A stretch of DNA of 64,000 bases from Catellatospora sp. KI3 (GTDB lineage: Bacteria > Actinomycetota > Actinomycetes > Mycobacteriales > Micromonosporaceae): the NCBI RefSeq assembly GCF_029948125.1, contig NZ_JASAMB010000003.1, positions 1 through 64,000 of the forward strand. Direction: 5' to 3'. A program made the position numbers and the translations under genes. Under the pieces are notes generated by a model. It had not been told where the DNA came from. It saw only the letters and a list, made by a program, of their open reading frames with translations, and ran no database searches. This document shows, one piece after another, positions 1 through 64,000 of the stretch. Position 1 is the stretch's first letter. Each line of letters starts with the position of its first letter.

Positions 1-285
1 ACAGCCACCCCGGCCGGTCGATCATGAACTTATGGGCGTGTTCGACGGCGTGTCCCCACCCCACCACCGTGATCGAAACCCGAGGCCACGCGTCCACCGG
101 CGTGGCCCGGCCGACCGTCGGGGGCGATGATCGCCGTCTGCGGTCATAGGAGGCCGACTCAGCGCACCGAATGACCGGCGACAGCGATCAACCCGGCCAG
201 AGCCCGTCAAGATCTGCTCGCGTGGTCATTCTCTGGCACGACATCGCCGTTGCCAGAGCCCGATCGAGCTGTCGGTCGGTGGTCC
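1..285. other. Non-coding left edge of window
   Basis: I see no convincing gene here. The + frame from base 1 stays open for eight codons and stops at 25-27, so a few C-terminal codons of an upstream gene cannot be excluded. A short inverted repeat (GGCCACGC at 84-91, GCGTGGCC at 100-107, 8-nt loop) could be a weak hairpin. Confidence 0.4.
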
Positions 286-291
286 TATGAT
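286..291 (+). promoter_or_regulatory. -10 element of a probable leaderless promoter
   Basis: TATGAT lies 6 nt before GTG 298, so transcription would begin at or beside the start codon. No Shine-Dalgarno sequence is present. The same layout recurs upstream of several other genes in this window. Confidence 0.5.
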
Positions 292-297
292 GCGGCG

Positions 298-795
298 GTG
301 TCGCGAAAGAGCTATTACGAACTCGCCTTCGGGGTGAGCCCGGGTGGGGCCCGCAAGTGCACGCACTACGTTCGCGGCACCCTCGCCGAGATCAAGTCCG
401 ACCTGGCCGCCGAACTCGCTGAGGAACTCAACCTCTACCTGCTGTGCTGGTACGGCGCGGACCTGACGCTCCAGGTGTATCAGCACGGCGAACCGGCCTG
501 GTCGACCGACCTGCACCCGTTCGTCACCATCTCCGTCGAGGGCTATCCGACCATCACGTTCGCCGGCCCGCGCGAGCCGCTCGGCTACGACTTCGAGGCT
601 GACGACGACGCCGAGGACGAGGAGGAGACCCTCTCGTACCGCATGTTCTGCGGCGAGCTCGGCGACACCGTCAGCGTCGCAGTGGCCTGGGACCGCATAG
701 CCGTGCCACCGCTGGCCGGTGACGTCCTGACCGCCGACGACGAGTTGCCCGCCGACGCGCGCCACAGCTACGGCTACTCGGACTGCGAGATCTGA
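298..795 (+). CDS. Hypothetical acidic protein (165 aa)
   Basis: I do not recognise the family. The start is set at GTG 298 because a TATGAT -10 element lies 6 nt upstream (leaderless); a TTG at 250 would add 16 residues without promoter or ribosome-site support. The protein is soluble, with no signal peptide or membrane segment. It begins SRKSYYELAFGVSPGG, has a Trp/Tyr-rich central part, and a very acidic stretch around residues 100-110 (runs of Asp/Glu). It ends YGYSDCEI. Its 3' end overlaps the tail of the convergent esterase-like gene by 22 bp. GC-rich third positions and a clear start support a real gene, but no function can be assigned. Confidence 0.6.
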   Translation: MSRKSYYELAFGVSPGGARKCTHYVRGTLAEIKSDLAAELAEELNLYLLCWYGADLTLQVYQHGEPAWSTDLHPFVTISVEGYPTITFAGPREPLGYDFEADDDAEDEEETLSYRMFCGELGDTVSVAVAWDRIAVPPLAGDVLTADDELPADARHSYGYSDCEI

Positions 796-1997
796 GCCCC
801 GGCCGGGCAGTCCTTGACGAACACCATCGCGTCGACGCTGCCCAGCTGGGCCGGGTCCAGCGGGGCGTAGCCGTACCAGGGGGAGGTCCGCGGGGCGGGC
901 GGCTGCTCGCCGAGGATGGCGGCGAGCAGCCGCGGGTCCACTGTGCAGCGGTCGTCGGGCAGCGTGTAGAGGAGGCCTTCGAGGGTGTCCGGGGGCGGGG
1001 TGTCGACCCCGTGGTGGCGGATCGTGCCGAGGGCGGTGGCGACGAAGGCGTACCCGGGACCCAGGTGGGAGGCGGTGATGGAGCCGGCGCTCCACCATTT
1101 CAGCGGCATGCTGCCCAGGCGCATGCTGCTTCGCTCCCGCTGCAGATGCGAGTTGTGCGCGTAGGCCAGTGCCGGGCCGTGCTCGGCTGCGGCGAGCAGG
1201 TTGGCGGCCATCATCGTCGCGCGTACCCCCAGCAGTTGCGCCAGGCGGCCGGGTGACGTGTCGGCCAGCCAGAAGTGGTATCGCAGCAGGCCGGTGGCGG
1301 TGCGCGCGTACAGTCGGGCCCGGTCGAGCTCGTCCGGGGAGGACACCGCGACCAGGTGCGGCAGCTGGGTGTCGAGCAGGGCGGCCAGGTCGTCGGCGAG
1401 CAGCCGCAGCTGTCTGGCCTCGGTGCTCTGCCCCACCGACCGCGCCGGGTCGCGCAGCGAGTCGGGGTGACTCCACGGATCATCGGCGCCGAGCAGGTGG
1501 TCGAGTGTCTCCGGTGTGCAGCAGAGCAGCTCGGCGTCGACCCGGGCGGCCAGGTACGCGTGGAGTGCGGTGAGCGCCTGCCGGGGGCTCGCGGCGCCGG
1601 TCATCTCCAGCGGGCCGTCGAAGCCGGCGAAGCGCAGCTGCTCGGTGCGGGGTCGGCCGTCGTTGTACGCGCGCATCCAGCGTACGAGTTCGCGGTTGGC
1701 GGCGGATGCGCCGAATCCGTGACTGAAGCCCTTCGCCATCACGTCGTCGAGGCTGCCGGTGCCCGTGGTCACGTAGTCGTCCACGAGCAGCCCCATCATG
1801 CAGTCGCTCTCGATGGCGACGGTCCGGTAGCCCTCCTGCTCGACGAGCTGCCGCAGAAGGTCGTTACGTGCTTCGAGCAGCACGTCTTCGCCGTGGGTGG
1901 GCTCGCCGAGGGCGAGCAGCCGGGGCCTGTCGGGCAGCAGCCCGAGCAGTATCCCGGCGTCGAGTGGACGGACAGCGTCTTTGATCGCGTCGTTCAT
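774..1997 (-). CDS. Erythromycin esterase-like protein
   Basis: A 407-aa member of the erythromycin esterase (Ere) superfamily. Known members hydrolyse the lactone of 14-membered macrolides, although many homologues have unknown substrates. The family's N-terminal active-site motif GEPTHGE is at residues 31-37 (Glu32, His35), followed by the helix ARNDLLRQLVEQEGYRTVAI and AIESDC. A second conserved His-containing stretch, YAHNSHLQRE, lies in the C-terminal third. Length matches the family. The gene is divergent from a TioE-type MerR regulator, and a perfect 7-4-7 palindrome sits in the short gap, so control by that regulator is likely. No signal peptide is seen, so it should act in the cytoplasm. 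A macrolide target is only inferred. Confidence 0.85.
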   Translation of the reverse strand: MNDAIKDAVRPLDAGILLGLLPDRPRLLALGEPTHGEDVLLEARNDLLRQLVEQEGYRTVAIESDCMMGLLVDDYVTTGTGSLDDVMAKGFSHGFGASAANRELVRWMRAYNDGRPRTEQLRFAGFDGPLEMTGAASPRQALTALHAYLAARVDAELLCCTPETLDHLLGADDPWSHPDSLRDPARSVGQSTEARQLRLLADDLAALLDTQLPHLVAVSSPDELDRARLYARTATGLLRYHFWLADTSPGRLAQLLGVRATMMAANLLAAAEHGPALAYAHNSHLQRERSSMRLGSMPLKWWSAGSITASHLGPGYAFVATALGTIRHHGVDTPPPDTLEGLLYTLPDDRCTVDPRLLAAILGEQPPAPRTSPWYGYAPLDPAQLGSVDAMVFVKDCPAGAQISQSE

Positions 1998-2000
1998 TGC

Positions 2001-2018
2001 TTCAACGGTATCGTTGAA
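2001..2018. promoter_or_regulatory. Operator-like palindrome between esterase and TioE-type regulator
   Basis: Perfect inverted repeat TTCAACG-gtat-CGTTGAA, with a further GGTTGAA half-site at 2024-2030. It lies 3 bp upstream of the esterase ATG in a 59-bp divergent gap. MerR proteins bind palindromes in promoter spacers, so this is the likely site of the neighbouring regulator (inference). Confidence 0.5.
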
Positions 2019-2056
2019 CCGACGGTTGAAACTTCTCCGCTTCCCTGGGCTGGAAG

Positions 2057-2815
2057 ATGCTGCGAAACCCTCAATCCGGTGGTCGTCTCAGGCCGGTCGA
2101 CCTGGCGCGTGCGCATGCCCTGTCGACGCAGGCGGTCCGCAACTACGAAGACGCCGGGATCCTGCCGGCGGCGGAGCGCAGCGAGTTCGGCTACCGCGGC
2201 TACACGCCGTTGCACGCGTCGGCGCTGCGGGCGTTCCTCGCCCTGGTGCCAGGCCACGGCCACCAGGCGGCCACGTCGATCATGCAGGCGGTGAACCGGG
2301 ACGCGGTCGAGGACGCGTTGGAGATCATCGACGCGAGCCATGCCCGGCTGCGGGAGGACCGCCGTACCCTGCGCTCGGTCGAGTCCGCGCTGGCCGAGCT
2401 GAGCCCCGTGCCGCAGGAGCGCGGTGACATGTTCGTCGGTCCGCTGGCGCGAAGGCTCAGCATCCGCCCGGCCACCCTGCGCAAGTGGGAGCGGGCCGGG
2501 CTGGTGCGACCGCGCCGCGACCGGCACACCGGCTACCGGGTCTACGGCGCTGCCGACGTACGCGACGCGCAGCTCGTCCACCAGCTCAGACGCGGCGGTT
2601 ACCGGCTGGCGCAGATCGTTCCGCTGATCGGGCAGGTCCGGTCGGCCGGAGGCGTCGCGCCGCTGGGCTCGATGCTGCACGACTGGCACGCGCGCCTGTC
2701 CGCGCGGGGCCGGGCCATGCTCACGGGCGCGGCCGCGCTGGACGCGTACCTCGATCACCGTGTGGAGCGGGCTGGGTCAGCGGGCGTACCGGGCCCCGAG
2801 CTCCTGCCGCAGTAG
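2057..2815 (+). CDS. TioE-family MerR-type transcriptional regulator
   Basis: A 252-aa regulator with two MerR-like helix-turn-helix modules. The first (about residues 12-80) contains ARAHALSTQAVRNYEDAGIL followed by FGYRGYTPLH. The second (about 133-205) contains RLSIRPATLRKWERAGLV, TGYRVYGAADVRDAQLV and a QLRRGGYRLAQI helix. The tandem arrangement and length are typical of the TioE family, named from the thiocoraline cluster. It is transcribed away from the erythromycin-esterase-like gene and probably controls that gene and itself through the 2001-2018 palindrome. ATG 2057 is used; the ribosome site is poor and the exact start uncertain. The last 20 residues extend past the usual family end. 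Confidence 0.85.
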   Translation: MLRNPQSGGRLRPVDLARAHALSTQAVRNYEDAGILPAAERSEFGYRGYTPLHASALRAFLALVPGHGHQAATSIMQAVNRDAVEDALEIIDASHARLREDRRTLRSVESALAELSPVPQERGDMFVGPLARRLSIRPATLRKWERAGLVRPRRDRHTGYRVYGAADVRDAQLVHQLRRGGYRLAQIVPLIGQVRSAGGVAPLGSMLHDWHARLSARGRAMLTGAAALDAYLDHRVERAGSAGVPGPELLPQ

Positions 2816-2912
2816 CGGACCGGTCTGCTGCTCGGCGAGCCGGAGCAGGCGGTCGGCTTCGGCGGGGCTCATCGCGTACGCCCGGCGCCGGCCCACGGTG
2901 CTGTGTGGACGG

Positions 2913-3761
2913 TCACCTGCGGGCGGCGGCGAAGGTCAGCAGGGTGCCCGGGCGGGCCTGGGCGACCAGCCACAGATCGTCGGGGTGCACGACGCCGACG
3001 ACCGGGTATCCGCCGGTGGTCGGGTGGTCGGCGAGCAGGATGACCGGCAGCCCGGACGGCGGCACCTGCACCGCTCCGGAGAGCATCCCTTCGCTGGGCA
3101 GCTCGTCGTGGCGGGTGCGCCGCAGGGCGGGGCCGTCCAGGCGTACGCCGACGCGGTTGCTCTCGCCGGTGACCGTGTAGGTCCGGCCGACCGGGCTGTC
3201 GGCGAACCAGTCCGCGCGCGGCCCGGGGAGCAGCCGCACGGTCGCGTGGTCGGGGATCGCCGCCGGCGGGGCCAGGTCGACGGGTGCGGGGCCGCCCTGC
3301 GGCACGCCCAGGGGCAGTTCGGCCCCGGCGGTGAGCGGGGCCGGTCCGAGCCCGGACATGACGTCGGTGGAGCGGCTGCCCAGCACCGGTGGCACGGCCA
3401 CACCACCGGCCACCGCGAGGTAGGTCCGCAGCCCGCTGGCCGCCGGTCCGATCCGCAGCACCGAGCCGGCCCGGACGAACACCGGGGCGTACTGGGCGGC
3501 GGGCCGGTCGTCGACGAAGACCGGGCTCGGGGCGCCGGTGACGGCGAGCCATCGGTCGGTGCCGCAGGCGACGTCGACGCCGAGCAGGGTCGCTTCCAGG
3601 CCCGCCCGGTCCTCGCCGTTGCCGACGAGCCGGTTGGCCAGGCGGAGGCTGTGCCGGTCGGCCGCGCCCGACGGCGGGACGGCCAGGCTCGCCAGGCCGC
3701 GGCGGCCGAGGTCCTGGACGGTGGTCAGCAGGCCGGGGCGCACGATCACCAGGCCGGTCAT
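2913..3761 (-). CDS. pxpC: 5-oxoprolinase subunit PxpC (biotin-dependent carboxyltransferase family)
   Basis: A 282-aa member of the PxpC/KipA/allophanate hydrolase subunit 2 family. It starts MTGLVIVRPGLLTTVQDLGR, the family's conserved N-terminus, followed by VPPSGAADRHSLRLANRLVG; near the C-terminus are ILLADHPTTGGYPVVG and PGTLLTF. With PxpB and PxpA this subunit makes the ATP-dependent 5-oxoprolinase that opens 5-oxoproline to glutamate. The ATG overlaps the pxpB stop codon (ATGA), so the two are translationally coupled. Length is normal. No pxpA (LamB/YcsF) is seen in the window, so the third subunit must lie elsewhere or be missing. Confidence 0.88.
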   Translation of the reverse strand: MTGLVIVRPGLLTTVQDLGRRGLASLAVPPSGAADRHSLRLANRLVGNGEDRAGLEATLLGVDVACGTDRWLAVTGAPSPVFVDDRPAAQYAPVFVRAGSVLRIGPAASGLRTYLAVAGGVAVPPVLGSRSTDVMSGLGPAPLTAGAELPLGVPQGGPAPVDLAPPAAIPDHATVRLLPGPRADWFADSPVGRTYTVTGESNRVGVRLDGPALRRTRHDELPSEGMLSGAVQVPPSGLPVILLADHPTTGGYPVVGVVHPDDLWLVAQARPGTLLTFAAARR

Positions 3762-4381
3762 ACCGCGGTGAACCTGACTCGGGTGCCGGGTGGCAGCAGC
3801 GCGGGCGGGTCCCGTTCGACGTTCCACAGCTCGGCGTCGGTATGGCCGAGGATCCGCCATCCGCCTGGCGACCGGCGGGGGTACACGCTGGTGAAGCCGC
3901 CGGCTAAGGCCACGCTGCCGGCCGCGACCGAGGTGCGCGGCCGGTCGAGGCGGGGCAGGTGCAGGACGGGCGGCAGGCCGCTGATGTAGGCGAAGCCGGG
4001 TGCGAAGCCGCAGAAGGCCACCTGGAGTTCGGAGCCGGTGTGCGCCTGGACGACGGCGGTCTCGGTGATCCCTTTCATCGCGGCGATCTCGGCCAGGTCG
4101 GGGCCGTCGTAGCGGACCGGGACCTCGACGGTCTGGGCGCCGGTCGGGGCGGGTGGGGCGCCGGGCCGCCAGCCGGTGAGCAGCGCGGCCGCGTCGGCGT
4201 GGCTGATGCCCGGCCGGTCCACGTCGAGCAGGATGGTGCGGGCGCCGGGGACGAGGTCGGTGACCAGTGCCATCGGGCCGGTGGGGGCGAGGGCGCGCAG
4301 GTGGTCGTAGAGCGAGGTGGCCTCGGCGGTGGTGTCCACTTCGATCAGCCAGCCGGTCAGGCCGAACGGCAGGATCCGCAT
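3758..4381 (-). CDS. pxpB: 5-oxoprolinase subunit PxpB (allophanate hydrolase subunit 1 family)
   Basis: A 207-aa PxpB/KipI-type protein. Recognisable features are the N-terminal MRILPFGLTGWLIEV, the central VPVRYDGPDLAEIA, and the family's CGFAPGFAYISGLPPVL motif, followed by RSPGGWRILGHT. It partners PxpC in 5-oxoprolinase. It is first of a two-gene unit, and its TGA overlaps the pxpC ATG. Upstream on its strand is TAGACT 5 nt before ATG (possible -10) and GGAGG 11 nt before ATG, which also forms one arm of a small hairpin at 4392-4413. Function is well supported by family signature and pairing. Confidence 0.88.
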   Translation of the reverse strand: MRILPFGLTGWLIEVDTTAEATSLYDHLRALAPTGPMALVTDLVPGARTILLDVDRPGISHADAAALLTGWRPGAPPAPTGAQTVEVPVRYDGPDLAEIAAMKGITETAVVQAHTGSELQVAFCGFAPGFAYISGLPPVLHLPRLDRPRTSVAAGSVALAGGFTSVYPRRSPGGWRILGHTDAELWNVERDPPALLPPGTRVRFTAV

Positions 4382-4391
4382 TCGGCAGTCT

Positions 4392-4413
4392 ACCTCCGCG
4401 CCGCCGCGGAGGT
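4392..4413 (-). terminator. Small hairpin between the PEP-synthase-like operon and pxpB
   Basis: ACCTCCGC and GCGGAGGT form a perfect 8-bp stem around a 6-nt loop, between the end of the 6.6-4.5 kb operon and the pxpB start. It may end the upstream transcript. One arm contains a GGAGG, so it could also mask a ribosome site for pxpB. Confidence 0.35.
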
Positions 4414-4456
4414 GCGGCCGCTTCGCGCCGGGCGCGATGGCGGATCGACGGACCGC

Positions 4457-5035
4457 CTACCGGACGATGCCGAGGGTGGCGATCAGGTCCTCGTGCAGCT
4501 CGAACCAGATCCGGTGGCACGAGTCGACCTCGATGCCGGTGATCCAGGCCGGGTCCTGACCGGATCGGGCCAGCGCGGCCGCGAACCGGTCGTGGTAGCC
4601 GCCGAACCGGTCCAGGTGTGCCGTCAGGGCCTGTTCGAGTTCGCGCAGTTCGTCGGCGAGGTCGGCGAGGCGGCGCAGGATGTCGGCGGGTCGGCCGGAG
4701 TCGAGCTGCCACGCGGTGAACGCCTGGGTCGCCTCGGCGTTGAGCGGCACGAACCGGTCGTGCACCGCGGAGACGGTCTGCTCGGCGGCCGCGGAGCCCA
4801 ACTCGTCGCGCAGCTGCGCCGTGTTGCGCTGGTAGCCGCTGCCGGTCAGCGACCAGCCGCTCAGGTCGGAGAAGGACGACCGGGTGACCCAGCCGTACGC
4901 CTGGGCGTCAAGCAGGTCCTCACCGGTCTGGGCGGGGTCGAGGCCGAACCGGGCCGCGACGGCGGCGGTGTCGGCGAAGCCGCGCAGCCGCACCGCGTGC
5001 AGCACCAGCAGGCCGGTGGGGGAGGAGTGGGTCAT
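4457..5035 (-). CDS. Winged-helix-like protein, third gene of PEP-synthase-like operon
   Basis: A 192-aa protein whose N-terminal 65 residues look like a winged helix. There is an LRGFADTAAVAARFGLDPA helix-turn-helix-like stretch, then LLDAQAYGWVTRSS and the turn GWSLTGSGYQ, as in MarR-like wings. The rest is helical, with LADLADELRELEQALTAHL as a possible coiled coil. I do not recognise a named family. Its ATG overlaps the stop codon of the upstream PEP-synthase-like gene (ATGA), so the two are co-translated. It may be a regulator or protein partner of that enzyme. There is no signal peptide or membrane segment. Confidence 0.65.
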   Translation of the reverse strand: MTHSSPTGLLVLHAVRLRGFADTAAVAARFGLDPAQTGEDLLDAQAYGWVTRSSFSDLSGWSLTGSGYQRNTAQLRDELGSAAAEQTVSAVHDRFVPLNAEATQAFTAWQLDSGRPADILRRLADLADELRELEQALTAHLDRFGGYHDRFAAALARSGQDPAWITGIEVDSCHRIWFELHEDLIATLGIVR

Positions 5036-6165
5036 CGGGTGGGTCCTTCGGTGACGGTGCCGGCGGTGCCGTCGACGGTGACGGGGGCGCCGTCGGTGAG
5101 GGCGGTCGTCGCCTCGGCGGCGACGACGGCGGGGATGCCGAACTCCCGGGCGACGATGGCCGCGTGGGAGAGGACGCCGCCGGTCTCGGTGACGACGGCG
5201 CAGGCGAGCCGGAACAGCGGCGTCCAGGCCGGGTCGGTGGTACGGCACACCAGCACGTCGCCGGGCCGCATCCGGGCGAAGTCGTCGACCGACCGGATGA
5301 TCCGGACCGGCCCCAGGGCCCGGCCGGGACTGCTCGGCACGCCGGTGACCAGCGGGGCGGCCGGGGTGTGGCCGTTGCGGGCGGCCGGGGCGCGCAGGGC
5401 CGTGATCGGGCGCGACTGCAGCAGCCAGATCCGGCCGTCGCGGATCGCCCACTCCACGTCCTGCGGCCGGCCGAACAGGTCCTCGCACCTGCGGCCGAGC
5501 CCGACCAGCCGCGCCACCTCGTCCGGTGCCAGGCAGGCGCGTTCGCGGTCGGGCCGGGGGACGGGCGAGCGCACCAGCCCCTGCTCGCCCAGGTCCAGGC
5601 GGGTGGCCTTGTCACCGACGGTGACCTGGATGTCGGCGGGGTCGGCCACGACGATCTCGTCGGGGACCACCGCGCCGGAGACGACGGATTCTCCCAGGCC
5701 CCATGATGCGTTGACGACCGTGGCGGCGGCGCCGGTGCGCGGGTCGCGGGTGAACAGCACGCCGGCTCGGTCGGCTTCGACCAGGCTCTGCACCAGCACG
5801 GGCACGCTCGTCTCGTCGTCGAGGCCCAGGTGCGCCCGGTAGCCGCGGGCGCGGTCCGTCCGCGCCGAGGCGGCGCAGTGGCGCAGCGCGGCGAGGACCT
5901 CGTCGCGGCCGCGTACGCCCAGGACGGTTTCGAGCTGTCCGGCGAACGACGCCGCCGCCGAGTCCTCGGCCAGGCCGGACGACCGGACCGCGACCGCGCG
6001 GCCGGGGAGCCGGTCCAGGTGCTCGGCGAGGAGCGCGGGGTCGGCGGCCGGGTCGGTGACGACGAATCCGGCGGGGACGGCGAGCCCGGCGCGCAGCAGC
6101 ACGGCCAGTCCGTGCGCCTTGCGTCCGTGGCGGTCCGCCGCGTCGGCGAGGGGGACGACGTTCAC
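5032..6165 (-). CDS. PEP synthase-like protein (ATP-grasp plus phospho-His swivel domain)
   Basis: A 377-aa protein with the N-terminal nucleotide-binding domain of PEP synthase / pyruvate phosphate dikinase (about residues 10-270, with VAVRSSGLAEDSAAASFAGQ and the RDPRTGA loop). A C-terminal swivelling domain (about 290-377) carries TETGGVLSHAAIVAREFGIP, whose His is the usual phosphoryl carrier. The C-terminal TIM barrel that binds PEP/pyruvate is absent, so it cannot be a complete PEP synthase; the shape recalls rifampin phosphotransferase lacking its drug-binding domain. Start is GTG 6165 with AAGGAGG 4 nt upstream. The GTG overlaps the preceding TGA, and its own TGA overlaps the next ATG, making a tightly coupled three-gene unit. 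Acceptor substrate unknown. Confidence 0.75.
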   Translation of the reverse strand: MNVVPLADAADRHGRKAHGLAVLLRAGLAVPAGFVVTDPAADPALLAEHLDRLPGRAVAVRSSGLAEDSAAASFAGQLETVLGVRGRDEVLAALRHCAASARTDRARGYRAHLGLDDETSVPVLVQSLVEADRAGVLFTRDPRTGAAATVVNASWGLGESVVSGAVVPDEIVVADPADIQVTVGDKATRLDLGEQGLVRSPVPRPDRERACLAPDEVARLVGLGRRCEDLFGRPQDVEWAIRDGRIWLLQSRPITALRAPAARNGHTPAAPLVTGVPSSPGRALGPVRIIRSVDDFARMRPGDVLVCRTTDPAWTPLFRLACAVVTETGGVLSHAAIVAREFGIPAVVAAEATTALTDGAPVTVDGTAGTVTEGPTR

Positions 6166-6605
6166 GGACCCTCCTTCGCGTCGAGGCGGGCGGTCACCCG
6201 GTCGTGCCGCTGCTGGGCTGCCTGGGCGGTGCGCAGGCCGAGCGGGCGGGCGACCTGGGCCCAGGTCAGGCCCTCGGCGCGGGCGACGAACAGCAGGCCC
6301 GCTTCGAGCTGGTCGAGTTCGGCGCGGGCGGCGTCCAGCAGCGTGATCGCGGCCAGCAGGTCGTCGGGCAGGTCGAGCGCGTCCCGGTCGGTGTTGGCCC
6401 GCCACAGGGCCTGGCGGATGAGCGTGAACGCGTCGTGTGGCTGGCCGGCGGCCAGCCACGGCAGGCGGGGCAGGTCGTCGCGGGCGCTCAGCCGGTCGCG
6501 GGCCCGCTGCTCGGTGGCGCCGTCGGCCTGGTCGTCGGATGCGTGGTGCACTGCGCCAGCCTGACCTTCAACAATCTGTTTGTCAACAATCTGTTGAAGT
6601 TTCAT
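6162..6605 (-). CDS. HTH DNA-binding protein with operator-like repeats in its first codons
   Basis: A 147-aa protein. The C-terminal part has a sigma-70-region-4-like helix-turn-helix, LTWAQVARPLGLRTAQAAQQ followed by RHDRV, a pattern I have seen in small actinobacterial DNA-binding proteins. The first 12 residues, MKLQQIVDKQIV, are encoded by a strikingly AT-rich repeat (two copies of CAACAATCTGTT on the + strand, 15 bp apart), probably a regulatory site built into the coding sequence. The stop overlaps the GTG of the PEP-synthase-like gene. It probably regulates this operon and perhaps the divergent HEAT gene. No function beyond DNA binding can be read. Confidence 0.65.
   Translation of the reverse strand: MKLQQIVDKQIVEGQAGAVHHASDDQADGATEQRARDRLSARDDLPRLPWLAAGQPHDAFTLIRQALWRANTDRDALDLPDDLLAAITLLDAARAELDQLEAGLLFVARAEGLTWAQVARPLGLRTAQAAQQRHDRVTARLDAKEGP
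6567..6598. promoter_or_regulatory. Double palindromic repeat inside HTH gene start
   Basis: CAACAATCTGTT occurs at 6569-6580 and 6584-6595 (15-bp period). Each copy contains the palindrome AACA-atc-TGTT, and the whole is bounded by TTCAACA / TGTTGAA. It is a clear AT-rich island in GC-rich DNA, encodes codons 3-13 of the HTH protein, and lies about 45-75 bp from the divergent HEAT-repeat start. It looks like an autoregulatory operator (inference). Confidence 0.5.
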
Positions 6606-6643
6606 CGCGAGACGTTGTCGGACATGGATGTGAGAATGCCGGG

Positions 6644-7852
6644 GTGCTGGAACGACTCGACGACATCGACTGGTCGCTGCTGTCCCACGCCTACGGCGCC
6701 GCCGACGACGTGCCCGGCTGGATCCGGGAGCTGGCCAGCGGCGACGACGAGGTGCGCATCGGCGCCTACCAGGGGCTGTACGCCAGCATCGTGCACCAGG
6801 GCTCGCGCTACGAGGCCACCGCCCACGCCGCGCCGTTCCTGCTGGAGCTGCTCGCCGACGAGTCCGTCCCGGACCGGGCCGTGCTGGTGGAGATGCTGGC
6901 GGTGATGGCCATCGGGGGCGACGAGGCCTGGCTGCCGGGCACGTTCCCGGTCGCGCTCGTCCGGGAGCAGGCCCGCGGCGGGGGCGCGGTGCGCGCTGCG
7001 GCACCGCGCGCGGACCACCCCGACTTCGACGAAGAGGAGGTGTACCGCTACGTCGAAGGGCTGTCCGAGCAGGACCGGACGCGCTACCACCGGCACATCG
7101 AGCTCGACGTCTACGACGCGGTCCGGGCCGGCGTGCCGCTGCTGCGCGAGCTGCTGCGCGACCCCGACCCGGCGGTGCGCATCCGGGCGGCGTACGCCCT
7201 GGCCTGGTTCCCCGAGGAGGCCGCCAGCAGCGGACCGGTGCTGCTGGCCGCGGCGACGGACGCGCGGGACACCTTCGAGCAGGTCCGGGTGTCGGCCACG
7301 GCCCTGGTCGCGGCGAGCCTGCTCGGCCACGGTCCGCCAGCGGACCTGCTGGCCGCGCCCGACCGGGTGACCCGCTGGGCGGCCGCCGTGGCCACGGCCC
7401 TGGTCGACGGCGAGGACGCGCCGGACGCCGCCGTCACCGAGCTGCTCGGCTGGGCGTCGGGCGCACCCCGCGACCAGATCCCGTTCCTCGACGGGAACCT
7501 GGCCGGGCTGGCCGGTCTCGTGCTGGAGCGGTCGGAGCGCCACGCCGCCAGGGTCTTCGCCGCGTGGCTGCGCGGCATCCCGACGGTGAGCGGCAGCGAC
7601 GCCCTGACGATGGCCGGGTCGGCGCTGCGGATGGCGTTCCCGGAGCCGGTCCCGGCGGGCACGGCGTACGGGCACCTGACCCAGGACCAGCGCCGGCTGC
7701 TGGCCGTGCTGGCCCGCTCGCCGCGGGCGTGGATGCTCGGCGAGCGCCGGTTCGGCAACTTCAGCCTGATGATGTCGGACTACGGACTGTCCGGCAGCCG
7801 CGAGCAGCTGCGGGCGTACGTCAACGGCGAGGTGCGGTCGGCGCGGCCCTGA
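6644..7852 (+). CDS. HEAT-repeat protein
   Basis: A 402-aa soluble alpha-helical protein beginning VLERLDDIDWSLLSHAYG. HEAT-like helical pairs are visible, for example LRELLRDPDPAVRIRAAYAL at about residues 170-190, then a second DARDTFEQVRVSATALVAAS unit. Such proteins are usually binding scaffolds. GTG 6644 is chosen because a GAGAAT -10-like element lies 6 nt upstream (probable leaderless start) and it gives the natural N-terminus. Divergent from the HTH-PEP-synthase-like operon, so the repeat element at 6567-6598 could affect both. No catalytic motif is seen; biological partner unknown. Confidence 0.75.
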   Translation: MLERLDDIDWSLLSHAYGAADDVPGWIRELASGDDEVRIGAYQGLYASIVHQGSRYEATAHAAPFLLELLADESVPDRAVLVEMLAVMAIGGDEAWLPGTFPVALVREQARGGGAVRAAAPRADHPDFDEEEVYRYVEGLSEQDRTRYHRHIELDVYDAVRAGVPLLRELLRDPDPAVRIRAAYALAWFPEEAASSGPVLLAAATDARDTFEQVRVSATALVAASLLGHGPPADLLAAPDRVTRWAAAVATALVDGEDAPDAAVTELLGWASGAPRDQIPFLDGNLAGLAGLVLERSERHAARVFAAWLRGIPTVSGSDALTMAGSALRMAFPEPVPAGTAYGHLTQDQRRLLAVLARSPRAWMLGERRFGNFSLMMSDYGLSGSREQLRAYVNGEVRSARP

Positions 7853-7871
7853 CGGGCGCGGGCCGCACCGG

Positions 7872-8378
7872 TCAGCGGAGCTCCTCGGCGAGCAGGTCCA
7901 TCAGCAGGCCGTCGTGCCAGGTGCCGTCGGGTCCGCGCTCGTAGCGGCGCAGCACGCCCACCGGCCGGAAGCCGACCTTGGCGTAGCAGGCGATGGCGGC
8001 GGTGTTGTCGGCCGCCGGGTCGATGACCAGCCGGTGGTGGCCGCGCTCGGCGATCAGGTGCCGGGCCAGCGTGCGTACCGCGTCGGAGCCCAGGCCCCGG
8101 CCGTGCACCTCGGGGTCGAGGTAGAGGTCCATGCCCGCGTGGCGGTACATGGCGTCGGTCTCCTCGTGCCACTGGATGGCGCCGACGACCCGGCCGCCGT
8201 GCTCGATCGCCAGCAGCTCCAGGTCGGGGTCGGCGAGGTCGTCCTCGATCTCGGCGGCCAGGTCGTCGCCCTGCCACCGGTCGCGGACCTGCGGGGTGGC
8301 GCGGATGGCGGCCAGCGCGCCGACGTCGTCGGGTCCGGCCGGCCGCAGTGTCACCCGGTCGCCGTGCAGCGTGGTCAT
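7872..8378 (-). CDS. GNAT-family N-acetyltransferase
   Basis: A 168-aa acetyltransferase of the GNAT fold, closest in layout to RimJ/RimL or AAC(6')-like proteins. It starts MTTLHGDRVTLRPAGPDDVG. The acetyl-CoA-binding motif A is DLYLDPEVHGRGLGSDAVRT (Q/R-x-x-G-x-G/A type), followed by the late motif NTAAIACYAKVGFRPVGVLR. The acceptor (protein N-terminus, aminoglycoside or small amine) cannot be told. Start ATG 8378 is supported by TACCGT 6 nt upstream on the minus strand, again a leaderless arrangement. It converges with the HEAT gene, 19 bp apart. Confidence 0.85.
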   Translation of the reverse strand: MTTLHGDRVTLRPAGPDDVGALAAIRATPQVRDRWQGDDLAAEIEDDLADPDLELLAIEHGGRVVGAIQWHEETDAMYRHAGMDLYLDPEVHGRGLGSDAVRTLARHLIAERGHHRLVIDPAADNTAAIACYAKVGFRPVGVLRRYERGPDGTWHDGLLMDLLAEELR

Positions 8379-8500
8379 GCCACCACGGTACGGCCCGATC
8401 GCCGACGGCACCCGGGTTCGCCGGCGGTGCGATTCGGTTTGCGGAGCCGTCCGGGGGTCGCCTAGCGTATCGGCACATCGACACACATGGAGGAATCTGC

Positions 8501-9343
8501 GTGACTCGCCGAGTGCTGGCGTTAGCCGCCGCCCTAGCCGTGCTCCTGCCCGCCGCGCCCGCGCACGCGGCGGTGGCGCCCGGCGGCTTCATCCGTACCA
8601 CGGTGTCCTGTCCGGCCGGCAAGGTCGCCGTCGCGGGCGGCACCCAGGTGCTGGGGGAGGGCAGCCGGGACTTCCGTACCGTGCTGCAGGAGTCCGCGCC
8701 CAGCGGATCGCTGTGGCTGATCACCCTGCGCAACAACGACGCCGCCGCGCACAGCATCGGGCTGTTCGCCGTCTGCGCGACCGCCCCGGCCGGGTACGAG
8801 GTGGTCCGTCGCGACGCCGCGATCCCGGCGGGCGGATTCGCGCGCACCTACGGGCTGTGCCCGTCGGGCAAGGTCGCCCTGGGCGGCGGAGCCCAGGTCG
8901 TCGGCGAGGGCAGCCGCGACTTCCGGACGGTGATCCGGGAGACCGGCCCCGACTCGGTGCAGGGCGGCAGCCTGAAGCTGTGGCGTACCGCGGTCGGCAA
9001 CAACGACACGGTGCCGCACACCGTCGGCTTCTTCGCCGTCTGCGCCGCCGCGCCCGCCGGTTACGAGGTGATCCGCCGGGACGTGGCCCTCGCGGCGGGC
9101 GGGTTCGTGCGCACCGCCGCCGAATGCTCGCCGGGCAAGGTCGTCTTCGGCGGCGGCGGGCAGATCATCGACTCCAGCGGCGCGGACTACCGCACCGTGA
9201 CGCAGGAGAGCGTGCCCAGCGTGAACGCCGGGGTGTTCCTCACTGCGATGCGCAACAGCGGCACCGCCAGCCGCACGCTGGCCCTGTACGCCGTCTGCGG
9301 CACCTCGCTGAGCGGCTACCAGATAGTCCAGCTCACCCTCTGA
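8501..9343 (+). CDS. Secreted protein of three tandem repeats
   Basis: A 280-aa protein with a classical signal peptide (TRRVLALAAALAVLLPAAPA then HAA, cleavage near residue 24). The mature part is three homologous units of about 80 residues. Each begins AGGF-R-T-type, has a Cys followed by PxGKV and GGG-QV, then D-(F/Y)-RTV, and ends with AVC...PAGYEV-RRD (the last ends SGYQI). Two Cys per repeat suggest one disulphide per unit. I do not recognise a named family. Start GTG 8501 has GGAGG 7 nt upstream. A 14-bp hairpin ends the transcript at 9355-9401. An exported beta-rich surface or matrix protein is a reasonable guess only. Confidence 0.8.
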   Translation: MTRRVLALAAALAVLLPAAPAHAAVAPGGFIRTTVSCPAGKVAVAGGTQVLGEGSRDFRTVLQESAPSGSLWLITLRNNDAAAHSIGLFAVCATAPAGYEVVRRDAAIPAGGFARTYGLCPSGKVALGGGAQVVGEGSRDFRTVIRETGPDSVQGGSLKLWRTAVGNNDTVPHTVGFFAVCAAAPAGYEVIRRDVALAAGGFVRTAAECSPGKVVFGGGGQIIDSSGADYRTVTQESVPSVNAGVFLTAMRNSGTASRTLALYAVCGTSLSGYQIVQLTL

Positions 9344-9354
9344 GCACCGCGATC

Positions 9355-9401
9355 CCGCCCCGGCGGAGCCTGGCGCACGACGCCGGCCTCCGCCGGGGCG
9401 G
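9355..9401 (+). terminator. Terminator after the three-repeat secreted gene
   Basis: A perfect 14-bp stem (CCGCCCCGGCGGAG / CTCCGCCGGGGCGG) with a 19-nt loop, 12 bp after the stop codon. No U-run follows, as is common in high-GC actinomycetes. Confidence 0.65.
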
Positions 9402-9430
9402 TCTGCTGGGTGCCGGGCGTATGGGCACGA

Positions 9431-9482
9431 TTAAGAAAATTAAGATCGAACTCTTGAAAGTTAAGTCGCACCGCGATACAAC
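9431..9482 (+). promoter_or_regulatory. Promoter with TTAAG repeats for DUF2089 operon
   Basis: TTGAAA (9454-9459), 17 nt, TACAAC (9477-9482) is a good sigma-70-type promoter. TTAAG occurs three times (9431, 9440 and 9461) around the -35 in an unusually AT-rich stretch, suggesting a regulator-binding site. Transcription would start about 9489, just before AAGGAG 9492-9497. Confidence 0.55.
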
Positions 9483-9503
9483 TTACATATGAAGGAGCAT
9501 GCG

Positions 9504-9866
9504 ATGGACTGGCGGGAACTGACGAACCTGACGCAGGGTCGGCCGTTCATCGTGGAGCGGGTGCGGTTGACCGACAACGACGTGGCGGTCGAGGGCCGGT
9601 TCGAACTGCCGCAGCTGGCTCAGCTCAGCGCCGAGGACCAGATCTTCGTCACCGCGTTCGTGCGCAGCCACGGCTCCATCAAGGAGATGGAGCGGATCTT
9701 CGGGGTGAGCTATCCGACGGTCAAGGCGCGGCTGAACCGGATCGCACAGGCGCTGGACTTCGTCGAGACCGACCCGGCGCCGTCGCGCACCGACGTCGTC
9801 GAGCGGCTGCGCCGCGGCGAGATCACCGCGGCGCAGGCGCTGTCCGAACTGGAGGCGCAGCCGTGA
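9504..9866 (+). CDS. DUF2089-like HTH protein
   Basis: A 120-aa protein matching the DUF2089 pattern. The centre reads EDQIFVTAFVRSHGSIKEME then RIFGVSYPTVKARLNRI, a helix-turn-helix-like region, and the C-terminus has RLRRGEITAAQALSELE, a short helical-pair motif shared with SHOCT-like proteins. Start is ATG 9504, because AAGGAG lies 6 nt upstream; an in-frame ATG at 9489 would place the ribosome site inside the gene. It heads a three-gene unit with a small membrane protein and a SHOCT-like protein, upstream of an ABC exporter. Comparable gene sets in Firmicutes respond to envelope stress, so a similar role is possible (inference). Confidence 0.8.
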   Translation: MDWRELTNLTQGRPFIVERVRLTDNDVAVEGRFELPQLAQLSAEDQIFVTAFVRSHGSIKEMERIFGVSYPTVKARLNRIAQALDFVETDPAPSRTDVVERLRRGEITAAQALSELEAQP

Positions 9867-10123
9867 TACCCCAGCTGGTGACCGTCCGGTTCACCCGCCC
9901 GCGCGGGCGCCCCGTCCGGATCTGGATCCCGGTGCTGCTCGTGGTGCTCGTCGGCGCCCCGATCCTGATCCTGGCCGTCCTCGCCGGCATCGTCGCCTGC
10001 CTGGTGTACGGCATCGCCGTGGCACGGGCGCTCGCCGGTGCCTGGCGCCTGGCCTGCGCACTGCGCGGCACCCGTTTCGACCTCGCGCACGGCAGCACCT
10101 CCGTGCTCGTCAGCATCCGATAG
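9863..10123 (+). CDS. Small membrane protein of the DUF2089 operon
   Basis: An 86-aa protein with one long hydrophobic stretch (about residues 20-55, WIPVLLVVLVGAPILILAVL then AGIVACLVYGIAVA), likely two close membrane helices, and a basic N-terminus (FTRPRGRPVR). GTG 9863 overlaps the TGA of the DUF2089 gene (GTGA), so translation is coupled. There is no recognisable catalytic motif. Its place between two SHOCT-like/DUF2089 proteins suggests a membrane partner for them. Confidence 0.7.
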   Translation: MIPQLVTVRFTRPRGRPVRIWIPVLLVVLVGAPILILAVLAGIVACLVYGIAVARALAGAWRLACALRGTRFDLAHGSTSVLVSIR

Positions 10124-10134
10124 GAGCCTCTCTC

Positions 10135-10557
10135 GTGAACGAAGACCGCAAGAGCATCCTCAGCCTCCTCGCCGAGGGCAAGATCACCGCTGACGAGGCG
10201 GAGCGGCTGATCACGGCACTGGAACGCGGCCGTCCGGCGGCGGCGCCGAGCGCCGAGACCCTGCCGAAGGGCAAGGCGAAGTACCTGCGCGTCATGGTCG
10301 ACGCCCGCGAGGACGGCGAACCGTCGCGGGTCAACGTGCGGGTGCCGCTGCAGCTGCTGCGGGCCGGGGTGAAACTGGCGGCCCTGCTCCCGCCCCCGGC
10401 GCTGAACCGGGCCAACGCCGAGCTCGCGAAGTCCGGCTGGCCGATCGACCTGACCCAGCTCAAGCCCGAGCAGCTCGAAGAACTCATCGACCACCTCCAC
10501 GACGTGACCGTGGAGGTCGACGATCCGGCCGGCACCGTCCGGGTCTTCTGCGAGTAG
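10135..10557 (+). CDS. SHOCT-like domain protein
   Basis: A 140-aa protein beginning NEDRKSILSLLAEGKITADE then AERLITALE, the short helical hairpin found at the N-terminus of SHOCT-like proteins such as B. subtilis YvlB. The remainder (from about residue 45) has a beta-rich start, KYLRVMVDA and VNVRVPLQLLRAGVK, and ends VTVEVDDPAGTVRVF. GTG 10135 has AGGAG upstream. It is the third gene of the DUF2089 unit and shares the E-G/R-K/E-I-T-A motif with the DUF2089 gene. Probably cytoplasmic; role unknown. Confidence 0.75.
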   Translation: MNEDRKSILSLLAEGKITADEAERLITALERGRPAAAPSAETLPKGKAKYLRVMVDAREDGEPSRVNVRVPLQLLRAGVKLAALLPPPALNRANAELAKSGWPIDLTQLKPEQLEELIDHLHDVTVEVDDPAGTVRVFCE

Positions 10558-10926
10558 CCGCCATGCGCACACGCGGCCCGAGACCCGAAGGAGGGCGCAG
10601 ACCGCCGACGACCGCAGCGGCACGCTGAGCGAACGCCTTTGCGCCGTCGCCCACCGCTGAACGCGAACTTGCCGCCACGCCTCACCGAGCAGCCCGTGAC
10701 GCCAGATCAGGCGACCCGGCACAGCTGCGGCACGCCGGCTTCGAGCCGGGCGCGCCATTCACGCAGGCACCGCCGACCCTCGACGGTCGACGCGGTCCGC
10801 CCCGATTCTCTCTGAGAGATCTCCTCGCAGCGCGCGACTCTGCGCGCCTGCTCCTTTCGCGCTGCCCCGTGCCCCTCCCTAGGGCCCGGCCGTGATCCGA
10901 CTGTCTAAAAAGGAGTAAGCACCGCC
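10558..10926. other. Intergenic region before ABC exporter
   Basis: 369 bp without a supported gene. It holds an inverted repeat TCTCT-GAGAGA near 10807 and, at its end, AAGGAG (10910-10915), the ribosome site of the ABC ATPase 11 nt downstream. No clear terminator follows the SHOCT-like gene, so read-through into the exporter is possible. Confidence 0.45.
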
Positions 10927-11697
10927 ATGGAAACCCCACCACCCCCTGCCGTCGACGTCAGCGGACTGCGCAAGTCGTACGGAGCACTGGAGGTGCTCCA
11001 GGGCGTCGACCTCACCGTCGCCGCGGGGAGCATCTTCGCGCTGCTCGGATCCAACGGCGCGGGCAAGACCACCGTCGTGCGGATTCTGTCCACGCTGCTC
11101 AAGCCCGATGGCGGCACGGCGGCCGTGGCCGGGTTCGACGTCGTGGCACAGGCGCGGCAGGTCCGCGAGTCGATCAGCCTGACCGGCCAGTTCGCCGCGG
11201 TCGACCAGATCCTCACCGGCCGGGAGAACCTCGTCATGGTGGCCCGGCTGCGCCGGGTGGCCGGCCCCGGCCGGGTCGCGGACGACCTGCTGCGGCGGTT
11301 CGGCCTCACCGAGGCGGGCGGCCGCCGGGTGGCGACCTACTCCGGCGGTATGCGCCGCCGCCTCGACATCGCCATGAGCCTCATCGGCGACCCGAAGGTC
11401 ATCTTCCTCGACGAGCCGACCACCGGCCTGGACCCGCAGGCGCGCATCGAGGTCTGGCAGGAGATCCAGAGCCTCGCCGACAGCGGCACCACGGTGCTGC
11501 TCACCACCCAGTATCTGGAGGAGGCCGAGAAGCTCGCCGACCGGATCGCGATCCTGCACCAGGGCCGGATCATCGTCTCGGGCACCCTCGCCGAGCTGCG
11601 CGGGCTGCTGCCCGCCGCCAAGGCCGAACTCGTCGAACGCCAGCCCACCCTCGAGGAGATCTTCCTCGCCGTCGTCGGAAGCAAGGAGCAGCAGTGA
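10927..11697 (+). CDS. ABC exporter ATP-binding protein (DrrA-like)
   Basis: A 256-aa ABC ATPase. The Walker A is GSNGAGKTT (about residues 41-49), the signature is YSGGMRRRLDIAMSL, Walker B is VIFLDEPTTGLD, and the switch region is VLLTTQYLEEAEKLADRI. The Q-Y-L-E-E-A pattern and the long C-terminal tail LEEIFLAVVG are typical of DrrA/daunorubicin-resistance ATPases, which drive drug or lipid export with an ABC-2 permease. It uses ATG 10927 with AAGGAG 11 nt upstream, and its stop overlaps the GTG of the permease. Substrate unknown. Confidence 0.92.
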   Translation: METPPPPAVDVSGLRKSYGALEVLQGVDLTVAAGSIFALLGSNGAGKTTVVRILSTLLKPDGGTAAVAGFDVVAQARQVRESISLTGQFAAVDQILTGRENLVMVARLRRVAGPGRVADDLLRRFGLTEAGGRRVATYSGGMRRRLDIAMSLIGDPKVIFLDEPTTGLDPQARIEVWQEIQSLADSGTTVLLTTQYLEEAEKLADRIAILHQGRIIVSGTLAELRGLLPAAKAELVERQPTLEEIFLAVVGSKEQQ

Positions 11698-12455
11698 GCG
11701 CGCACGTCCTCAGCGACACCGGGGTCATGCTCGGGCGGTCCATCCGGCACGTCACCCGCAGCATGGACACCATCATCACCGTCACCATCATGCCGATCGC
11801 GTTCATGCTGCTGTTCCGGTACGTGTTCGGCGGCGCCATCCAGGCCGGCACGACCAACTACACCAACTACCTGATGCCGGGCATCCTGCTCATCGCGATC
11901 GCCAGCGGCATCTCCTACACCGGCTTCCGGCTGTTCAACGACATGCAGAGCGGCATCTTCGAACGGTTCCACTCGATGCCGATCGCCCGCTCGTCGGTCC
12001 TGTGGGGGCATGTGCTGACCTCGGTGGTGTCCAACGGCATCTCCATGGTCGTCATCATCGCGGTCGGGCTGCTCATGGGCTTCCGGACCTCCGCCGGAGT
12101 GCTGGCCTGGCTGGCCGTGGTCGGGATCCTGGCGCTGTTCACCCTGTGCCTGACCTGGGTCGCGATGATCGCGGGGCTGGCGGCGTCCTCGACCGACGGG
12201 GCCACCGCGTTCTCGTACCCGCTGGTCTTCCTGCCCTTCCTCAGCTCGGCCTTCGTGCCCACCGGCACCATGCCCGGCCCGGTGCGGGCCTTCGCCGAGC
12301 ACCAGCCGGTCACCGCCATCGTCGACACGATCCGGGCGCTGTTCGACCAGCAGCCGGTCGGCGACCAGATCTGGAGCGCCCTGGCGTGGTGCGCCGCCAT
12401 CCTCGTCGTCGCCTACGCGTTCGCCATGCGGGTCTACCGCCGCAAGATCGCCTGA
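11694..12455 (+). CDS. ABC-2 type permease (DrrB-like)
   Basis: A 253-aa integral membrane protein with about six hydrophobic segments (beginning near residues 22-40, 58-75, 100-125, 138-165, 170-190 and 226-246). It has the ABC-2 pattern of DrrB permeases, for example the GIFERFHSMPIARSSVLWGH coupling stretch and the HQPVTAIVDTIRALF loop before the last helix. It forms the channel of the exporter with the preceding ATPase. GTG 11694 overlaps the ATPase stop (GTGA) and is preceded by AAGGAG. A strong hairpin ends the unit at 12464-12505. Substrate unknown; antibiotic or lipid export is usual in the family. Confidence 0.9.
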   Translation: MSAHVLSDTGVMLGRSIRHVTRSMDTIITVTIMPIAFMLLFRYVFGGAIQAGTTNYTNYLMPGILLIAIASGISYTGFRLFNDMQSGIFERFHSMPIARSSVLWGHVLTSVVSNGISMVVIIAVGLLMGFRTSAGVLAWLAVVGILALFTLCLTWVAMIAGLAASSTDGATAFSYPLVFLPFLSSAFVPTGTMPGPVRAFAEHQPVTAIVDTIRALFDQQPVGDQIWSALAWCAAILVVAYAFAMRVYRRKIA

Positions 12456-12463
12456 CCCGGTAC

Positions 12464-12505
12464 GGCCGCACCGCCGCCCGTCTTCATCGCGGCGGCGGTG
12501 CGGCC
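12464..12505 (+). terminator. Terminator after DrrAB-like exporter
   Basis: A perfect 14-bp stem (GGCCGCACCGCCGC / GCGGCGGTGCGGCC) with a 14-nt loop, 8 bp after the permease stop codon. Confidence 0.7.
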
Positions 12506-12646
12506 CATGGTCGTACGCGCTGCGGTCAGCCTGGACAGAGCGCCCGCTCGCGGCGCTGCGGCCATCACACCGGTTGGCCCAGCAGCGACTTGGCCCGCCC
12601 TGCCGCCTCGTCGGCCAGTGACCGCGCCGTCCTGGCTCGAGAATTA

Positions 12647-12676
12647 TTAGGAAAGTTTCCATATAGATGTTACGCT
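12647..12676 (+). promoter_or_regulatory. Chitinase promoter with GGAAAGTTTCC palindrome
   Basis: The palindrome GGAAAGTTTCC (12650-12660) lies in an AT-rich stretch overlapping the -35 position, 17 nt from a TACGCT -10 candidate (12671-12676). Position and symmetry suggest a repressor operator for the chitinase. The regulator is not identifiable here. Confidence 0.5.
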
Positions 12677-12737
12677 CACGCGCATCGATGGACGGCCGAA
12701 CCGTCCCGGCCGTCCTCTCCCCGAGAGGAGTGAGCAC

Positions 12738-13817
12738 ATGCGAAGAATGCGCGCCCTGCTGGCAGCCCTGGCCCTGACGGTCGCGGGTGGACTCATGGCG
12801 GTCATCCCCACGACCGCCGCGTCCGCCGCCGCCTGCGCGACCCCGTGGCAGTCCGGCGCCGTCTACACCGGCGGCATGCAGGTGTCGTACAGCAGCCGCA
12901 ACTACCAGGCCAAGTGGTGGACGCAGAACGAGGCGCCGCCCGGCACCTCCGGCGTCTGGCAGGACCTCGGTTCCTGCGGCGGCGGCACGCCGCCCTCGCA
13001 GCCGCCCACCTGCAACTACCCCAACTGGGTCGCGGGCACCTGGTACACCACCGGCAGCGTCGTGCGCTACACCAACGGCCTGTACTACATCGCCGAGCAC
13101 GACAACCCGGGCTACGACCCCATCATCAGCACCTGGTACTGGGACCCGTACACCTGCGGCGGCCAGCCGCCGACCAGCCCCCCGCCCACCAACCCCGGCG
13201 GGTTCGTGGTCAGCGAGGCCCAGTTCAACCAGATGTTCCCAGGGCGCAACTCGTTCTACACGTACTCCGGCCTGGTCGCCGCGCTCAGCGCGTACCCGGC
13301 GTTCGCCGGCACCGGCAGCGACACCGTGCGCAAGCAGGAGGCGGCGGCGTTCCTGGCCAACGTGAACCACGAGACCGGCGGACTGGTCCACATCGTCGAG
13401 CAGAACACGGCCAACTACCCGCACTACTGCGACTACACCCAGTCCTACGGCTGCCCGGCCGGCCAGGCCGCCTACTACGGCCGCGGCCCGATCCAGCTGA
13501 GCTGGAACTTCAACTACAACGCCGCGGGCAACGCCCTGGGCCTGCCGCTGCTGACCAACCCCTGGCTGGTCCAGAACGACGCCTCGGTGGCCTGGAAGAC
13601 CGGCATCTGGTACTGGATGACGCAGAACGGCCCCGGCACCATGACCCCGCACAACGCGATGGTCAACGGCGCGGGCTTCGGCGAGACGATCCGCAGCATC
13701 AACGGCTCGCTGGAGTGCAACGGCGGCAACCCCGCCCAGGTCCAGAGCCGCGTCACCGCCTACCAGCAGTTCGTCGGCATCCTCGGCGTGCCGGCCGGCA
13801 ACAGCCTGTACTGCTGA
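12738..13817 (+). CDS. Secreted family 19 chitinase with two chitin-binding domains
   Basis: A 359-aa exported chitinase that cleaves beta-1,4-linked N-acetylglucosamine chains. Signal peptide about residues 1-32 (ends TTAASAA). Two CBM5/12 chitin-binding domains follow (about 33-80 and 92-142), separated by Pro-rich linkers. The GH19 catalytic domain covers about 155-359: HETGG holds the acid Glu212, and the second catalytic Glu221 lies in IVEQN. Other family marks are NYPHYCD and YYGRGPIQLSWNFNYNAAG. Start ATG 12738 is preceded by GAGAGGAG. Expression is probably controlled by the GGAAAGTTTCC palindrome in the promoter. A 13-bp terminator hairpin follows. Confidence 0.95.
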   Translation: MRRMRALLAALALTVAGGLMAVIPTTAASAAACATPWQSGAVYTGGMQVSYSSRNYQAKWWTQNEAPPGTSGVWQDLGSCGGGTPPSQPPTCNYPNWVAGTWYTTGSVVRYTNGLYYIAEHDNPGYDPIISTWYWDPYTCGGQPPTSPPPTNPGGFVVSEAQFNQMFPGRNSFYTYSGLVAALSAYPAFAGTGSDTVRKQEAAAFLANVNHETGGLVHIVEQNTANYPHYCDYTQSYGCPAGQAAYYGRGPIQLSWNFNYNAAGNALGLPLLTNPWLVQNDASVAWKTGIWYWMTQNGPGTMTPHNAMVNGAGFGETIRSINGSLECNGGNPAQVQSRVTAYQQFVGILGVPAGNSLYC

Positions 13818-13827
13818 TCCGCACCGG

Positions 13828-13862
13828 CCGCGACCCCGCCGCACGCTCGGGCGGGGTCGCGG
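13828..13862 (+). terminator. Terminator after chitinase
   Basis: A perfect 13-bp stem (CCGCGACCCCGCC / GGCGGGGTCGCGG) with a 9-nt loop, 10 bp after the stop and followed by TTTC. Confidence 0.7.
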
Positions 13863-13884
13863 TTTCGGCCAGGTCACGGGCGTG

Positions 13885-13926
13885 TTGACAGGCCGGTGCG
13901 GGTTGGCGAGACTGGGAGCGCTTCCA
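13885..13926 (+). promoter_or_regulatory. Promoter with CebR-like operator
   Basis: TTGACA (13885-13890), 17 nt, then a weak -10 GAGACT. Over the start point lies TGGGAGCGCTTCCA (13913-13926), which differs at one base from TGGGAGCGCTCCCA, the established operator of the cello-oligosaccharide repressor CebR. It implies cellulose-linked induction of the CBM2 protein downstream. Confidence 0.7.
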
Positions 13927-13999
13927 TCGAACGAGTCGAATGTAAAGATGCCGTCGGCGGAAGCGTCCGCTCCCCTCGATCCTTCCCGGAGGATTCTCC

Positions 14000-14971
14000 A
14001 TGCGTACCCGAAGACTGGCCCCGCTCGCGGTCATGCTCGCCGCGCCGGCACACGCCGCCGACACGGTCCGGCCCACCGCGCCCGGCACGCCCGTCGCGTC
14101 CGACCTCACCGAGACCAGTGTGGTGCTCACCTGGGCCCCGTCCACCGACGACACCGGCGTGCACCACTACGAGGTCTGGCGCCAGCACACCGACTACATC
14201 CAGCAGGTCGCCGCGCCGACCGTCCCCACCGCCACGGTGACCGGCCTGCCGCGCGGCTCGGTGAACCAGTTCTACGTGGTCGCCGTGGACGCGGCGGGCA
14301 ACCGGTCGACGCCCTCCGGGGCGGTCCCGGTGACCACCCTGCCGGGCGACCTCGAGGCCCCCGGCCCGGTCTACTCGCTCGCGGCCTCCGAGATCACCGA
14401 CACCTCGGTCCGGCTCACCTGGCAGGGTCCGTTCTGGGGCGACTTCGCGCTGTTCCGGGTGTACCGCGCGCAGAGCGGCGGACCGCTGACCCCGGTCGCG
14501 ACCACGACCGTCCGCAGCTTCGTGAGCACCGGGCTCAGCCCCGCGACCGCCTACAGCTTCGCGGTGACGGCGGTGGACGCGGTGGGCAACGAGTCCCCGA
14601 CGATCTACCCGCCGCTGGCGGTCACCACCACCGGCGTCGTGACGCCGCCGACCTGCACGGTGACCTACCGGGTCAACAGCCAGTGGGGCGGCGCGTTCAA
14701 CACGCAGGTGCAGATCACCAACACCGGCCCGTCCGCGATCACGGGCTGGACCCTGCGCTGGATGTTCGCCGGCGGCCAGCAGATCTCCAGCCTGTGGAAC
14801 GGCAGCGTGACCCAGACCGGCGCCGCCGTGGCGGTGGCGAGCCTGCCGTACAACGCCGGGCTCGGTGCGGGCGGCGGGTCGCAGTCCTTCGGCTTCCAGG
14901 CGACCTGGAGCGGAAGCAACGCCAGCCCGACCGCTTTCACGCTCAACGGCTCGCCCTGCGAGTCGGCGTAG
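14000..14971 (+). CDS. Secreted FnIII-FnIII-CBM2 cellulose-binding protein
   Basis: A 323-aa exported protein without a catalytic domain. There is a short signal peptide (RTRRLAPLAVMLAAPAHAAD), two fibronectin type III modules (about residues 26-115 and 120-212), and a C-terminal family 2 carbohydrate-binding module (about 218-323, with YRVNSQWGGAFNTQVQITN, GWTLRWMF and the flanking Cys pair). CBM2 modules usually bind cellulose, chitin or xylan through surface Trp residues. ATG 14000 has GGAGG 7 nt upstream. The CebR-like operator fits a role in cellulose attachment or as an accessory to cellulases. A 15-bp terminator follows. A lost catalytic domain is possible, but both ends look natural. 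Confidence 0.88.
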   Translation: MRTRRLAPLAVMLAAPAHAADTVRPTAPGTPVASDLTETSVVLTWAPSTDDTGVHHYEVWRQHTDYIQQVAAPTVPTATVTGLPRGSVNQFYVVAVDAAGNRSTPSGAVPVTTLPGDLEAPGPVYSLAASEITDTSVRLTWQGPFWGDFALFRVYRAQSGGPLTPVATTTVRSFVSTGLSPATAYSFAVTAVDAVGNESPTIYPPLAVTTTGVVTPPTCTVTYRVNSQWGGAFNTQVQITNTGPSAITGWTLRWMFAGGQQISSLWNGSVTQTGAAVAVASLPYNAGLGAGGGSQSFGFQATWSGSNASPTAFTLNGSPCESA

Positions 14972-14980
14972 CGGTCGATC

Positions 14981-15021
14981 GCGTACCCGCCGGTCAGGGT
15001 CAGTCCGACCGGCGGGTACGC
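14981..15021 (+). terminator. Terminator after FnIII-CBM2 gene
   Basis: A perfect 15-bp stem (GCGTACCCGCCGGTC / GACCGGCGGGTACGC) with an 11-nt loop, 9 bp after the stop. The rest of the gap up to 15282 shows no supported gene. Confidence 0.75.
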
Positions 15022-15282
15022 AACCGTCCACGAGCGGGACATGCCGATGGTCAGGGCGTGCGCCGGCTCTGGGCCGGCCTGGCGCCGAGTGCGCGTGAAT
15101 GCGGCGAGGGTGACCCGAGATACCAATGCGGAACAAGATCCGGAATCGCCGTACTCGAGACGGCGAAGTCGGCGCCGTCGGGCTGCGGCATCAGCCGCGG
15201 CGCTGTCTTCCGATAGGGACCGGGCGGCGCTATTGTCCTGATCGACGATCCATTTCGGGCGATCGGTGAGGCGGACGGTGCG

Positions 15283-15726
15283 ATGGTGAATAGAAAGGGT
15301 CCAAAAGGTCACAGGGCAGTTCAGATCCGCGCGGCTCTACTGCTTGGTCTGGCGGCCGCACTCGGGCTTCCGATCGGCACCGCGGCCATAACCGGAGGCA
15401 CGCAGCCCGCCGTTGTCGCGGCCACCGAGCAGGTCGGCGCCATCACGGCTGCGGCCTTGGCGGAGGAGCTCCGGAAGCGGTTCTTCAAGCGAGAGTCGAC
15501 GGAGCGTGGCGCCTCTGGCGCTCCGCCGACGCGTCAGGAGATCGTGGCCGGCCTGTGTGAGCTCATGCACCGAGAACTCGCGGACGTCGAGTTCGGCGCC
15601 CGGACGGCGGAGGCCATCGAAGCGGCCGCTTCAGCCCTGGCCAGGAACAGTCTCCAAGCCTCCGATCTCGAACGACTCGCCCAGATCGCCATTGAATTCG
15701 ATGCGGCCAGGCATGTCGACGACTGA
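15283..15726 (+). CDS. Hypothetical membrane-anchored protein
   Basis: A 147-aa protein with a basic N-terminus (VNRKGPKGHRAVQIR) and one hydrophobic segment (about residues 17-38, AALLLGLAAALGLPIGTAA), either a signal anchor or an uncleaved signal. The rest is soluble and alpha-helical, with LAEELRKRFFKRES and several Ala/Glu-rich helices ending FDAARHVDD. I recognise no family. GTG 15286 is an alternative start. It lies just upstream of the kinase / EccC locus and is read in the same direction as the first kinase, so it may belong to that system, but nothing in its sequence proves this. Confidence 0.55.
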   Translation: MVNRKGPKGHRAVQIRAALLLGLAAALGLPIGTAAITGGTQPAVVAATEQVGAITAAALAEELRKRFFKRESTERGASGAPPTRQEIVAGLCELMHRELADVEFGARTAEAIEAAASALARNSLQASDLERLAQIAIEFDAARHVDD

Positions 15727-15825
15727 GGCGCGAGGCGGTGGAGACCGCAGGATCGATGTACCGTTATGGGCCAGTGCACCATAGCCGTTTGGTGACTTTT
15801 ACCGTCTCCATCGCCGCACGGCCGG

Positions 15826-15841
15826 TTGGTAGAGTCGCGCC
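15826..15841 (+). promoter_or_regulatory. Shared kinase promoter box, copy 1
   Basis: TTGGTAGAGTCGCGCC contains an extended -10 (TGG-TAGAGT) 20 nt before GTG 15856. Closely matching boxes precede the other two kinase genes (19695-19709 and 26904-26918). Confidence 0.45.
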
Positions 15842-15855
15842 GGGAGTGTGGACAC

Positions 15856-17946
15856 GTGACAGGTTTCGAAAACGAGATGCCGCCCGGCTATATGGAGCCG
15901 ATTAACATCGGTCACGGCGGGTGGGCGGATGTCTATCGCTGTACCGATCGGACAGGCAACCGGGTAGCGTTGAAACTGTTCCGGGATCGTCTCGCGGATC
16001 CGACCGATGATCGCGATTTTCGGCGGGAGTTTGCGGTCGCTGCGGCTCTGAGCGCGCATCCGGGGACGATCGGCCTCCACGAGGGCGGCGTGACCGTCGC
16101 CCAGCGGCCCTGGCTGGCACTGGAGTTCGCCAGCAGGGGCAGTGTGGCTGGTCTCATCGCCTCGGTCGGCAGTCTTCCCCTCGACATCGCAATGTGCTAC
16201 GCGGTGAGCATCGCCGACACGCTGGCCTGGGCGCATTCGCTGGCGACGCCCGTCATCCACGGCGACATCAAGCCCGCCAACATCCTGATCGACGCCGCGG
16301 ACCGGCCGCGCCTGACCGACTTCGGGGCAGCCAGGTTCACCCGGGGCAGTCGCTCGGTCACCGTCCACCAGCTCGCCCAGACCCATGCCGCGCCAGAGGT
16401 GCTGGTCGAGGGCAGGGCCACCCCCGTCGCGGACGTCTGGTCCCTGGCGGCGACGCTGTTCGAGATGCTGACCGGCAATCCGCCGTTCATGCTCCGCGAG
16501 GCCGAGGGTGTCGTCGCGTTCGCGAACCGGGTTCAGGCCGGGCTGCCGGCCGACGCGATACCCGCGTCTGTGCCGGAGCAGGTCGCGGATGTCCTCAGGG
16601 GTGGGTTGACGGCCGACCGTGCCGCACGCACGTCGAGCATGGCCGAGTTCGCGTGGATGCTGCGGAGTGCGCAGGAGGCGCTGTCGCTGCCGGTCACGCC
16701 AGGGTGGCCCGCCCCGGCTTCCCGCCCGGCCGATCCGCGGTTCATCACTTACGCCGAGGCGCTGGCGGTCACGACTCACGCCCCGCTCAAGCTCGACAGG
16801 CCCGCGCCCGCAGCCCCGAGGCCTCCGCGCAGCCGTCGACCGGTGCTCGTTGTCGCCTCCATAGCCGCCGTCGGCCTGCTTCTAGCCGGTGCCGGGTTCG
16901 CCTTTGCGGTCGGCGGCGATGAGGCTGAGCCCCCACGGAGCCTCGGCGCGACCGCGACACCGGCGACCAGCGCGACCGCTACGGCCACCGCACCGCCCCA
17001 GCCAAGCGCGACGGTGCCGAGCATCGCACCTTCGACCGGTGGCGTACCGACCACGCCGACCGTCGCCCGTACGAGTGCCGGGCCGGCCGCGAACGTGCCG
17101 CCGCCCGCACCGGCGGTCCCGGGGGTGATCTCGACGTTCTCGATCGCGGACTCCAGCGGAGTCGCCGGATTGAACGGCAAGCTCGCGTTCTCCATCACCC
17201 CGCCGGCGAGCACGGCGGCGATTCAGCGCTACGAACTCGAGTACACCGGCGACGCCACGCCCGACCTGACTTCCACCGCGACCTCGGGCCAGATACAGGG
17301 CCTGACCAACGGAACGACGTACTCGGTCCGAGTACGGGCCTGCGCCAGCCAATGCGCCGCCTGGTCCGGTTCCCGCGCAGGTCAACCGTATGGGCCGGTG
17401 CCCAACCCGGGCAGCGGCGCGTCCAAGTCGGGTGACCGCCAGATCCAGCTGTCGTGGAGTGCGCCGGGAACCAATGGGCGGCCGCTGTCGAGGTTGGAGA
17501 TCAGGGTCGACGGCGGTGGGTGGGAGAACGTCGGGGTGGGCAACGGAAGCCGGATCGTGGGCAACGGACCCAACCAGGGTCACTCCATCCAGGTGCGCGC
17601 CTTCGATCAGGCGGGCCAGGAGAGCGGCACCACCTCGGCGAACGCCACCACCTCCGGTTCGTGGGTGAACGTCAGTCCGGGCAGCAGCGCGCAGGGGCAG
17701 CCGGGCTGCTCATCGTCCGCCTGCCGCTACATCACGGTGGAACTGCGCAACTTCGCGTCCAACACGTCGTATTCATGCTCGTTCAACTCCAGCCTGGGCA
17801 GTGACGGGTTCATCACCCGGAACTTCACCACGGACGGCAACGGCAACGCCGGTCCGAGCCAGACGCCCAACTACTTCGGCGTGGCGAGCGGATGGGTCAC
17901 GGCGACCTGCGGAGGTGTCGCCGGCACACGCAGCCCCTGGCTCTGA
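15856..17946 (+). CDS. Transmembrane Ser/Thr kinase with extracellular FnIII domains
   Basis: A 696-aa PknB-like kinase. The cytoplasmic kinase domain (about residues 10-275) has a Gly loop GHGGWADVY, the ATP-site Lys in VALKLF, catalytic IHGDIKPANILI (Asp137; HGD replaces HRD), DFG, and APE. A juxtamembrane motif ITYAEALAVTTHAPLKL is shared with the other two kinases here. One membrane helix (about 328-355) is followed by a Thr/Pro-rich linker, two FnIII-like modules (about 415-600) and a Cys-containing C-terminal domain (CSSSACRY, TATCGG). Start GTG 15856 has GGGAG 9 nt upstream and fits the N-termini of the related kinases. It converges with kinase 2, 32 bp apart. The ectodomain probably senses an extracellular polymer or partner. 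Confidence 0.9.
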   Translation: MTGFENEMPPGYMEPINIGHGGWADVYRCTDRTGNRVALKLFRDRLADPTDDRDFRREFAVAAALSAHPGTIGLHEGGVTVAQRPWLALEFASRGSVAGLIASVGSLPLDIAMCYAVSIADTLAWAHSLATPVIHGDIKPANILIDAADRPRLTDFGAARFTRGSRSVTVHQLAQTHAAPEVLVEGRATPVADVWSLAATLFEMLTGNPPFMLREAEGVVAFANRVQAGLPADAIPASVPEQVADVLRGGLTADRAARTSSMAEFAWMLRSAQEALSLPVTPGWPAPASRPADPRFITYAEALAVTTHAPLKLDRPAPAAPRPPRSRRPVLVVASIAAVGLLLAGAGFAFAVGGDEAEPPRSLGATATPATSATATATAPPQPSATVPSIAPSTGGVPTTPTVARTSAGPAANVPPPAPAVPGVISTFSIADSSGVAGLNGKLAFSITPPASTAAIQRYELEYTGDATPDLTSTATSGQIQGLTNGTTYSVRVRACASQCAAWSGSRAGQPYGPVPNPGSGASKSGDRQIQLSWSAPGTNGRPLSRLEIRVDGGGWENVGVGNGSRIVGNGPNQGHSIQVRAFDQAGQESGTTSANATTSGSWVNVSPGSSAQGQPGCSSSACRYITVELRNFASNTSYSCSFNSSLGSDGFITRNFTTDGNGNAGPSQTPNYFGVASGWVTATCGGVAGTRSPWL

Positions 17947-17978
17947 CTCCTGGAGCGCTCAGATCACGGGAGGTCAGG

Positions 17979-19622
17979 TCAGCACTGCGGTGCATTCCGC
18001 TGAGACCACCACGTCGTTCGCAGCGACCGGAGTGCTTCCAGGGCCGAAGTCACGTCAACCGACGGGTTGAGGCTCTGGAAGCTGTACTGGTTGCCTGGAT
18101 CAGTGGCGGAGATCTCCTGCCAATTGACGTCGTCACCCGGCGGCAGCCCCTGTACGTAGGTCATCGCCGAGTAAGGCGGACTGATGCTGCCGGTCGGGCT
18201 GTCGCTGTGGCGATTGGTACGGAGGAACAGGCCACCAGGTGTGCGGAAATTCGGGTAGTCCGCGTCGGCGGGCCAACCGAGTTCGAAGGTCCAGGACTTC
18301 GCCCCGGAGGCGTAGTAGCGTCGAACCGTTCCGAGCACGCCGTCCACGGTGTCACGCGCGCACCATGGCGGTGGCGGTTCGACGACGACGACTCGTGGGC
18401 TGGGGCTGGTGTTCGCCTGCGGATTCGACGGACCGGTTGGACTGGCCGCACTGGACGGGGCGGTCGAGGTGCCGCTGCGCTTCGGCACCGACTGGGTGGG
18501 CGCCGCAACCCGCGCGGCATCTATGCCCTGGCCGGCGGGTACAGCTGTGTTGTCGGAGGCGTAGTTCGCGAAGGCCATGCCGGCGCCCGCGACGACGGCG
18601 ATCGCGGTGACAGCGCCGATCTTGATCGTCAGCGAGCGTGACCCGCGCCGTGGCGCATCAGGTTTGCCAGCAGGATCCAGATTGAGCGGCCGTGCCGTGG
18701 TCCGTGCCAGCGCCTCGGTGTAGGTGGTGAAGGGCAGCTCCCTACCGGCCTTCAGCTGCTGCTCCTGGCGCGTGGGTGCGTGTCCGAGGGCCGACTGGGC
18801 TGCTCTGAGCTCCGTTGCCATCGCGGACATGGTGGCCGTCCGCCCGGCGCGGTCCACAACGAGCCCGGCCCGGATGACGGCGGCGAGAGCGTCAGGGACG
18901 CTCGCAGGGATGGCGTCTGCGGGCAGTCCGCTGCAGACCCGGTCGATGAAGGCGCCCGGTCCCTCACCGGGCTTGGGGACGAACGGCGAAACCCCGGCGA
19001 GCATTTCGAAGAGCATGGCGGCCAGCGCCCAGATGTCGGAGGAGGGGGACGCACGACCGTCACGGAGCACCTCCGGGGCCGCGTGAGTCTGCGTGAACTG
19101 GGCGAGGGTGATCGACTGGCGGCTCCCGAGCTGGCCGGATACCCCGAAGTCGCTTACCAAGGGTCTACCGCTGTCGTCGAGCAGCACGTTCGCGGGTTTG
19201 AGGTCGCCGTGGACCACCGGAGACGGCAGGGAATGCGCCCACGCCATCGTGTCGGCAAGGCGTACGGTGAGGTCGATGGCGTGCTTCACACCGAGCGCAC
19301 CACCTGAGTGTTTGATCAGGTCCGCCAAGGTGCCGCCGGCGGCCAGCTCCATCGCGAGCCAGGGCCGTGCTGAGGCGGTCACTCCGGCGGCTCGCACTCC
19401 GATCACTCCGGGATGCCTGCTGAGCATGGCGGCAGTGCGGCACTCCTGCCGGAAGCCCTCGGCGCCGGCTGCCGGGTCGCTGAGGCGCTGGTGGAACAGC
19501 TTGACCGCGACAAGGCTGCCGTCGGACTGGTCGACGCAGCGGTAGACCTCGGCCCATCCACCTGAACCGATGTGCTCGGGCTGGCGGTAGCCTGGCGGTA
19601 GATCGTTGATGTCACCCGTCAC
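17979..19622 (-). CDS. Transmembrane Ser/Thr kinase with unique ectodomain
   Basis: A 547-aa relative of the neighbouring kinases. The kinase domain (about residues 10-275) has GSGGWAEVY, VAVKLF (Lys41), VHGDLKPANVLL (Asp140, again HGD rather than HRD), SDFG, and APE. The shared juxtamembrane motif FTTYTEALARTTARPLNL follows, then one membrane helix (about 333-355), a Ser/Thr/Pro-rich spacer, and an outer domain of about 130 residues bounded by Cys (PWCARDTVDG near its start, RNAPQC at the end) that I do not recognise. GTG 19622 is chosen: GGAGG lies 9 nt upstream, whereas ATG 19631 would abut it. It is divergent from the EccC-type gene and shares its control region. Confidence 0.88.
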   Translation of the reverse strand: MTGDINDLPPGYRQPEHIGSGGWAEVYRCVDQSDGSLVAVKLFHQRLSDPAAGAEGFRQECRTAAMLSRHPGVIGVRAAGVTASARPWLAMELAAGGTLADLIKHSGGALGVKHAIDLTVRLADTMAWAHSLPSPVVHGDLKPANVLLDDSGRPLVSDFGVSGQLGSRQSITLAQFTQTHAAPEVLRDGRASPSSDIWALAAMLFEMLAGVSPFVPKPGEGPGAFIDRVCSGLPADAIPASVPDALAAVIRAGLVVDRAGRTATMSAMATELRAAQSALGHAPTRQEQQLKAGRELPFTTYTEALARTTARPLNLDPAGKPDAPRRGSRSLTIKIGAVTAIAVVAGAGMAFANYASDNTAVPAGQGIDAARVAAPTQSVPKRSGTSTAPSSAASPTGPSNPQANTSPSPRVVVVEPPPPWCARDTVDGVLGTVRRYYASGAKSWTFELGWPADADYPNFRTPGGLFLRTNRHSDSPTGSISPPYSAMTYVQGLPPGDDVNWQEISATDPGNQYSFQSLNPSVDVTSALEALRSLRTTWWSQRNAPQC

Positions 19623-19694
19623 GGCTTGCATCCTCCGACGTCGGCGGCTTCCGGTGCGAGGTGGCGCGGCCTGCCCCGATCGGCGCCCGTCCAT

Positions 19695-19709
19695 GGCGCA
19701 ATCTATCAA
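19695..19709 (-). promoter_or_regulatory. Shared kinase promoter box, copy 2
   Basis: Read on the minus strand, TTGATAGATTGCGCC contains an extended -10 (TGA-TAGATT) and matches the boxes before kinases 1 and 3. It lies about 75 nt before GTG 19622. The rest of the 182-bp gap must also hold the promoter of the EccC-type gene, possibly at GGTAGAAAACACT (19728-19740). Confidence 0.45.
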
Positions 19710-19804
19710 TCGTTGCGACGCCGTGAAGGTAGAAAACACTGGCGTAACGGCGGAGGCGGATCCTGCCGCACGCGGCCAATGTCGACGGTGAGGATCGATC
19801 TGTC

Positions 19805-22800
19805 GTGCTGGCCGGAGTGAAGTTGGGCGCTATGTGGATTCCGCTGACCGTCGCCGTCGGCGGTGACAGCCGTGACCTGCATATGCAGGCGACACCCGAG
19901 TCCAGGGTCAGTGATCTCGAGGACGCCGTCGCCAGGCACGTCGGGCTGCGCGGGGCGGTGCGTCTCGCTACGGCGCGAGGCATGCTCGACTCCTCGTCGG
20001 ATCTGATCGCGGCCGGAATCCGCCCGGGCGTGGTCGTCCAGGTGGTCGGTGAGGACGCCCCGACCGGCCGACCCCGCGCGACCGCACGCAGGCAGCTGCG
20101 GGTCACCGGAGGAATCGACGCAGGTTCGATCATTCCCCTTCCGCAGGAGGGCACGCTGTCGATCGGCCGCGGCCCGGAATGCGACATCCGGCTGAGTGGG
20201 ACGGCGGTCAGCCGTCGCCATGCCGAACTCTTGTGCGGGCCGAGCGGAGTCCGACTCAGCGATGTGGGCTCCGCCAACGGGACGGCGGTCGACGGGCAGA
20301 AGATCGTCGGCCCGGTCGACCTGGCACCTGGGCTCAGGGTGCAGATCGGCGACCACCGGCTTGTCCTGCACGACGCCGCCCTGAACAGTCATCCGGCCGC
20401 ACGGCTGGTAGACCTGCGGGACGGCACGCTCCGGCTGGACCGCCAGCCCCGATTCCCGGAGCCCGCGGTGACGACCGTCCTGTCGGCGCCGAAGCCGTTC
20501 GACGGTTCGGCGCGAACCCCGATGGCGATCGGCGCCATGGCTGTGACCGGCCTGCTCGGTGGTTTCGCCGCATACCTCGTCTACGACAACGCCGCGTTCC
20601 TGTTGCTGTCCGGGATCAGCATCGCCGGAGGTGCGCTGGGCGGCTTGTACACCCGGGTCAAGCACGGGAGAGGACTGCGCCGAGCGCAGCGGGATCACGC
20701 CGCCGCGGTCGTCGCGCACCAGGCGGAGGTGCTGACGACGGCGCAGCAGGAGCGGTCACGGCGCCTGCGGGAGGCCAGCGACCCGGCGGAGGTCGTGTCC
20801 GTCGCCGCGACGCCCGCAGCGCCGCTGTGGCAGCGGCAACTCGCCGACCCTGACTTTCTGCGCGTACGGATCGGCCTGGCCGACCTCCCCAGCGACCTCA
20901 CGATTCATCAGCCCGACGGAAGCCGGGTCCACCACCCGCTGTCCGACGTGCCGCTGACAGTCGACCTGGCTGCCGTCGGCACAGTGGGCATCACCGGCTC
21001 CCGGGCGGCCGCCAGGGCACTGGCCAGGTGGCTGGTCACACAGGCCGTAGTACAGAGCGGGCCGTCGGATCTCCGCGTGGCGGTGCTCAGCCGCCCGGGC
21101 GATCCCGATGCGGCAGCGGGGTGGGACTGGACCCGCTGGCTGCCGCACCTGCGGGTCGGCTCGGCGGCCCTCGCCGATGTGGGCGCCGACGAAGCAAGTC
21201 TCACCGTGCTGGTCGACCGGATCGCCGACCTGGTGGCGCAGCGGGCGATGTCCGGGGCGCGCCCGGGTGGGTCGACTGACCCGCGACCGCACCGGCCGCA
21301 GTGGTTGGTGGTCGTGGACGATCTGTCATCGCACGACTCGGTGAAGCTCAGCGAAATCGTATCCAAGGGACCGGACCTGGGCGTTGCCGTCATCGCGGTC
21401 GGACAGCTGCCGAGCCGATGCCCGGTGGAGGTGTCGTTCGCCGATGATGCGCTCGCCATCGTCCGCCGTGCCGGTCAGGCGGAGCTGCACGGTGTTCTCG
21501 TCGACCAGATCAGCCCGGCCGTGGCGACGCGCGTCGCACGTGACCTGGCCCCCCTGCACGATCCGCAGTTGGCCACCGGCGCCTCGGGCCTGCCCACCCG
21601 CGTGTCGCTGATCGACCAGCTGACCCCGGCCGCGCTGGAGCCCGCTGCCCTCGAACGCAACTGGCAGCGCACCCCCCGGCAGACCCGGGTGGTGGTGGGG
21701 CAGACGGCCGCCGGGCCGCTGCACGTCGATCTGCTGAGCAACGGCCCGCACGCCCTGGTCGCGGGCGCCACCGGCTCCGGCAAGTCGGCGATGCTGCAGA
21801 CGATCGTGGCGAGTCTGGCCATCGCCAACCGACCCGACGAACTCGGCTTCATCCTCGTCGACTTCAAAGGCGGAGCCGCATTCGCGCCGTTCGACGGCCT
21901 GCCGCACATCCTCGGCAGCATCAGCAATCTGGACGGCCACGCCGTCATGCGGGCTCTCGACTCGCTTCGGGGCGACCTCCAGCGTCGCCAGCGCTACCTG
22001 GCCGCCGCAGGAGCGGCTTCGCTCACCCGATACCACGAGCTCGCAGATCGGGGTGACCTGCCCGCCGGCAGCCCTACCCGGCTGCCGCGGATGTTCGTCG
22101 TCATCGACGAGTTCGCGATGCTCAAGGAGGGCGTGGCCAGTGAAGTCCTGGACGGGCTCGTGAACATCGCCACCGTCGGCAGGTCGCTGGGGGTGCACCT
22201 GGTCATCGGCACCCAGGCTCCACGCGGGGTCATCCCGCCGCAGATGCGTCCCAACGTCAACCTCAAGGTCGCCTTCCGTCTCGACGCCGACCATTCTCAG
22301 GACGTCATCGGCGTCGGTGACGCCCAGCACCTGGCTGGCAGCGGACGTGGCTATCTGCGCCGGGGCGATGACGGAGACCTGGTGCCGTTCCAGGCCGCGT
22401 TCGTCGGCGGAGCCACCCGTCGGCGACCGGGAGCCGGGGTGTCCCTGCTGGAGGTGCCGTTCGTCCGCTTGGGGCATCCGCCGTCGGAGGTCGGGACCGC
22501 GAGTGTCGCAGACATCGAGGTCATCGTCCGCGCGGTCCAGGAGGCGGCGAAGTCCGGCGGAGTACGTCCCGTCCCGCCGCCCTGGCTGCCGGATCTGCCG
22601 ACGCTGGTGCCGTTGGCGCAGTTGCCGGACACGTCCGAGCCGACCGACGACCTGATCCTCTGCTACGGCCAGGAGGACCAGCCGGAGCTGCGGGCGCAGC
22701 CGGCGGCATCCTGGAACATCAGCACAGGCACGCATCTGCTCGCCGCCGGACGCCCGAGATCCGGCCGCAGCACTCTGCTGCGCACCCTCGCCGCGTCGGC

Positions 22801-24250
22801 TGCCCGATACGGCACACACCGGATCAGCCTCTACGTCATGGACTGCGGCGGCACATTGGGTGATCTGGCCTCGCTGCCGCACTGCGGCGCGGTGGTCACC
22901 CAGCATGAGATCGAACGCGGTGCCCGACTACTCGACCAGTTGGACCGTCTGGTGACAGACCAGGGCAGGAGCCCGGCCGGAACGCCGGTGGGCCGCCGTG
23001 TTCTGCTGCTGATCGACGACTGGGAGACCTGGGCGCAGACCTACGGCGAGGTCGACAACGGCGCCCTGCTCGGCCGACTGGTCAATCTCTTCCGGCGGGG
23101 ACCGGCGGCAGGCGTCCACATCGCGGTGACGGGCGGGTCGTCGCTGCTGACTTCGACCCAGACCCGCGCGTTCGCCGAATCGGCACAGGATCGGCTGGCC
23201 CTACCGTTCGAACCGGACGACTACCGCTGGCTCGGCATGCCGGCGACGGCGATTCCCAGTGAGGCAGGCCCCGGCCGAGCGGTGTACCTAAACGCGCCGT
23301 ACCGTGCTGTCCAGGTCGCGGTCGTGGGCGTCGATGCACACCCGGCCGCGCAAGCGGCCTCACTGCGCGCGCTTGCGGCCACCGCAACGGCCGTGCCCGG
23401 CCACACGCCGTGGCGGGTGGATCCGCTGCCGCACAGCATCAGCGTGGCTGAGGCCCGACGGCTCCCGCGAACGACGGCAGCCAGCGAACGCTGGCTGCCG
23501 TTGGGGGTCGGCGGGGACCACCTGGCGCTGCTCGGCGTCGACATCGAAGCTGAAGGGCCTGCCGTCTACGTCACGGGGGAGCGGCGCAGCGGACGCAGCA
23601 ACGCCCTGTTGGCAATGGGTATCGACCTGGTCGAACGCGGCATTCCGGTCGTGGCCATCACACCGAACCGTGCCTCGCCACTGCGCGCGCTCAAGGACGT
23701 CGCGGTGGTGCTGTCCCCCCAGCCGCCGACCCGGCGGATGATCCAACTCGCCCTGGCCGCGGTCGAGCCGCCGTATGTCGTGCTCGTGGACGACGCCGAG
23801 CAACTCGCCCGCACCGAGGCGGAGGCGCCCCTGCGGGAGGTGCTCGTCCACGGACAGGAGCCGTGGTCGGCGATCGTGGTCGCCGCCGCCATCGACGACC
23901 TTGCCCACCCAGCGCCCGGGACACTGCTCGGCGAGGTCGGGCGCAGCGGCGCCGGAATGGTCCTGGCACCCAGGACCGCTCGGCCGCAGTTGTTCGGTTC
24001 GATCCTACGGATCCCGCCGGCCTATGTCGGCAGTACGGCGCCGGGACGCGCGGTCGTGGTCAGCCGGTCCGGAACGGCACCGGTCCAGGTGCCGCTGGCC
24101 GACGCTGCCGATGTGACCGGTCTGCGCCGAATCGCGCCTGGGCTGGGCCAGCTGCTCGAACAGGCGAACGCGATCGCCGGGGAGGCTCCGGCGACCGTGG
24201 AGCGGTTGCGCGACATCATCGGCCAGGTGCGAGCTTCGACGGTCAGCTGA
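19805..24250 (+). CDS. eccC: EccC/EssC-type FtsK-SpoIIIE ATPase with FHA domain
   Basis: A 1481-aa motor protein of the type VII secretion (EccC/EssC) family, which recognises WXG100 substrates and powers export. Order: a ubiquitin-like N-terminal region (about residues 9-85), an FHA domain (about 96-185; GRGPECDI at 121, SRRHAEL, GSANGT), two membrane helices (about 238-283), and three FtsK-type ATPase domains. D1 has an intact Walker A, GATGSGKS (Lys660), and Walker B IDE (768-769). D2 and D3 carry Arg for Lys (GRPRSGRS, Arg988; GERRSGRS, Arg1264) with LLIDD and VLVDD Walker B motifs. An FHA domain binds phosphothreonine, so the three kinases alongside are obvious partners. Start may be GTG 19805, GTG 19817 or ATG 19832. 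Its end overlaps the convergent 198-aa gene by 8 bp. Confidence 0.92.
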   Translation: MLAGVKLGAMWIPLTVAVGGDSRDLHMQATPESRVSDLEDAVARHVGLRGAVRLATARGMLDSSSDLIAAGIRPGVVVQVVGEDAPTGRPRATARRQLRVTGGIDAGSIIPLPQEGTLSIGRGPECDIRLSGTAVSRRHAELLCGPSGVRLSDVGSANGTAVDGQKIVGPVDLAPGLRVQIGDHRLVLHDAALNSHPAARLVDLRDGTLRLDRQPRFPEPAVTTVLSAPKPFDGSARTPMAIGAMAVTGLLGGFAAYLVYDNAAFLLLSGISIAGGALGGLYTRVKHGRGLRRAQRDHAAAVVAHQAEVLTTAQQERSRRLREASDPAEVVSVAATPAAPLWQRQLADPDFLRVRIGLADLPSDLTIHQPDGSRVHHPLSDVPLTVDLAAVGTVGITGSRAAARALARWLVTQAVVQSGPSDLRVAVLSRPGDPDAAAGWDWTRWLPHLRVGSAALADVGADEASLTVLVDRIADLVAQRAMSGARPGGSTDPRPHRPQWLVVVDDLSSHDSVKLSEIVSKGPDLGVAVIAVGQLPSRCPVEVSFADDALAIVRRAGQAELHGVLVDQISPAVATRVARDLAPLHDPQLATGASGLPTRVSLIDQLTPAALEPAALERNWQRTPRQTRVVVGQTAAGPLHVDLLSNGPHALVAGATGSGKSAMLQTIVASLAIANRPDELGFILVDFKGGAAFAPFDGLPHILGSISNLDGHAVMRALDSLRGDLQRRQRYLAAAGAASLTRYHELADRGDLPAGSPTRLPRMFVVIDEFAMLKEGVASEVLDGLVNIATVGRSLGVHLVIGTQAPRGVIPPQMRPNVNLKVAFRLDADHSQDVIGVGDAQHLAGSGRGYLRRGDDGDLVPFQAAFVGGATRRRPGAGVSLLEVPFVRLGHPPSEVGTASVADIEVIVRAVQEAAKSGGVRPVPPPWLPDLPTLVPLAQLPDTSEPTDDLILCYGQEDQPELRAQPAASWNISTGTHLLAAGRPRSGRSTLLRTLAASAARYGTHRISLYVMDCGGTLGDLASLPHCGAVVTQHEIERGARLLDQLDRLVTDQGRSPAGTPVGRRVLLLIDDWETWAQTYGEVDNGALLGRLVNLFRRGPAAGVHIAVTGGSSLLTSTQTRAFAESAQDRLALPFEPDDYRWLGMPATAIPSEAGPGRAVYLNAPYRAVQVAVVGVDAHPAAQAASLRALAATATAVPGHTPWRVDPLPHSISVAEARRLPRTTAASERWLPLGVGGDHLALLGVDIEAEGPAVYVTGERRSGRSNALLAMGIDLVERGIPVVAITPNRASPLRALKDVAVVLSPQPPTRRMIQLALAAVEPPYVVLVDDAEQLARTEAEAPLREVLVHGQEPWSAIVVAAAIDDLAHPAPGTLLGEVGRSGAGMVLAPRTARPQLFGSILRIPPAYVGSTAPGRAVVVSRSGTAPVQVPLADAADVTGLRRIAPGLGQLLEQANAIAGEAPATVERLRDIIGQVRASTVS

Positions 24251-24839
24251 ACGCCCCGGCGACGTCAGCGGCGGCCCGGTGCATCCGCACCCCGGCGGCG
24301 ATCGCGTCGAACACCTGGACCAGGTGGGCCCTCTGGTCCAGGGCCGGTGTGTCGAAGCTGAGCACCCAGGAGGGGTGCAGATCGGCCGCGAGGACGTAAT
24401 CGGCTGACAGCAGCACGATCCGCCCGATCGCGATGACGGGCGCACTGAGCCACAGGTATCGCAGCGCCGTGCCGGTGGTCAGGTTCAACTCCACCACCGG
24501 TCCGGCCTCGTGGTCGCTGCGGTCGACTGCGGCATATGACGCGTAGGGCAGCAGTGAGAGCGACGCCGTCACGAACTTCGAAGACCGTGGATCGTAAGCG
24601 GCCCCGCCGGCCAGCAGCAGTGCTCCCGCGGTCGCCGATACCCGGGCGAGTCGGCCGAGTTCGGCTTCCAACTCCGCTGCGGCCTGGCTGCCAGCGGGCA
24701 GGTCGCCCGCGGCGCCGACAGCGGCGGCCAGGTCATCCTGGTAGTGCGCTGGGCGGATCGACCACCAGCCCGGGGGCAGGGCGAGCTCGAAGGCCAGTTC
24801 CTGACCACTGGCGACGGTGACGCGGGTCCAGTCGTTCAC
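24243..24839 (-). CDS. Type VII locus accessory protein, possible chaperone or immunity
   Basis: A 198-aa soluble protein, last gene of the four-gene WXG100 unit. It has no signal peptide. It opens with LAFELALPPGWWSIRPAHYQ, and its C-terminal third has short beta-like stretches ending PSWVLSFDTPALDQRAHLVQ then VFDAIAAGVRMH. That ending recalls the Mog1/PsbP-like fold (LpqN, DUF1795), used elsewhere by effector chaperones, but this is only a pattern impression. GTG 24839 overlaps the stop of the 418-aa WXG-headed gene, so it is made together with it, as expected for an effector's chaperone or immunity protein. No EspG signature could be confirmed. Confidence 0.6.
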   Translation of the reverse strand: MNDWTRVTVASGQELAFELALPPGWWSIRPAHYQDDLAAAVGAAGDLPAGSQAAAELEAELGRLARVSATAGALLLAGGAAYDPRSSKFVTASLSLLPYASYAAVDRSDHEAGPVVELNLTTGTALRYLWLSAPVIAIGRIVLLSADYVLAADLHPSWVLSFDTPALDQRAHLVQVFDAIAAGVRMHRAAADVAGAFS

Positions 24840-26092
24840 GGCTTCGCCTGCCGATCCTCGCCGGTCACGGTCTCAGGAATATCGAGGGACTGGTCGACCG
24901 TATGGTATTTGTCCAAAGCGGTGACGCCGTCTCCGACGAGGACGCGCGTTTCGTCGCCGGGAGGCAGCCAGCGGTCGATCGTAGGCAGCTTGTCATACCG
25001 CTGGGCGTGATCGATCACTTCGTCCAAGTGCTTCTGCTCGGCGTGGGCCTGCCTGGGGTGCAGAAGATCGTCTACGGCTTTGCGCGTGGCCTGCGGCACA
25101 TGTTTGTCGGCGTCGGCCGCCGCCGCGTTCTTGGCGAACTCGCGGGCGTTGTGGGCGTCTGTGCCCGCTGCCTGTGTGAAGGTGCGGGCCGCCGCCGAGT
25201 CCGCGGGCATCGCACCGGCGATTCTCGTCGCCTCGACCGCACCTCCGCGTGCGGCCTTCGAACCGGCGTTGAGCGCCGACGCGGCGCGGGCGCTTCCACT
25301 TATGACCTTGGCACCGGGCGCGGCGAGCGTGATCGCGTTCCAGAAGGTGTCGGTCGCGAACTCGCCCAGAGTCTCCCGGCCGTCGATCAGCAACACGACC
25401 GAGCAGATCTCACTGACGATCGCGACTCCGATGGTGACCGCGGCCAGGACCGGTCCGATCACTTCGCCTACCACGGGTATCGCGAGAGCGATGAGGGTGG
25501 CGCCGGCCAGCCAGGGCTCGATCTTCTGAATGATCTCTTTGAGCTCGGCGATATGGTCTACCAGGTGGTGCCACATGCTGTGCTCGTACTTCTTGACCGC
25601 TGCGATCGACTCGGCAAGCCGGTCGGCGCACTCGCGGGCGTCCCGGGTGGCCTGCTGGGCGATGACATCACGCCGGTGCTGCAGCGGAACCAGTCCGGGT
25701 GCGGTGGTGCCGAGCGCATGCATGACCGCTTGCTCCTGCGGCAGCTGCGCACCCGCGTCGTCGGCGGCGGCCGCGACCCGCACCGCATCGTCCTGACTGT
25801 GCTGGAGTCTGCGCAGCCAGCCGTGGAGCGCGTCGGCCGCGCCTTCGTAGGCGAGCTGCGCGGCGACCAGGCGGGGCCGTAGTTCACCGACAGTGGTCCG
25901 GAAGGCGTCAGCCGATCTGCCGGTCCACAGCGCCACGTCGTGCCCGATGGCGTCCAGCACCGCCAGCGCGTCACCGACCTCGTCGGTGGTCGTGCGCAGT
26001 ACGCCGATCACCGCACCGATCTGGGCGACATCGCCAGGGGCTGGATCTCCACCGTGCAGGTACGCCGAGACCCGCCTGACTCTGAGGTTCAC
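24836..26092 (-). CDS. Large WXG-headed putative type VII substrate
   Basis: A 418-aa protein. The N-terminal ~190 residues are long helices with a WXG turn (LWTGRSADAFRTTVGELRP, about residues 56-74), as in type VII effectors and LXG-like heads. The middle (about 194-240) is strongly hydrophobic and Gly-rich (LAGATLIALAIPVVGEVIGP, VLAAVTIGVAIVSEI), consistent with a membrane-inserting hairpin. The C-terminal ~170 residues are hydrophilic and unlike any toxin domain I know (AEQKHLDEVIDHAQRYDKLP; GDGVTALDKYH). GTG 26092 overlaps the upstream stop codon. Position after two small helical WXG partners supports a secreted effector. No nuclease or protease motif is visible. Confidence 0.75.
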   Translation of the reverse strand: MNLRVRRVSAYLHGGDPAPGDVAQIGAVIGVLRTTTDEVGDALAVLDAIGHDVALWTGRSADAFRTTVGELRPRLVAAQLAYEGAADALHGWLRRLQHSQDDAVRVAAAADDAGAQLPQEQAVMHALGTTAPGLVPLQHRRDVIAQQATRDARECADRLAESIAAVKKYEHSMWHHLVDHIAELKEIIQKIEPWLAGATLIALAIPVVGEVIGPVLAAVTIGVAIVSEICSVVLLIDGRETLGEFATDTFWNAITLAAPGAKVISGSARAASALNAGSKAARGGAVEATRIAGAMPADSAAARTFTQAAGTDAHNAREFAKNAAAADADKHVPQATRKAVDDLLHPRQAHAEQKHLDEVIDHAQRYDKLPTIDRWLPPGDETRVLVGDGVTALDKYHTVDQSLDIPETVTGEDRQAKP

Positions 26093-26373
26093 TCTGCCAC
26101 CCGGAAAGACGCGACTATCGAGTTCTCCACGTCGGCATAGCAGCCCGACACTTCACGCATCCTGGCGGCGAGTGCCGCAGCCTGGCCGCCGATGTCCTTG
26201 ATCATGTCGCGGCCGTGGGACTTGAGACTGCCCAGGCGATCGTCGACTGGATGCGGCATCGCACCGTGCGGCAGCGACCCCAGCCGAGCGGTCAGGTCCT
26301 CCAGGCCGGCCGCCGCATCGGTCAGTCGCGTCGCGGCATCGCCGATTAGTTGCGGATCGAAGCTGCCGCGCAC
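26089..26373 (-). CDS. Small WXG100-like partner protein
   Basis: A 94-aa all-helical protein of ESAT-6/CFP-10 size. The usual WXG turn is not kept (LGSLKSHGRDMIKDIG lies in the central region), but the C-terminus has CYADVENSI, a YxxxE export-type motif matching that of its neighbour. It is probably the heterodimer partner of the 96-aa WXG100 protein. Start GTG 26373 is 6 bp from the preceding stop, and its own stop overlaps the next GTG. No other domain is present. Confidence 0.75.
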   Translation of the reverse strand: MRGSFDPQLIGDAATRLTDAAAGLEDLTARLGSLPHGAMPHPVDDRLGSLKSHGRDMIKDIGGQAAALAARMREVSGCYADVENSIVASFRVAE

Positions 26374-26379
26374 GCCCGC

Positions 26380-26670
26380 TCAGCCGCCGAACGACTTGGT
26401 GATGGACCCCTCGGCCGACTCGTAGGCCCTGGCGGCACCGCCCAGTGCGGCGCTCATCGCGGCCAGGCTCTCCTGCAACGGCACCACCGATCGCTCCCAC
26501 TGCTCGCGAGTGGTCTGGAACGACGACGCCGCAGGTCCCGTCCACGCGTTGGCGAGCTGGTTGGCGGCCGCGCGCAGCGCGGTGATCGCCTGCTGGAGTT
26601 CGTCGGCTCGCTGGCGCGTCGCTGACGCGTGATTTTCGATCTCGGCAGTGTCGAACACAGTGCCCGGCAT
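26380..26670 (-). CDS. WXG100 family protein
   Basis: A 96-aa WXG100 (ESAT-6-like) protein, the small secreted substrate or helper of type VII systems. The central turn is AWTGPAASSFQ, with flanking helices, and the C-terminal motif AYESAEGSI fits YxxxE. Length is typical. ATG 26670 has GAGGAG upstream with good spacing. It is first of four coupled minus-strand genes ending against the EccC-type gene, so pairing with that ATPase is likely. It is expected to form a helical-hairpin dimer with the 94-aa protein. Confidence 0.92.
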   Translation of the reverse strand: MPGTVFDTAEIENHASATRQRADELQQAITALRAAANQLANAWTGPAASSFQTTREQWERSVVPLQESLAAMSAALGGAARAYESAEGSITKSFGG

Positions 26671-26903
26671 ACTGGCTCCTCACGATCGGGTGCGACTTGG
26701 TCACCCCAGGTTATGCGTCAGTCGGCGGGCCAGCGTCCCCCAACCGTCCGATCCGGTGTCGGAGGTGGGTCTGGAGTGTCGGCCACGATCGGCTGTCGCT
26801 CTTCAGTGGACCGGAAGCTGCCCGGACATTCACCAGCGGCGATCATGCCAGCTCCCATCGGCCGTCGCGCCAGGGTTTTCTGGCCCCCCGGCGCGGACAC
26901 TCC

Positions 26904-26918
26904 TTGGTAGGTTGCACC
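26904..26918 (+). promoter_or_regulatory. Shared kinase promoter box, copy 3
   Basis: TTGGTAGGTTGCACC contains an extended -10 (TGG-TAGGTT) about 45 nt before ATG 26959 and matches boxes before kinases 1 and 2. The rest of the 288-bp gap 26671-26958 also serves the WXG100 unit. Confidence 0.45.
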
Positions 26919-26958
26919 AGCAGCATCGAGGTCACCGACTCCGGGGGACGCAGAAGCC

Positions 26959-28650
26959 ATGACGGTGCACGATTTCCCTCAGGGTTACAGCAACCCGGAA
27001 TTCATCCGTGCAGGCGGTTGGGCCCGGGTGTTCCGCTGTGTTGAAGACGCCACCGGGCTCGAGGTGGCCGTCAAGCTCTTCCTTCACCCTCTTGAGGATC
27101 CGACCCGGGGCGCCGAGCCCTTCCGGGGCGAGAGCCGCGTGGCCGCGATGCTCAGTGCGCATCCGGGTGTCGTGGCGCTACGGGCCGCCGGAATCACCGC
27201 AGCCGGCCAGCCATGGCTGGCCATGGATTTGGCGCACGGCACGGTCGGGGATCTGATCAAGGAACGTGCGGCAGGCGGTCTCGGCACGGAACGGGCACTG
27301 GACCTGGCCGTCACGGTCGCCGACACTCTGGCATGGGCACATTCGCTGCCCTCACCGGTGCTGCACGGTGACATCAAGCCCTCCAACATCCTCCTCGACG
27401 ACACCGGTCGGCCGATGTTGAGCGACTTCGGTGTCTCCACCCACCTCGATACCCGCCGCTCGGTCACGGTGGCTCAGTTCACGCAGCCCTATGCCGCACC
27501 CGAGGTGCTCAGCGACGGCCGTGCCTCGGTCGCCTCGGACGTCTGGTCGCTCACGGCGGCCCTCTTCGAGATGCTGACCGGCGCACCGCCGTTCGCCGTA
27601 CAGCCTGGCGAGGGGCTGATGGCGTTCGTCAAGCGAGTCGGTTCAGGACTGGGGCCGGACTCCATTCCGCCGGCTGTTCCAGTCCCAGTCCAGGACGTGC
27701 TGCGGGCGGGTATGGCGGTCGACCGAACTCTGCGCCTGGCCACGATGAATGACCTGGCGCGGCACCTGCGCGCGGCGCAGCGGTCGCTGGGCCTGCCGGT
27801 CACGCCACCGCCCGGTCCGGTGACAGCGGCGCCGGACATCCCTTTCACCACATACGCTGACGCCGTCGCGTTGACCACCGCCCGGCCGCTGCGGCTGGCT
27901 GAACCGATGTCCGCGCCGCCGCCCGCACGACCCCGGCGCAAGGGTGTTCTCGTCGCATCGCTCAGCGCGGTGATCGCGCTCGCGGGCGCTGGTGTCGCCA
28001 TCGGTGCTGCCGCGGGCGGCGACACTCCGGTCGCCGGGCCATCCGCCATCGGGTCGCCCGCGTCGGCGGCTCCGGTCCTGCCTGAGATGTCACCGCAGGC
28101 CGGCCAGGGCTCGTCGGTGGCGGATCCGAGCGGGAGCACCACCGCGCCTCCGGCCACCACGACCACCGTCGTCATCACCGTGCCCGGCAGCGGAACAGTT
28201 CCGACGGCGGGCACTCCGTCCAGGGCGGCCTCCGCCAAACCGGCCACCCAGCAGACACCCGGCCCGGTGACCACCACAGCCGCGCCACCGCCGCCGCCAC
28301 CACCCCCGCCGCCGTCATTCCAACTGCAATCAGGCGAGCGGCTGTCGCCAGGAGAGAAGCTCCTGTCGACCAACGGCAGATACACATTGATCATGCAGTA
28401 CGACGGCAACCTCGTGCTCTACCAGTGGCCGACCCCGATCTGGTCATCCTGCACTGCCGGGCACGACGGTGCCTTCGCCATCATGCAGAGCGACGGCAAC
28501 TTCGTCGTCCGCGACTCACAGCCCTACTACGCCACGGGCACGGCCGGACATCCGTACTCGGTGCTCCAGGTGCAGGATGACGGCAACATGGTCGTCTACG
28601 CCGCGGGACATGTCGCGGTATGGGCGTCCAAGCAGCATCCCGGATGCTGA
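26959..28650 (+). CDS. Transmembrane Ser/Thr kinase with bulb-type lectin ectodomain
   Basis: A 563-aa kinase related to the two above. The kinase domain (about residues 8-275) has RAGGWARVF, VAVKLF (Lys39), LHGDIKPSNILL (Asp138, HGD form), SDFG, and APE. The juxtamembrane motif FTTYADAVALTTARPLRL is conserved. One membrane helix (about 330-355) is followed by a Thr/Pro-rich linker with a run of prolines, then a bulb-type (B-type) mannose-binding lectin domain (about 450-563) with the repeats QYDGNLVLY, QSDGNFVV and QDDGNMVVY. These Q-x-D-x-N-x-V-x-Y sites bind mannose in plant and bacterial lectins, so this kinase may sense mannose-containing glycans. It is divergent from the WXG100 unit. 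Confidence 0.9.
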   Translation: MTVHDFPQGYSNPEFIRAGGWARVFRCVEDATGLEVAVKLFLHPLEDPTRGAEPFRGESRVAAMLSAHPGVVALRAAGITAAGQPWLAMDLAHGTVGDLIKERAAGGLGTERALDLAVTVADTLAWAHSLPSPVLHGDIKPSNILLDDTGRPMLSDFGVSTHLDTRRSVTVAQFTQPYAAPEVLSDGRASVASDVWSLTAALFEMLTGAPPFAVQPGEGLMAFVKRVGSGLGPDSIPPAVPVPVQDVLRAGMAVDRTLRLATMNDLARHLRAAQRSLGLPVTPPPGPVTAAPDIPFTTYADAVALTTARPLRLAEPMSAPPPARPRRKGVLVASLSAVIALAGAGVAIGAAAGGDTPVAGPSAIGSPASAAPVLPEMSPQAGQGSSVADPSGSTTAPPATTTTVVITVPGSGTVPTAGTPSRAASAKPATQQTPGPVTTTAAPPPPPPPPPPSFQLQSGERLSPGEKLLSTNGRYTLIMQYDGNLVLYQWPTPIWSSCTAGHDGAFAIMQSDGNFVVRDSQPYYATGTAGHPYSVLQVQDDGNMVVYAAGHVAVWASKQHPGC

Positions 28651-28732
28651 CGGCTTCGATGTATTGCGGCGAGCCGGTGCGGGCGGGGTCTGGCAGCGAG
28701 CCGCCTGATTGGGCTCACGTACCCTCCAGTTC

Positions 28733-29677
28733 ATGATCGAACGGGTGCGGGTCGCGGTCGCGGGAGTCGGGAACAACACGTCGGCGCTGGTGCAGGGGAT
28801 CGCCCTGTACCGCCAGACCGGCAACCTGGTCGGCATCCGCAAGCCGGTGATCGACGGCCTGGGGGTCGGTGACATCGACTTCGTGGCGGCCTTCGCGACG
28901 TCCGAGGAGAAGCTCGGCAAGGACCTGACCGAGGCCGTCTTCCTGCCGCCCAACAACTTCCCGCGCCTGGACTGCGACCTCCCGCCGGCAGGTGTCCCGG
29001 TTACGAGGGGGCTCGTGGACGAGTCCGAGGTGGATCGGGTGGCGGCGGCGCTGGCGGGTGCGGAGGTGCTGCTGTACGCGGCTCCGAGCGGTCGGCCGCG
29101 GACGGCTCTGGCCTACGCCGAGGCGGCCCGCAGGGCCGGGGTCGCGTTCATCAACACCACGGCCGACCCCGTCGCCCGCGATCCCGAGTCGCTGGCCCGC
29201 TTCGAGGCGGCCGGGCTGCCGCTGGTCGGTGACGACCTGGCGAGCCAGTTCGGCACCTCGGTGGTGCACGACGCGCTGCTGCGGCTGCTCGCCGAGCGCG
29301 GTATGACCCTGGTCAGCTCGTACCAGGTCAACCTGGGCGGCACTGAGGACTTCCGGAACCTGGTCGAGAACCCGAACACCAAGAAGCAGTCCAAACTGAA
29401 CGCGCTGTCGGGGGCGGGCCGGGTGGAGCTGGCGCCGCTGGGGTACCTGCCGCACCTGGGTTCGCACAAGGTGGCCCATCTCAACATCGAGGCGCAGGGC
29501 TGGGGCGGGACGGCGGTGAGCCTGGACGTGAAGCTCAAGGTGCACGATCCGAGCGGGGCCGCCGGAGTGAACATCGATCTGATCCGGCTGGCGGCGAGCG
29601 CCCTGCGCGGCGGGCGCGGCGGTTACCTCACTGAGGCGTCGCCGCTGCTCAAGTCGGTTCCTGGCAGCGCTGTCTGA
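28733..29677 (+). CDS. ino1: Myo-inositol-1-phosphate synthase family protein
   Basis: A 314-aa member of the inositol-3-phosphate synthase family, which converts glucose-6-phosphate to inositol-3-phosphate with NAD for phosphatidylinositol and mycothiol. The Rossmann start is VAVAGVGNNTSALVQGI, close to the family's GNCASSLVQG. Later landmarks are GLVDESEVDRVAAAL, LVGDDLASQFGTS and VNLGGTEDFRNL (family NxGGxxDF). It is shorter than the usual ~360 aa and may be a divergent paralogue. ATG 28733 has TACCCT 7 nt upstream and no ribosome site, so it is probably leaderless. Confidence 0.82.
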   Translation: MIERVRVAVAGVGNNTSALVQGIALYRQTGNLVGIRKPVIDGLGVGDIDFVAAFATSEEKLGKDLTEAVFLPPNNFPRLDCDLPPAGVPVTRGLVDESEVDRVAAALAGAEVLLYAAPSGRPRTALAYAEAARRAGVAFINTTADPVARDPESLARFEAAGLPLVGDDLASQFGTSVVHDALLRLLAERGMTLVSSYQVNLGGTEDFRNLVENPNTKKQSKLNALSGAGRVELAPLGYLPHLGSHKVAHLNIEAQGWGGTAVSLDVKLKVHDPSGAAGVNIDLIRLAASALRGGRGGYLTEASPLLKSVPGSAV

Positions 29678-29718
29678 CTCGTCGCACAGTCACGGCGCTG
29701 CCAGTTAATCGAAATCTA

Positions 29719-29765
29719 TTGACTTCATATCGGGTAACTGTAAAGTCTCTTCAGAGAGCGCTCTC
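29719..29765 (+). promoter_or_regulatory. Promoter and LacI-type operator of S1 protease gene
   Basis: TTGACT (29719-29724), 16 nt, TAAAGT (29741-29746). A perfect palindrome GAGAGCGCTCTC (29754-29765) sits just after it, over the probable start point, sharing the GAGCGCTC core with the CebR-like site at 13913. A LacI-family repressor is the likely reader. Confidence 0.6.
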
Positions 29766-29798
29766 ACGCATCGTTCCCGTCCCTGAAAGAGGATCGAC

Positions 29799-31307
29799 GT
29801 GAGACTCCCCGCCCTGACCGGCGCCGCGGTGCTCGCCGCTGCGCTGGCCATTCCCGCCCCCGCGGCGGCCGTCCCTGTGCCCGTACCCCCGTCGTCTGCG
29901 ACCGCGACCACCATGGACCAGGCGCTGCGCCGCGACCTCGCGCTGACCGAGACCCAGGCGCGCCTGCGCCTGGCCCACGAAGCCGCGGCCGCCAGCACCG
30001 AGCAGCGGCTGCGGGTGGGCCTCGGCGACCGCTTCGCCGGAGCCTGGTACTCCACCGCCGACAGCCGCCTCACCGTCGGCGTGCTGTCCAGCCGCGACGC
30101 GGACCTGGTCCGGGCCGCAGGTGCCGTCCCCGCGGTCGTCGCGCGCAGCGAGAAGCAGCTGACCGAAGCCAAGAACGCGCTGGACCGCGCGGCCCTGGCC
30201 CGCACCGGCGCCTACGGCTGGTACGTCGACGCCGTCACCAACAGCGTCGTGGTCTCCGCACCCGACACCGCCACCGCCGCCAAGCTGATCGGCGCGAGCA
30301 AGGTCGACCCGTCGGCCGTGCGCGTGGTCACCGGGGCGCAGGCACCTCGGCCGCTGTACGACATCCGCGGCGGCGACCAGTACGTCATCAACGGCAACAC
30401 TCTGTGCTCGATCGGCTTCTCGGTCAACAACGGCGGCTTCGTCACCGCCGGGCACTGCGGTGGCGCGGGCAGCCCGACCCTCGGCTACAACAACGTCAGC
30501 CAGGGCACCTTCGCGGGTTCGTCCTTCCCCGGCAACGACTACGCCTGGGTGCGCACCAACGCCAACTGGACCCCGCGCCCGTGGGTCAACAACTACGCCG
30601 GTGGCAGCGTCACCGTCGCCGGGTCCGCCGAGGCGGCGGTCGGCAGCTCGATCTGCCGCTCCGGCCGTACCACCGGCTGGCGCTGCGGCACGATCCAGGC
30701 CAAGAACGTGACGGTCAACTACTCCGGCTCGCTGGTGTACGGCCTGACCCAGACCACGGCCTGCGCCGAGGGCGGCGACTCCGGCGGCGCCTGGATGAGC
30801 GGCAACCAGGCGCAGGGCGTGACCTCGGGCGGCTCGGGCAACTGCTCGACCGGCGGGACCACGTTCTTCCAGCCGGTCAACGAGATCCTGGGCGCCTACG
30901 GGCTGACGCTGACCACCGCCGGCGGGGGCAGCAGCCGCATCATCGGCTACCAGAACAAGTGCATCGACGTGCCGAACTCGAACTTCGTCGACGGCCAGCG
31001 GCTGCAGCTGTGGGACTGCAACGGCACCAACGCGCAGAACTGGACCTTCCCCGGCGACGGCACGATCCGGACCGTCAACAACCTGTGCATGGACGTGGCC
31101 TGGGGGTCGACCGCCAACGGTGCCGCGATCCAGATCGTCGGCTGCAGCGGCAACCCGGCCCAGCAGTTCGTCCTCAGCGGCGCCGGTGACCTGGTGAACC
31201 CGCAGGCCAACAAGTGTGTCGACGTCACCGGCTGGGGCGGCACCGGCACGCCCCTGTCGCTGTGGGAGTGCACCGGCGGCGCCAACCAGAAGTGGTGGCG
31301 CGGCTGA
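29799..31307 (+). CDS. Secreted S1 serine protease with ricin-type lectin domain
   Basis: A 502-aa exported protease of the streptogrisin / alpha-lytic group. Signal peptide residues 1-24 (ends PAAAV); a propeptide (about 30-185) acts as folding chaperone in this family. The protease domain (about 187-372) has His219 in TAGHCG, Asp247 in GNDYAW and Ser328 in EGGDSGGAW, plus disulphide Cys residues. A C-terminal ricin B-type beta-trefoil (about 378-502) has three subdomains with QNWTF, QQFVL and QKWW (QxW pattern), which would attach the enzyme to sugars. Start GTG 29799 has GAGG 6 nt upstream. A palindromic operator over the promoter suggests sugar-linked control. A terminator follows. Confidence 0.93.
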   Translation: MRLPALTGAAVLAAALAIPAPAAAVPVPVPPSSATATTMDQALRRDLALTETQARLRLAHEAAAASTEQRLRVGLGDRFAGAWYSTADSRLTVGVLSSRDADLVRAAGAVPAVVARSEKQLTEAKNALDRAALARTGAYGWYVDAVTNSVVVSAPDTATAAKLIGASKVDPSAVRVVTGAQAPRPLYDIRGGDQYVINGNTLCSIGFSVNNGGFVTAGHCGGAGSPTLGYNNVSQGTFAGSSFPGNDYAWVRTNANWTPRPWVNNYAGGSVTVAGSAEAAVGSSICRSGRTTGWRCGTIQAKNVTVNYSGSLVYGLTQTTACAEGGDSGGAWMSGNQAQGVTSGGSGNCSTGGTTFFQPVNEILGAYGLTLTTAGGGSSRIIGYQNKCIDVPNSNFVDGQRLQLWDCNGTNAQNWTFPGDGTIRTVNNLCMDVAWGSTANGAAIQIVGCSGNPAQQFVLSGAGDLVNPQANKCVDVTGWGGTGTPLSLWECTGGANQKWWRG

Positions 31308-31324
31308 TCGGCCCACCGTCATGA

Positions 31325-31366
31325 CGCTCTGCCCCGTGCGCCGTTCCGGGCGCGCGGGGCAGAGCG
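31325..31366 (+). terminator. Terminator after S1 protease gene
   Basis: CGCTCTGCCCCG pairs with CGGGGCAGAGCG (12-bp perfect stem, with more partial pairing inside), 17 bp after the stop codon. Confidence 0.65.
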
Positions 31367-31462
31367 GCGACGTATGTACCGCGTCGACTGTTCGGCCGGC
31401 GCTTCTCGGCCCGGTAATGTGTGCGGCACATCAATCGATGTACTGGCATACATGGAGGTCTT

Positions 31463-32128
31463 GTGAACGCAGTCCCTCTGGTCCGTCGGGCGGTGGTCGC
31501 GGGCGTCGCGGTGGCCGTGGCGGTCGCCGCGACGGTGGTCCAAGCCGCGCCCGCGTCGGCCGCGCTGCCCGGCCCGGCAGGCATCCCCTGCAAGGCCGCC
31601 AATCACGGCCAGATCGAGGCCACCGTCAGCTCGGCCGAGGTCAGCCCGACGCTCACCCACTTCATCAGCGTCAACATCACCGCGGGTACGACCGGCGAAC
31701 GCACCGAGACCCTGTCGGTCATGAACACCGTGACGACCACGGTGGGCGCCAGCACGAACATCACCGCGGCGTTCAGCATCGGTCTCGTGAAGGTCAGCAC
31801 GACGCTCGGCTTCTCGGTGCAGACCTCGACATCGAGCACGACGACCGAGACCACCAGCATGAGGTGGACATTCAACCAGCCCGGCTACTACGGCCTGTAC
31901 AAGGGCACCCGCAAGGTGACCGGCAGTTTCCAGCTGTGGCGGTGCTTCGCGCCACCGGGATCACGCGGAGGCTGGGTGGAGGCTTTCCCGTCCAGCCCGA
32001 TCGACTTCATCAACGATCCGTTCCCGTACACGACCTTCGCCAACTTCGAAGCGGGCACGATCGCCTGCGGTGACTCGGTGCCGGTGGGGTCGCTGCGGTT
32101 CATGGCCCGCCAGCAGCTGGGCTGCTGA
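31463..32128 (+). CDS. Secreted beta-rich protein of unknown function
   Basis: A 221-aa exported protein. Signal peptide about residues 1-34 (VAGVAVAVAVAATVVQAAPA then SAA). The mature protein has four Cys and a long Ser/Thr-rich stretch (about 80-135) in which polar and hydrophobic residues alternate (SVMNTVTTTVGASTNITAAF, VSTTLGFSVQTSTSSTTTET), ending MRWTF. This alternation recalls the insertion-strand region of aerolysin / ETX-MTX2-like beta-pore proteins, but no family signature confirms it. GTG 31463 has GGAGG 4 nt upstream. Two short palindromes (ATGTG-tgcgg-CACAT at 31417-31431 and ACATC-aatc-GATGT at 31428-31441) lie before the start. Confidence 0.7.
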   Translation: MNAVPLVRRAVVAGVAVAVAVAATVVQAAPASAALPGPAGIPCKAANHGQIEATVSSAEVSPTLTHFISVNITAGTTGERTETLSVMNTVTTTVGASTNITAAFSIGLVKVSTTLGFSVQTSTSSTTTETTSMRWTFNQPGYYGLYKGTRKVTGSFQLWRCFAPPGSRGGWVEAFPSSPIDFINDPFPYTTFANFEAGTIACGDSVPVGSLRFMARQQLGC

Positions 32129-32154
32129 ACCTCCGGCTACGACGGATCCCACCA

Positions 32155-32192
32155 GGCCGAGGCCGCCGCCAGGACCGGCGGTGGCCTCGGCC
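32155..32192 (+). terminator. Terminator after secreted beta-rich gene
   Basis: A 16-bp stem with a single G-U pair (GGCCGAGGCCGCCGCC / GGCGGTGGCCTCGGCC) and a 6-nt loop, 27 bp after the stop. Confidence 0.65.
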
Positions 32193-32279
32193 GATCACGT
32201 TTGGGGTGGTTCGGGGCGGGTAGGTCCGAACCGAGGCGGCGCCGTCGGCGCCGCGCGGGTCGGCGATGGGACGGGCGCC

Positions 32280-32600
32280 ATGACGCTGAGCGAGTACGAG
32301 AGCAGGCGGCTGCGGGCGATCGAGGAGGCCACGATCCGCGAGGATCCGCGGTTCGCGCGCAGGATGGCCCGCGTCGGACGGACACGGCGCGCCGGGGGCG
32401 ACGGGTTCGGCAGCCTGGCCCTGGCGGCCGTGGTGGCGGTGACCGTACTGGCGGCGGGCCTGCTCACGGGGCACGGCGTGCTGGCGGTGGTGGCGCTGGT
32501 GTGCTTCCTGTCGCTGGTGGGCGTCCTGTTCATGCGGGCCGGTGCGCGGCTGGCCACGGCCGACGACGCCCGCGGCCGGTCACCGGAGCCCTGGCACTGA
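32280..32600 (+). CDS. DUF3040 small membrane protein
   Basis: A 106-aa protein with the DUF3040 N-terminus MTLSEYESRRLRAIEEATIR then EDPRFARR, and two membrane helices (about residues 46-64 and 68-84). DUF3040 proteins are widespread small actinobacterial inner-membrane proteins without assigned role. ATG 32280 gives the family N-terminus; no strong ribosome site is visible. It is followed by a DUF4132 gene in the same direction. Confidence 0.8.
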   Translation: MTLSEYESRRLRAIEEATIREDPRFARRMARVGRTRRAGGDGFGSLALAAVVAVTVLAAGLLTGHGVLAVVALVCFLSLVGVLFMRAGARLATADDARGRSPEPWH

Positions 32601-32686
32601 TCACCGGACCCGAGTCGCCCGTACGGCGGCTGTCGCAGGCGTCCTCTAGGGTCGGTCCGTTGATCACGGACGGCTGGGAGGACGTC

Positions 32687-35158
32687 ATGGACGGTCAGGC
32701 GGTCGGCACGCTGGCGATGATGGCGCTGATCCGGCTGGCGCGCAAAGCCGCCCAGGCCGACGACCTGCCCGCCATGCGGCGCACGGCGGGGGAGATGCTG
32801 CGCCAGCTGCGCGGCGGCACCGCGGCGAGCAGCCTGCTGAGAGCCGACGAGGCGGAACTCGACCGGCTGTACGACGTGGCGTTCCCGCTCACCGACCCGA
32901 CCGACGCGGCCGACGTCCTCGACGCCCCCTGGCCCACCGTGACGCGCCAGCAGGCGCTGCAGCGCCTGCTGGGCGAGGAGACCTCCTACGAGGCGCGGCT
33001 GGATCCGCTCGTCGGGCCTGCCGCGGACGCCGGCGATGTCAGGCTGCTGCGCGTCATCGCGTTCACCCCGCTCGGCCGGATCCGCGACGGGTCGCGGGCG
33101 CTGCTGCTGGACGCGCTGCAGGCGGCGGACGCGCTCGACGACGAGCTGGTCACGCACACCACCGGGTTCGCGAACCTGACCCGCGACCTGGTCGGCTACG
33201 GCCAGCCCATCGTCGCCGCGGCGACCGGCGAGCGGTTCCGGCCGTTCTGGGACGACCGGTTGTGGCAGCTGATCTCCGTACGTGATGTGGACTGGGACCG
33301 GGTGCCGATGGCGCCTACGCCGCGAGGGCTGCGGTTCGTGCTGCGCGGGCTGGACGGCACCGGCAACTGGCGGATGGACCGGCATCTCGGCGCGGCCGGA
33401 CTGACCCCGGCCGAGCGGGCCGAGCTGGTCGGGCTGCTGGGCCGGGAGCCGGTGCAGCGGCAGGAGCGGGCACTGACGCTGCGCCTGGCGGCCGGTGACG
33501 CGCGGGCGCTGCTGCCGCTGCTGGGCATGGCGGGCGCCGAGCGCCTGCTGGACCTGATCCAGCATGGCCAGGCGGTGGGCAGGCTGGTGCGCAACGACCG
33601 CGCGGCCATCCTGGCGGCGGCGGCCGAGGCCGGGGACGCCAACGCGCGCCGGCTGCTGAAGCTGGTGCCGAACGACGTGGTGGCGGCGGCGCTGGGCCTG
33701 CGCCGGGGACCGGTCATGACCAGGGTGGGCAAGGATTCACCGACCGGCATCGCGGCGTACGGGATGCTGCCGCCGACCGACGGCGAGTCGGTGCTGGACC
33801 GCTGGGCGGCGCTGCGTGAGCTGCACCGGCGCGGCATGGCGTTCGGTGCGCCCGACCGGCGCCGCCAGCACGCGTCGGCGATCGACGTGGCACTGGAGCA
33901 CCTGGCACAGGTCGGCGGCTACGCCGACGCCGCCGCGCTGGACGCCGCAGGCGAGGCGTACTCGCCCACGCCGGTGCTGCCGCCGCTGGTCGTCGGGGCG
34001 TACACCGCGGCGGTCGGGTTCGACGGCGCCGAACCGGCGATCGTCGCGACGAAGAACACGCGGGTGCTGAAGACGGTGCCCAAGGCCGTCCGCGAGGATC
34101 CGGGTTACGAGGCGCTGCAGGGGGAGCACGAGCTGCTGCGCGGCCACACCGCGCGGCTGCGCGGCAGGCTGCGCGGCCTGATCGCGTCGGGGGCGCCGCT
34201 GCCGCCGGCCGAGCTGGCGCGCCTGCGCGCCACCGGGCCCGGTGCCGCGCTGCTGCCCCGGCTGGTGTGGCAGGACGCGGGCGGCCGGTTCGGACTGCTC
34301 GACGAGGTGGACGTCGCCGGGCCGGTCGCGGTGGCGCACCCGGCCGCGCTGGCGGCCGCCGGACTGCTGGGCCGCTGGCAGGCCGAAGCGGTCCGGCAGC
34401 GGCTGCGCCAACCCGTGCCGCAGCTGTTCCGGGAGTGGTACGCGCCGACGCCGCCGGAGGCGGCCGGGCAGTCGACCCGGTTCACCGGCCGGGTCATCGG
34501 CGGCGGTGCGGCGGCCCGGCACCTGGCCACGCGCGGCTGGTCGCTGCACGACGGCGCGCGGCCGTACGCGAGCAAGGCGTTCGGTGGCGGCACCGCCGTG
34601 CTGCACGCCGCCACGTCCGGCTACTGGGCCGCCGGCGACCTCGGGTTCCTGCGGCTGGAGTTCCGCGACGGCGACACGGCCGTGCCCGCCGACCGGGTGC
34701 CGCCGCGGCTGTTCTCCGAGGCGATGCGTGAGCTGGACCTGGCCGCGTGGGCGGGCCGCCGCAGCGTCGGCGACTACGCGCAGGGCCGGGCGCGGGCCCG
34801 GGGCGACCTGCTGGACGCCGTGCTCGGCGGCCGGGCGGACCGCATCACCCGGCACGGCGACACCGTCGTGGTGGCGGGGTCGCGGGCGGTCTACCGGGTG
34901 CACCTGGGCACCGACACGGTGATGATCGGGGACAGTGGGCTGCCCAGCGACGTGTCGTACCTGTTCGGCGACGCGCCGCATCCGGCGCTGTACGACACCG
35001 TCGACGGCGGCGACCGCCCGACCACGCACCTGCTGACCAGGATCCTGCTGCTGGCCGACGACGAGAGGATCACCGACCCGTGGACGCTCACCCAGCTCGG
35101 CCTGCCCAGCGGGCCGCCGCAGCCGTGTGCCAGGTGCGGACAGGTGCATTCCCGGTGA
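32687..35158 (+). CDS. DUF4132-domain protein
   Basis: An 823-aa soluble protein, mostly helical, with the DUF4132-type region in its C-terminal part (about residues 470-680, including GLLGRWQAEAVRQRLRQPVP then QLFREWYAPT and RGWSLHDGARPYASKAFGG). Homologues such as E. coli YehI/MolR are of unknown biochemical role. It ends with a Cys pair, CARCGQVHSR, which could hold a metal. ATG 32687 has GGGAGG 5 nt upstream. TAGGGT at 32647 may be the -10. It stands between a DUF3040 gene and a deaminase, with no clear operon partner. Confidence 0.75.
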   Translation: MDGQAVGTLAMMALIRLARKAAQADDLPAMRRTAGEMLRQLRGGTAASSLLRADEAELDRLYDVAFPLTDPTDAADVLDAPWPTVTRQQALQRLLGEETSYEARLDPLVGPAADAGDVRLLRVIAFTPLGRIRDGSRALLLDALQAADALDDELVTHTTGFANLTRDLVGYGQPIVAAATGERFRPFWDDRLWQLISVRDVDWDRVPMAPTPRGLRFVLRGLDGTGNWRMDRHLGAAGLTPAERAELVGLLGREPVQRQERALTLRLAAGDARALLPLLGMAGAERLLDLIQHGQAVGRLVRNDRAAILAAAAEAGDANARRLLKLVPNDVVAAALGLRRGPVMTRVGKDSPTGIAAYGMLPPTDGESVLDRWAALRELHRRGMAFGAPDRRRQHASAIDVALEHLAQVGGYADAAALDAAGEAYSPTPVLPPLVVGAYTAAVGFDGAEPAIVATKNTRVLKTVPKAVREDPGYEALQGEHELLRGHTARLRGRLRGLIASGAPLPPAELARLRATGPGAALLPRLVWQDAGGRFGLLDEVDVAGPVAVAHPAALAAAGLLGRWQAEAVRQRLRQPVPQLFREWYAPTPPEAAGQSTRFTGRVIGGGAAARHLATRGWSLHDGARPYASKAFGGGTAVLHAATSGYWAAGDLGFLRLEFRDGDTAVPADRVPPRLFSEAMRELDLAAWAGRRSVGDYAQGRARARGDLLDAVLGGRADRITRHGDTVVVAGSRAVYRVHLGTDTVMIGDSGLPSDVSYLFGDAPHPALYDTVDGGDRPTTHLLTRILLLADDERITDPWTLTQLGLPSGPPQPCARCGQVHSR

Positions 35159-35213
35159 GAGCCGCTGACCGCGGTACGCTCAGGCCCGGGCCGATGATCT
35201 GCGGGGGGCGGTC

Positions 35214-35696
35214 GTGATCAGCGAACTGGACCTGGTGCACCTGCGACGCTGCGTGGAGTTGGCGGAGCTGGCGCTGTCGGTCGGCGACGAGCCGTTCGGC
35301 TCGGTGCTGGTGGCCGCGGACGGCACCGTCCTGTTCGAGGACCACAACCATGTCGCCTCCGGTGACGACACCCGGCATCCGGAGTTCGAGATCGCCCGCT
35401 GGGCCGCCGAGCACCTGACGCCCGCCGCACGGGCGGCCGCGACCGTCTACACCTCCGGCGAGCACTGCCCGATGTGCTCGGCCGCGCACGCCTGGGTGGG
35501 TCTGGGCCGGATCGTCTACGCCAGCTCGTCGGCGCAGCTGACCGCCTGGCGCGAGGAGATGGGGCTGCCGCCGGGGCCGGTGCGGCCGCTGCCGATCCAG
35601 CAGGTCGCGCCGGGCGTCGCCGTCGACGGACCGGCGCCCGAGCTGTCCGAGACGATCCGCGCGCTGCACCGCCGCCTGCACGGCCGCCGGCCCTGA
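35214..35696 (+). CDS. Cytidine/deoxycytidylate deaminase-family protein
   Basis: A 160-aa zinc deaminase of the CMP/dCMP-guanine deaminase fold. The active-site H-x-E is HPEFE (His55, Glu57) and the zinc Cys pair is HCPMC (Cys85, Cys88), with DEPFGSVLVAADG before it. The sequence best fits guanine deaminase / tRNA-adenosine-deaminase-like nucleoside enzymes; the base cannot be told. HPE replaces the common HAE. GTG 35214; TACGCT at 35175 may be the -10. It converges with the diguanylate cyclase gene, 7 bp apart. Confidence 0.87.
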   Translation: MISELDLVHLRRCVELAELALSVGDEPFGSVLVAADGTVLFEDHNHVASGDDTRHPEFEIARWAAEHLTPAARAAATVYTSGEHCPMCSAAHAWVGLGRIVYASSSAQLTAWREEMGLPPGPVRPLPIQQVAPGVAVDGPAPELSETIRALHRRLHGRRP

Positions 35697-35703
35697 GCTG
35701 ATC

Positions 35704-37776
35704 TCACGAGACCGCGCCCGCGTCGAGCAGGGCCAGGAAAGCGTCCACGACCTCGGGGTCCAGTCGGGTGCCCCGGTCGGCGGACAGGGCCAGCCGGGCT
35801 GCGGCCAGGCCCGGCGCCGACGGCGAGCCGCCGGGCCGCACCGCCGACCAGGCGTCGCAGACGGCGATGATACGGGCGCCGACGGGGATGTCGGGTCCGG
35901 CCAGTCCGCGCGGGTGCCCGGTGCCGTCGAAGCGCTCGTGACACGCGGCGATCAGCGGGGCGAGGTCCGGCCGCTGCGCCAGGTCGGCGAGCAGGCGGGC
36001 ACCGCGTGCGGGTCGGCCGCAGGCGGAGTCGGCCCGATCCGGCCCCGCCGGTACGCAGTCGAGGCAGATGCCGCCGAGACCCTGCACCCGGGCCGCGGCG
36101 GCGGTGGCCAGCCGGACCGCCTGGTCCAGGTCGAGGCGGGCGGCGGTCTGCCACGCCCACCGGCTCACGGCCGCACCGCGCGTGCCCAGCCCGTTCACCC
36201 GGTCCGCCTGGTCGGCCAGCCAGAGCAGGCCCTGGGGGAGGTCGTACGGCGGGTCGGCCTCGATCTGGTCCGACGGGCCGTATTCGAGCACCCGGTCCCG
36301 GCCCAGGGCCTTGGCCCGGTACAGCGCCCGGTCGGCCTCGGCGACCAGGTCCTCGCCCCGGCGCTTCGGCTCGCCGTCGCCTGCTTCGGCGCTGGCCACC
36401 CCGAGCGAGGCGGTGAGCGTCAGCGGTTCGGCGACCCCGGCGACGGTCACCGGGGCCGAGCGCACGGCGGTGCGGATGCGCTCGGCCAGGTCCAGGGCGG
36501 TGGGTGCGTCGGTGCGGGGCAGCAGGCAGACGAACTCCTCCCCGCCGTACCGGCAGGCCAGGTCCGTGGCCCGCAGGCAGCGCCGGATCCGGCTCGCGAC
36601 CTCGGCCAGCACCGCGTCGCCGACCAGGTGGCCGTGGGTGTCGTTGACGGCCTTGAAGTGGTCCAGGTCCAGCAGGATGAGGCTCAGCGCGTCGCCGTCG
36701 CGGTGCTCGGCCGTCTCGGCGGCGAGCGTCTCCTCGAAGAAGCGCCGGTTGTGCAGGCCGGTCAGGGAGTCGGTGATCGCGGCGGTCCGCAGCTGCTCGG
36801 TGAGCCTGACCCGCTCGCGGGCGGCGGCGATCTGGCGGATCAGCAGGCCGACCAGCAGCAGCATGGCCAGCGACAGGGTCACCCGGCTGACCTGCCCGAC
36901 CAGGATCAGGTCGCCCAGGGCCAGGCATCCGACGATCAGCACGGCGACCAGCGCGGGCAGGAACGACACCTCGGCGACCGGCGGCCGCTCCTCGCCGACG
37001 TGGCGTACGGCCGCGAGCGCCGCCACGCACAGCAGCAGCACCTCGACCTGCCACCCGACGTTCAGCCAGGTGGAGCTGGTGTACGGGTTCAGCACGGTGG
37101 TGTACGCGTAGACCGCGTCCAGCACCGCGGCGACCCCGAACGCGGCCCCGACCAGCACCATCGAGAAGGGCACCCGGCTCGGTCCGGCCAGCATCAGGGC
37201 GGCCAGCATGCTGACGATGATCACCGAGCAGACCGGGTACAGGAAGGTGACGAAGTCGCTGGCGTTCCAGGTCTGCGGCACCAGCGGCGCGATGATGAGC
37301 TGCCAGCCGATCGCCGCCGCAGCGGCCGCCACCAGCAGCGCGTCGAGCAGCTTGCGCACCTTGAGGCCGACGCCGAGCACGATGGCGGTGATCGTCAGCG
37401 TGTAGCGCAGCAGGTAGCAGGCGTCGGCCGGGGACGGGATCGGCGGGCCTTCGGGCACCGTGTAGACCAGGACGGCCCAGATGACGTCGCCGACCAGCCA
37501 CAGCAGGTTCGCCGCGAACAGCAGCCGCCACGCGGTCCGCAGCCGGCCGGTCGCCGATCTGGCAGCCCACAGGCTCAGCCCGACCAGGACGACCATCGGG
37601 ACCAGGTACACGATCTCGCCGACGAACCTGGCCAGGTTCGGTGAGTCCGCGGCGGCGTAGGTGAGGGTGGCGAAGGCCGCCAGCCACGCGACGCAGCCGA
37701 GCGCGAAGCCGGCCAGGACGCGGTCGCCCCCGGCCGGCGATACCCAGCTCCGCCTCACGACCGCATCCGCCCCCAT
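35704..37776 (-). CDS. Membrane diguanylate cyclase with degenerate HD-GYP domain
   Basis: A 690-aa protein. The N-terminal ~300 residues have about eight to nine membrane helices, likely a sensor. A GGDEF domain (about residues 325-500) has GGEEF at 411-415 and an RxxD product-inhibition site (RATD) five residues before it, so it should make cyclic di-GMP and be feedback-inhibited. The C-terminal ~150 residues match the second half of an HD-GYP phosphodiesterase (CHERFDGTGHPRGLAGPDIP then VGARIIAVCDAWSAV), but where HDIGK should be it reads GLGGI, so the metal-binding HD pair is lost and phosphodiesterase activity is unlikely. ATG 37776. Monocistronic on the minus strand. Confidence 0.9.
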   Translation of the reverse strand: MGADAVVRRSWVSPAGGDRVLAGFALGCVAWLAAFATLTYAAADSPNLARFVGEIVYLVPMVVLVGLSLWAARSATGRLRTAWRLLFAANLLWLVGDVIWAVLVYTVPEGPPIPSPADACYLLRYTLTITAIVLGVGLKVRKLLDALLVAAAAAAIGWQLIIAPLVPQTWNASDFVTFLYPVCSVIIVSMLAALMLAGPSRVPFSMVLVGAAFGVAAVLDAVYAYTTVLNPYTSSTWLNVGWQVEVLLLCVAALAAVRHVGEERPPVAEVSFLPALVAVLIVGCLALGDLILVGQVSRVTLSLAMLLLVGLLIRQIAAARERVRLTEQLRTAAITDSLTGLHNRRFFEETLAAETAEHRDGDALSLILLDLDHFKAVNDTHGHLVGDAVLAEVASRIRRCLRATDLACRYGGEEFVCLLPRTDAPTALDLAERIRTAVRSAPVTVAGVAEPLTLTASLGVASAEAGDGEPKRRGEDLVAEADRALYRAKALGRDRVLEYGPSDQIEADPPYDLPQGLLWLADQADRVNGLGTRGAAVSRWAWQTAARLDLDQAVRLATAAAARVQGLGGICLDCVPAGPDRADSACGRPARGARLLADLAQRPDLAPLIAACHERFDGTGHPRGLAGPDIPVGARIIAVCDAWSAVRPGGSPSAPGLAAARLALSADRGTRLDPEVVDAFLALLDAGAVS

Positions 37777-37895
37777 GGTGGCCCCGGGCGTGTGGCGCCG
37801 CGAAGTGCCTGCCAGATCATCTTGGCACGGCCGGCGCGTGGCACCGCGGACAACGCGGGATGCCGAGCGGCTCCGCGCTGGCCGCGGGGCGGGGA

Positions 37896-38561
37896 TCAGC
37901 GCTGGTCGGGGCCAGGGTCCAGGCGGGCGTCGTGGACGAGGATGGCGGCCTGGACCCGGTTGGCGAGGCCGAGTTTGGCCAGTGCCCGGCTGACGTGGGC
38001 CTTGACGGTGGCCTCGGCCATGTCCAGCTCGCGGGCGATCTCCGCGTTGGACAGGCCGCGCGCCACCGCCCGTACCACGTCGCGTTCGCGGTCGGTGAGC
38101 ACCGCCAGCCGCGCGCGGGCCTGGTCGGTCACGGACGGGCCGCGCTGCGCGAACGAACTGATCAACCGGCGGGTGACCGTGGGTGACAGCATCGCGTTGC
38201 CCGCCGCGACGGTGCGCACCGCCTCGGCCAGGTCGCGGGGCGGGGTGTCCTTGAGCAGGAACCCGACCGCGCCCGCGCGCAGCGCCGCGTGCACGTACTC
38301 GTCGAGGTCGAACGTGGTCAGCATGATGACGCGGGGCGGGTCGGGCAGCCGGCCGACGGCGGCGGCCCCGGCCAGGCCGTCGGTGCCGGGCATGCGTACG
38401 TCCATCAGCACCACGTCGGGGCGGTGCCGCCGGGCCGCGTCCACCGCCTCGGCGCCGTCGCGGGCCTCGGCGACCACGGCGATGTCGCCGGCGGCCTCCA
38501 GGATCAGCCGCAGCCCGGACCGGACCAGCGCCTCGTCGTCGACCACCAGCACCCGGATCAT
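37896..38561 (-). CDS. NarL/LuxR-type response regulator
   Basis: A 221-aa two-component regulator. The receiver domain (about residues 1-120) has VVDDE, phospho-Asp54 in VLMDVRMPG, TTFD and the Lys in FLLKD. The LuxR-type HTH (about 150-208) has LTDRERDVVRAVARGLSNAE then IARELDMAEATVKAHVSRAL. Its ATG overlaps the stop of the histidine kinase gene (ATGA), so the pair is co-translated. The divergent MacB-like transporter and the repeat/palindrome region at 39913-39951 are its probable targets. Confidence 0.93.
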   Translation of the reverse strand: MIRVLVVDDEALVRSGLRLILEAAGDIAVVAEARDGAEAVDAARRHRPDVVLMDVRMPGTDGLAGAAAVGRLPDPPRVIMLTTFDLDEYVHAALRAGAVGFLLKDTPPRDLAEAVRTVAAGNAMLSPTVTRRLISSFAQRGPSVTDQARARLAVLTDRERDVVRAVARGLSNAEIARELDMAEATVKAHVSRALAKLGLANRVQAAILVHDARLDPGPDQR

Positions 38562-39850
38562 GCCGTCGCCCCGGCTGCCGCGCCCGGCTCCGGCGGGTCG
38601 GCGGGGATGCGGGCGCACAGCACGAACCCGCCGTCCAGCCGGGGGCGCGCCTGCACGCTGCCGCCGGCCAGGGCCACCCGCTCGGCGAGTCCGACCAGCC
38701 CCAGCCCGCTGTCGGGCTGGGCCGGGGCGGGGTGCGCCGGGGCGGCGTTCTCGACCGTGACCACCAGTTCCTGCGGCTCATGGCGCAGCGTCACGGTGGT
38801 CGGCACCGAGCCGGCGTGCTTGGCCACGTTGGTCAGGCCCTCCTGCACCACCCGGTAGGCGGTGCGCTGGGCCGACGGCGACACCCGCTGCGGGTACCCG
38901 GCGTCGACGCGGCGCACCGGCAGGCCCGCTGTGCGGCTGGACTCCAGCAGGCGGTCCAGGTCGGCCAGCGTCGGCTGCGGCGCCAGCTCCAGCGAGCCGC
39001 TCTCGCCGCCGGGGGCGCGCAGCATGCCGAGGACCTCGCGCAGCTCCTGCATCGCCTCCCGGCCGGTGGTGCGGATCAGCCCGGCCTCCTCGGCGGTACG
39101 GGCGTCGCCGGTGCTCACCTCCAGCGCTCCGGCGTGCAGCACCATCAGCGCGACCCGGTGCGCGACCACGTCGTGCATCTCGCGGGCGATGCGGCGGCGC
39201 TCCTCGGCGCGGGCGTGCTCGGCGCGCTCGTGCTGCTCGCGTTCGAGCCGTTCGGCCCGCTCCCGCAGCTGCGCCAGCACCTGGCGGCGGGCCCGGACCC
39301 ACAGCCCGAACAGGAACGGCAGCACCACGCACATGGAGACCCCGAACAGGCCGGTGAGGGTGGCCCCGAAGATCACGCCGCCGGTCATGCCCTGGTAGAG
39401 CAGGTCGCTGTGCACCGCGCTCCAGCCGATCGACAGGCCGACCACCGGGAACGCGACGAGGAAGTAGGGCCAGGCCCGGCCCGGGTGCAGCGGGCGCCCC
39501 GGCCGGCCCGCGCCCGCGTAGTACGCGGCGACGAACACCGCCGCGCCCATCGCCATGACCAGCCAGGCCGCCAGCGAGCTGACGAACAGCGGCCAGCGCC
39601 AGCGCCGGACCAGGGTGGCGCTCGCGGCGCAGGCCAGCGCGCACGCCGCGACCAGCCAGGCGGAGTCGGTCTCGTAGCGGCCGTCGAAGAGGAACGGCGC
39701 CGGCCGGAACGGCGAGACGAAGGAGCCCAGCAACACGGCGAACCCGAGCGCGGGCGGGAACAGCCAGTGCCCGATCCGGCGCGGCAGCCTGCCGGGTTGC
39801 AGCCACGACGGCAGACCCGGCACCGCCGCCTCTGCCCTGACCCGTTCCAT
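38558..39850 (-). CDS. NarL-type sensor histidine kinase
   Basis: A 430-aa membrane histidine kinase. Five or six hydrophobic segments lie between residues 31 and 185, with little outside the membrane, as in intramembrane sensors. The dimerisation/phosphoacceptor domain (HisKA_3 type) has RRRIAREMHDVVAHRVALMV with His226. The ATPase domain has VVQEGLTNVAKHAG (N box) and SGLGLVGLAERVALAGG (G box). It phosphorylates the overlapping response regulator. It is divergent from a MacB/LolD-like ABC transporter, an arrangement typical of systems that detect and export cell-envelope-active peptides (inference). ATG 39850. Confidence 0.92.
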   Translation of the reverse strand: MERVRAEAAVPGLPSWLQPGRLPRRIGHWLFPPALGFAVLLGSFVSPFRPAPFLFDGRYETDSAWLVAACALACAASATLVRRWRWPLFVSSLAAWLVMAMGAAVFVAAYYAGAGRPGRPLHPGRAWPYFLVAFPVVGLSIGWSAVHSDLLYQGMTGGVIFGATLTGLFGVSMCVVLPFLFGLWVRARRQVLAQLRERAERLEREQHERAEHARAEERRRIAREMHDVVAHRVALMVLHAGALEVSTGDARTAEEAGLIRTTGREAMQELREVLGMLRAPGGESGSLELAPQPTLADLDRLLESSRTAGLPVRRVDAGYPQRVSPSAQRTAYRVVQEGLTNVAKHAGSVPTTVTLRHEPQELVVTVENAAPAHPAPAQPDSGLGLVGLAERVALAGGSVQARPRLDGGFVLCARIPADPPEPGAAAGATA

Positions 39851-39912
39851 GTCCCCGCTTCCGTCCGAGCCCTGTCGTGTCGAGCGTAGGCGCGCCCGCC
39901 GCCGGGCCGGGC

Positions 39913-39951
39913 GCTACTTCCGTCGCCGCGACCCGCTACTTAAGTAGTAGC
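39913..39951. promoter_or_regulatory. Repeat and palindrome between histidine kinase and ABC transporter
   Basis: GCTACTT occurs at 39913-39919 and 39935-39941 (22-bp period). The second copy starts a perfect palindrome CTACTTAAGTAG (39936-39947), followed by another TAGC. This AT-richer island in a 157-bp divergent gap is a likely response-regulator binding region (inference). Confidence 0.5.
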
Positions 39952-40007
39952 CGGTGATCGACTCTCGTCCGACGGCGGGACGGCGTCGGGGCGGCAGCGT
40001 GTGCGCC

Positions 40008-40802
40008 ATGACGAGTTTCGAGGCCGCGGTGAGCGCGGAGGACCTGACCAAACGGTACGGGACAGGAGACGCGCAGGTCACGGCGCTGGACGCGGTGACG
40101 GTGGCGTTCGGTCGCGGCGAACTGACCGCGATCATGGGCCCGTCCGGGTCGGGCAAGTCGACGCTGATGCACTGCCTGGCCGGGTTGGACACGCCGACCT
40201 CGGGCCGGGTGTGGCTGCACGGCGCCCGCCACGGCAGCGCCGACCGGGTCGAGCTGAGCGGCCTGCGCGACGACGCGCTGACCGCGCTGCGCCGCGACCG
40301 GATGGGCTTCGTGTTCCAGGCGTTCAACCTGCTGCCGACCCTGACCGCGTGGGAGAACATCACGCTGCCGCTGGACCTGGCCGGCCGCAAGCCCGACCTG
40401 GGCTTCGCCGACACGGTCGTGGACGCGGTGGGCCTGCGCGACCGGCTGCACCACCGGCCCTCGCAGCTGTCGGGGGGCCAGCAGCAGCGCGTCGCCTGCG
40501 CCCGCGCGCTGGTCAGCCGCCCGGATGTGGTCTTCGCCGACGAACCCACCGGCGCGCTGGACTCCCGGGCCGGGGCGGAGGTGCTGGGCTTCCTGCGCCG
40601 CAGTGTCGACGAGCTGGGCCAGACCGTGGTCATGGTCACCCACGACCCGGTCGCGGCCGGGTACGCCGACCGCGTGCTGTTCCTCGCCGACGGCGCGATC
40701 GTCGACGAGCTGCGCGACCCCTCGGCCGACCGGGTGCTGGACCGCGTCCGGGGCCTGGAGTCGGCCGCGCGCGGCCGCGCCGGTGTCGGGGCGGGTGCCT
40801 GA
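40008..40802 (+). CDS. ABC transporter ATP-binding protein (MacB/LolD type)
   Basis: A 264-aa ATPase. Walker A MGPSGSGKST, Q-loop FVFQAFNLLPTLTAWENI, signature LSGGQQQRVACARALVSRPD, Walker B VVFADEPTGALD, H-loop VTHD. The FQxFNLLPxLTxxEN and DEPTGxLD patterns are those of the MacB/LolD/FtsE group that works with FtsX-like permeases by mechanotransmission. ATG 40008 is used; upstream in-frame starts would extend into the regulatory gap. Its TGA overlaps the permease ATG (TGATG). Probably induced by the divergent two-component system. Confidence 0.93.
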   Translation: MTSFEAAVSAEDLTKRYGTGDAQVTALDAVTVAFGRGELTAIMGPSGSGKSTLMHCLAGLDTPTSGRVWLHGARHGSADRVELSGLRDDALTALRRDRMGFVFQAFNLLPTLTAWENITLPLDLAGRKPDLGFADTVVDAVGLRDRLHHRPSQLSGGQQQRVACARALVSRPDVVFADEPTGALDSRAGAEVLGFLRRSVDELGQTVVMVTHDPVAAGYADRVLFLADGAIVDELRDPSADRVLDRVRGLESAARGRAGVGAGA

Positions 40803-43336
40803 TGCTGCGGGCGATGCTGCGCGACCTGCGCGCACACCTGGGCCGGGTGGCGATGACCCTGGCCGCGATCGTGCTCGGGGTGGGGTTCGTGGTCGCCACC
40901 TGGGTGGTGTCGGACTCGGCCGCGGCGACCGTGCGCGGCGGCGGTCAGCGCACCGACGTCTCCGCGCTGGTACAGCTGGAGCGCCGGGCCGCCGACCCGC
41001 GGCGGCCCGGGATCGCGCCGGAGGTCGTCACCCGGCTGGCGGCCCTGCCCGGGGTGAGCCGGGTCGAGGGCGTACGCAGCGGCTACGCCGCGCTGGTGGG
41101 CGCCGACGGCAAGCTCGGCACGACGTACTGGCCGGGCACGGCGGGCACCGACTGGGACGGCTCGCAGCGGTTCGAACTCACCGCCGGTCGCGGACCGCAG
41201 CGCGCCGGCGAGGTCGCGCTGGAGTACCAGGCGGCGGCCGAGGCGGGGATCAGCGTCGGCGGCCGGGCCAGGATCCTGCTGACCGAGGGCCGCGACGACA
41301 CCGCGACCGTGGTCGGCCTGTTCGCCTACCACCCGTCGGGCCGGGAGTTCGACCCGGCGGTCGCCTACGACGGCGACACCGCCGCCCGGCTGCTGCGCTC
41401 CCAGGACGACGACCCGGCCGCGGTGCCCGGCTTCGACCGGGTGGAGGTGTCCGGCGCGGCCGAGGACGCCCTCGTCGCCGCCGTACGCGGGCAGCTGGGT
41501 GCCGACTACGAGGTCCGGTCCGGTGGCGAGCTGCGGGAGGAGCTGGCCCGGTCCGCCGACAGCGACGCCGACGTCATCCGCAAGGCGCTGCTCACCTTCG
41601 CGGCGGTGGCCCTGATGGCCGGGGTGTTCGTCATCGCCAACACCTTCACCATGCTCGTCACCCAGCGCACCCGCCAGTTCGCGCTGCTGCGGGCGGTCGG
41701 GGCGCGACGGGCCCAGGTGCGCCGGGCGGTGCTGGCCGAGGCGGTCGTGCTGGGCGTGGTCGGCGCCACCGTCGGCGTCGCCCTCGGGGTCGGGCTGGGC
41801 CTGCTCGGGATGCGGGTGCTGCCGATCGTGGGGACGGTTCGGTACGCGGTGTCGCCGTGGGCGATCCTGCTCGGCTACGCGGTCGGCATCGTGGTGACGG
41901 TAGTGGCGGCGTACGGGTCGGCGCGCCGGGCGGCCCGGGTGTCGCCGATGGCGGCGCTGCGTACCGACGCCGCGGTGCCGCGCCGGTCGCTGGTGCTGCG
42001 TACGGTGCTGGGCGTGGTCGCCGTGGCCGGGGGCGTCGCCATGATCGCGCTGACCAGGGCGGCGGAGCTGGACGAGCCGGCCCGCATCCAGGCGATGGCC
42101 GGTGCCGTGCTGGCCTGGGTCGGCGTGCTGCTGATGGCGCCGGTGCTGGTCGCGGGCGTGCTGCGGCCGCTGGCGCGGGTGCTGGGCGCCCGGGGCGGGC
42201 CGGTCACCCGGATCGCGCTGCGCAACGCCGTACGCGATCCGCGCCGCACCGCCGCGACTGCGTCGGCGCTGATGATCGGCCTGTCGCTGGTCTGCGCGTT
42301 CGCGACCGTCGGGCAGACCCTCACGGCGAGCCTGACCGACGAGATCCGCACGGCGGTGCCGCCGGACGCGGTGGTGGTGCGGGCCGCGGCGTTCGGGCAG
42401 CTCGACGACGCGGCGCGGGCGACCGCGGCGGCGGTGCCGGGGGTCGGGGCGCTGGCCGTGCCCCGGCTCGGCGGTGCGGAGCTGCTGCCCGCGTCCGGGA
42501 AGGGGGTTGAGGTGCAGTTCACCGCGCTGGACCCGGCCGCGCTGGGCACGGCGCTGCGGCCGCGCGTGACGGCGGGCGGATCGGACCTGCGCGGGGGTGT
42601 GCTGCTGGACGAGCAGCGCGCGGCCGAGGCGGGGCTGAAGGTGGGCGACGAGGTCCGGCTCAGGTTCGGCGCCGCCGACGCGGCGGGCGGCAGCACCGGG
42701 GCCGAGGTCCGGGCCCGGGTGGCGGGCCTGCACCGCAGCAGCGAGCTGCTGCGTGGAGTGGTGCTGGACCAGGCGCTGCTGCCGGCGGGCGTCGACTCGT
42801 ACAACGACAGCATGTATGTCCTCGGCGGCGATCCGGGCGCGCTGCGGGCCGGGGTGGAGCGGGTGTTCGCCGCCCGTCCGGACGTGGTGGTGCTGGACCG
42901 CGAGGAGCTGCTCGACGAGCTGCTGGCGCCGTTCCAGCTGGTGCTGGGGCTGGTGTACGTGCTGCTGGGCGCGGCGGTGGTGATCGCGGTGTTCGGGGTG
43001 GTGAACACGCTGGCGCTGTCGGTGCTGGAACGTACCCGCGAGCTGGGCGTGTTCCGGGCGCTGGGCGCGTCGCGGCCGCTGGTGCGGCGCACGGTCCGCC
43101 GGGAGAGCGTGGTGATCTCGCTGTACGGCGGCCTGCTCGGCATCGGGGTGGGTGTGCTGCTGGGCGGGGTGATGCAGTACGTCATCCTGGCCAACCCGGT
43201 GTTCGACATGTCGGTGCCCTGGTCGACGGCCGGGGTGGCGCTGGCGGGCATGGCGCTGGTCGGGGTGCTGGCCGCGCTGTGGCCCGCGCGCCGGGCGGCC
43301 CGTGCCGACATCCTGGCGGCGATCGCCACCGAGTGA
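40802..43336 (+). CDS. FtsX-like ABC permease
   Basis: An 844-aa permease with the two-module FtsX layout. There is an N-terminal helix (about residues 15-35), a large outer domain, a three-helix FtsX module (about 258-385, including FVIANTFTMLVTQRTRQFAL then LRAVGARR), further helices near residues 400-450 and 490-515, a second outer domain, and a final FtsX module (about 715-840, with GVVNTLALSVLERTRELGVF then RALGASR). This is typical of actinobacterial exporters of antimicrobial peptides or lipids. It starts with an ATG overlapping the ATPase stop. No accessory membrane-fusion protein is seen. Confidence 0.92.
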   Translation: MLRAMLRDLRAHLGRVAMTLAAIVLGVGFVVATWVVSDSAAATVRGGGQRTDVSALVQLERRAADPRRPGIAPEVVTRLAALPGVSRVEGVRSGYAALVGADGKLGTTYWPGTAGTDWDGSQRFELTAGRGPQRAGEVALEYQAAAEAGISVGGRARILLTEGRDDTATVVGLFAYHPSGREFDPAVAYDGDTAARLLRSQDDDPAAVPGFDRVEVSGAAEDALVAAVRGQLGADYEVRSGGELREELARSADSDADVIRKALLTFAAVALMAGVFVIANTFTMLVTQRTRQFALLRAVGARRAQVRRAVLAEAVVLGVVGATVGVALGVGLGLLGMRVLPIVGTVRYAVSPWAILLGYAVGIVVTVVAAYGSARRAARVSPMAALRTDAAVPRRSLVLRTVLGVVAVAGGVAMIALTRAAELDEPARIQAMAGAVLAWVGVLLMAPVLVAGVLRPLARVLGARGGPVTRIALRNAVRDPRRTAATASALMIGLSLVCAFATVGQTLTASLTDEIRTAVPPDAVVVRAAAFGQLDDAARATAAAVPGVGALAVPRLGGAELLPASGKGVEVQFTALDPAALGTALRPRVTAGGSDLRGGVLLDEQRAAEAGLKVGDEVRLRFGAADAAGGSTGAEVRARVAGLHRSSELLRGVVLDQALLPAGVDSYNDSMYVLGGDPGALRAGVERVFAARPDVVVLDREELLDELLAPFQLVLGLVYVLLGAAVVIAVFGVVNTLALSVLERTRELGVFRALGASRPLVRRTVRRESVVISLYGGLLGIGVGVLLGGVMQYVILANPVFDMSVPWSTAGVALAGMALVGVLAALWPARRAARADILAAIATE

Positions 43337-43364
43337 TCCGTCCTGCCGGTCCCGCCGGGGCGAT

Positions 43365-43559
43365 TCACGCCTGGGCGGGACCGGTTTCGTCGGATCCGGC
43401 GGCGTCGCGCCGGGCGTCCTGGGCGGCAAGCAGCGGTATGGCCAGAGCCGGGACGATGCCGAACGCGGCCAGGCGCTGCCGCGCCTCGCGGCGGGTGATC
43501 CGGCCACCGGCGTAGTCGGCGACGACCTCGTCCAGCAGTTGCTGCGTCAGCTCGGGCAT
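43365..43559 (-). CDS. Small hypothetical protein with SHOCT-like helix motif
   Basis: A 64-aa protein starting MPELTQQLLDEVVADYAGGR then ITRREARQRLAAFGI. The GGRITRREARQRL stretch resembles the short helical hairpin seen in the SHOCT-like proteins near 10 kb, followed by a moderately hydrophobic segment (VPALAIPLLAAQ). The start is well supported: on the minus strand TAGATT lies 6 nt before ATG 43559, a leaderless promoter in an AT-rich patch. Function unknown. Confidence 0.6.
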   Translation of the reverse strand: MPELTQQLLDEVVADYAGGRITRREARQRLAAFGIVPALAIPLLAAQDARRDAAGSDETGPAQA

Positions 43560-43613
43560 CTCGGTAATCTAACTCATTTAGGACATTGAATCGATCACCT
43601 CCCGCTCAGCCGG

Positions 43614-44378
43614 TCAGTCTCGAAGAAACCTCTCGATCGTGGCGACGAGGGCCAGGGGCGTCTCGTCGGCCGGGTAGTGCCCGGCGTCGGCCAGCACGCT
43701 CAGCTGCGCGTTCGGGTACCACTGCAGCCAGGTCGCCCGCATCACGTCGGCCGACAGCGCGGGATCCTGCCCACCGGCGACGACCAGGACCGGCGTGGTG
43801 TTGCCGACGACCTCGCCGTGGAAGTCGGTGTGGGCCCAGGCGGGCAGGTAGGCGCGGAACGCCTCGACGTTGGAGTTGGCCAGCGACCCGGCCACCATCT
43901 CATCCAGCCACGCGGCGGGCAGCCTGCTGCCCGTGGTGAAGTCGATGATCGCGCGGCGGTTGCCGGGCTCGTCGGCGGCGCCGGAGAACAGCGCCCAGCT
44001 CTGCTCGTCGAACGGCACCCCGGAGGCGGGCACCGGGCAGACGCCGACCAGCTTGCGGACCCGGCCGGGCGCGTCCAGCAGCACCCGCTGGATCACGCTG
44101 CCGCCCATCGAGTGCCCGACCAGCGAGAACTCGTCCCAGCCCAGCTTGTCGGCCAGGGCGACCACGTCGCCCGCGATCTCGGCGATGCTGTACTCCCCGA
44201 CCAGGTCGCGGGCCTGGCCGTAGCCCCGGTAGTCCGGGAACGCGTAGGTGAACGCCGCGCCGTCCAGGTAGGGCGCGGCCTTCGCGAAGGCCCTGCGGTC
44301 GCCGAACCAGCCGTGCAGGACGATGACGCGGTGCGGGCCGGATCCGTGTACGTCGTGCGGGAGTGCGACAGCTGACAT
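43614..44378 (-). CDS. Alpha/beta hydrolase
   Basis: A 254-aa alpha/beta-fold hydrolase. The oxyanion motif is VLHGWFGDRRAF, the nucleophile elbow GHSMGG, the acid Asp in GGQDPALS and the His in DAGHYPADE. It has no signal peptide, so it acts in the cytoplasm. Substrate cannot be told; esterase, lipase and haloperoxidase-like enzymes share the fold. ATG 44378 has GGAG upstream. Monocistronic between a tiny gene and a methyltransferase on the same strand. Confidence 0.88.
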   Translation of the reverse strand: MSAVALPHDVHGSGPHRVIVLHGWFGDRRAFAKAAPYLDGAAFTYAFPDYRGYGQARDLVGEYSIAEIAGDVVALADKLGWDEFSLVGHSMGGSVIQRVLLDAPGRVRKLVGVCPVPASGVPFDEQSWALFSGAADEPGNRRAIIDFTTGSRLPAAWLDEMVAGSLANSNVEAFRAYLPAWAHTDFHGEVVGNTTPVLVVAGGQDPALSADVMRATWLQWYPNAQLSVLADAGHYPADETPLALVATIERFLRD

Positions 44379-44503
44379 GAGATCTCCAGGCTGGTCAGGT
44401 GTGGTGTCCGGACATCGGGCGGGCCAGTTTAGAGGGTGGCGGCGCGGTGGCGGAAACACCTCGCGGTCGCGTCGCGGGAGTGTCTTCCAGCGACCGGCTC
44501 AGT

Positions 44504-45247
44504 TCACGGGGCGAGCGAGGTCACCAGGCGGTAGCCGACGTCGGCCGATCCGGGCTCGTCCGGGCGGCCGTGGCGCTCCTGCCAGCGTCCGCTGTCGAGG
44601 TCGGCGGCCAGTCGTCGCATCGCCTGCTCGACCCGGTCCGGGTCCAGCTTGGCCAGCGACGAGATCGAGGCCCGCACCGCCGGGTCGAGATAGGCGTACG
44701 GCCGATTCCAGTACGCGGCGAGGAAGCCGTCGGTGCAGTCGTGCGGTACCGGCAGCGGCCTGACCTCGGCCGGTCCGAGCTGCTGGGCGATGTAGTCGCA
44801 GGTGGGCAGGGACCGCTCGGCCTCGGCGATTTCCGGCAGGTAGTCGGCGACCAGCCAGAACCGGGACACCACCGACTGGTCCCAGGTGAGGACCACCTGG
44901 CGGCGGGCCACCCGGCGCAGCTCGGCCAGCCCGCGCGCGGGATCGGTCCAGTGATGCACGGTCAGGACGGCCAGCGCGGCGTCGAAGGAGCCGTCCGGCA
45001 GGGGAAGGTGCTCGGCCACCGCCCGTACCACCGGGGCACTGCCGGGCGGCCGCTGCGCGATCATCACCGGGGACGGCTCCACCGCCAGCACCCTGCGGTC
45101 GGTCGGCTCGTACGAGCCGGTCCCGGCGCCGACGTTGACCACCGACCGGGCCTCGCCCAGCGCTTCGTCGATGATCGCGGCCACGCGCGGATCCGGCCGG
45201 CGGCGGCCGGCATAGCCGGGGCCGAGGGTCCGGTAGGGATCGGTCAC
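44504..45247 (-). CDS. Class I SAM-dependent methyltransferase
   Basis: A 247-aa methyltransferase of the UbiE/Methyltransf_11 type. Motif I is SVVNVGAGTGSYEP, the acidic loop LAVEPSP, and the post-I region AVAEHLPLPDGSFDAALAVL then TVHHW. Acceptor unknown. GTG 45247 is used. It lies 70 bp downstream of the oxidoreductase operon on the same strand and may be co-transcribed with it. Confidence 0.88.
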   Translation of the reverse strand: MTDPYRTLGPGYAGRRRPDPRVAAIIDEALGEARSVVNVGAGTGSYEPTDRRVLAVEPSPVMIAQRPPGSAPVVRAVAEHLPLPDGSFDAALAVLTVHHWTDPARGLAELRRVARRQVVLTWDQSVVSRFWLVADYLPEIAEAERSLPTCDYIAQQLGPAEVRPLPVPHDCTDGFLAAYWNRPYAYLDPAVRASISSLAKLDPDRVEQAMRRLAADLDSGRWQERHGRPDEPGSADVGYRLVTSLAP

Positions 45248-45317
45248 GGCAACTGTCTATCACGCTCGCATCGCGGTAGGGCGCACCCGGTCGGGGTCCT
45301 CCGCGAGCGGTGTGGGC

Positions 45318-46904
45318 TCAGTAGATCAGCCGGTTGGCCGCAGTAATGGCGGCGCGGTACAGGGCTCCGGTGACCAGGCGGTCGCGGTGCAGGGCGGCGC
45401 GGGCGGCGTTGGCGCCGGGTCCGCCGTGTACGCCCGGACCCGGATGCGCCGAGGCGCTGGCCAGGTACAGCCGGTCGATGACGGTGTCGCTGCGGCCCAG
45501 GCCGGGCGTGGGGCGCAGGAGCAGCTGCTGGCTGAGCGCGGCGGTGCCGCCGCCGAGCGCCCCGCCGATCATGTTGGCGTTCTCCTGCACCAGGTCCGCC
45601 GGACCCTGCACCTGGCGGGCGATGACCAGCTCCCGGAACCCGGGCGCCAGTTTGTCGACCATGTCCTCGATGCGCTCGACGTAGCCGGCGAGGTCGTCGC
45701 GGCGGCGGGCGGCGTACCGGTAGGGCAGGTGGGTGTAGGCCCAGGCGGTCTCGGTGCCCGCTGGCGAGCGGGTCGGGTCCACCCGGCTCATCTGTCCCAT
45801 CAGCACGAACGGCACCGGCGGGTCGCCGCCCCCGGCCAGCTCCGCCGCCGTACGCGACAGTTGCGCGGTGTCGCCGCCCAGGTGCACCGTGCCCGCGTGC
45901 CGGATCTGCGGGTTGGTCCACGGCAGCGGCTCGCGCAGGGCCCAGTCGAGCTTCAGGGTGGGTCGGTCGTAGCGGAAGCCGCGCAGGTCGGCCAGCAGCC
46001 GGGCAGGCAGGTGGTCGGCCCCGACCAGGTTGCGGTACAGGTACGGGGCGTCGACGTCGGCGAGCACGGCCCGGCGGGCCCGCCACGCCCGCCCGTCGGC
46101 GCAGACCACGCCCAGCGCCCGCCCGCCGCCCACGACGATCCGCTCGGCGTTGGCGTCGCAGTACAGGGTGCCGCCGTGCGCGCGCAGGCGCCGGACCAGG
46201 GTGTCGGTGAGCTCCTGCGCCCCGCCCTGCGGGGCGGGGAAGCCGTGGTGCTGCCCGAGCATCGCCAGCAGCCAGCCGTACGCCCCCGAGCCGGTGCTCT
46301 CCGGCCCCAGGTCGGTGTGCAGGGCGCAGCCGTACAGCAGCAGCCGGGCGCCTTCGCCGCCGAAGAACTCCTCGGCCAGGTCGCGGATGGACATGGCCAG
46401 CAGCCGCGACGCCCGCACACTGCCGCCGACGCCGCGCCGGGCCAGCAGGCGGGTTCCGGCCCGGACCGGCGGGAACGGCGCGAACATGGCCGCGGTGAGG
46501 TCGTCCTCGATGCGGCACCAGTGCCGGTACGCCGCCAGCCAGCGCTCGCCGTCGCCGTGGTGGAACACGTCGACCGCCCCGGCGGTGCGCTCGGGATCGT
46601 TCCACAGCACCGCGGCCCGCCCGTCGGGCAGCGCATGGGCCAGCGCCGCCTCGGCCCGGCGCCACCGCAGGCCGTAGTCGGGCAGGCGCAGGCCCCGGAT
46701 GACGGGCGAGCAGGCCGCGAACGGGTAGAACGCGCTGCACAGATCGGACCGGAAACCCGGCGCGGTGATCTCCGCGCTGCGTACGCCGCCGCCCGGCGTC
46801 GGTGCCGCCTCCAGCAGTGCCACGTCCCAGCCCGCGTCGGCGAGCAGGTTCGCGGCGACCAGGCCGTTGGGTCCGGCACCGATGACGACGGCGTCGACGA
46901 TCAT
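45318..46904 (-). CDS. CrtI-like FAD-dependent oxidoreductase
   Basis: A 528-aa NAD(P)/FAD-dependent oxidoreductase of the phytoene desaturase/CrtI and RetSat-like group. The dinucleotide motif is VVIGAGPNGLVAANLLADAG with LLEAAPTPGGGVRS; late motifs include MVDKLAPGF and the C-terminal YLASASAHPGPGVHGGPG. The group desaturates or isomerises long isoprenoid or hydrocarbon chains, but no carotenoid genes lie beside it. ATG 46904 overlaps the stop of the SRPBCC gene, completing an SDR-SRPBCC-oxidoreductase operon. The last residues include the FAD-binding C-terminal motif, so the protein looks full length. Confidence 0.88.
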   Translation of the reverse strand: MIVDAVVIGAGPNGLVAANLLADAGWDVALLEAAPTPGGGVRSAEITAPGFRSDLCSAFYPFAACSPVIRGLRLPDYGLRWRRAEAALAHALPDGRAAVLWNDPERTAGAVDVFHHGDGERWLAAYRHWCRIEDDLTAAMFAPFPPVRAGTRLLARRGVGGSVRASRLLAMSIRDLAEEFFGGEGARLLLYGCALHTDLGPESTGSGAYGWLLAMLGQHHGFPAPQGGAQELTDTLVRRLRAHGGTLYCDANAERIVVGGGRALGVVCADGRAWRARRAVLADVDAPYLYRNLVGADHLPARLLADLRGFRYDRPTLKLDWALREPLPWTNPQIRHAGTVHLGGDTAQLSRTAAELAGGGDPPVPFVLMGQMSRVDPTRSPAGTETAWAYTHLPYRYAARRRDDLAGYVERIEDMVDKLAPGFRELVIARQVQGPADLVQENANMIGGALGGGTAALSQQLLLRPTPGLGRSDTVIDRLYLASASAHPGPGVHGGPGANAARAALHRDRLVTGALYRAAITAANRLIY

Positions 46905-47338
46905 CGGCGGTTCTCCGCCAGGTCCGCCAGGCGGCGCAGTGCTTCGCGGTTGCGGGCGTGCAGCAGCAGGTCGTTGACCTTGTTGCGGGCCGCCCGCATG
47001 GGCCCGTCGGTGATCTCCTCCACCAGCGCGACCCTGGTCGTGCCCGCCGACTGGGCCACCAGGGTCAGCACGACGACCAGTTCACCGAGCGGCCACAGTT
47101 TCGGCTTGAGGGCCAGGCGCACCGGCGGCTCGCACTCGAGCACCTCGGTCTCGTGGCTGCGGGTCAGCGGCCAGGCGCCGACGGTGTGGTGCAGTTTGCT
47201 GCCCGCTTCGGGCCACCGGGCGTCGACGTCGCGGATGTGGGCGGTGCCGACGACCCAGTTGGAGTAGGTCCAGCCGTCGGCGAGGACTTCGAACACCTGC
47301 TCGACGGGTGCGTTGATGGTCTGTTCGGTGCGTGACAT
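46901..47338 (-). CDS. SRPBCC-family protein (polyketide cyclase/START-like)
   Basis: A 145-aa START/Bet v 1-like (SRPBCC) protein starting MSRTEQTINAPVEQVFEVLA, with TYSNWVVGTAHIRDVD and the final long helix RAARNKVNDLLLHARNREAL. These folds hold hydrophobic ligands; some are polyketide cyclases. It lies 3 bp after the SDR gene and overlaps the oxidoreductase gene, so it probably binds the shared intermediate of that operon (inference). Confidence 0.85.
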   Translation of the reverse strand: MSRTEQTINAPVEQVFEVLADGWTYSNWVVGTAHIRDVDARWPEAGSKLHHTVGAWPLTRSHETEVLECEPPVRLALKPKLWPLGELVVVLTLVAQSAGTTRVALVEEITDGPMRAARNKVNDLLLHARNREALRRLADLAENRR

Positions 47339-47341
47339 CGT

Positions 47342-48301
47342 TCAGCCCCTTCCGGCCAGGGTCGCGGGCGCGCCCGCTCGGGTGGCGTCTCGACCGCGCC
47401 AGCCGCCGGTGACGCGGCGGCCGCCGGGCACCGGCTCGAACAGGTTGCCGGTGCTGGGCGGGGCGGTGCGGTCGGGCACGAAGTGGGCGTCGCGGCCGTA
47501 CCAGGCGCAGACGCGCTCGACCAGGCCGGGTGCCAGCCGCCACTGCAGCGCGGCCAGGGCGGCGGCCTGTCCGACGTGCACCTGGCGGCGCGGCGACTCC
47601 AGCAGCCGCGCGATCCGCCAGGCGACCCGGCCGGGCGAGACCACCGGACCGGCCGGGCGGACGGCGCGGCCGGTGCGGTTGGCGGCCCAGCCGAACAGCG
47701 GCGTGTCGACCGAGCCGGGCAGCACGGCGCAGACGGAGATCCGGTCGCCGCGCAGCTCCTGGCGCAGCGCGTCGGACAGGCCCAGCACCGCGTGCTTGGC
47801 CACGGCGTACGCGCCGATGTGGGGCATGGACAGCTCCGACAGCAGCGAGCCGACCATGACCAGCACCCCGCCGCCCGCCTCGCGCAGGTGCGGGGCGGCG
47901 GCGCGGGCGCCGTGCAGGTAGCCGTAGAGGTCGACGTCGAAGGTGCGGCGGATCTCGTCCAGCGGAGTGTCGAGCAGGCTGCCGTACAGGGCGACGGCGG
48001 CGTTGTTGATCCACGCGTCGAGGCGGCCGTGGCGGTGCCGGGCGGTGGCCGCGAGCCGGGTCACCGCGTCCGGGTCGGTGACGTCCAGCGGGACGGCTGC
48101 GACCAGGGCGCCCACGCGGCGGCAGGCATCGGTGATCTCGGCCAGGCCGTGCGGGTCGCGGGCGGTCAGGGTCAGCCGGGCGCCCCGGCGGGCCAGCAGC
48201 AGCGCGGTGGCGGCGCCGATACCGCTCGAGGCACCGGTCACCACCACCGAGGACTGCGGTAATGATCTGGTCAGTGGCACCGAGGGTCCGTACCCGGTCA
48301 C
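47342..48301 (-). CDS. Short-chain dehydrogenase/reductase
   Basis: A 319-aa SDR oxidoreductase. NAD(P)-binding TGASSGIG with arginines nearby (LLARRGARLTLTAR, suggesting NADP), WINNAA, catalytic Ser in VGSLLSELS, and Tyr-Lys in YAVAKHA. It is larger than a minimal SDR by a C-terminal ~70 residues rich in Arg. Start may be GTG 48301 or GTG 48280; the latter gives VPLTRSLPQSSVVVTG. First gene of the coupled SDR-SRPBCC-CrtI-like operon. Substrate unknown. Confidence 0.87.
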   Translation of the reverse strand: MTGYGPSVPLTRSLPQSSVVVTGASSGIGAATALLLARRGARLTLTARDPHGLAEITDACRRVGALVAAVPLDVTDPDAVTRLAATARHRHGRLDAWINNAAVALYGSLLDTPLDEIRRTFDVDLYGYLHGARAAAPHLREAGGGVLVMVGSLLSELSMPHIGAYAVAKHAVLGLSDALRQELRGDRISVCAVLPGSVDTPLFGWAANRTGRAVRPAGPVVSPGRVAWRIARLLESPRRQVHVGQAAALAALQWRLAPGLVERVCAWYGRDAHFVPDRTAPPSTGNLFEPVPGGRRVTGGWRGRDATRAGAPATLAGRG

Positions 48302-48331
48302 GGTCTGTGCTAATCGTGACCGGCGGCCCGG

Positions 48332-48823
48332 TCAGCGCCGGTAGGCGACCTCGTCGTCGCGAGTGCGGGCGAGGTCGTCACGGCGGTTGCGGGTCAGGCC
48401 CACGCCCAGCGCGATCATGCCGATGGCGAGCAGCAGGTGCAGCCAGTTGTCCGCGCTGTTGACCGGCACGATGTTGGCGGGACTGGTCTGGTCGATGATC
48501 AGCCCGTACAACCACAGGATGCCGTAGATGACACCACCGGCGATGAGGTACGTCCGCGCGGCCGGGATGGTGCGCGACATCGCCAGGCCGGCGATGCCGA
48601 ACAGCAGGTGGACGATGTTGTGCAGCACCGAGACCTGGAAGACGCCCAGCAGCATCGCACCCGACTGGTGGCCGGCCGCGTGCATGGTGTCGTAGTGGGT
48701 GGTGATGCCCGGAATGAAACCCAGGATCCCCACCAGCAGGAACACCCCGCCCACGATGGCGGCCGCGGTCCGTACCGGCGCCCGCGCGGCGGTCCGCGCC
48801 GTGGTGCCGTATCGACTGGTCAT
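48332..48823 (-). CDS. DUF4383 four-helix membrane protein
   Basis: A 163-aa integral membrane protein with four hydrophobic helices (about residues 20-42, 60-82, 90-112 and 124-142). It matches the DUF4383 pattern, including GGVFLLVGILGFIPG, VSVLHNIVHLLFGIAGLA and NWLHLLLAIGMI. Role unknown; homologues are often stress-induced. ATG 48823 has GGGAGG 7 nt upstream. Its promoter (48876-48900) is of the sigma-B type and is paired back-to-back with that of the acidic mini-protein. A perfect inverted repeat (GCGCCGGA-cggtga-TCCGGCGC, 48845-48866) lies in its leader. Confidence 0.87.
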   Translation of the reverse strand: MTSRYGTTARTAARAPVRTAAAIVGGVFLLVGILGFIPGITTHYDTMHAAGHQSGAMLLGVFQVSVLHNIVHLLFGIAGLAMSRTIPAARTYLIAGGVIYGILWLYGLIIDQTSPANIVPVNSADNWLHLLLAIGMIALGVGLTRNRRDDLARTRDDEVAYRR

Positions 48824-48844
48824 GATTGACCTCCCCCGATCGGT

Positions 48845-48866
48845 GCGCCGGACGGTGATCCGGCGC
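48845..48866. repeat. Inverted repeat in leader of DUF4383 gene
   Basis: GCGCCGGA and TCCGGCGC are perfectly complementary around a 6-nt loop, between the sigma-B-type promoter and the ribosome site. It could be an operator or an mRNA hairpin. Confidence 0.4.
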
Positions 48867-48875
48867 GCCGGGGCT

Positions 48876-48900
48876 GTACCCGCCTGGTCCTGGGGCAAAC
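48876..48900 (-). promoter_or_regulatory. Sigma-B-type stress promoter of DUF4383 gene
   Basis: On the minus strand GTTT (48900-48897), 15 nt, GGGTAC (48881-48876). This fits the GTTT-N14-16-GGGTA(T/C) consensus of actinobacterial sigma-B/F-type factors and points to general-stress induction. Confidence 0.65.
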
Positions 48901-48932
48901 GGCGGCTGCGGCCACAGGCCTGTGCCGAGAAG

Positions 48933-48957
48933 GTTTTGCCTGGTGGATGCCGGGTAC
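48933..48957 (+). promoter_or_regulatory. Sigma-B-type stress promoter of acidic mini-protein gene
   Basis: GTTT (48933-48936), 15 nt, GGGTAC (48952-48957), in the same form as the divergent promoter 32 bp away on the other strand. It would drive the acidic protein gene at 48997 and possibly katE. Confidence 0.65.
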
Positions 48958-48996
48958 TACGCCGCGCGACGGCACAGGCGCAGAGGGGGCTGCGAG

Positions 48997-49158
48997 ATGA
49001 CCAGCGAGCCGGAGATCACCGAGGCGGAGGCTGCGGAGGCCGATGAGGTCACCGAGGCCGAGCCGGGCGAAGAGGACGAGTTCTCCGAGGACGACGCGCT
49101 GGAGGCCACCCGCCGGGTGACCGAGGGCGACGAGATGTCCGAGGCGGACGAGGCCTAG
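48997..49158 (+). CDS. Very acidic 53-residue protein
   Basis: A tiny protein, MTSEPEITEAEAAEADEVTE and so on, of which nearly half the residues are Asp or Glu, probably disordered. ATG 48997 follows a purine-rich ribosome site (GAGGGGG). It is transcribed from the sigma-B-type promoter ending at 48957, so it is likely a stress protein. It lies upstream of katE, with a strong hairpin (49204-49236) between them. No family recognised. Confidence 0.65.
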   Translation: MTSEPEITEAEAAEADEVTEAEPGEEDEFSEDDALEATRRVTEGDEMSEADEA

Positions 49159-49203
49159 ACGGCGGGCTTGCCGAGCAGCGATGACGGCGATACCGACGGG
49201 GAC

Positions 49204-49236
49204 GCGCTCGACCAGCTGGTTCGGCTGGTCGAGCGC
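49204..49236 (+). terminator. Hairpin between acidic gene and katE
   Basis: A perfect 13-bp stem (GCGCTCGACCAGC / GCTGGTCGAGCGC) with a 7-nt loop. Probably a terminator of the acidic gene. Confidence 0.6.
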
Positions 49237-49247
49237 CTATGGAGCAG

Positions 49248-49263
49248 CCGCTTCGCGAAGCGG
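49248..49263. promoter_or_regulatory. Perfect 16-bp palindrome upstream of katE
   Basis: CCGCTTCGCGAAGCGG sits directly before the katE ribosome site. It could be a repressor operator or a structure affecting translation. Confidence 0.4.
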
Positions 49264-49278
49264 TGAGAGGGGGCAGCC

Positions 49279-51459
49279 ATGGCTGTCGAGGAGCGCTCGG
49301 CGCAGCAGACGGTACCTGCCGGAACGGCCCCGGCGGCCGACGCGAAGCAGGAGCAGCTGGCGCCGTACCGGATGGACAAGACCGACACCCGGCTCACCAC
49401 CGACCAGGGGATCCCGGTCGACGACACGGACAACTCCCTCAAGGCCGGGCCGCGGGGGCCGAGCCTGCTGGAGGACTTCCACCTGCGTGAGAAGATCATG
49501 CGGTTCGACCATGAGCGCATACCGGAGCGGGTGGTGCACGCGCGCGGGTCGGGCGCCCACGGCTACTTCCAGCCGTACGGCGACGGACTGGCGCCGTACA
49601 CGGCGGCCCGGTTCCTGACCGATCCGGACGTGCGCACGCCGGTGTTCGTGCGCTTCTCGACGGTGCAGGGTTCGCGCGGCTCGACCGACACCCCGCGCGA
49701 CGTGCGCGGGTTCGCGACGAAGTTCTACACCGAAGAGGGCAACTTCGACCTGGTCGGCAACAACATGCCGGTCTTCTTCATCCAGGACGGCATCAAGTTC
49801 CCCGACCTGGTGCACGCGGTCAAGCCGGAGCCGCACCACGAGATGCCGCAGGCATCCTCGGCCCACGACACGTTCTGGGACTTCGTGTCGCTGCAGCCGG
49901 AGACGATGCACCACGTCATCTGGCTGATGTCCGACCGGGCCCTGCCGCGCAGCTTCCGCACCATGCAGGGCTTCGGCGTGCACACGTTCCGGCTGGTCGA
50001 CGCCGAGGGCAGGTCGACGTTCGTGAAGTTCCACTGGACGCCGCTCGCGGGGGTGCACTCGCTGATCTTCGACGAGGCGCAGAAGATCTCCGGCAAGGAC
50101 CCCGACTTCAACCGCCGCGACCTGTGGGAGTCCATCGAGGCTGGCGTCTACCCGGAGTACGAGCTGGGCGTGCAGCTGATCCCCGAACAGGACGAGTTCG
50201 CGTTCGCCGACTTCGACCTGCTGGACGCCACGAAGATCGTCCCGGAGGAGCTGGTGCCGGTGTCGCCGGTCGGGCGGATGGTGCTCGACCGCAACCCGGA
50301 CAACTTCTTCGCCGAGACCGAGCAGGTGGCCTTCTGCGTCGGCAACGTCGTGCCCGGCATCGACTTCACCGACGACCCGCTGCTGCAGGCGCGGCTGTTC
50401 TCGTACCTGGACACGCAGTTGACCAGGCTCGGCGGGCCGAACTTCGCCCAGATCCCGATCAACCGGCCGGTGGCGCCGGTGCGCCACCACCAGCAGGACG
50501 GCTTCCACCAGGACGACATCCCGCTGGGGCAGGCCAACTACCATCCGAACTCGACCGGGGGCGGCTGCCCGTTCGTGCCCGGCGCCGGGACCTTCCCGGA
50601 GGCGTTCACGCACCGGCCGGAGCTGGTCGACGGGCACAAGATGCGCAAGCGCGCCGAGACCTTCGCCGACCACTACTCGCAGGCGACGCTGTTCTGGAAC
50701 AGCATGAGCGCCTGGGAGCGGGAGCACATCGTCGCGGCGTACCGGTTCGAGCTGGGCAAGGTCGCCTACCCGCACATCCGCGAACGGGTCGTGGCGCACC
50801 TGAACCGGATCGACAACACGCTGGCCACGGCCGTGGCGGCGGGTATCGGCGTGGCGGCCCCCGAAGCGGTGTCGGTCAACCACGGCGGCAGCTCCCCGGC
50901 GCTGAGCCAGGCCGGCCAGCCGCTCGCGACGATCGCCGGTCGGCGGGTGGCGGTGCTGGCGGCCGACGGGGTGGCCGCGGCCGGCATCGCGGGGCTGAAG
51001 GAGTTCCTGGAGGCCAACGACGCGGTGCTGGACGTGCTGGGGCTGGTGGACGGGGTGGTCCGCACCGCCGAGGGCGGCACCCTGCCGGTCACCCGCGCGA
51101 TGGTCACGGCCGCCTCCGTGCTGTACGACGCGGTGGTGGTGCCCGACGGCGACGAGGCCGTGTCGCAGCTGATCGGGGACGGGCTCGCGCTGCAGTTCGT
51201 GGCCGAGGCGTACAAGCACGCCAAGCCGCTGATCGTGCTCGGGCTGGGTGACCGCATGGTCGAGGCGGCCCGGCTGCCGGTGTACGCCACGTCCGACCGG
51301 GTCGAGGGCGAGTCCAGCAAGCCGATCGCCGCCGCGCTCGACGGAGTGGTGTTCCTGGCACCCGGGGCGCAGGTCGACGACCGCTTCACCAAGGACGTCT
51401 TCGAGGCGATCGCGGCGCACCGGCACTACGACCGGCCGGTGGACGGCATCGCGGCCTGA
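49279..51459 (+). CDS. katE: Large-subunit heme catalase (KatE/HPII type)
   Basis: A 726-aa monofunctional clade II catalase that splits hydrogen peroxide into water and oxygen. The essential His87 is in [14 protein letters not shown], the distal Asn in GNNMPVFF, and the heme-ligand Tyr376 in [18 protein letters not shown]. The extra C-terminal domain (about residues 560-726) has the DJ-1/PfpI-like fold of large catalases. Length is close to E. coli HPII (753 aa). ATG 49279 follows GAGAGGGGG. It lies in a block with sigma-B-type promoters, fitting a general-stress role. Confidence 0.96.
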
Positions 51460-51538
51460 CGGCGGGAGGCTCGCCACGTGCGACGCTCGCAAGGTTAAAC
51501 ACCGGCTTTAGCCGTGAATGTCGGTATTGTCACGACAC

Positions 51539-52387
51539 GTGACCCTCACGCGCCAGCCAGCGCACCCTTCGACCCCGGCCGGCACCGACGGCGGCAAGCA
51601 CAACGTCCTCGGCGTGCTGGTCGACCGCATCGACTACGACGGCGCCGTCGACCGGGTGCTCGCGGCGGCCCGGCAGCGCCGACCGCTAAGCCTCACCGCC
51701 CTGGCGGTGCACGGGGTGATGACCGGCGTACGCGACCCGCAGCACCGGGCCAGGCTCAACGCGTTCGACATCGTCGCGCCCGACGGGCAGCCGGTGCGCT
51801 GGGCACTGAACCTGCTGCACAGCGCGGAGCTGTCCGAGTGGGTGAGCGGCCCGGAGCTCACCGGCCGGGTGCTGCGCCGGATGGCCGAAGAGGACCTGCC
51901 GGTGTACCTGTACGGCTCCACCCCGCAGGTCGTCGCCGAGCTGGGCACGGCCCTGGCCCGCGCGTACCCGGCGCTCAGACTGGCGGGTGCCGAGCCGTCG
52001 GGGTTCCGCGAGACGTCCCCGGACGAGCTCGCCGCCATCGCGGCGCGCATCAACGCGTCCGGGGCGCGGCTGCTGCTGGTGGGGCTGGGCTGCCCCCGGC
52101 AGGAGATCTTCGTGCACGCGATGCGGCCGCTGCTGGACCTGCCCGCGATGGCGGTCGGCGCGGCCTTCGACTACCACGCCGGGCGGCTGGCCCCGGCGCC
52201 GCGGTGGATGCAGCGCAACGGCCTCGCCTGGCTGTGGCGGCTGGCCAGCGAGCCGCGCCGGCTGTGGCGGCGCTACCTCGTGTTCAACACCGAGTACCTG
52301 GGCCGCCTGGGCGCCCAGAAGCTGCGCTGCTGGCGGCCGCAGGTTACCGAGCCGACGAGCGTGCCCGCGCCGAGGGTGCCGGTCTGA
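51539..52387 (+). CDS. WecG/TagA/CpsF-family glycosyltransferase
   Basis: A 282-aa glycosyltransferase of the WecG/TagA (GT26) family, which adds N-acetylmannosamine-type sugars to polyprenyl-linked precursors of cell-surface polymers. Family marks are NAFDIVAPDGQPVRWALNLL, the VYLYGSTPQVVAEL block, LLLVGLGCPRQEIF, VGAAFDYHAG and RNGLAWLWRLASEPRRLWRR. GTG 51539 is preferred: TATTGT lies 8 nt upstream, fitting a leaderless transcript; ATG 51518 would place that -10 inside the gene. It is the first of three surface-glycan genes in one direction. Confidence 0.88.
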   Translation: MTLTRQPAHPSTPAGTDGGKHNVLGVLVDRIDYDGAVDRVLAAARQRRPLSLTALAVHGVMTGVRDPQHRARLNAFDIVAPDGQPVRWALNLLHSAELSEWVSGPELTGRVLRRMAEEDLPVYLYGSTPQVVAELGTALARAYPALRLAGAEPSGFRETSPDELAAIAARINASGARLLLVGLGCPRQEIFVHAMRPLLDLPAMAVGAAFDYHAGRLAPAPRWMQRNGLAWLWRLASEPRRLWRRYLVFNTEYLGRLGAQKLRCWRPQVTEPTSVPAPRVPV

Positions 52388-52456
52388 AACGGCCGTAGTC
52401 GGCGACCGGTCTTTCGTGAGAAGTCCTCCTTCAGTGAACGTGTGGTGAGTGGATAC

Positions 52457-54340
52457 ATGTGCGGTATCACCGGGATCGTCGAGGCCACCGGTCAGCCGGT
52501 GGACCGGGAGCGGCTGCTGGCCATGTGCCGCACGCTGCACCACCGCGGTCCTGACGGTGAGGGCGTCTTCCTCGACGGCAGCGTCGGGCTGGCCATGCGC
52601 CGGCTGGCGGTCGTGGACGTGGCCGGCGGGCACCAGCCGGTGCGCAACGAGGCGGGCACCGTGCACGCCGTGGTCAACGGCGAGATCTACAACCACCGGA
52701 GCCTGCGCCAGGAGCTGCGGCAGCTCGGCCACACCTTCACCTCCGACAGCGACTGCGAGGTCGTGCCGCACCTCTACGAGGAGTACGGCAAGGACTTCGT
52801 CTCCCGGCTGGAGGGCATGTTCGCGATCGCGCTGTGGGACACCGAGCACCAGCGGCTGCTGCTGAGCCGGGACCGGGCGGGCGTCAAACCGCTCTACTAC
52901 TTCCTCGACAACCGCCGCGTCGTCTTCGGCTCCGAGATCCGGGCCGTGCTGGCCGGGCTGGACGGCGCGGCGCTGGACCCGCAGGCGCTGTCGGACTACC
53001 TGTCGCTGATGTACATCCCGGGTCCCCGCTCGATCTACAGCGACGTCCGCAAGCTCGAACCCGGCCGGACCCTGGTGTGGCAGGACGGCACGCACACCGT
53101 CCGGCGCTACTGGGACCTGGCCGCCGACACCGCCCAGCGCCGGGTCTCGGCGGACAGGGCCATGCGCAGCGTCCGGGAGCTGCTGTCGGCCAGCGTGGAG
53201 GAGCAGCTCATGGGCGATGTGCCGCTGGGGTTCTTCCTCAGTGGCGGCCTCGACTCCGGCTCCGTGGTGGCCACGGCGCGCCGGCTGCACCCCGACGCGG
53301 AGCTCAAGACGTTCACCATCGGCTTCGCCGACCGGTCCTACGACGAGCGGCAGCAGGCCGCCCTGGTGGCACGCCACCTGCGCACCACGCACACGGAGCT
53401 GGTGGTGGAGCCGACCGCCGAGGACGTGGTCGACCGGATCGCGCCGACCTTCGACGAGCCCTTCGCCGACCCGTCGATGATCCCCACGTACTACCTCTGC
53501 GAACTGGCCCGGAGCCAGGTCACCGTGGCGCTGAGCGGCGACGGCGGCGACGAGCTGTTCGCCGGGTACCGCTCCTACCAGGCCGACAAGATCGCCCGGT
53601 ACTACCGGCACCTGCCGCGTGGGCTCACCACCCGGCTCGCCCCGTCCATGCTGCGGTTCCTGCCCGTGTCCCACAACCGGGCGAGCCTGGAGTTCAAGGC
53701 CCGGCGGTTCGTCGACAACGTGCTGCACGACCCGGCGCGCAGCCACTACCTGTGGCGGGTGGTGTTCCACGAGGAGCACAAGGCCCGGCTGCTGCACCCG
53801 GACCTGTACGCGGGGCTGCTCGACACCTACGACACCCACGCCCGACACGACCTGGCCGGGCGGTCGTTCGACCGGCTCACCGGCCACCAGTACACCGACG
53901 CCAACGTGTACCTGGCCGAGGACGTGCTGGCCAAGACGGACCGGACCAGCATGGCGCACTCGCTGGAGGTACGCGTCCCGCTGCTGTCGACCCCGCTGAT
54001 GGAGTACGCGTTCTCGCTGCGCGGGTCGGTCAAGATGCCCGGATACCAGCCCAAGCGGCTGCTGCGCGAGGCGATGCGGCACGCGCTGCCGCCCAGCGTG
54101 CTGACCATGGGCAAGAAGGGCTTCAACGCGCCCATGCCCCGGTGGCTCACCGGCCCGCTGCGCCCGCTGCTCGACGAGTACCTCAGCCGGGACGTGCTGC
54201 GGCGGCAGGGCTACCTCCAGCCCGACGAGGTGGCCCGCTGGGTGGGGCGGCACCTGGACGGCACCGCCGAGCACGGCCGCGAGCTGTGGATCCTGCTGAT
54301 GTTCAGCATGTGGGTCGAAGAGCACAAGGCGCACCGCTGA
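52457..54340 (+). CDS. asnB: Asparagine synthase (glutamine-hydrolysing)
   Basis: A 627-aa AsnB-type enzyme. The start is fixed at ATG 52457 because Cys2 (MCGITGIVE) must become the N-terminal nucleophile of the glutaminase domain. That domain (about 2-210) has HHRGPDGEG and VNGEIYNH. The synthetase domain (about 235-600) has the ATP PP-loop FFLSGGLDSGSVVA and SGDGGDELFAGY. It transfers amide nitrogen from glutamine to aspartate or, in polysaccharide clusters, to a sugar or peptide carboxylate. Its stop overlaps the start of the sugar transferase, so an amidation role in the same glycan pathway is likely. Confidence 0.9.
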   Translation: MCGITGIVEATGQPVDRERLLAMCRTLHHRGPDGEGVFLDGSVGLAMRRLAVVDVAGGHQPVRNEAGTVHAVVNGEIYNHRSLRQELRQLGHTFTSDSDCEVVPHLYEEYGKDFVSRLEGMFAIALWDTEHQRLLLSRDRAGVKPLYYFLDNRRVVFGSEIRAVLAGLDGAALDPQALSDYLSLMYIPGPRSIYSDVRKLEPGRTLVWQDGTHTVRRYWDLAADTAQRRVSADRAMRSVRELLSASVEEQLMGDVPLGFFLSGGLDSGSVVATARRLHPDAELKTFTIGFADRSYDERQQAALVARHLRTTHTELVVEPTAEDVVDRIAPTFDEPFADPSMIPTYYLCELARSQVTVALSGDGGDELFAGYRSYQADKIARYYRHLPRGLTTRLAPSMLRFLPVSHNRASLEFKARRFVDNVLHDPARSHYLWRVVFHEEHKARLLHPDLYAGLLDTYDTHARHDLAGRSFDRLTGHQYTDANVYLAEDVLAKTDRTSMAHSLEVRVPLLSTPLMEYAFSLRGSVKMPGYQPKRLLREAMRHALPPSVLTMGKKGFNAPMPRWLTGPLRPLLDEYLSRDVLRRQGYLQPDEVARWVGRHLDGTAEHGRELWILLMFSMWVEEHKAHR

Positions 54341-55359
54341 TGGAACGGGCGATGAGCGTCAACGTGATCCTCGCGTCCCTGCTGCCGGGGCTGTGCATGG
54401 CCCTGTCCGTGGGCTCGCGGCTGGGCGGCCGGGTCCCGCACTGGCTGGCCCGGTTCGTCTTCTTCGTGACCGTCGTGGTCGCCTCGACGATCGTCTGCTG
54501 GACGTACGCGCACCTGCACCAGCGCACCACCGCGCTGCTGGTCACCAGCCTGTTCGTGTACAGCCTGGTCTTCACGATCACCCTGCGCGGCCTGGCCGAG
54601 GACAACGCGCCGCCCAGCGCGGCGGTCCGCCGGCAGATCCTGGCCCGCCACGCGCACCTGCTCTACCCGCGCGAACCGCGCGGCAAGCGGGCGTTCGACA
54701 TCGCCGCCGCCGCCGTGGGCATCCTGCTCACGCTGCCGCTGTGGTTCGTGCTGGCGCTGTGGATCTGGCTGGAGGAGCCGGGGCCGATCTTCTTCGTCAA
54801 GAACTCGGTCGGCCGGGGCGGCGTCGTCTTCCGCGAGGTGAAGTTCCGCAGCATGCGGCACGGCGCCGAGCACACCACCGGACCGGTGGTGGCCAGCCAC
54901 AACGATTCGCGCACGCTGCTGGTCGGCCGGGTGATGCGGCCGTGGCACCTCGACGAGCTGCCCGAGCTGCTCAACGTGCTCACCGGTGCGATGAGCGTGG
55001 TGGGACCGCGCCCGCTGCGCGCGGTGGTCGTCCGCCACGACCTCGACCAGGTGCCGGGCTTCGCGGTGCGGCACACCGTGCGGCCGGGCATCGCCTGCAC
55101 CGCCCAGATCGAGAAGTGCCACGTCCCGGCGGCCGAGCGGCTGAGCAAGGACCTCGGCTACATCCAGCAGATGAGCCTCGGCGTCGACCTGCGGATGCTG
55201 GTGCGGGCCGTGGTGAGTACGGCGCGCGGCGAGCGGGAGGCCGCACCGCAGGCGGTGACCCCGGCGATGAGCGCCATCACGACCGCGCCGCCGCCGCGGC
55301 ACGCCACCGCGCCGATCACACCGCCACGCCAGGTCGTGGGGGTGGCCACGGACCGGTGA
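54340..55359 (+). CDS. Polyprenyl-phosphate sugar-1-phosphate transferase
   Basis: A 339-aa initiating transferase of the WbaP/WcaJ group, which loads the first sugar phosphate on undecaprenyl phosphate. Two or three N-terminal membrane segments (about residues 5-25, 33-55 and 60-82) precede the catalytic part. That part begins KRAFDIAAAAVGILLTLPLW (membrane hairpin) and has VKFRSMRHGAE, RPWHLDELPELLNVLTGAMS and VVGPRP. A Pro/Ala-rich tail of ~40 residues follows. ATG 54340 overlaps the asnB stop (TGATG); ATG 54352 is an alternative. Works with the WecG-like and AsnB genes. Confidence 0.88.
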   Translation: MERAMSVNVILASLLPGLCMALSVGSRLGGRVPHWLARFVFFVTVVVASTIVCWTYAHLHQRTTALLVTSLFVYSLVFTITLRGLAEDNAPPSAAVRRQILARHAHLLYPREPRGKRAFDIAAAAVGILLTLPLWFVLALWIWLEEPGPIFFVKNSVGRGGVVFREVKFRSMRHGAEHTTGPVVASHNDSRTLLVGRVMRPWHLDELPELLNVLTGAMSVVGPRPLRAVVVRHDLDQVPGFAVRHTVRPGIACTAQIEKCHVPAAERLSKDLGYIQQMSLGVDLRMLVRAVVSTARGEREAAPQAVTPAMSAITTAPPPRHATAPITPPRQVVGVATDR

Positions 55360-55450
55360 GCGACCGGCCGTCGCCGCCCCGTGACGGGCAGCGGGGATGG
55401 CCGAACCCGTCTATCCTCCGCTGGTAGCGCGCCGGGGCGGAGGAGCGAAA

Positions 55451-56107
55451 ATGATCAGAGCCGTCTTCTTCGACGTCGGCGGGACGGTCGTCGACGAGTC
55501 CCGCGAGTTCGAGACCTGGGCGGACTGGCTCGGTGTGCCCCGGCACACCCTGTCGGCGGTGCACGGCTCGGTCATCGCCCGGGGCCTGGACTGGCGGCAG
55601 ACGTTCGAGGTGTTCCGGCCGGGTTTCGACATCGAGGCCGAGCGCGGGCTGCGCGCGGCGGCCGGGCGGCCGGAGTCGTTCGGCGAGCGGGACCTGTACC
55701 CCGACGCGCGCTCGTGCCTGGCCGCCATGCGGGAGCAGGGCCTGCTCGTCGGCCTGGCCGGCAACCAGCCGGGGTGGGCGGAGGCGGTCCTGCGCGAGCT
55801 CGAGCTGCCGGTGGACGTGATCGGCACGTCCGAGGGCTGGGGCGTGGCGAAGCCGTCCGCGGGCTTCTTCGAGCGGGTCGTCCGCGAGGGCGGCGGCGAC
55901 GCGTCCGCCATCCTTTATGTCGGTGATCGGCCCGACAACGACGTACGCCCGGCTCTCGCGGCCGGGATGAAGGCGTGCTTGATCAGGCGCGGCGCCTGGG
56001 GCCACATCCTGGACCCCGCGCCGGTGGCCGACCGGTGCCTGTTCCGTATCGACTCCCTCGACGAACTTCCAGCGCTGGTGGCCGGGTACAACGCGGCGCA
56101 CGGTTAG
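55451..56107 (+). CDS. HAD-superfamily hydrolase
   Basis: A 218-aa HAD phosphatase. Motif I is FFDVGGTVVD with the first Asp of DxxGT as nucleophile, motif II GLAGNQPG, motif III Lys in VAKPSAGFF, motif IV YVGDRPDNDV. The cap is small, inserted after motif I. The substrate is a small phosphorylated compound that cannot be specified. ATG 55451 has GGAGGAG upstream. Monocistronic. Confidence 0.88.
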   Translation: MIRAVFFDVGGTVVDESREFETWADWLGVPRHTLSAVHGSVIARGLDWRQTFEVFRPGFDIEAERGLRAAAGRPESFGERDLYPDARSCLAAMREQGLLVGLAGNQPGWAEAVLRELELPVDVIGTSEGWGVAKPSAGFFERVVREGGGDASAILYVGDRPDNDVRPALAAGMKACLIRRGAWGHILDPAPVADRCLFRIDSLDELPALVAGYNAAHG

Positions 56108-56186
56108 CCCCGTTTGCGCGCGGCCCGCGGCGGATACGTTGTCGGATCCTCGGTCAGGCCGGGGGAGTCGCAGCGTGGAGGCCGTG

Positions 56187-56834
56187 ATGCAGGTGGACGC
56201 GAGGGACAGGGCCCGGTTCGTACGACCCCAGGAGCCGCAGTCGCGGCTGCGCGCGCTGGGCGTGCGGGTCGCGGGGCGGCCGGAGCGGGTGCTCGTCGGC
56301 GACGGCGTGGTGGCGGTGCACGCGGTCTATCCGCGTACGGGCAGACCCAGCCACGTCGGCTTCGAGGTGTTCGACCTGCGGGACGGGGCGTCCGAGGGCT
56401 GGCGGTTGATGCAGCCGCTCAGCCGCCACGCCGTGGACGCCCGCTCGCAGGTCGACGGGATGCGCTTCTCCGCCCGGCCGCCCCGCCAGACCGGTTTCAA
56501 CCGGCGGCTGGTCGCGTCGTTCACCGACCGGGTGCTGCTGGAGGGCCGGTTCGAGCTGCTGTCCGGGTTCGTCGTGCCGGAGCTGATCCAGCACGATCCC
56601 GAGCTCGGCGCCGGTCGGGCGGGTCTGGGCGCGACGCTGGCCCGGGCGCAGCTGGTCTACCGCAGCCGCCTGCTGATCGTCGCCGACGGGGCGTTCGTGC
56701 TGACCGTCTGCGCCGGCACGTCAGGCGGCCGGGAGGCGACGCTGTGCGACCTGTACCGGGTCCAGCAGTCGATGATCGCCGAGCACTGGGACGTGATCGC
56801 CCCGCCCGCGGCCGACCCGGTCGCGGTGGCGTGA
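56187..56834 (+). CDS. NTF2/SnoaL-like protein
   Basis: A 215-aa protein. Its second half has the NTF2-like / SnoaL pattern: FVVPELIQHDPELGAGRAGL, then VYRSRLLIVADGAFVLTVCA and LYRVQQSMIAEHWDVI, the usual family ending. The first ~115 residues, a beta-rich part with VAVHAVYPRTGRPSHVGFEV, are not recognised and may be another copy of a related fold. ATG 56187 has GGAGG 5 nt upstream; GTG 56175 is an alternative. Family members are cyclases, isomerases or ligand-binding proteins. Role unknown. Confidence 0.7.
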   Translation: MQVDARDRARFVRPQEPQSRLRALGVRVAGRPERVLVGDGVVAVHAVYPRTGRPSHVGFEVFDLRDGASEGWRLMQPLSRHAVDARSQVDGMRFSARPPRQTGFNRRLVASFTDRVLLEGRFELLSGFVVPELIQHDPELGAGRAGLGATLARAQLVYRSRLLIVADGAFVLTVCAGTSGGREATLCDLYRVQQSMIAEHWDVIAPPAADPVAVA

Positions 56835-57095
56835 CCCAGGCCGCGATCTTCGCATCCGTTTCGCCTGATGATCGGAGTGCGCGGTCAAAAGTTCGCGCCC
56901 GCGGCCGAGGTAGTGCCTGCGAACGGCGATCACGTGGCTCACCAGCGGGTCGGCCGGCCGAGCCGGGGCAGGCGCTGGTCGGCGAACGGCGCGACCCTGG
57001 CGCCGGTCGATCTCCGGCAGGCGGGAAATCGCAGGTCGCCACCGTTTCGATCCGCCGCAGCGGGGAACGTTGCTCCCGTTGCCGAGGAGGCGGTC

Positions 57096-57374
57096 ATGAA
57101 AGCGACGATGGTTCTCGAACGAATCGAGCAGAGGCAGGATCTCGGCCAAGCCACCCTGGTGCCGGACCGGCATGACTGCCCCGTCCTGTCCAGGCGGACG
57201 GCTCTAGGCCTGACCCGGCGCTACCCGACCCGCAACTTCGGCAGGTCGTGGCGGTGCAGCCGGCACCAGCGGAGCAAGGCCGCCGCCGAGGCGGCACCCG
57301 ATGCGGACCCTGCGGGTGCGGACAGAGCCGCAGGGTGGACGAAGACACCGGTGAGGCCGGTCAGCGGGCGCTGA
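57096..57374 (+). CDS. Doubtful 92-residue basic protein
   Basis: The only support is ATG 57096 with GAGGAGG upstream at good spacing and fairly GC-rich third positions. The protein (MKATMVLERIEQRQDLGQAT and so on) is Arg-rich, without family signature or membrane segment, and its last codons run into the hairpin at 57353-57382. It may equally be a chance frame. Confidence 0.25.
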   Translation: MKATMVLERIEQRQDLGQATLVPDRHDCPVLSRRTALGLTRRYPTRNFGRSWRCSRHQRSKAAAEAAPDADPAGADRAAGWTKTPVRPVSGR

Positions 57375-57382
57375 CCGGCCTC
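57353..57382 (+). terminator. Strong hairpin with GGGC loop
   Basis: A perfect 13-bp stem (GAGGCCGGTCAGC / GCTGACCGGCCTC) around a 4-nt loop. It looks like a transcription terminator, but which transcript it ends is unclear. Confidence 0.55.
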
Positions 57383-57490
57383 GCAGTGCCCTGTGCGTCT
57401 TTGTGACCGCCGCCACACGCCTGTCGTGGTTCGGGTGGGGCGCCTGCCGGTGATACGGCAGCTGACAACGGTGGCGGAAGGTGGCACGGC

Positions 57491-57688
57491 ATGAGCCCGA
57501 GCTTGTTCTCATTCGACGATCTGGTCGGCGTGTGCCTGGCCGCGCTGGTGCTGGGCGCTCTGGCGACAGTCGCGCTGCTGTGGCTGGTCCGCTGGGAGGC
57601 GCACGCCGACCGGGCGCAGTCCGCCTGGCAGCCGACAGGCCCGGAAGCGGCCCTGACCTCCGCCGGAGTCTCGCCTGACAAGTCTTGA
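57491..57688 (+). CDS. Small single-pass membrane protein, copy A
   Basis: A 65-aa protein, MSPSLFSFDDLVGVCLAALV then LGALATVALLWLVRWEA, with one membrane helix (about residues 12-35) and a short hydrophilic tail. It resembles the 78-aa protein 125 bp downstream in layout: an N-terminal LFS motif, helix with GA-x4-ALL, then Arg and a polar tail. GGAAGG lies upstream of ATG 57491. Function unknown. Confidence 0.6.
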   Translation: MSPSLFSFDDLVGVCLAALVLGALATVALLWLVRWEAHADRAQSAWQPTGPEAALTSAGVSPDKS

Positions 57689-57812
57689 TTCAGCCCTCAC
57701 CTGCGCTTTGCGCTGCTAATCCCTTTCGTGTGGCCGGGGTCACAGGCCGCGGGTGAATGATCGGCCCGCGGCGGGCTATACGCGCATGGTTGCCGATGGA
57801 AGGACCGAGCCC

Positions 57813-58049
57813 GTGACGCACGAGCTGTTCTCGTTGAACGAAGTGCTGCTCGCCAGCATGGTGTCCCTGCTGTTCGGCGCGGCGGTGGCCGCCGCGCTCC
57901 TGCTACCGGTGCTGCGCCGCGGGGCCGAGGGCGAACCGGTCCGGGCGTACGCGCGCCGGGCGCTGTCCGGCACCGGGAACCGGTCCGGGCGCCACCACGA
58001 GGGACCGAGCCGGCCGAGCCGGTTCACCGCCGACCGGACCCGGTCCTGA
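57813..58049 (+). CDS. Small single-pass membrane protein, copy B
   Basis: A 78-aa protein, VTHELFSLNEVLLASMVSLL then FGAAVAAALLLPVLRR, with one membrane helix and a longer basic tail (GNRSGRHHEGPSRPSR). It is probably a paralogue of the preceding 65-aa protein. GTG 57813 is preferred because GGAAGG lies 9 nt upstream; ATG 57786 would put the ribosome site inside the gene. A TATACG -10 candidate is at 57777-57782. Function unknown. Confidence 0.55.
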   Translation: MTHELFSLNEVLLASMVSLLFGAAVAAALLLPVLRRGAEGEPVRAYARRALSGTGNRSGRHHEGPSRPSRFTADRTRS

Positions 58050-58078
58050 TTCCTGGCCGCGCTATCGGCTCGCGCTGA

Positions 58079-58756
58079 TCACGACAGCAGCGCGATCAGC
58101 GCGTCGGCGGCCGGGCCGGAGGAGGCCGGGTTCTGGCCGGTGATGAGCCGGCCGTCGGTCACCACGTACGGCTGCCAGTCGCCGGTCTTGCGGAACCGGG
58201 CCCCCTTGGCGATGAGCTCGTCCTCGACCAGGAACGGCACGACCTCGGTCAGGCCCACCGCCGCCTCCTCGCCGTCGGTGAAGCCGGTGACCTCGCGGCC
58301 CGCGACCAGGGGACTGCCGTCCGGCGTGGTGACGTGGCGCAGCGCGCCCGGCGCATGGCACACCAGGGCGATGGCCTTGCCGGCCTGGACGGTGTCCTCG
58401 ATCAGCTTGATCGAGACGGGGTCCTCGGCCAGGTCCCACATGGGGCCGTGGCCGCCCGGGTAGAAGACGGTGTCGTAGTCGTCGGCCGACACCGAGTCCA
58501 GCGGCAGCGTCCGGTCGAGCCGGGCCTCGGCGTCGGCGTCGCCCTCGAACCTGCGGGTCAGGTCGGTCTGGAACTCCGGCTCGCTGCTCTTGGGGTCCAG
58601 CGGCGGCCGCCCGCCCTTGGGCGAGGCCAGCGTGACGTCCCAGCCCGCCTCCTGGAAGCGGTAGTACGGCGCGGCGAGCTCCTCGAGCCAGAAGCCCGTC
58701 TTGCGGCCGGTGTCACCGAGCTGGTCGTGCGAGGTCAGCACCATCAGAACCTTCAT
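58079..58756 (-). CDS. DJ-1/PfpI-family protein (Hsp31/glyoxalase III-like)
   Basis: A 225-aa member of the DJ-1/PfpI superfamily. The nucleophile elbow is ALVCHAPGAL (Cys followed by His), with FYPGGHGPMWDLA before it and LTSHDQLGDTGRKTGFWLEE at the N-terminus, the layout of Hsp31/HchA-type glyoxalase III and deglycase proteins. It probably detoxifies methylglyoxal or repairs glycated molecules. ATG 58756 has GGGAGG 8 nt upstream. A perfect 6-5-6 palindrome (58771-58787) overlaps its promoter, so it is likely repressor-controlled. Confidence 0.88.
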   Translation of the reverse strand: MKVLMVLTSHDQLGDTGRKTGFWLEELAAPYYRFQEAGWDVTLASPKGGRPPLDPKSSEPEFQTDLTRRFEGDADAEARLDRTLPLDSVSADDYDTVFYPGGHGPMWDLAEDPVSIKLIEDTVQAGKAIALVCHAPGALRHVTTPDGSPLVAGREVTGFTDGEEAAVGLTEVVPFLVEDELIAKGARFRKTGDWQPYVVTDGRLITGQNPASSGPAADALIALLS

Positions 58757-58770
58757 CAGCCATACCTCCC

Positions 58771-58787
58771 TACGATCCGTAATCGTA
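58771..58787. promoter_or_regulatory. Operator-like palindrome upstream of DJ-1/PfpI gene
   Basis: TACGAT-ccgta-ATCGTA, perfect 6-5-6 inverted repeat, 15 bp upstream of the start codon and overlapping possible -10 sequences. Likely repressor site; the repressor is not identified. Confidence 0.5.
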
Positions 58788-58941
58788 TGGCTTCGGCGGG
58801 CGATGCTCCGGCGACCCGGAAAACACGCTGGCCGGCCCGGGGGCTTCCGCGCCCCGGGCCTCGTTCGCCACCCCGGCGGCCAGACCGTCTCGGCTGACCC
58901 GGACGCGGGTGCCGGGCGACTCCGGCACCCGCGCCGCCGTT

Positions 58942-59772
58942 TCACGCCCGCCGGGCGGTGAACAGCAGATACTCCCAGTCCATGGCGCCCCAGCCCAGGT
59001 CGTTGCGCATCGCCAGCTCGTCCAGCGCGTGGTCCAGCGCCGCGACCCGGTCCGGGTCGTCGCCGATGTTGCGGTACGCCGCGATCGTCGGCCCGTAGCA
59101 CCGCTTGAAGAAGTCCCGGAATCCCGCCGCGTCGCTGAACACGTCGACGCGAACCGTCCGGCGCTCCGCCCGCACGTCGGTGACCCGATCCCCGAACAAC
59201 TGCCGCACGTGCTGCTCACTGCCCCACAGCGGCGGCGGCTGCGCCCCGGGCGGGGGCGGGGCCGCGTACGGCTTCATGGTGGCGAACATCTGGCCGATGA
59301 AGCCTTCCGGCGTCCAGTTGACCAGGCCGATGGTGCCGCCCGGCCGGCACACCCGCACCAACTCGTCGGCGCTGTCCTGGTGGTGCGGCGCGAACATGAC
59401 CCCGACACACGACATCACCACGTCGAACTCGGCGTCGCCGTAGGGCAGCCGCTCGGCGTCGCCCTGCTCCCACCGCAGCCGCAGCCCCAGCTCGGCGGTG
59501 GCCGCGCGCCCCGTCTCCAGCAGCTCCGGTGTCAGGTCGCTGGCGACCACGTCGGCCCCCGCCTGCGCCGCGGGCACGGCCGCGTTGCCCGAACCGGCGG
59601 CCACGTCCAGCACCCGCTGTCCGGCCGCGACCTCGCACGCCCGCACCAGGACCGGTCCCAGCTCCGGGATCACCTCGGTGGCCACGCTCGGGTAGTCGCC
59701 CAGCGCCCACATCGCCCGATGCCGCGCCTTGAGCGCCTGGTCGGCGTCGGACGGGTCGGTCGTAGAACTCAT
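58942..59772 (-). CDS. Class I SAM-dependent methyltransferase
   Basis: A 276-aa methyltransferase of the UbiE/Methyltransf_25 type. Motif I VLDVAAGSGNAAVPAAQAGA, acidic loop VVASDLTPEL, then GDAERLPYGDAEFDVVMSCV and CRPGGTIGLVNWTP. Acceptor unknown. ATG 59772 has GGAG upstream. It is divergent from the HxlR-SCP2 gene across a 113-bp gap with an HxlR-type palindrome, so it is a probable target of that regulator. Confidence 0.88.
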   Translation of the reverse strand: MSSTTDPSDADQALKARHRAMWALGDYPSVATEVIPELGPVLVRACEVAAGQRVLDVAAGSGNAAVPAAQAGADVVASDLTPELLETGRAATAELGLRLRWEQGDAERLPYGDAEFDVVMSCVGVMFAPHHQDSADELVRVCRPGGTIGLVNWTPEGFIGQMFATMKPYAAPPPPGAQPPPLWGSEQHVRQLFGDRVTDVRAERRTVRVDVFSDAAGFRDFFKRCYGPTIAAYRNIGDDPDRVAALDHALDELAMRNDLGWGAMDWEYLLFTARRA

Positions 59773-59833
59773 CTGCCCTGCTCTCCTATGGTCGTGATGG
59801 GACCAGGCTAAGAAGGGGCGTGCCGGCAAGCCT

Positions 59834-59850
59834 AGTACAGGATGTGTACT
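59834..59850. promoter_or_regulatory. HxlR-type operator in divergent gap
   Basis: AGTACA-ggatg-TGTACT, perfect 6-5-6 inverted repeat containing the GTAC half-sites usual for HxlR/YodB-type regulators. It overlaps the -35 position of the HxlR gene, whose -10 would be TAACGT (59873-59878), 7 nt before ATG 59886. Confidence 0.6.
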
Positions 59851-59885
59851 GGACCCGTTGCGGCGGGCCGTCTAACGTGCGCGCC

Positions 59886-60569
59886 ATGGGAGCGTCCTAC
59901 CACCAGTTCTGCCCGGTCGCCAAGGCGATGGAGCTGCTCGACGAGCGCTGGACCATGCTCGTCATCCGTGAGCTCGTGGCCGGTAGCCGACACTTCAACG
60001 AGCTGCGCCGCGGCCTGCCGCGCATGTCGCCTACGCTGCTGTCCAAGCGGTTGCAGCAGCTGGTCGCCGCCGGGGTGGTGCAGCGGCGGCCGGTGGGCTC
60101 GGAGGTGCACTACCTGCTCACGGCGGCGGGGCGGGAGCTGGAGCCGATCGTGCTGGCGCTGGGCGCGTGGGGTGTCCGCTGGATCGGCCGGATCGGCGAC
60201 CAGGACCTCGATCCGAAGCTGCTGCTCTGGGACATGCACCGCAGCGTCGACCGGGCGAAGGTGCCGACCGGCCGGACCGTGGTGGAGTTCGGGTTCGACG
60301 GGGTGGCGCCGCAGCTGCGCCGCTGGTGGCTGGTGATCACGCCGGAGGACGTGGACGTCTGCGACGCCGACCCGGGCCATCCGGTGGACGTGCTGGTGGG
60401 CTGCCGCCTGCGTACGCTCGTCGACGTCTGGATGGGCAACCTGGGCTGGTCCGATGCGCTGCGTTCCGGCAGCATCGAGGTGGCCGGGCCGCGTGCGCTG
60501 TGCCAGGACCTGCCGACATGGTTCAGTTCGACGTTCGCCTCGGTGCCCCGCCCTGAGGTGCGGCCCTAA
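59886..60569 (+). CDS. HxlR-family regulator with C-terminal SCP2-like domain
   Basis: A 227-aa regulator. The HxlR winged helix (about residues 5-100) has CPVAKAMELLDERWTMLVIR, HFNELRRGLPRMSPTLLSKR and the wing RRPVGSEVHYLLTAAGREL. Cys9 sits where redox-sensing HxlR proteins keep their Cys. The C-terminal part (about 125-220) is SCP2-like (HPVDVLVGCRLRTLVDVWMG), possibly a lipid or ligand pocket. It probably represses itself and the divergent methyltransferase through the palindrome at 59834-59850. ATG 59886 appears leaderless. Confidence 0.88.
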   Translation: MGASYHQFCPVAKAMELLDERWTMLVIRELVAGSRHFNELRRGLPRMSPTLLSKRLQQLVAAGVVQRRPVGSEVHYLLTAAGRELEPIVLALGAWGVRWIGRIGDQDLDPKLLLWDMHRSVDRAKVPTGRTVVEFGFDGVAPQLRRWWLVITPEDVDVCDADPGHPVDVLVGCRLRTLVDVWMGNLGWSDALRSGSIEVAGPRALCQDLPTWFSSTFASVPRPEVRP

Positions 60570-60586
60570 GCTTCACGAGATAGGGC

Positions 60587-63500
60587 CTATTCCTCGGATA
60601 TGGATTGGGATTCATAACGGTTGAGCAGGATGAGTTCGTCTGCGATGGCCGACAGGACCGGGGGTTGGACTCGTAGAAGCACGGCGGGCGGCGCCGTGCG
60701 TCCGGACAGCTGCATCTCCAGGGGGAAGCGGCTCGGGCTCGGAAACATGCGATGGTCCGGTGTCGTCCAGCCGCCGATGCGCAAGGCGTTCGCCACCGCC
60801 CGCCGAGCGGTCGCGCCCTCCGTCACGCCCGCGACGGCCCACGCGGCGTGATGCGGGTTGCTGATCGCTGATGCGAATCTCTCGGCCCGCTCGGCGTCGC
60901 CGTTTTCGTACATGGCCTCAGCCAAGCTGGCGAAGACCTGGTCCTGCCAGAATTCGTGCTCTTCAGCGGCCGCCTCGACAGCACAGCGGGCCAGCTCTTG
61001 TGCCTGCGTGCGTAGCCCGGCTCTGACAGCCCCCGCGGCGAGGGTAGCGAGTTCCATCGCGCGCAGTGGACCGCTCTGCGCGAGGTCGGGGGAGTGCATG
61101 TCGAAGTCGCCCAGCATTGCGACAGCCGCGGGCCAGCCCACCCGCCGCGCGATCGTCCGCGCGTCTGCCGGCATCGCCGACATGTCGATGTCATCGCGGC
61201 CTGACGCTGCGATCCTGTCGAACGTCGCGGCGAGCGCGATCACGTCGACCTTGTCTTCCTGAAGGACAGTCGCGAGCACGCGCTCGGCGAGTTCGTGGGC
61301 CAGGCCGTCGCTGCCGTGTGCGACCGAGGTCACCAGGTCGGCCAGTCTTCCCGATCGCGGGAACGCATCGGGAATGGTCCTGGCTTGTGCCTCCGCCTCC
61401 GCCGCAAGTTCGCGGGCCAGGGTGGCCTCGCCAGCCGTCGTCAAGGCATGGATCACATCCGTCAGGGCAGCCACCTGCCCGTCCGGCTCCGGCATCGAAC
61501 GCGCGTCGGCGACGGCGCGCTCGGCGAGCTCTCGTGCGCCGTCGAAGTCGCCGAGCGCGGCCCGTACGTCGATGATCAGGGACATGCACCTGGCCAGGAT
61601 CCCCGGGGCTGCGATCGAGCCGGCGACGACTTCGGCCTGCCGCCTCAGCTGGTCGGCACGCGCAACGTCGCCGCTGGCGGCGGCGGCGATCGCCGTGGTC
61701 GTCAACCCGCAAACCTGCCACCAGTCGACGGCCAGAGTGTGGGTCAGGCTCTCCGCGCGATCTACGTCCCCGGCCACAGCGAGCGGTGCGATCATGACGG
61801 CCGTCTCATCGTACATCGCCGCGTCTGAGGCGATCTCCCGGTCGCATCGCTCGGCGAGTTCCCAGGCACGTGAGGCGTCGCCCGTGACGAGCAACGACTT
61901 GGACAGTTCGGCGTAGATATAGGCGCGGTAGCGCGCGGTGGGCGTCGACCGCGCCCCCGCTTCCACCTCATCAGCGAGCTCGGACGCAGCGGCGTGATCA
62001 CCGGCCCGGCTGAGCACCGCGACGAGCGGTGCCAGCGCGATGAACGAGGTGCCTGGATCGGCTGACCGCGCATTCTCCTGCGCGAGCTGGGCGAATTCCA
62101 GCGCTTGGGAAACATCCCGCTGAACTAGGAGGGCATTGGCGATGCCGATTAACGCGTAGGTACGCCATCGTGGTCTGACAATTGACTTTGCCAGGCCGGA
62201 TGCGGCCGCTATGGTCCCCGCGTGGGCCATGGACGCCGCCGTCACCGCCAGAATCGAGCCGTCATTGTCGGCGTCGAGGTTCGCGGGATCGACGATTCCG
62301 ATCAGTGTGGTGAGCAGTGCGGAGGCCCGAGTGGTGTCCTCGACGGAGGCGGCGGCCTCGATCAGGCCCGCCAGCGCCCACGCGCGCGAGTCGTGGTGCA
62401 GCGCCGAAGAGGCTTCGTCGGCGGCTCGCCACCGGTCGGCTGCCGCGACGCGATCACCTGACGTCGCGTACGCCACGGCCAGGCTGGACCAGGCGTAAGC
62501 CTGCCATCGTGGGGCGCCGATCCGGTTCGCGACGGCCTCGGCGCGTGGGAGGTCGCCCTGCTCGGTCAAGGCTCGGACGACCAGCGCCAGCGCCCACGCC
62601 CGCCGCTCGGGGTCCGGAATCGAGTAGGCCATCTCCTCGGCCCGGTCAGGCTGCCCTAGCCGGGCCCACACGGCGGGAAGATTGACGCGCGTCCCGTCGG
62701 CCCGTTTGGCCAGTCGATGGCGATGTACGGTCAGTCGGGCGATCGCGTCGAGGTCGGGCTCCGGTTGGGCGAGCAGGCGGTCCTGGCCAATTATGATCTC
62801 TCTCAGGGCCGCGCCGTGGCCGCCGCTCAGGCGAAGCATCCGGTGATGGCGGGCCGGATCCGTGCCGCAGACCACCATGCGCGCCAGATCCTCGGTGTCG
62901 CGCAGCACGTCGAAGTAGCCGCGCAGCAGGTACTCCGGCGTGTCGACGGGCCAGCGCCGGAGCCGGTAGCCATCGGCCCAGCCGTGCAACTGCAACCGGG
63001 ACTCGGCCAATCGGGCCGCGCCCAGACTGTCGATGGCCTCGGTCTGGAGTTCCTCGTGGCCCAGGACGTAGACGTCCGTCGGGCTTGCCCCCGTCCAGCG
63101 TGTCGTACGTCTGGCGAAGCTCCGGCCCGCGATCGTCCGCAGCTGCCGCTGCACCTGCCGGAGCGGCCGATCGGTCAGCTCCGCAAGGTCGCGGTCGCTC
63201 AGCCCGCCTCCGGCCGCAGTGAGCAGGCTCAGCAGTTCCTGGTCGGCAGATGGGCCGTCGAGCAGCCGCTGAATCTCGCGGATCATGTCCATCCGCACGA
63301 CGCCTGCCTGCGCTGAACCGCTCAGCGGCCTGACGATGCGGCCGTCGCGAAGCGGATGACCCTCCGGCACGTCGTCGGGGACGGGCGGATTCGGGCGGCC
63401 TGCCACGATGACCTTCAGGCCGTTGGGCAGCGGCCACGGCAGCATCGCCGCGACGCTGTAGGCGTCTGGCCCCAGCGTCACACCGCGATCCTCGTCCAGG

Positions 63501-64000
63501 CCGTCCACGACCAGGACCAGCCGCTCGCCTCGTGCGGTGCATCGGGCGGCGGTCCGGTGCAGCAGATGGAGCAGCTCCATCTCGGCGGTGGCCTCGGTAA
63601 CGGTCGGCCTCGGTTCGCCGAGCATCTCGGCGAGCTGGGGCAGCAACACGTCTACGAATGCCACCCTGTCCTGGTGCCCGCGGAACCGCGCGGTGATGAA
63701 GAAGGAGACGATCCGGACGCCTGCCGGCGGGTGCAGCACGAACCACGACAGCAGCGCGGACTTGCCCGCCCAGGCGGGAGCCTGCCAGTAGCTGTACGAC
63801 CCGGTGTCGCTGGTGCAGAAGCGTGCCAGTTCTGCCAGCTCGTCGTCACGGTCGAGCAGGCTGTCCGGCGCGATCCGCGCCACGTGCTGCTCCCGGTAAG
63901 GCGAATAGGTGGGCGCTGGGGCCACCATGTACAGGTCGCCGTTGACGATGCCGGAGTTGGCGAAACCGCCGTTGGTGGCGGTGGCGTGTCCGGTCTCGGT
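60587..64000 (-). CDS. STAND-type NTPase with helical repeats, 5' end beyond window
   Basis: At least 1137 residues, open to the right edge of the window. Upstream of the ATG at 63928 the frame continues with Thr/Gly/Asn-rich residues (NGGFANSGIVNGDLY), a linker seen in actinobacterial STAND NTPases before the ATPase, so the true start lies outside. The NTPase region has Walker A APAWAGKSALLSWF and Walker B LVLVVDGLDEDRG, then a winged-helix-like part (LSDRDLAELTDRPLRQVQRQ). The C-terminal ~700 residues are TPR-like helical repeats (for example AWALALVVRALTEQGDLPRA). STAND proteins oligomerise on sensing a ligand and switch on an effector, usually at the missing N-terminus; many act in conflict or programmed-death systems. 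Confidence 0.88.
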   Translation of the reverse strand, partial: TETGHATATNGGFANSGIVNGDLYMVAPAPTYSPYREQHVARIAPDSLLDRDDELAELARFCTSDTGSYSYWQAPAWAGKSALLSWFVLHPPAGVRIVSFFITARFRGHQDRVAFVDVLLPQLAEMLGEPRPTVTEATAEMELLHLLHRTAARCTARGERLVLVVDGLDEDRGVTLGPDAYSVAAMLPWPLPNGLKVIVAGRPNPPVPDDVPEGHPLRDGRIVRPLSGSAQAGVVRMDMIREIQRLLDGPSADQELLSLLTAAGGGLSDRDLAELTDRPLRQVQRQLRTIAGRSFARRTTRWTGASPTDVYVLGHEELQTEAIDSLGAARLAESRLQLHGWADGYRLRRWPVDTPEYLLRGYFDVLRDTEDLARMVVCGTDPARHHRMLRLSGGHGAALREIIIGQDRLLAQPEPDLDAIARLTVHRHRLAKRADGTRVNLPAVWARLGQPDRAEEMAYSIPDPERRAWALALVVRALTEQGDLPRAEAVANRIGAPRWQAYAWSSLAVAYATSGDRVAAADRWRAADEASSALHHDSRAWALAGLIEAAASVEDTTRASALLTTLIGIVDPANLDADNDGSILAVTAASMAHAGTIAAASGLAKSIVRPRWRTYALIGIANALLVQRDVSQALEFAQLAQENARSADPGTSFIALAPLVAVLSRAGDHAAASELADEVEAGARSTPTARYRAYIYAELSKSLLVTGDASRAWELAERCDREIASDAAMYDETAVMIAPLAVAGDVDRAESLTHTLAVDWWQVCGLTTTAIAAAASGDVARADQLRRQAEVVAGSIAAPGILARCMSLIIDVRAALGDFDGARELAERAVADARSMPEPDGQVAALTDVIHALTTAGEATLARELAAEAEAQARTIPDAFPRSGRLADLVTSVAHGSDGLAHELAERVLATVLQEDKVDVIALAATFDRIAASGRDDIDMSAMPADARTIARRVGWPAAVAMLGDFDMHSPDLAQSGPLRAMELATLAAGAVRAGLRTQAQELARCAVEAAAEEHEFWQDQVFASLAEAMYENGDAERAERFASAISNPHHAAWAVAGVTEGATARRAVANALRIGGWTTPDHRMFPSPSRFPLEMQLSGRTAPPAVLLRVQPPVLSAIADELILLNRYESQSISEE

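Follow-up and report, generated by a model that had tools for sequence, protein, structure and literature searches.

A locus of ~13 kb in Catellatospora sp. KI3 places three paralogous transmembrane Ser/Thr kinases (K1, K2 and K3) on either side of an EssC-type ATPase and the secretion genes wxg96, p94, lwxg418 and acc198, in the order K1 >, < K2, ATPase >, < acc198 < lwxg418 < p94 < wxg96, K3 > (arrowheads give the direction of transcription). We read it, with a probability of about 0.5, as a reduced type VII secretion system (T7SS) locus near T7SSd, accessory and probably gained by horizontal transfer, in which a motor of Ubl-FHA-EssC architecture would have its export switched by kinase phosphorylation and FHA docking. 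The three transmembrane kinases, the FHA-bearing ATPase and the four-gene WXG100 unit of a preliminary description are all present where it had placed them.

Gene content and the architecture of the motor

The locus lies within a 64-kb stretch of DNA, the whole of which we call the window. Its three kinases match PF00069 with E values of 6e-37 to 4e-33. K1 (15826..17946, plus strand; PF00069 1.1e-36; exact start uncertain) has one hydrophobic segment at ~340-358 and an fn3 ectodomain (PF00041, 38.5 bits). K2 (17979..19739, minus strand; PF00069 5.6e-37; transmembrane segment at ~372-390) bears an ectodomain that matches no known family, and K3 (26959..28650, plus strand; transmembrane segment at ~330-348) a B-lectin-like one (PF01453, 23.7 bits, cut-off 32.4). 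The ATPase (1481 aa; 19805..24250, plus strand) is of the EssC/EccC type, with matches to PF01580 (E 1.5e-45), PF00498 and TIGR03928. The K2 and ATPase ORFs diverge across a gap of 65 bp and those of wxg96 and K3 across 288 bp, lengths on which the uncertain start codons of the kinases bear. A small ORF with a hydrophobic N-terminus and no family, s147 (15283..15726, plus strand), is a doubtful member of the locus.

The genes of the secretion unit all lie on the minus strand. They encode wxg96 (26380..26670; PF06013 E 3.4e-14), a WXG100 protein with WTG; p94 (26089..26373), a WXG100-like partner without WxG, recognised from a relative in another locus, L041, and by a wxg model that had p94 in its training set; lwxg418 (24836..26092), a candidate substrate that clusters with WXG-large proteins and has a WXG/LXG-like head (PF21725, 24.6 bits, cut-off 27) and two hydrophobic segments in mid-protein; and the accessory protein acc198 (24243..24839). 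Since these genes are tightly packed, with overlaps of 4 bp between acc198 and lwxg418 and again between lwxg418 and p94 and a gap of 6 bp between p94 and wxg96, we read them as one operon. The 94-, 418- and 198-aa proteins matched no Pfam or NCBIfam family over cut-off. Both wxg96 and p94 bear a C-terminal YxxxE, the general T7 export motif, and their relatives in L041 end in YxxxE and YxxxD.

The nameless family of acc198 is often found beside WXG/LXG genes and recurs at T7SS loci (hhalign probability 98, E 2e-13); the family model picks out 48 ORFs, 28 of which have a WXG or WXG-large ORF no more than 150 bp away. In the Bombiscardovia T7SSd locus (L113) a member spotted by eye, and later put into the model, is flanked by the wxg and WXG-large genes. 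The AF2 model of acc198 is fairly confident (mean pLDDT 83). Against PDB sequences the family profile gave seven matches up to E 10, the best at 0.096; six carry the names of designed proteins or fusions. Single members run against Pfam gave no E value below 0.02. A Mog1/PsbP- or Eag-like chaperone fold is a guess of ours, which we do not claim.

From its N-terminus the ATPase comprises a ubiquitin-like (Ubl) domain (~10-81), an FHA domain (~96-190), two hydrophobic segments (~241-281) and three FtsK-like ATPase modules. It scores higher against TIGR03928 EssC (399 bits) than against EccCa (340) or EccCb (233), every score lying below the cut-off of its own model, and its top-scoring solved relatives are 4nh0 (named FtsK/SpoIIIE), YukB and EccC5. 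The label "triple ATPase" given to it earlier fits in that there are three P-loop-like sites, but only the first has the canonical GxxxxGK[ST], the other two carrying R for K. The one FHA stretch on the protein (PF00498, 58.9 bits, cut-off 20.7) retains R122, S136, H139 and N158, which we take to be the phosphothreonine-site residues of the domain. Whole-protein and profile searches place GarA, OdhI and FhaA nearest in sequence among solved FHA domains; the FHA profile search ranks 3gqs, an adenylate cyclase-like FHA, first.

The Ubl domain ahead of the FHA domain had been overlooked in the preliminary description. A profile of 30 N-termini matched ubiquitin-fold chains over positions 1-75 (2mlb, E 3.6e-6; ISG15, 5.5e-5; Dsk2, 3.9e-4). 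PF08817 YukD matched single N-termini weakly, in 4 of 30 cases and never over cut-off (best 0.006; a piece of L126, 9e-4), and did not match the N-terminus of the window's own ATPase. For the Ubl-FHA piece (mean pLDDT 89.5, pTM 0.60) AlphaFold predicts a beta-beta-alpha-beta-beta unit and, after it, an all-beta FHA domain; pLDDT is 91-96 for residues 1-70. In a set of 138 loci, one of them counted twice and 30 of whose N-termini also built the Ubl and FHA models, the Ubl model matches 120 and both domains are found on the motor in 118. An older survey reports the actinobacterial YukD domain as always fused to a 12-TM membrane domain (PMC1779556), whereas the Ubl of the present locus is on the motor.

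Relation to known type VII systems

Systems T7SSc-j were described by Garrett, Higginson and Palmer in 2024 (PMC11217815). In that paper T7SSd is assigned to Actinomycetota, including Olsenella and Bifidobacterium, with the parts TsdA, TsdC with a conserved FHA site, the kinase TsdD, TsdH and TsdI; T7SSd and T7SSe unite a WXG100 protein, an FHA-ATPase and a membrane kinase, and phosphothreonine control is already proposed for them; and a ubiquitin-like component is reported absent from T7SSd (PMC11217815). Because the same paper defines kinase-linked FHA-ATPase systems as T7SSd/e, a composition of the kind seen in the present locus is not undescribed, as the preliminary description had thought it might be. 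Our search, mainly of the open literature, found T7SSd named in PMC11217815 alone and no title or abstract describing the present arrangement.

T7SSd and the present locus have in common a WXG100 protein, an EssC-type ATPase with FHA, a membrane Ser/Thr kinase and a small number of components, and acc-like and WXG-large genes occur in the Bombiscardovia T7SSd and here alike. They differ in that T7SSd has one kinase and the present locus three, and in that T7SSd as published is without the ubiquitin-like part that is fused to the motor here (PMC11217815). No locus protein matched the single-sequence TsdH or TsdI models made from L113, a weak test in that these models matched L113 only among the 40 loci scanned; TsdH, short and variable, could escape it, and besides the ATPase the locus has no ORF of TsdI size. 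Because TsdI was not found and the Ubl reported absent is present, we do not file the locus as a strict T7SSd; it may work like one.

The Bombiscardovia coagulans locus, L113, has the T7SSd gene order (wxg, kinase, a TsdH-like gene recognised by eye, an Ig-like TsdI, ATPase). Against a Ubl profile built without L113, its ATPase N-terminus scored 25.1 bits, the best of 2000 shuffles reaching 17.2; among 1463 chunks taken from other ATPase ORFs, the four highest, at 23-31 bits, all overlap Ubl domains in over-long ORFs, and the next scored 11.8. The FHA site of the L113 ATPase itself is degenerate, and a separate FHA protein follows. Judged by sequence, the ATPase of L113, the one T7SSd locus examined, has as a fused domain the Ubl protein that T7SSd was reported to lack.

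The motor also resembles that of T7SSb (Ess/Yuk, Bacillota) in being EssC-like with an N-terminal FHA region. T7SSb EssC, however, has two FHA domains where the present ATPase has one, with intact site residues; the EssB pseudokinase of T7SSb is replaced here by kinases of active type; and the ubiquitin-like protein, separate in T7SSb, is fused to the motor. In Bacillus subtilis T7SSb the FHA region of YukB binds the pseudokinase domain of YukC, a membrane protein of kinase fold (PMC9600267). With T7SSa/ESX the locus shares a WXG100 pair and an EccC-type ATPase, but the present motor carries FHA and Ubl domains unlike the ESX motor, which meets its ubiquitin-like part on EccD (PMC11217815), and EccB, EccD, EccE and MycP, all present in T7SSa/ESX, gave no match among the nine locus proteins.

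The absence of these four proteins from the window, noted in the preliminary description, holds for the locus proteins, but all four are encoded on other contigs of the genome. Contig C56 has EccB and a mycosin over cut-off, EccE at 104 bits (cut-off 108) and two WXG100 genes; contig C16 has an EccC with both halves over cut-off, whose ORF shows no FHA or Ubl match, and an EccD over cut-off. From these finds we conclude that a canonical ESX is present by content, split over C16 and C56; the preliminary description had named such a system elsewhere, accounting for export without the kinases, as an observation that would tell against it. EssB (TIGR03926) gave nothing in the whole genome, the B. 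subtilis control being positive; for EsaA the locus gave no match, and the one found on another contig scored 40 bits against a cut-off of 122.

Kinases, relatives and the genomic island

K1, K2 and K3 are 45-53% identical to one another. In a search of 11 genomes of the genus with K2 as the sole query (K1 and K3 were not used), its best matches were K3 (53%) and K1 (50%), the next reaching at most 38% over the kinase part. Their ectodomains are unlike, with fn3 in K1, three lectin-type QxDxNxV repeats in K3 and nothing recognisable in K2. The catalytic loop reads HGD instead of HRD in all three and in the single kinase of L041; by eye, the catalytic Asp and DFG of K1-K3 are intact. The 51 kinases listed in the fetched loci divide into 37 HRD, 4 HGD, 1 HLD, 1 YRD and 8 off-pattern, and the ten congeneric kinases fetched with the K2 search have HRD throughout (10/10). 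Among the four top-scoring K2 matches in the genus outside the window's own genome (ten genomes; 111-112 bits, with others at 111 bits or less behind them), three have another ATPase gene of the same family within 5 kb, two of these three being equal-scoring copies in one congener, G123.

Other Ubl-FHA-EssC loci came from Actinomycetota such as Streptomyces, Nonomuraea and Microbacteriaceae (L041-L159 and L187-L205), and many of them contain members of the acc and WXG-large families. The closest relative found, L041 (52%), keeps the ATPase, acc, WXG-large, p94 and wxg genes, together with an FHA-like ORF recognised by eye, but its single kinase, 4 kb away, is a different one, so the co-conservation of three kinases with the motor that the preliminary description proposed to look for does not hold there. 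In L072, whose ATPase is 31% identical, a divergent kinase, the ATPase and convergent acc, WXG-large, wxg and wxg genes repeat the order of the present locus.

In a first sample of 110 loci (119 ATPases less six with short N-termini and three more without flank at 5 kb), 28, the window's locus included, have a kinase no further than 5 kb from the ATPase; in a second sample of 19 further loci 9 do, one of them duplicated from the first. The kinase and ATPase ORFs come within 50 bp of each other in 11 of 138 loci. The background, ~0.03 kinases per locus, was estimated from 171 K2-like kinases in the 90.6 Mb of the ten other genus genomes and is rough: it comes from a different search and may on that account be 2- or 3-fold too low. 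The frequency of kinases beside such motors is well above this approximate genome background.

The FHA site is degenerate in 82 of 113 loci of the first sample, 22 of whose loci contain a Tad pilus cluster. Within that sample a kinase stands within 5 kb in 17/31 intact-FHA loci against 11/79 degenerate ones (Fisher 4e-5), leaving 14 of the 31 intact loci without one; before L063 and L077, whose motif matches were judged by eye to be due to chance, were moved to the degenerate class, the figures were 17/33 versus 11/77 (Fisher 9e-5), and a first, cruder FHA motif had given 12/25 versus 17/89. The second sample ran in the reverse direction, with 4/11 intact versus 5/8 degenerate (p 0.37; 4/7 degenerate once L189, identical over 900 residues to L089 of the first sample, is left out), and eight phylogenetically independent pairs gave ~2 for the link and 0-0.2 against it, which is not significant. 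Pooling both samples, duplicate included, yields 21/42 versus 16/87 (Fisher 3.5e-4). We do not rely on FHA-site integrity as a predictor of kinase neighbours. The association of kinases with motors proposed earlier therefore stands as far as their recurrence near such motors goes, but its link to an intact FHA site failed in the second sample.

A membrane protein, cluster 2, occurs in 0/31 intact-FHA and 48/82 degenerate loci, and a kinase lies within 5 kb in 1/47 loci with it against 27/63 without. The idea that cluster 2 is an EssB-like pseudokinase in the place of the kinases was dropped, its sequences appearing by eye LysM-like and not kinase-like.

Third-position G+C of the nine locus genes is 0.74-0.86, in each case under 0.90, the 5th percentile of the other window genes (34 genes of >200 aa; median 0.955, lowest 0.829, so that the ranges touch). 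In G123, 1,113 bp separate the flanking orthologues (95% and 86% identical), compared with 14,915 bp here (13818..28732), an interval that contains the entire locus and a CBM2/fn3 gene (14000-14971). Three other congeners fetched for the same comparison show no such synteny, for which reason they cannot inform on presence or absence of the locus. Among the 11 genomes of the genus the ATPase was found only in the window's own, and four others carry distant ATPases (35-36% identical). Atypical codon use together with the missing locus at the syntenic site of G123 makes the locus behave as an accessory island; G123, as a single relative, cannot separate gain from loss, and codon use favours gain, so the locus was probably acquired horizontally. 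We found no tRNA in the 64-kb window, nothing convincing by way of repeats in two boundary stretches, each searched separately, and no Rfam match in 13500-29000. The earlier view of a T7SS-like locus is thus borne out, with a motor FHA domain that has intact phosphothreonine-site residues and the whole set inside one interval that is short in G123.

A proposed kinase-gated secretion locus and its alternatives

In the reading that we prefer, the ATPase would export lwxg418 as well as the wxg96/p94 pair, and acc198 would act as adaptor or chaperone. The kinase ectodomains (fn3, lectin-like and, in K2, of no known family) would sense something outside, the kinases would phosphorylate a threonine, either one of their own or one in a locus protein, and docking of the motor FHA domain on this phosphothreonine would switch assembly or export. 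Such a device would be an active-kinase counterpart of the phosphorylation-independent contact between the EssB/YukC pseudokinase and the FHA region of EssC/YukB in T7SSb. Signal gating we infer from sequence, and gating of secretion by the kinases is plausible. The reading is weakened by L041, which has kept the motor but not the three kinases, and it also counts against it that an envelope component of the EssB, EsaA or TsdI type was not found in the locus. A bolder version, which we hold only tentatively, makes the locus a multi-input phosphothreonine-gated machine in which three kinases feed one motor, and the fused Ubl the rule in actinobacterial EssC-type systems including T7SSd; with different ectodomains on one kinase type, any of several outside cues might license export.

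The kinases could instead be a cluster of receptors that arose by tandem expansion and has no more than the island in common with the secretion unit, secretion being constitutive or read by housekeeping kinases. That the best genus matches of K2 are K3 and K1 makes the set look like a local expansion, the closest ATPase relative, L041, does without K1-K3, and no kinase is in an operon with the secretion genes; yet K2 and K3 diverge from the ATPase and the wxg unit at gaps of just 65 and 288 bp, and kinase neighbours recur at such ATPases, with the order repeated in L072, all of which leaves this an unlikely account, if one to be taken seriously. That the ATPase is a swap-in motor using the EccB, EccD and EccE ring of the ESX on C16 and C56 would suit both the absence of ring proteins from the locus and the presence in the genome of EccB, EccE, a mycosin and two WXG100 genes on one contig and EccC and EccD on the other. 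This motor, though, scores higher as EssC than as EccC and owns the Ubl that ESX motors meet on EccD (PMC11217815), while the C16 EccC ORF lacks an FHA or Ubl match, and we regard the idea as improbable. Slightly less credit still goes to a strict T7SSd whose TsdH and TsdI genes would lie outside the locus, at another place in the genome. With the Bombiscardovia system the locus does share WXG100, FHA-ATPase, kinase, acc-like and WXG-large genes, but neither TsdH nor TsdI was matched in the locus, on the evidence of the weak single-sequence L113 models.

If the kinases do gate the motor, the locus would offer a small, genetically separable system for testing whether kinase signals are read by the FHA domains of type VII motors, which has so far been no more than a proposal (PMC11217815), and would also show how several receptors feed one secretion machine. 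The fused Ubl, if it holds true in more T7SSd loci, would correct the published T7SSd parts list and put EsaB/YukD at the N-terminus of the motor.

Kinases, a terminal ORF and canonical ESX genes

The three transmembrane Ser/Thr kinases of the window, K1 (15826-17946, + strand), K2 (17979-19739, − strand) and K3 (26959-28650, + strand), all carry HGD in place of HRD in the catalytic loop, as does the kinase of the sister locus L041 (L041:16081-17841). A large minus-strand ORF (window:60587-64000) extends past the window end; by eye, one of its ends looks like a STAND-type NTPase, and a Pfam search at E 0.001 gave no match. The canonical ESX genes of the same genome (G000) are divided between contigs C56, with EccE, EccB, a WXG100 pair and a mycosin (G000:C56:273000-279000), and C16, with EccC and EccD (G000:C16:30800-36400).

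A ubiquitin-like domain on the motor

Actinobacterial EssC-type ATPases (N-termini of loci L041-L205) carry a ubiquitin-like domain fused at the N-terminus, and the T7SSd ATPase of Bombiscardovia coagulans shows the same fusion (L113:9836-10570). PMC11217815 describes the ubiquitin-like protein as missing from T7SSd; in L113 this part is fused to the ATPase.

Neighbors of the ATPase genes

In the first sample of loci, a membrane protein (cluster 2) lies near 48 of the 82 ATPase genes with a degenerate FHA phosphothreonine site and near none of the 31 with an intact one. The protein, exemplified by L109:7606-9102, has no assigned Pfam family and looks LysM-like by eye.

Tad/Flp pilus operons (gene names by eye) adjoin ATPase genes of the window family, for example at L094, L100, L106, L118 and L143, example loci from Nonomuraea, Actinomadura and Herbidospora. 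The FHA site is degenerate in most Tad-adjacent ATPases, and a TadA-like cluster is present in 22 loci. T7SSg/h of Bacillota likewise adjoin Tad genes, according to PMC11217815.
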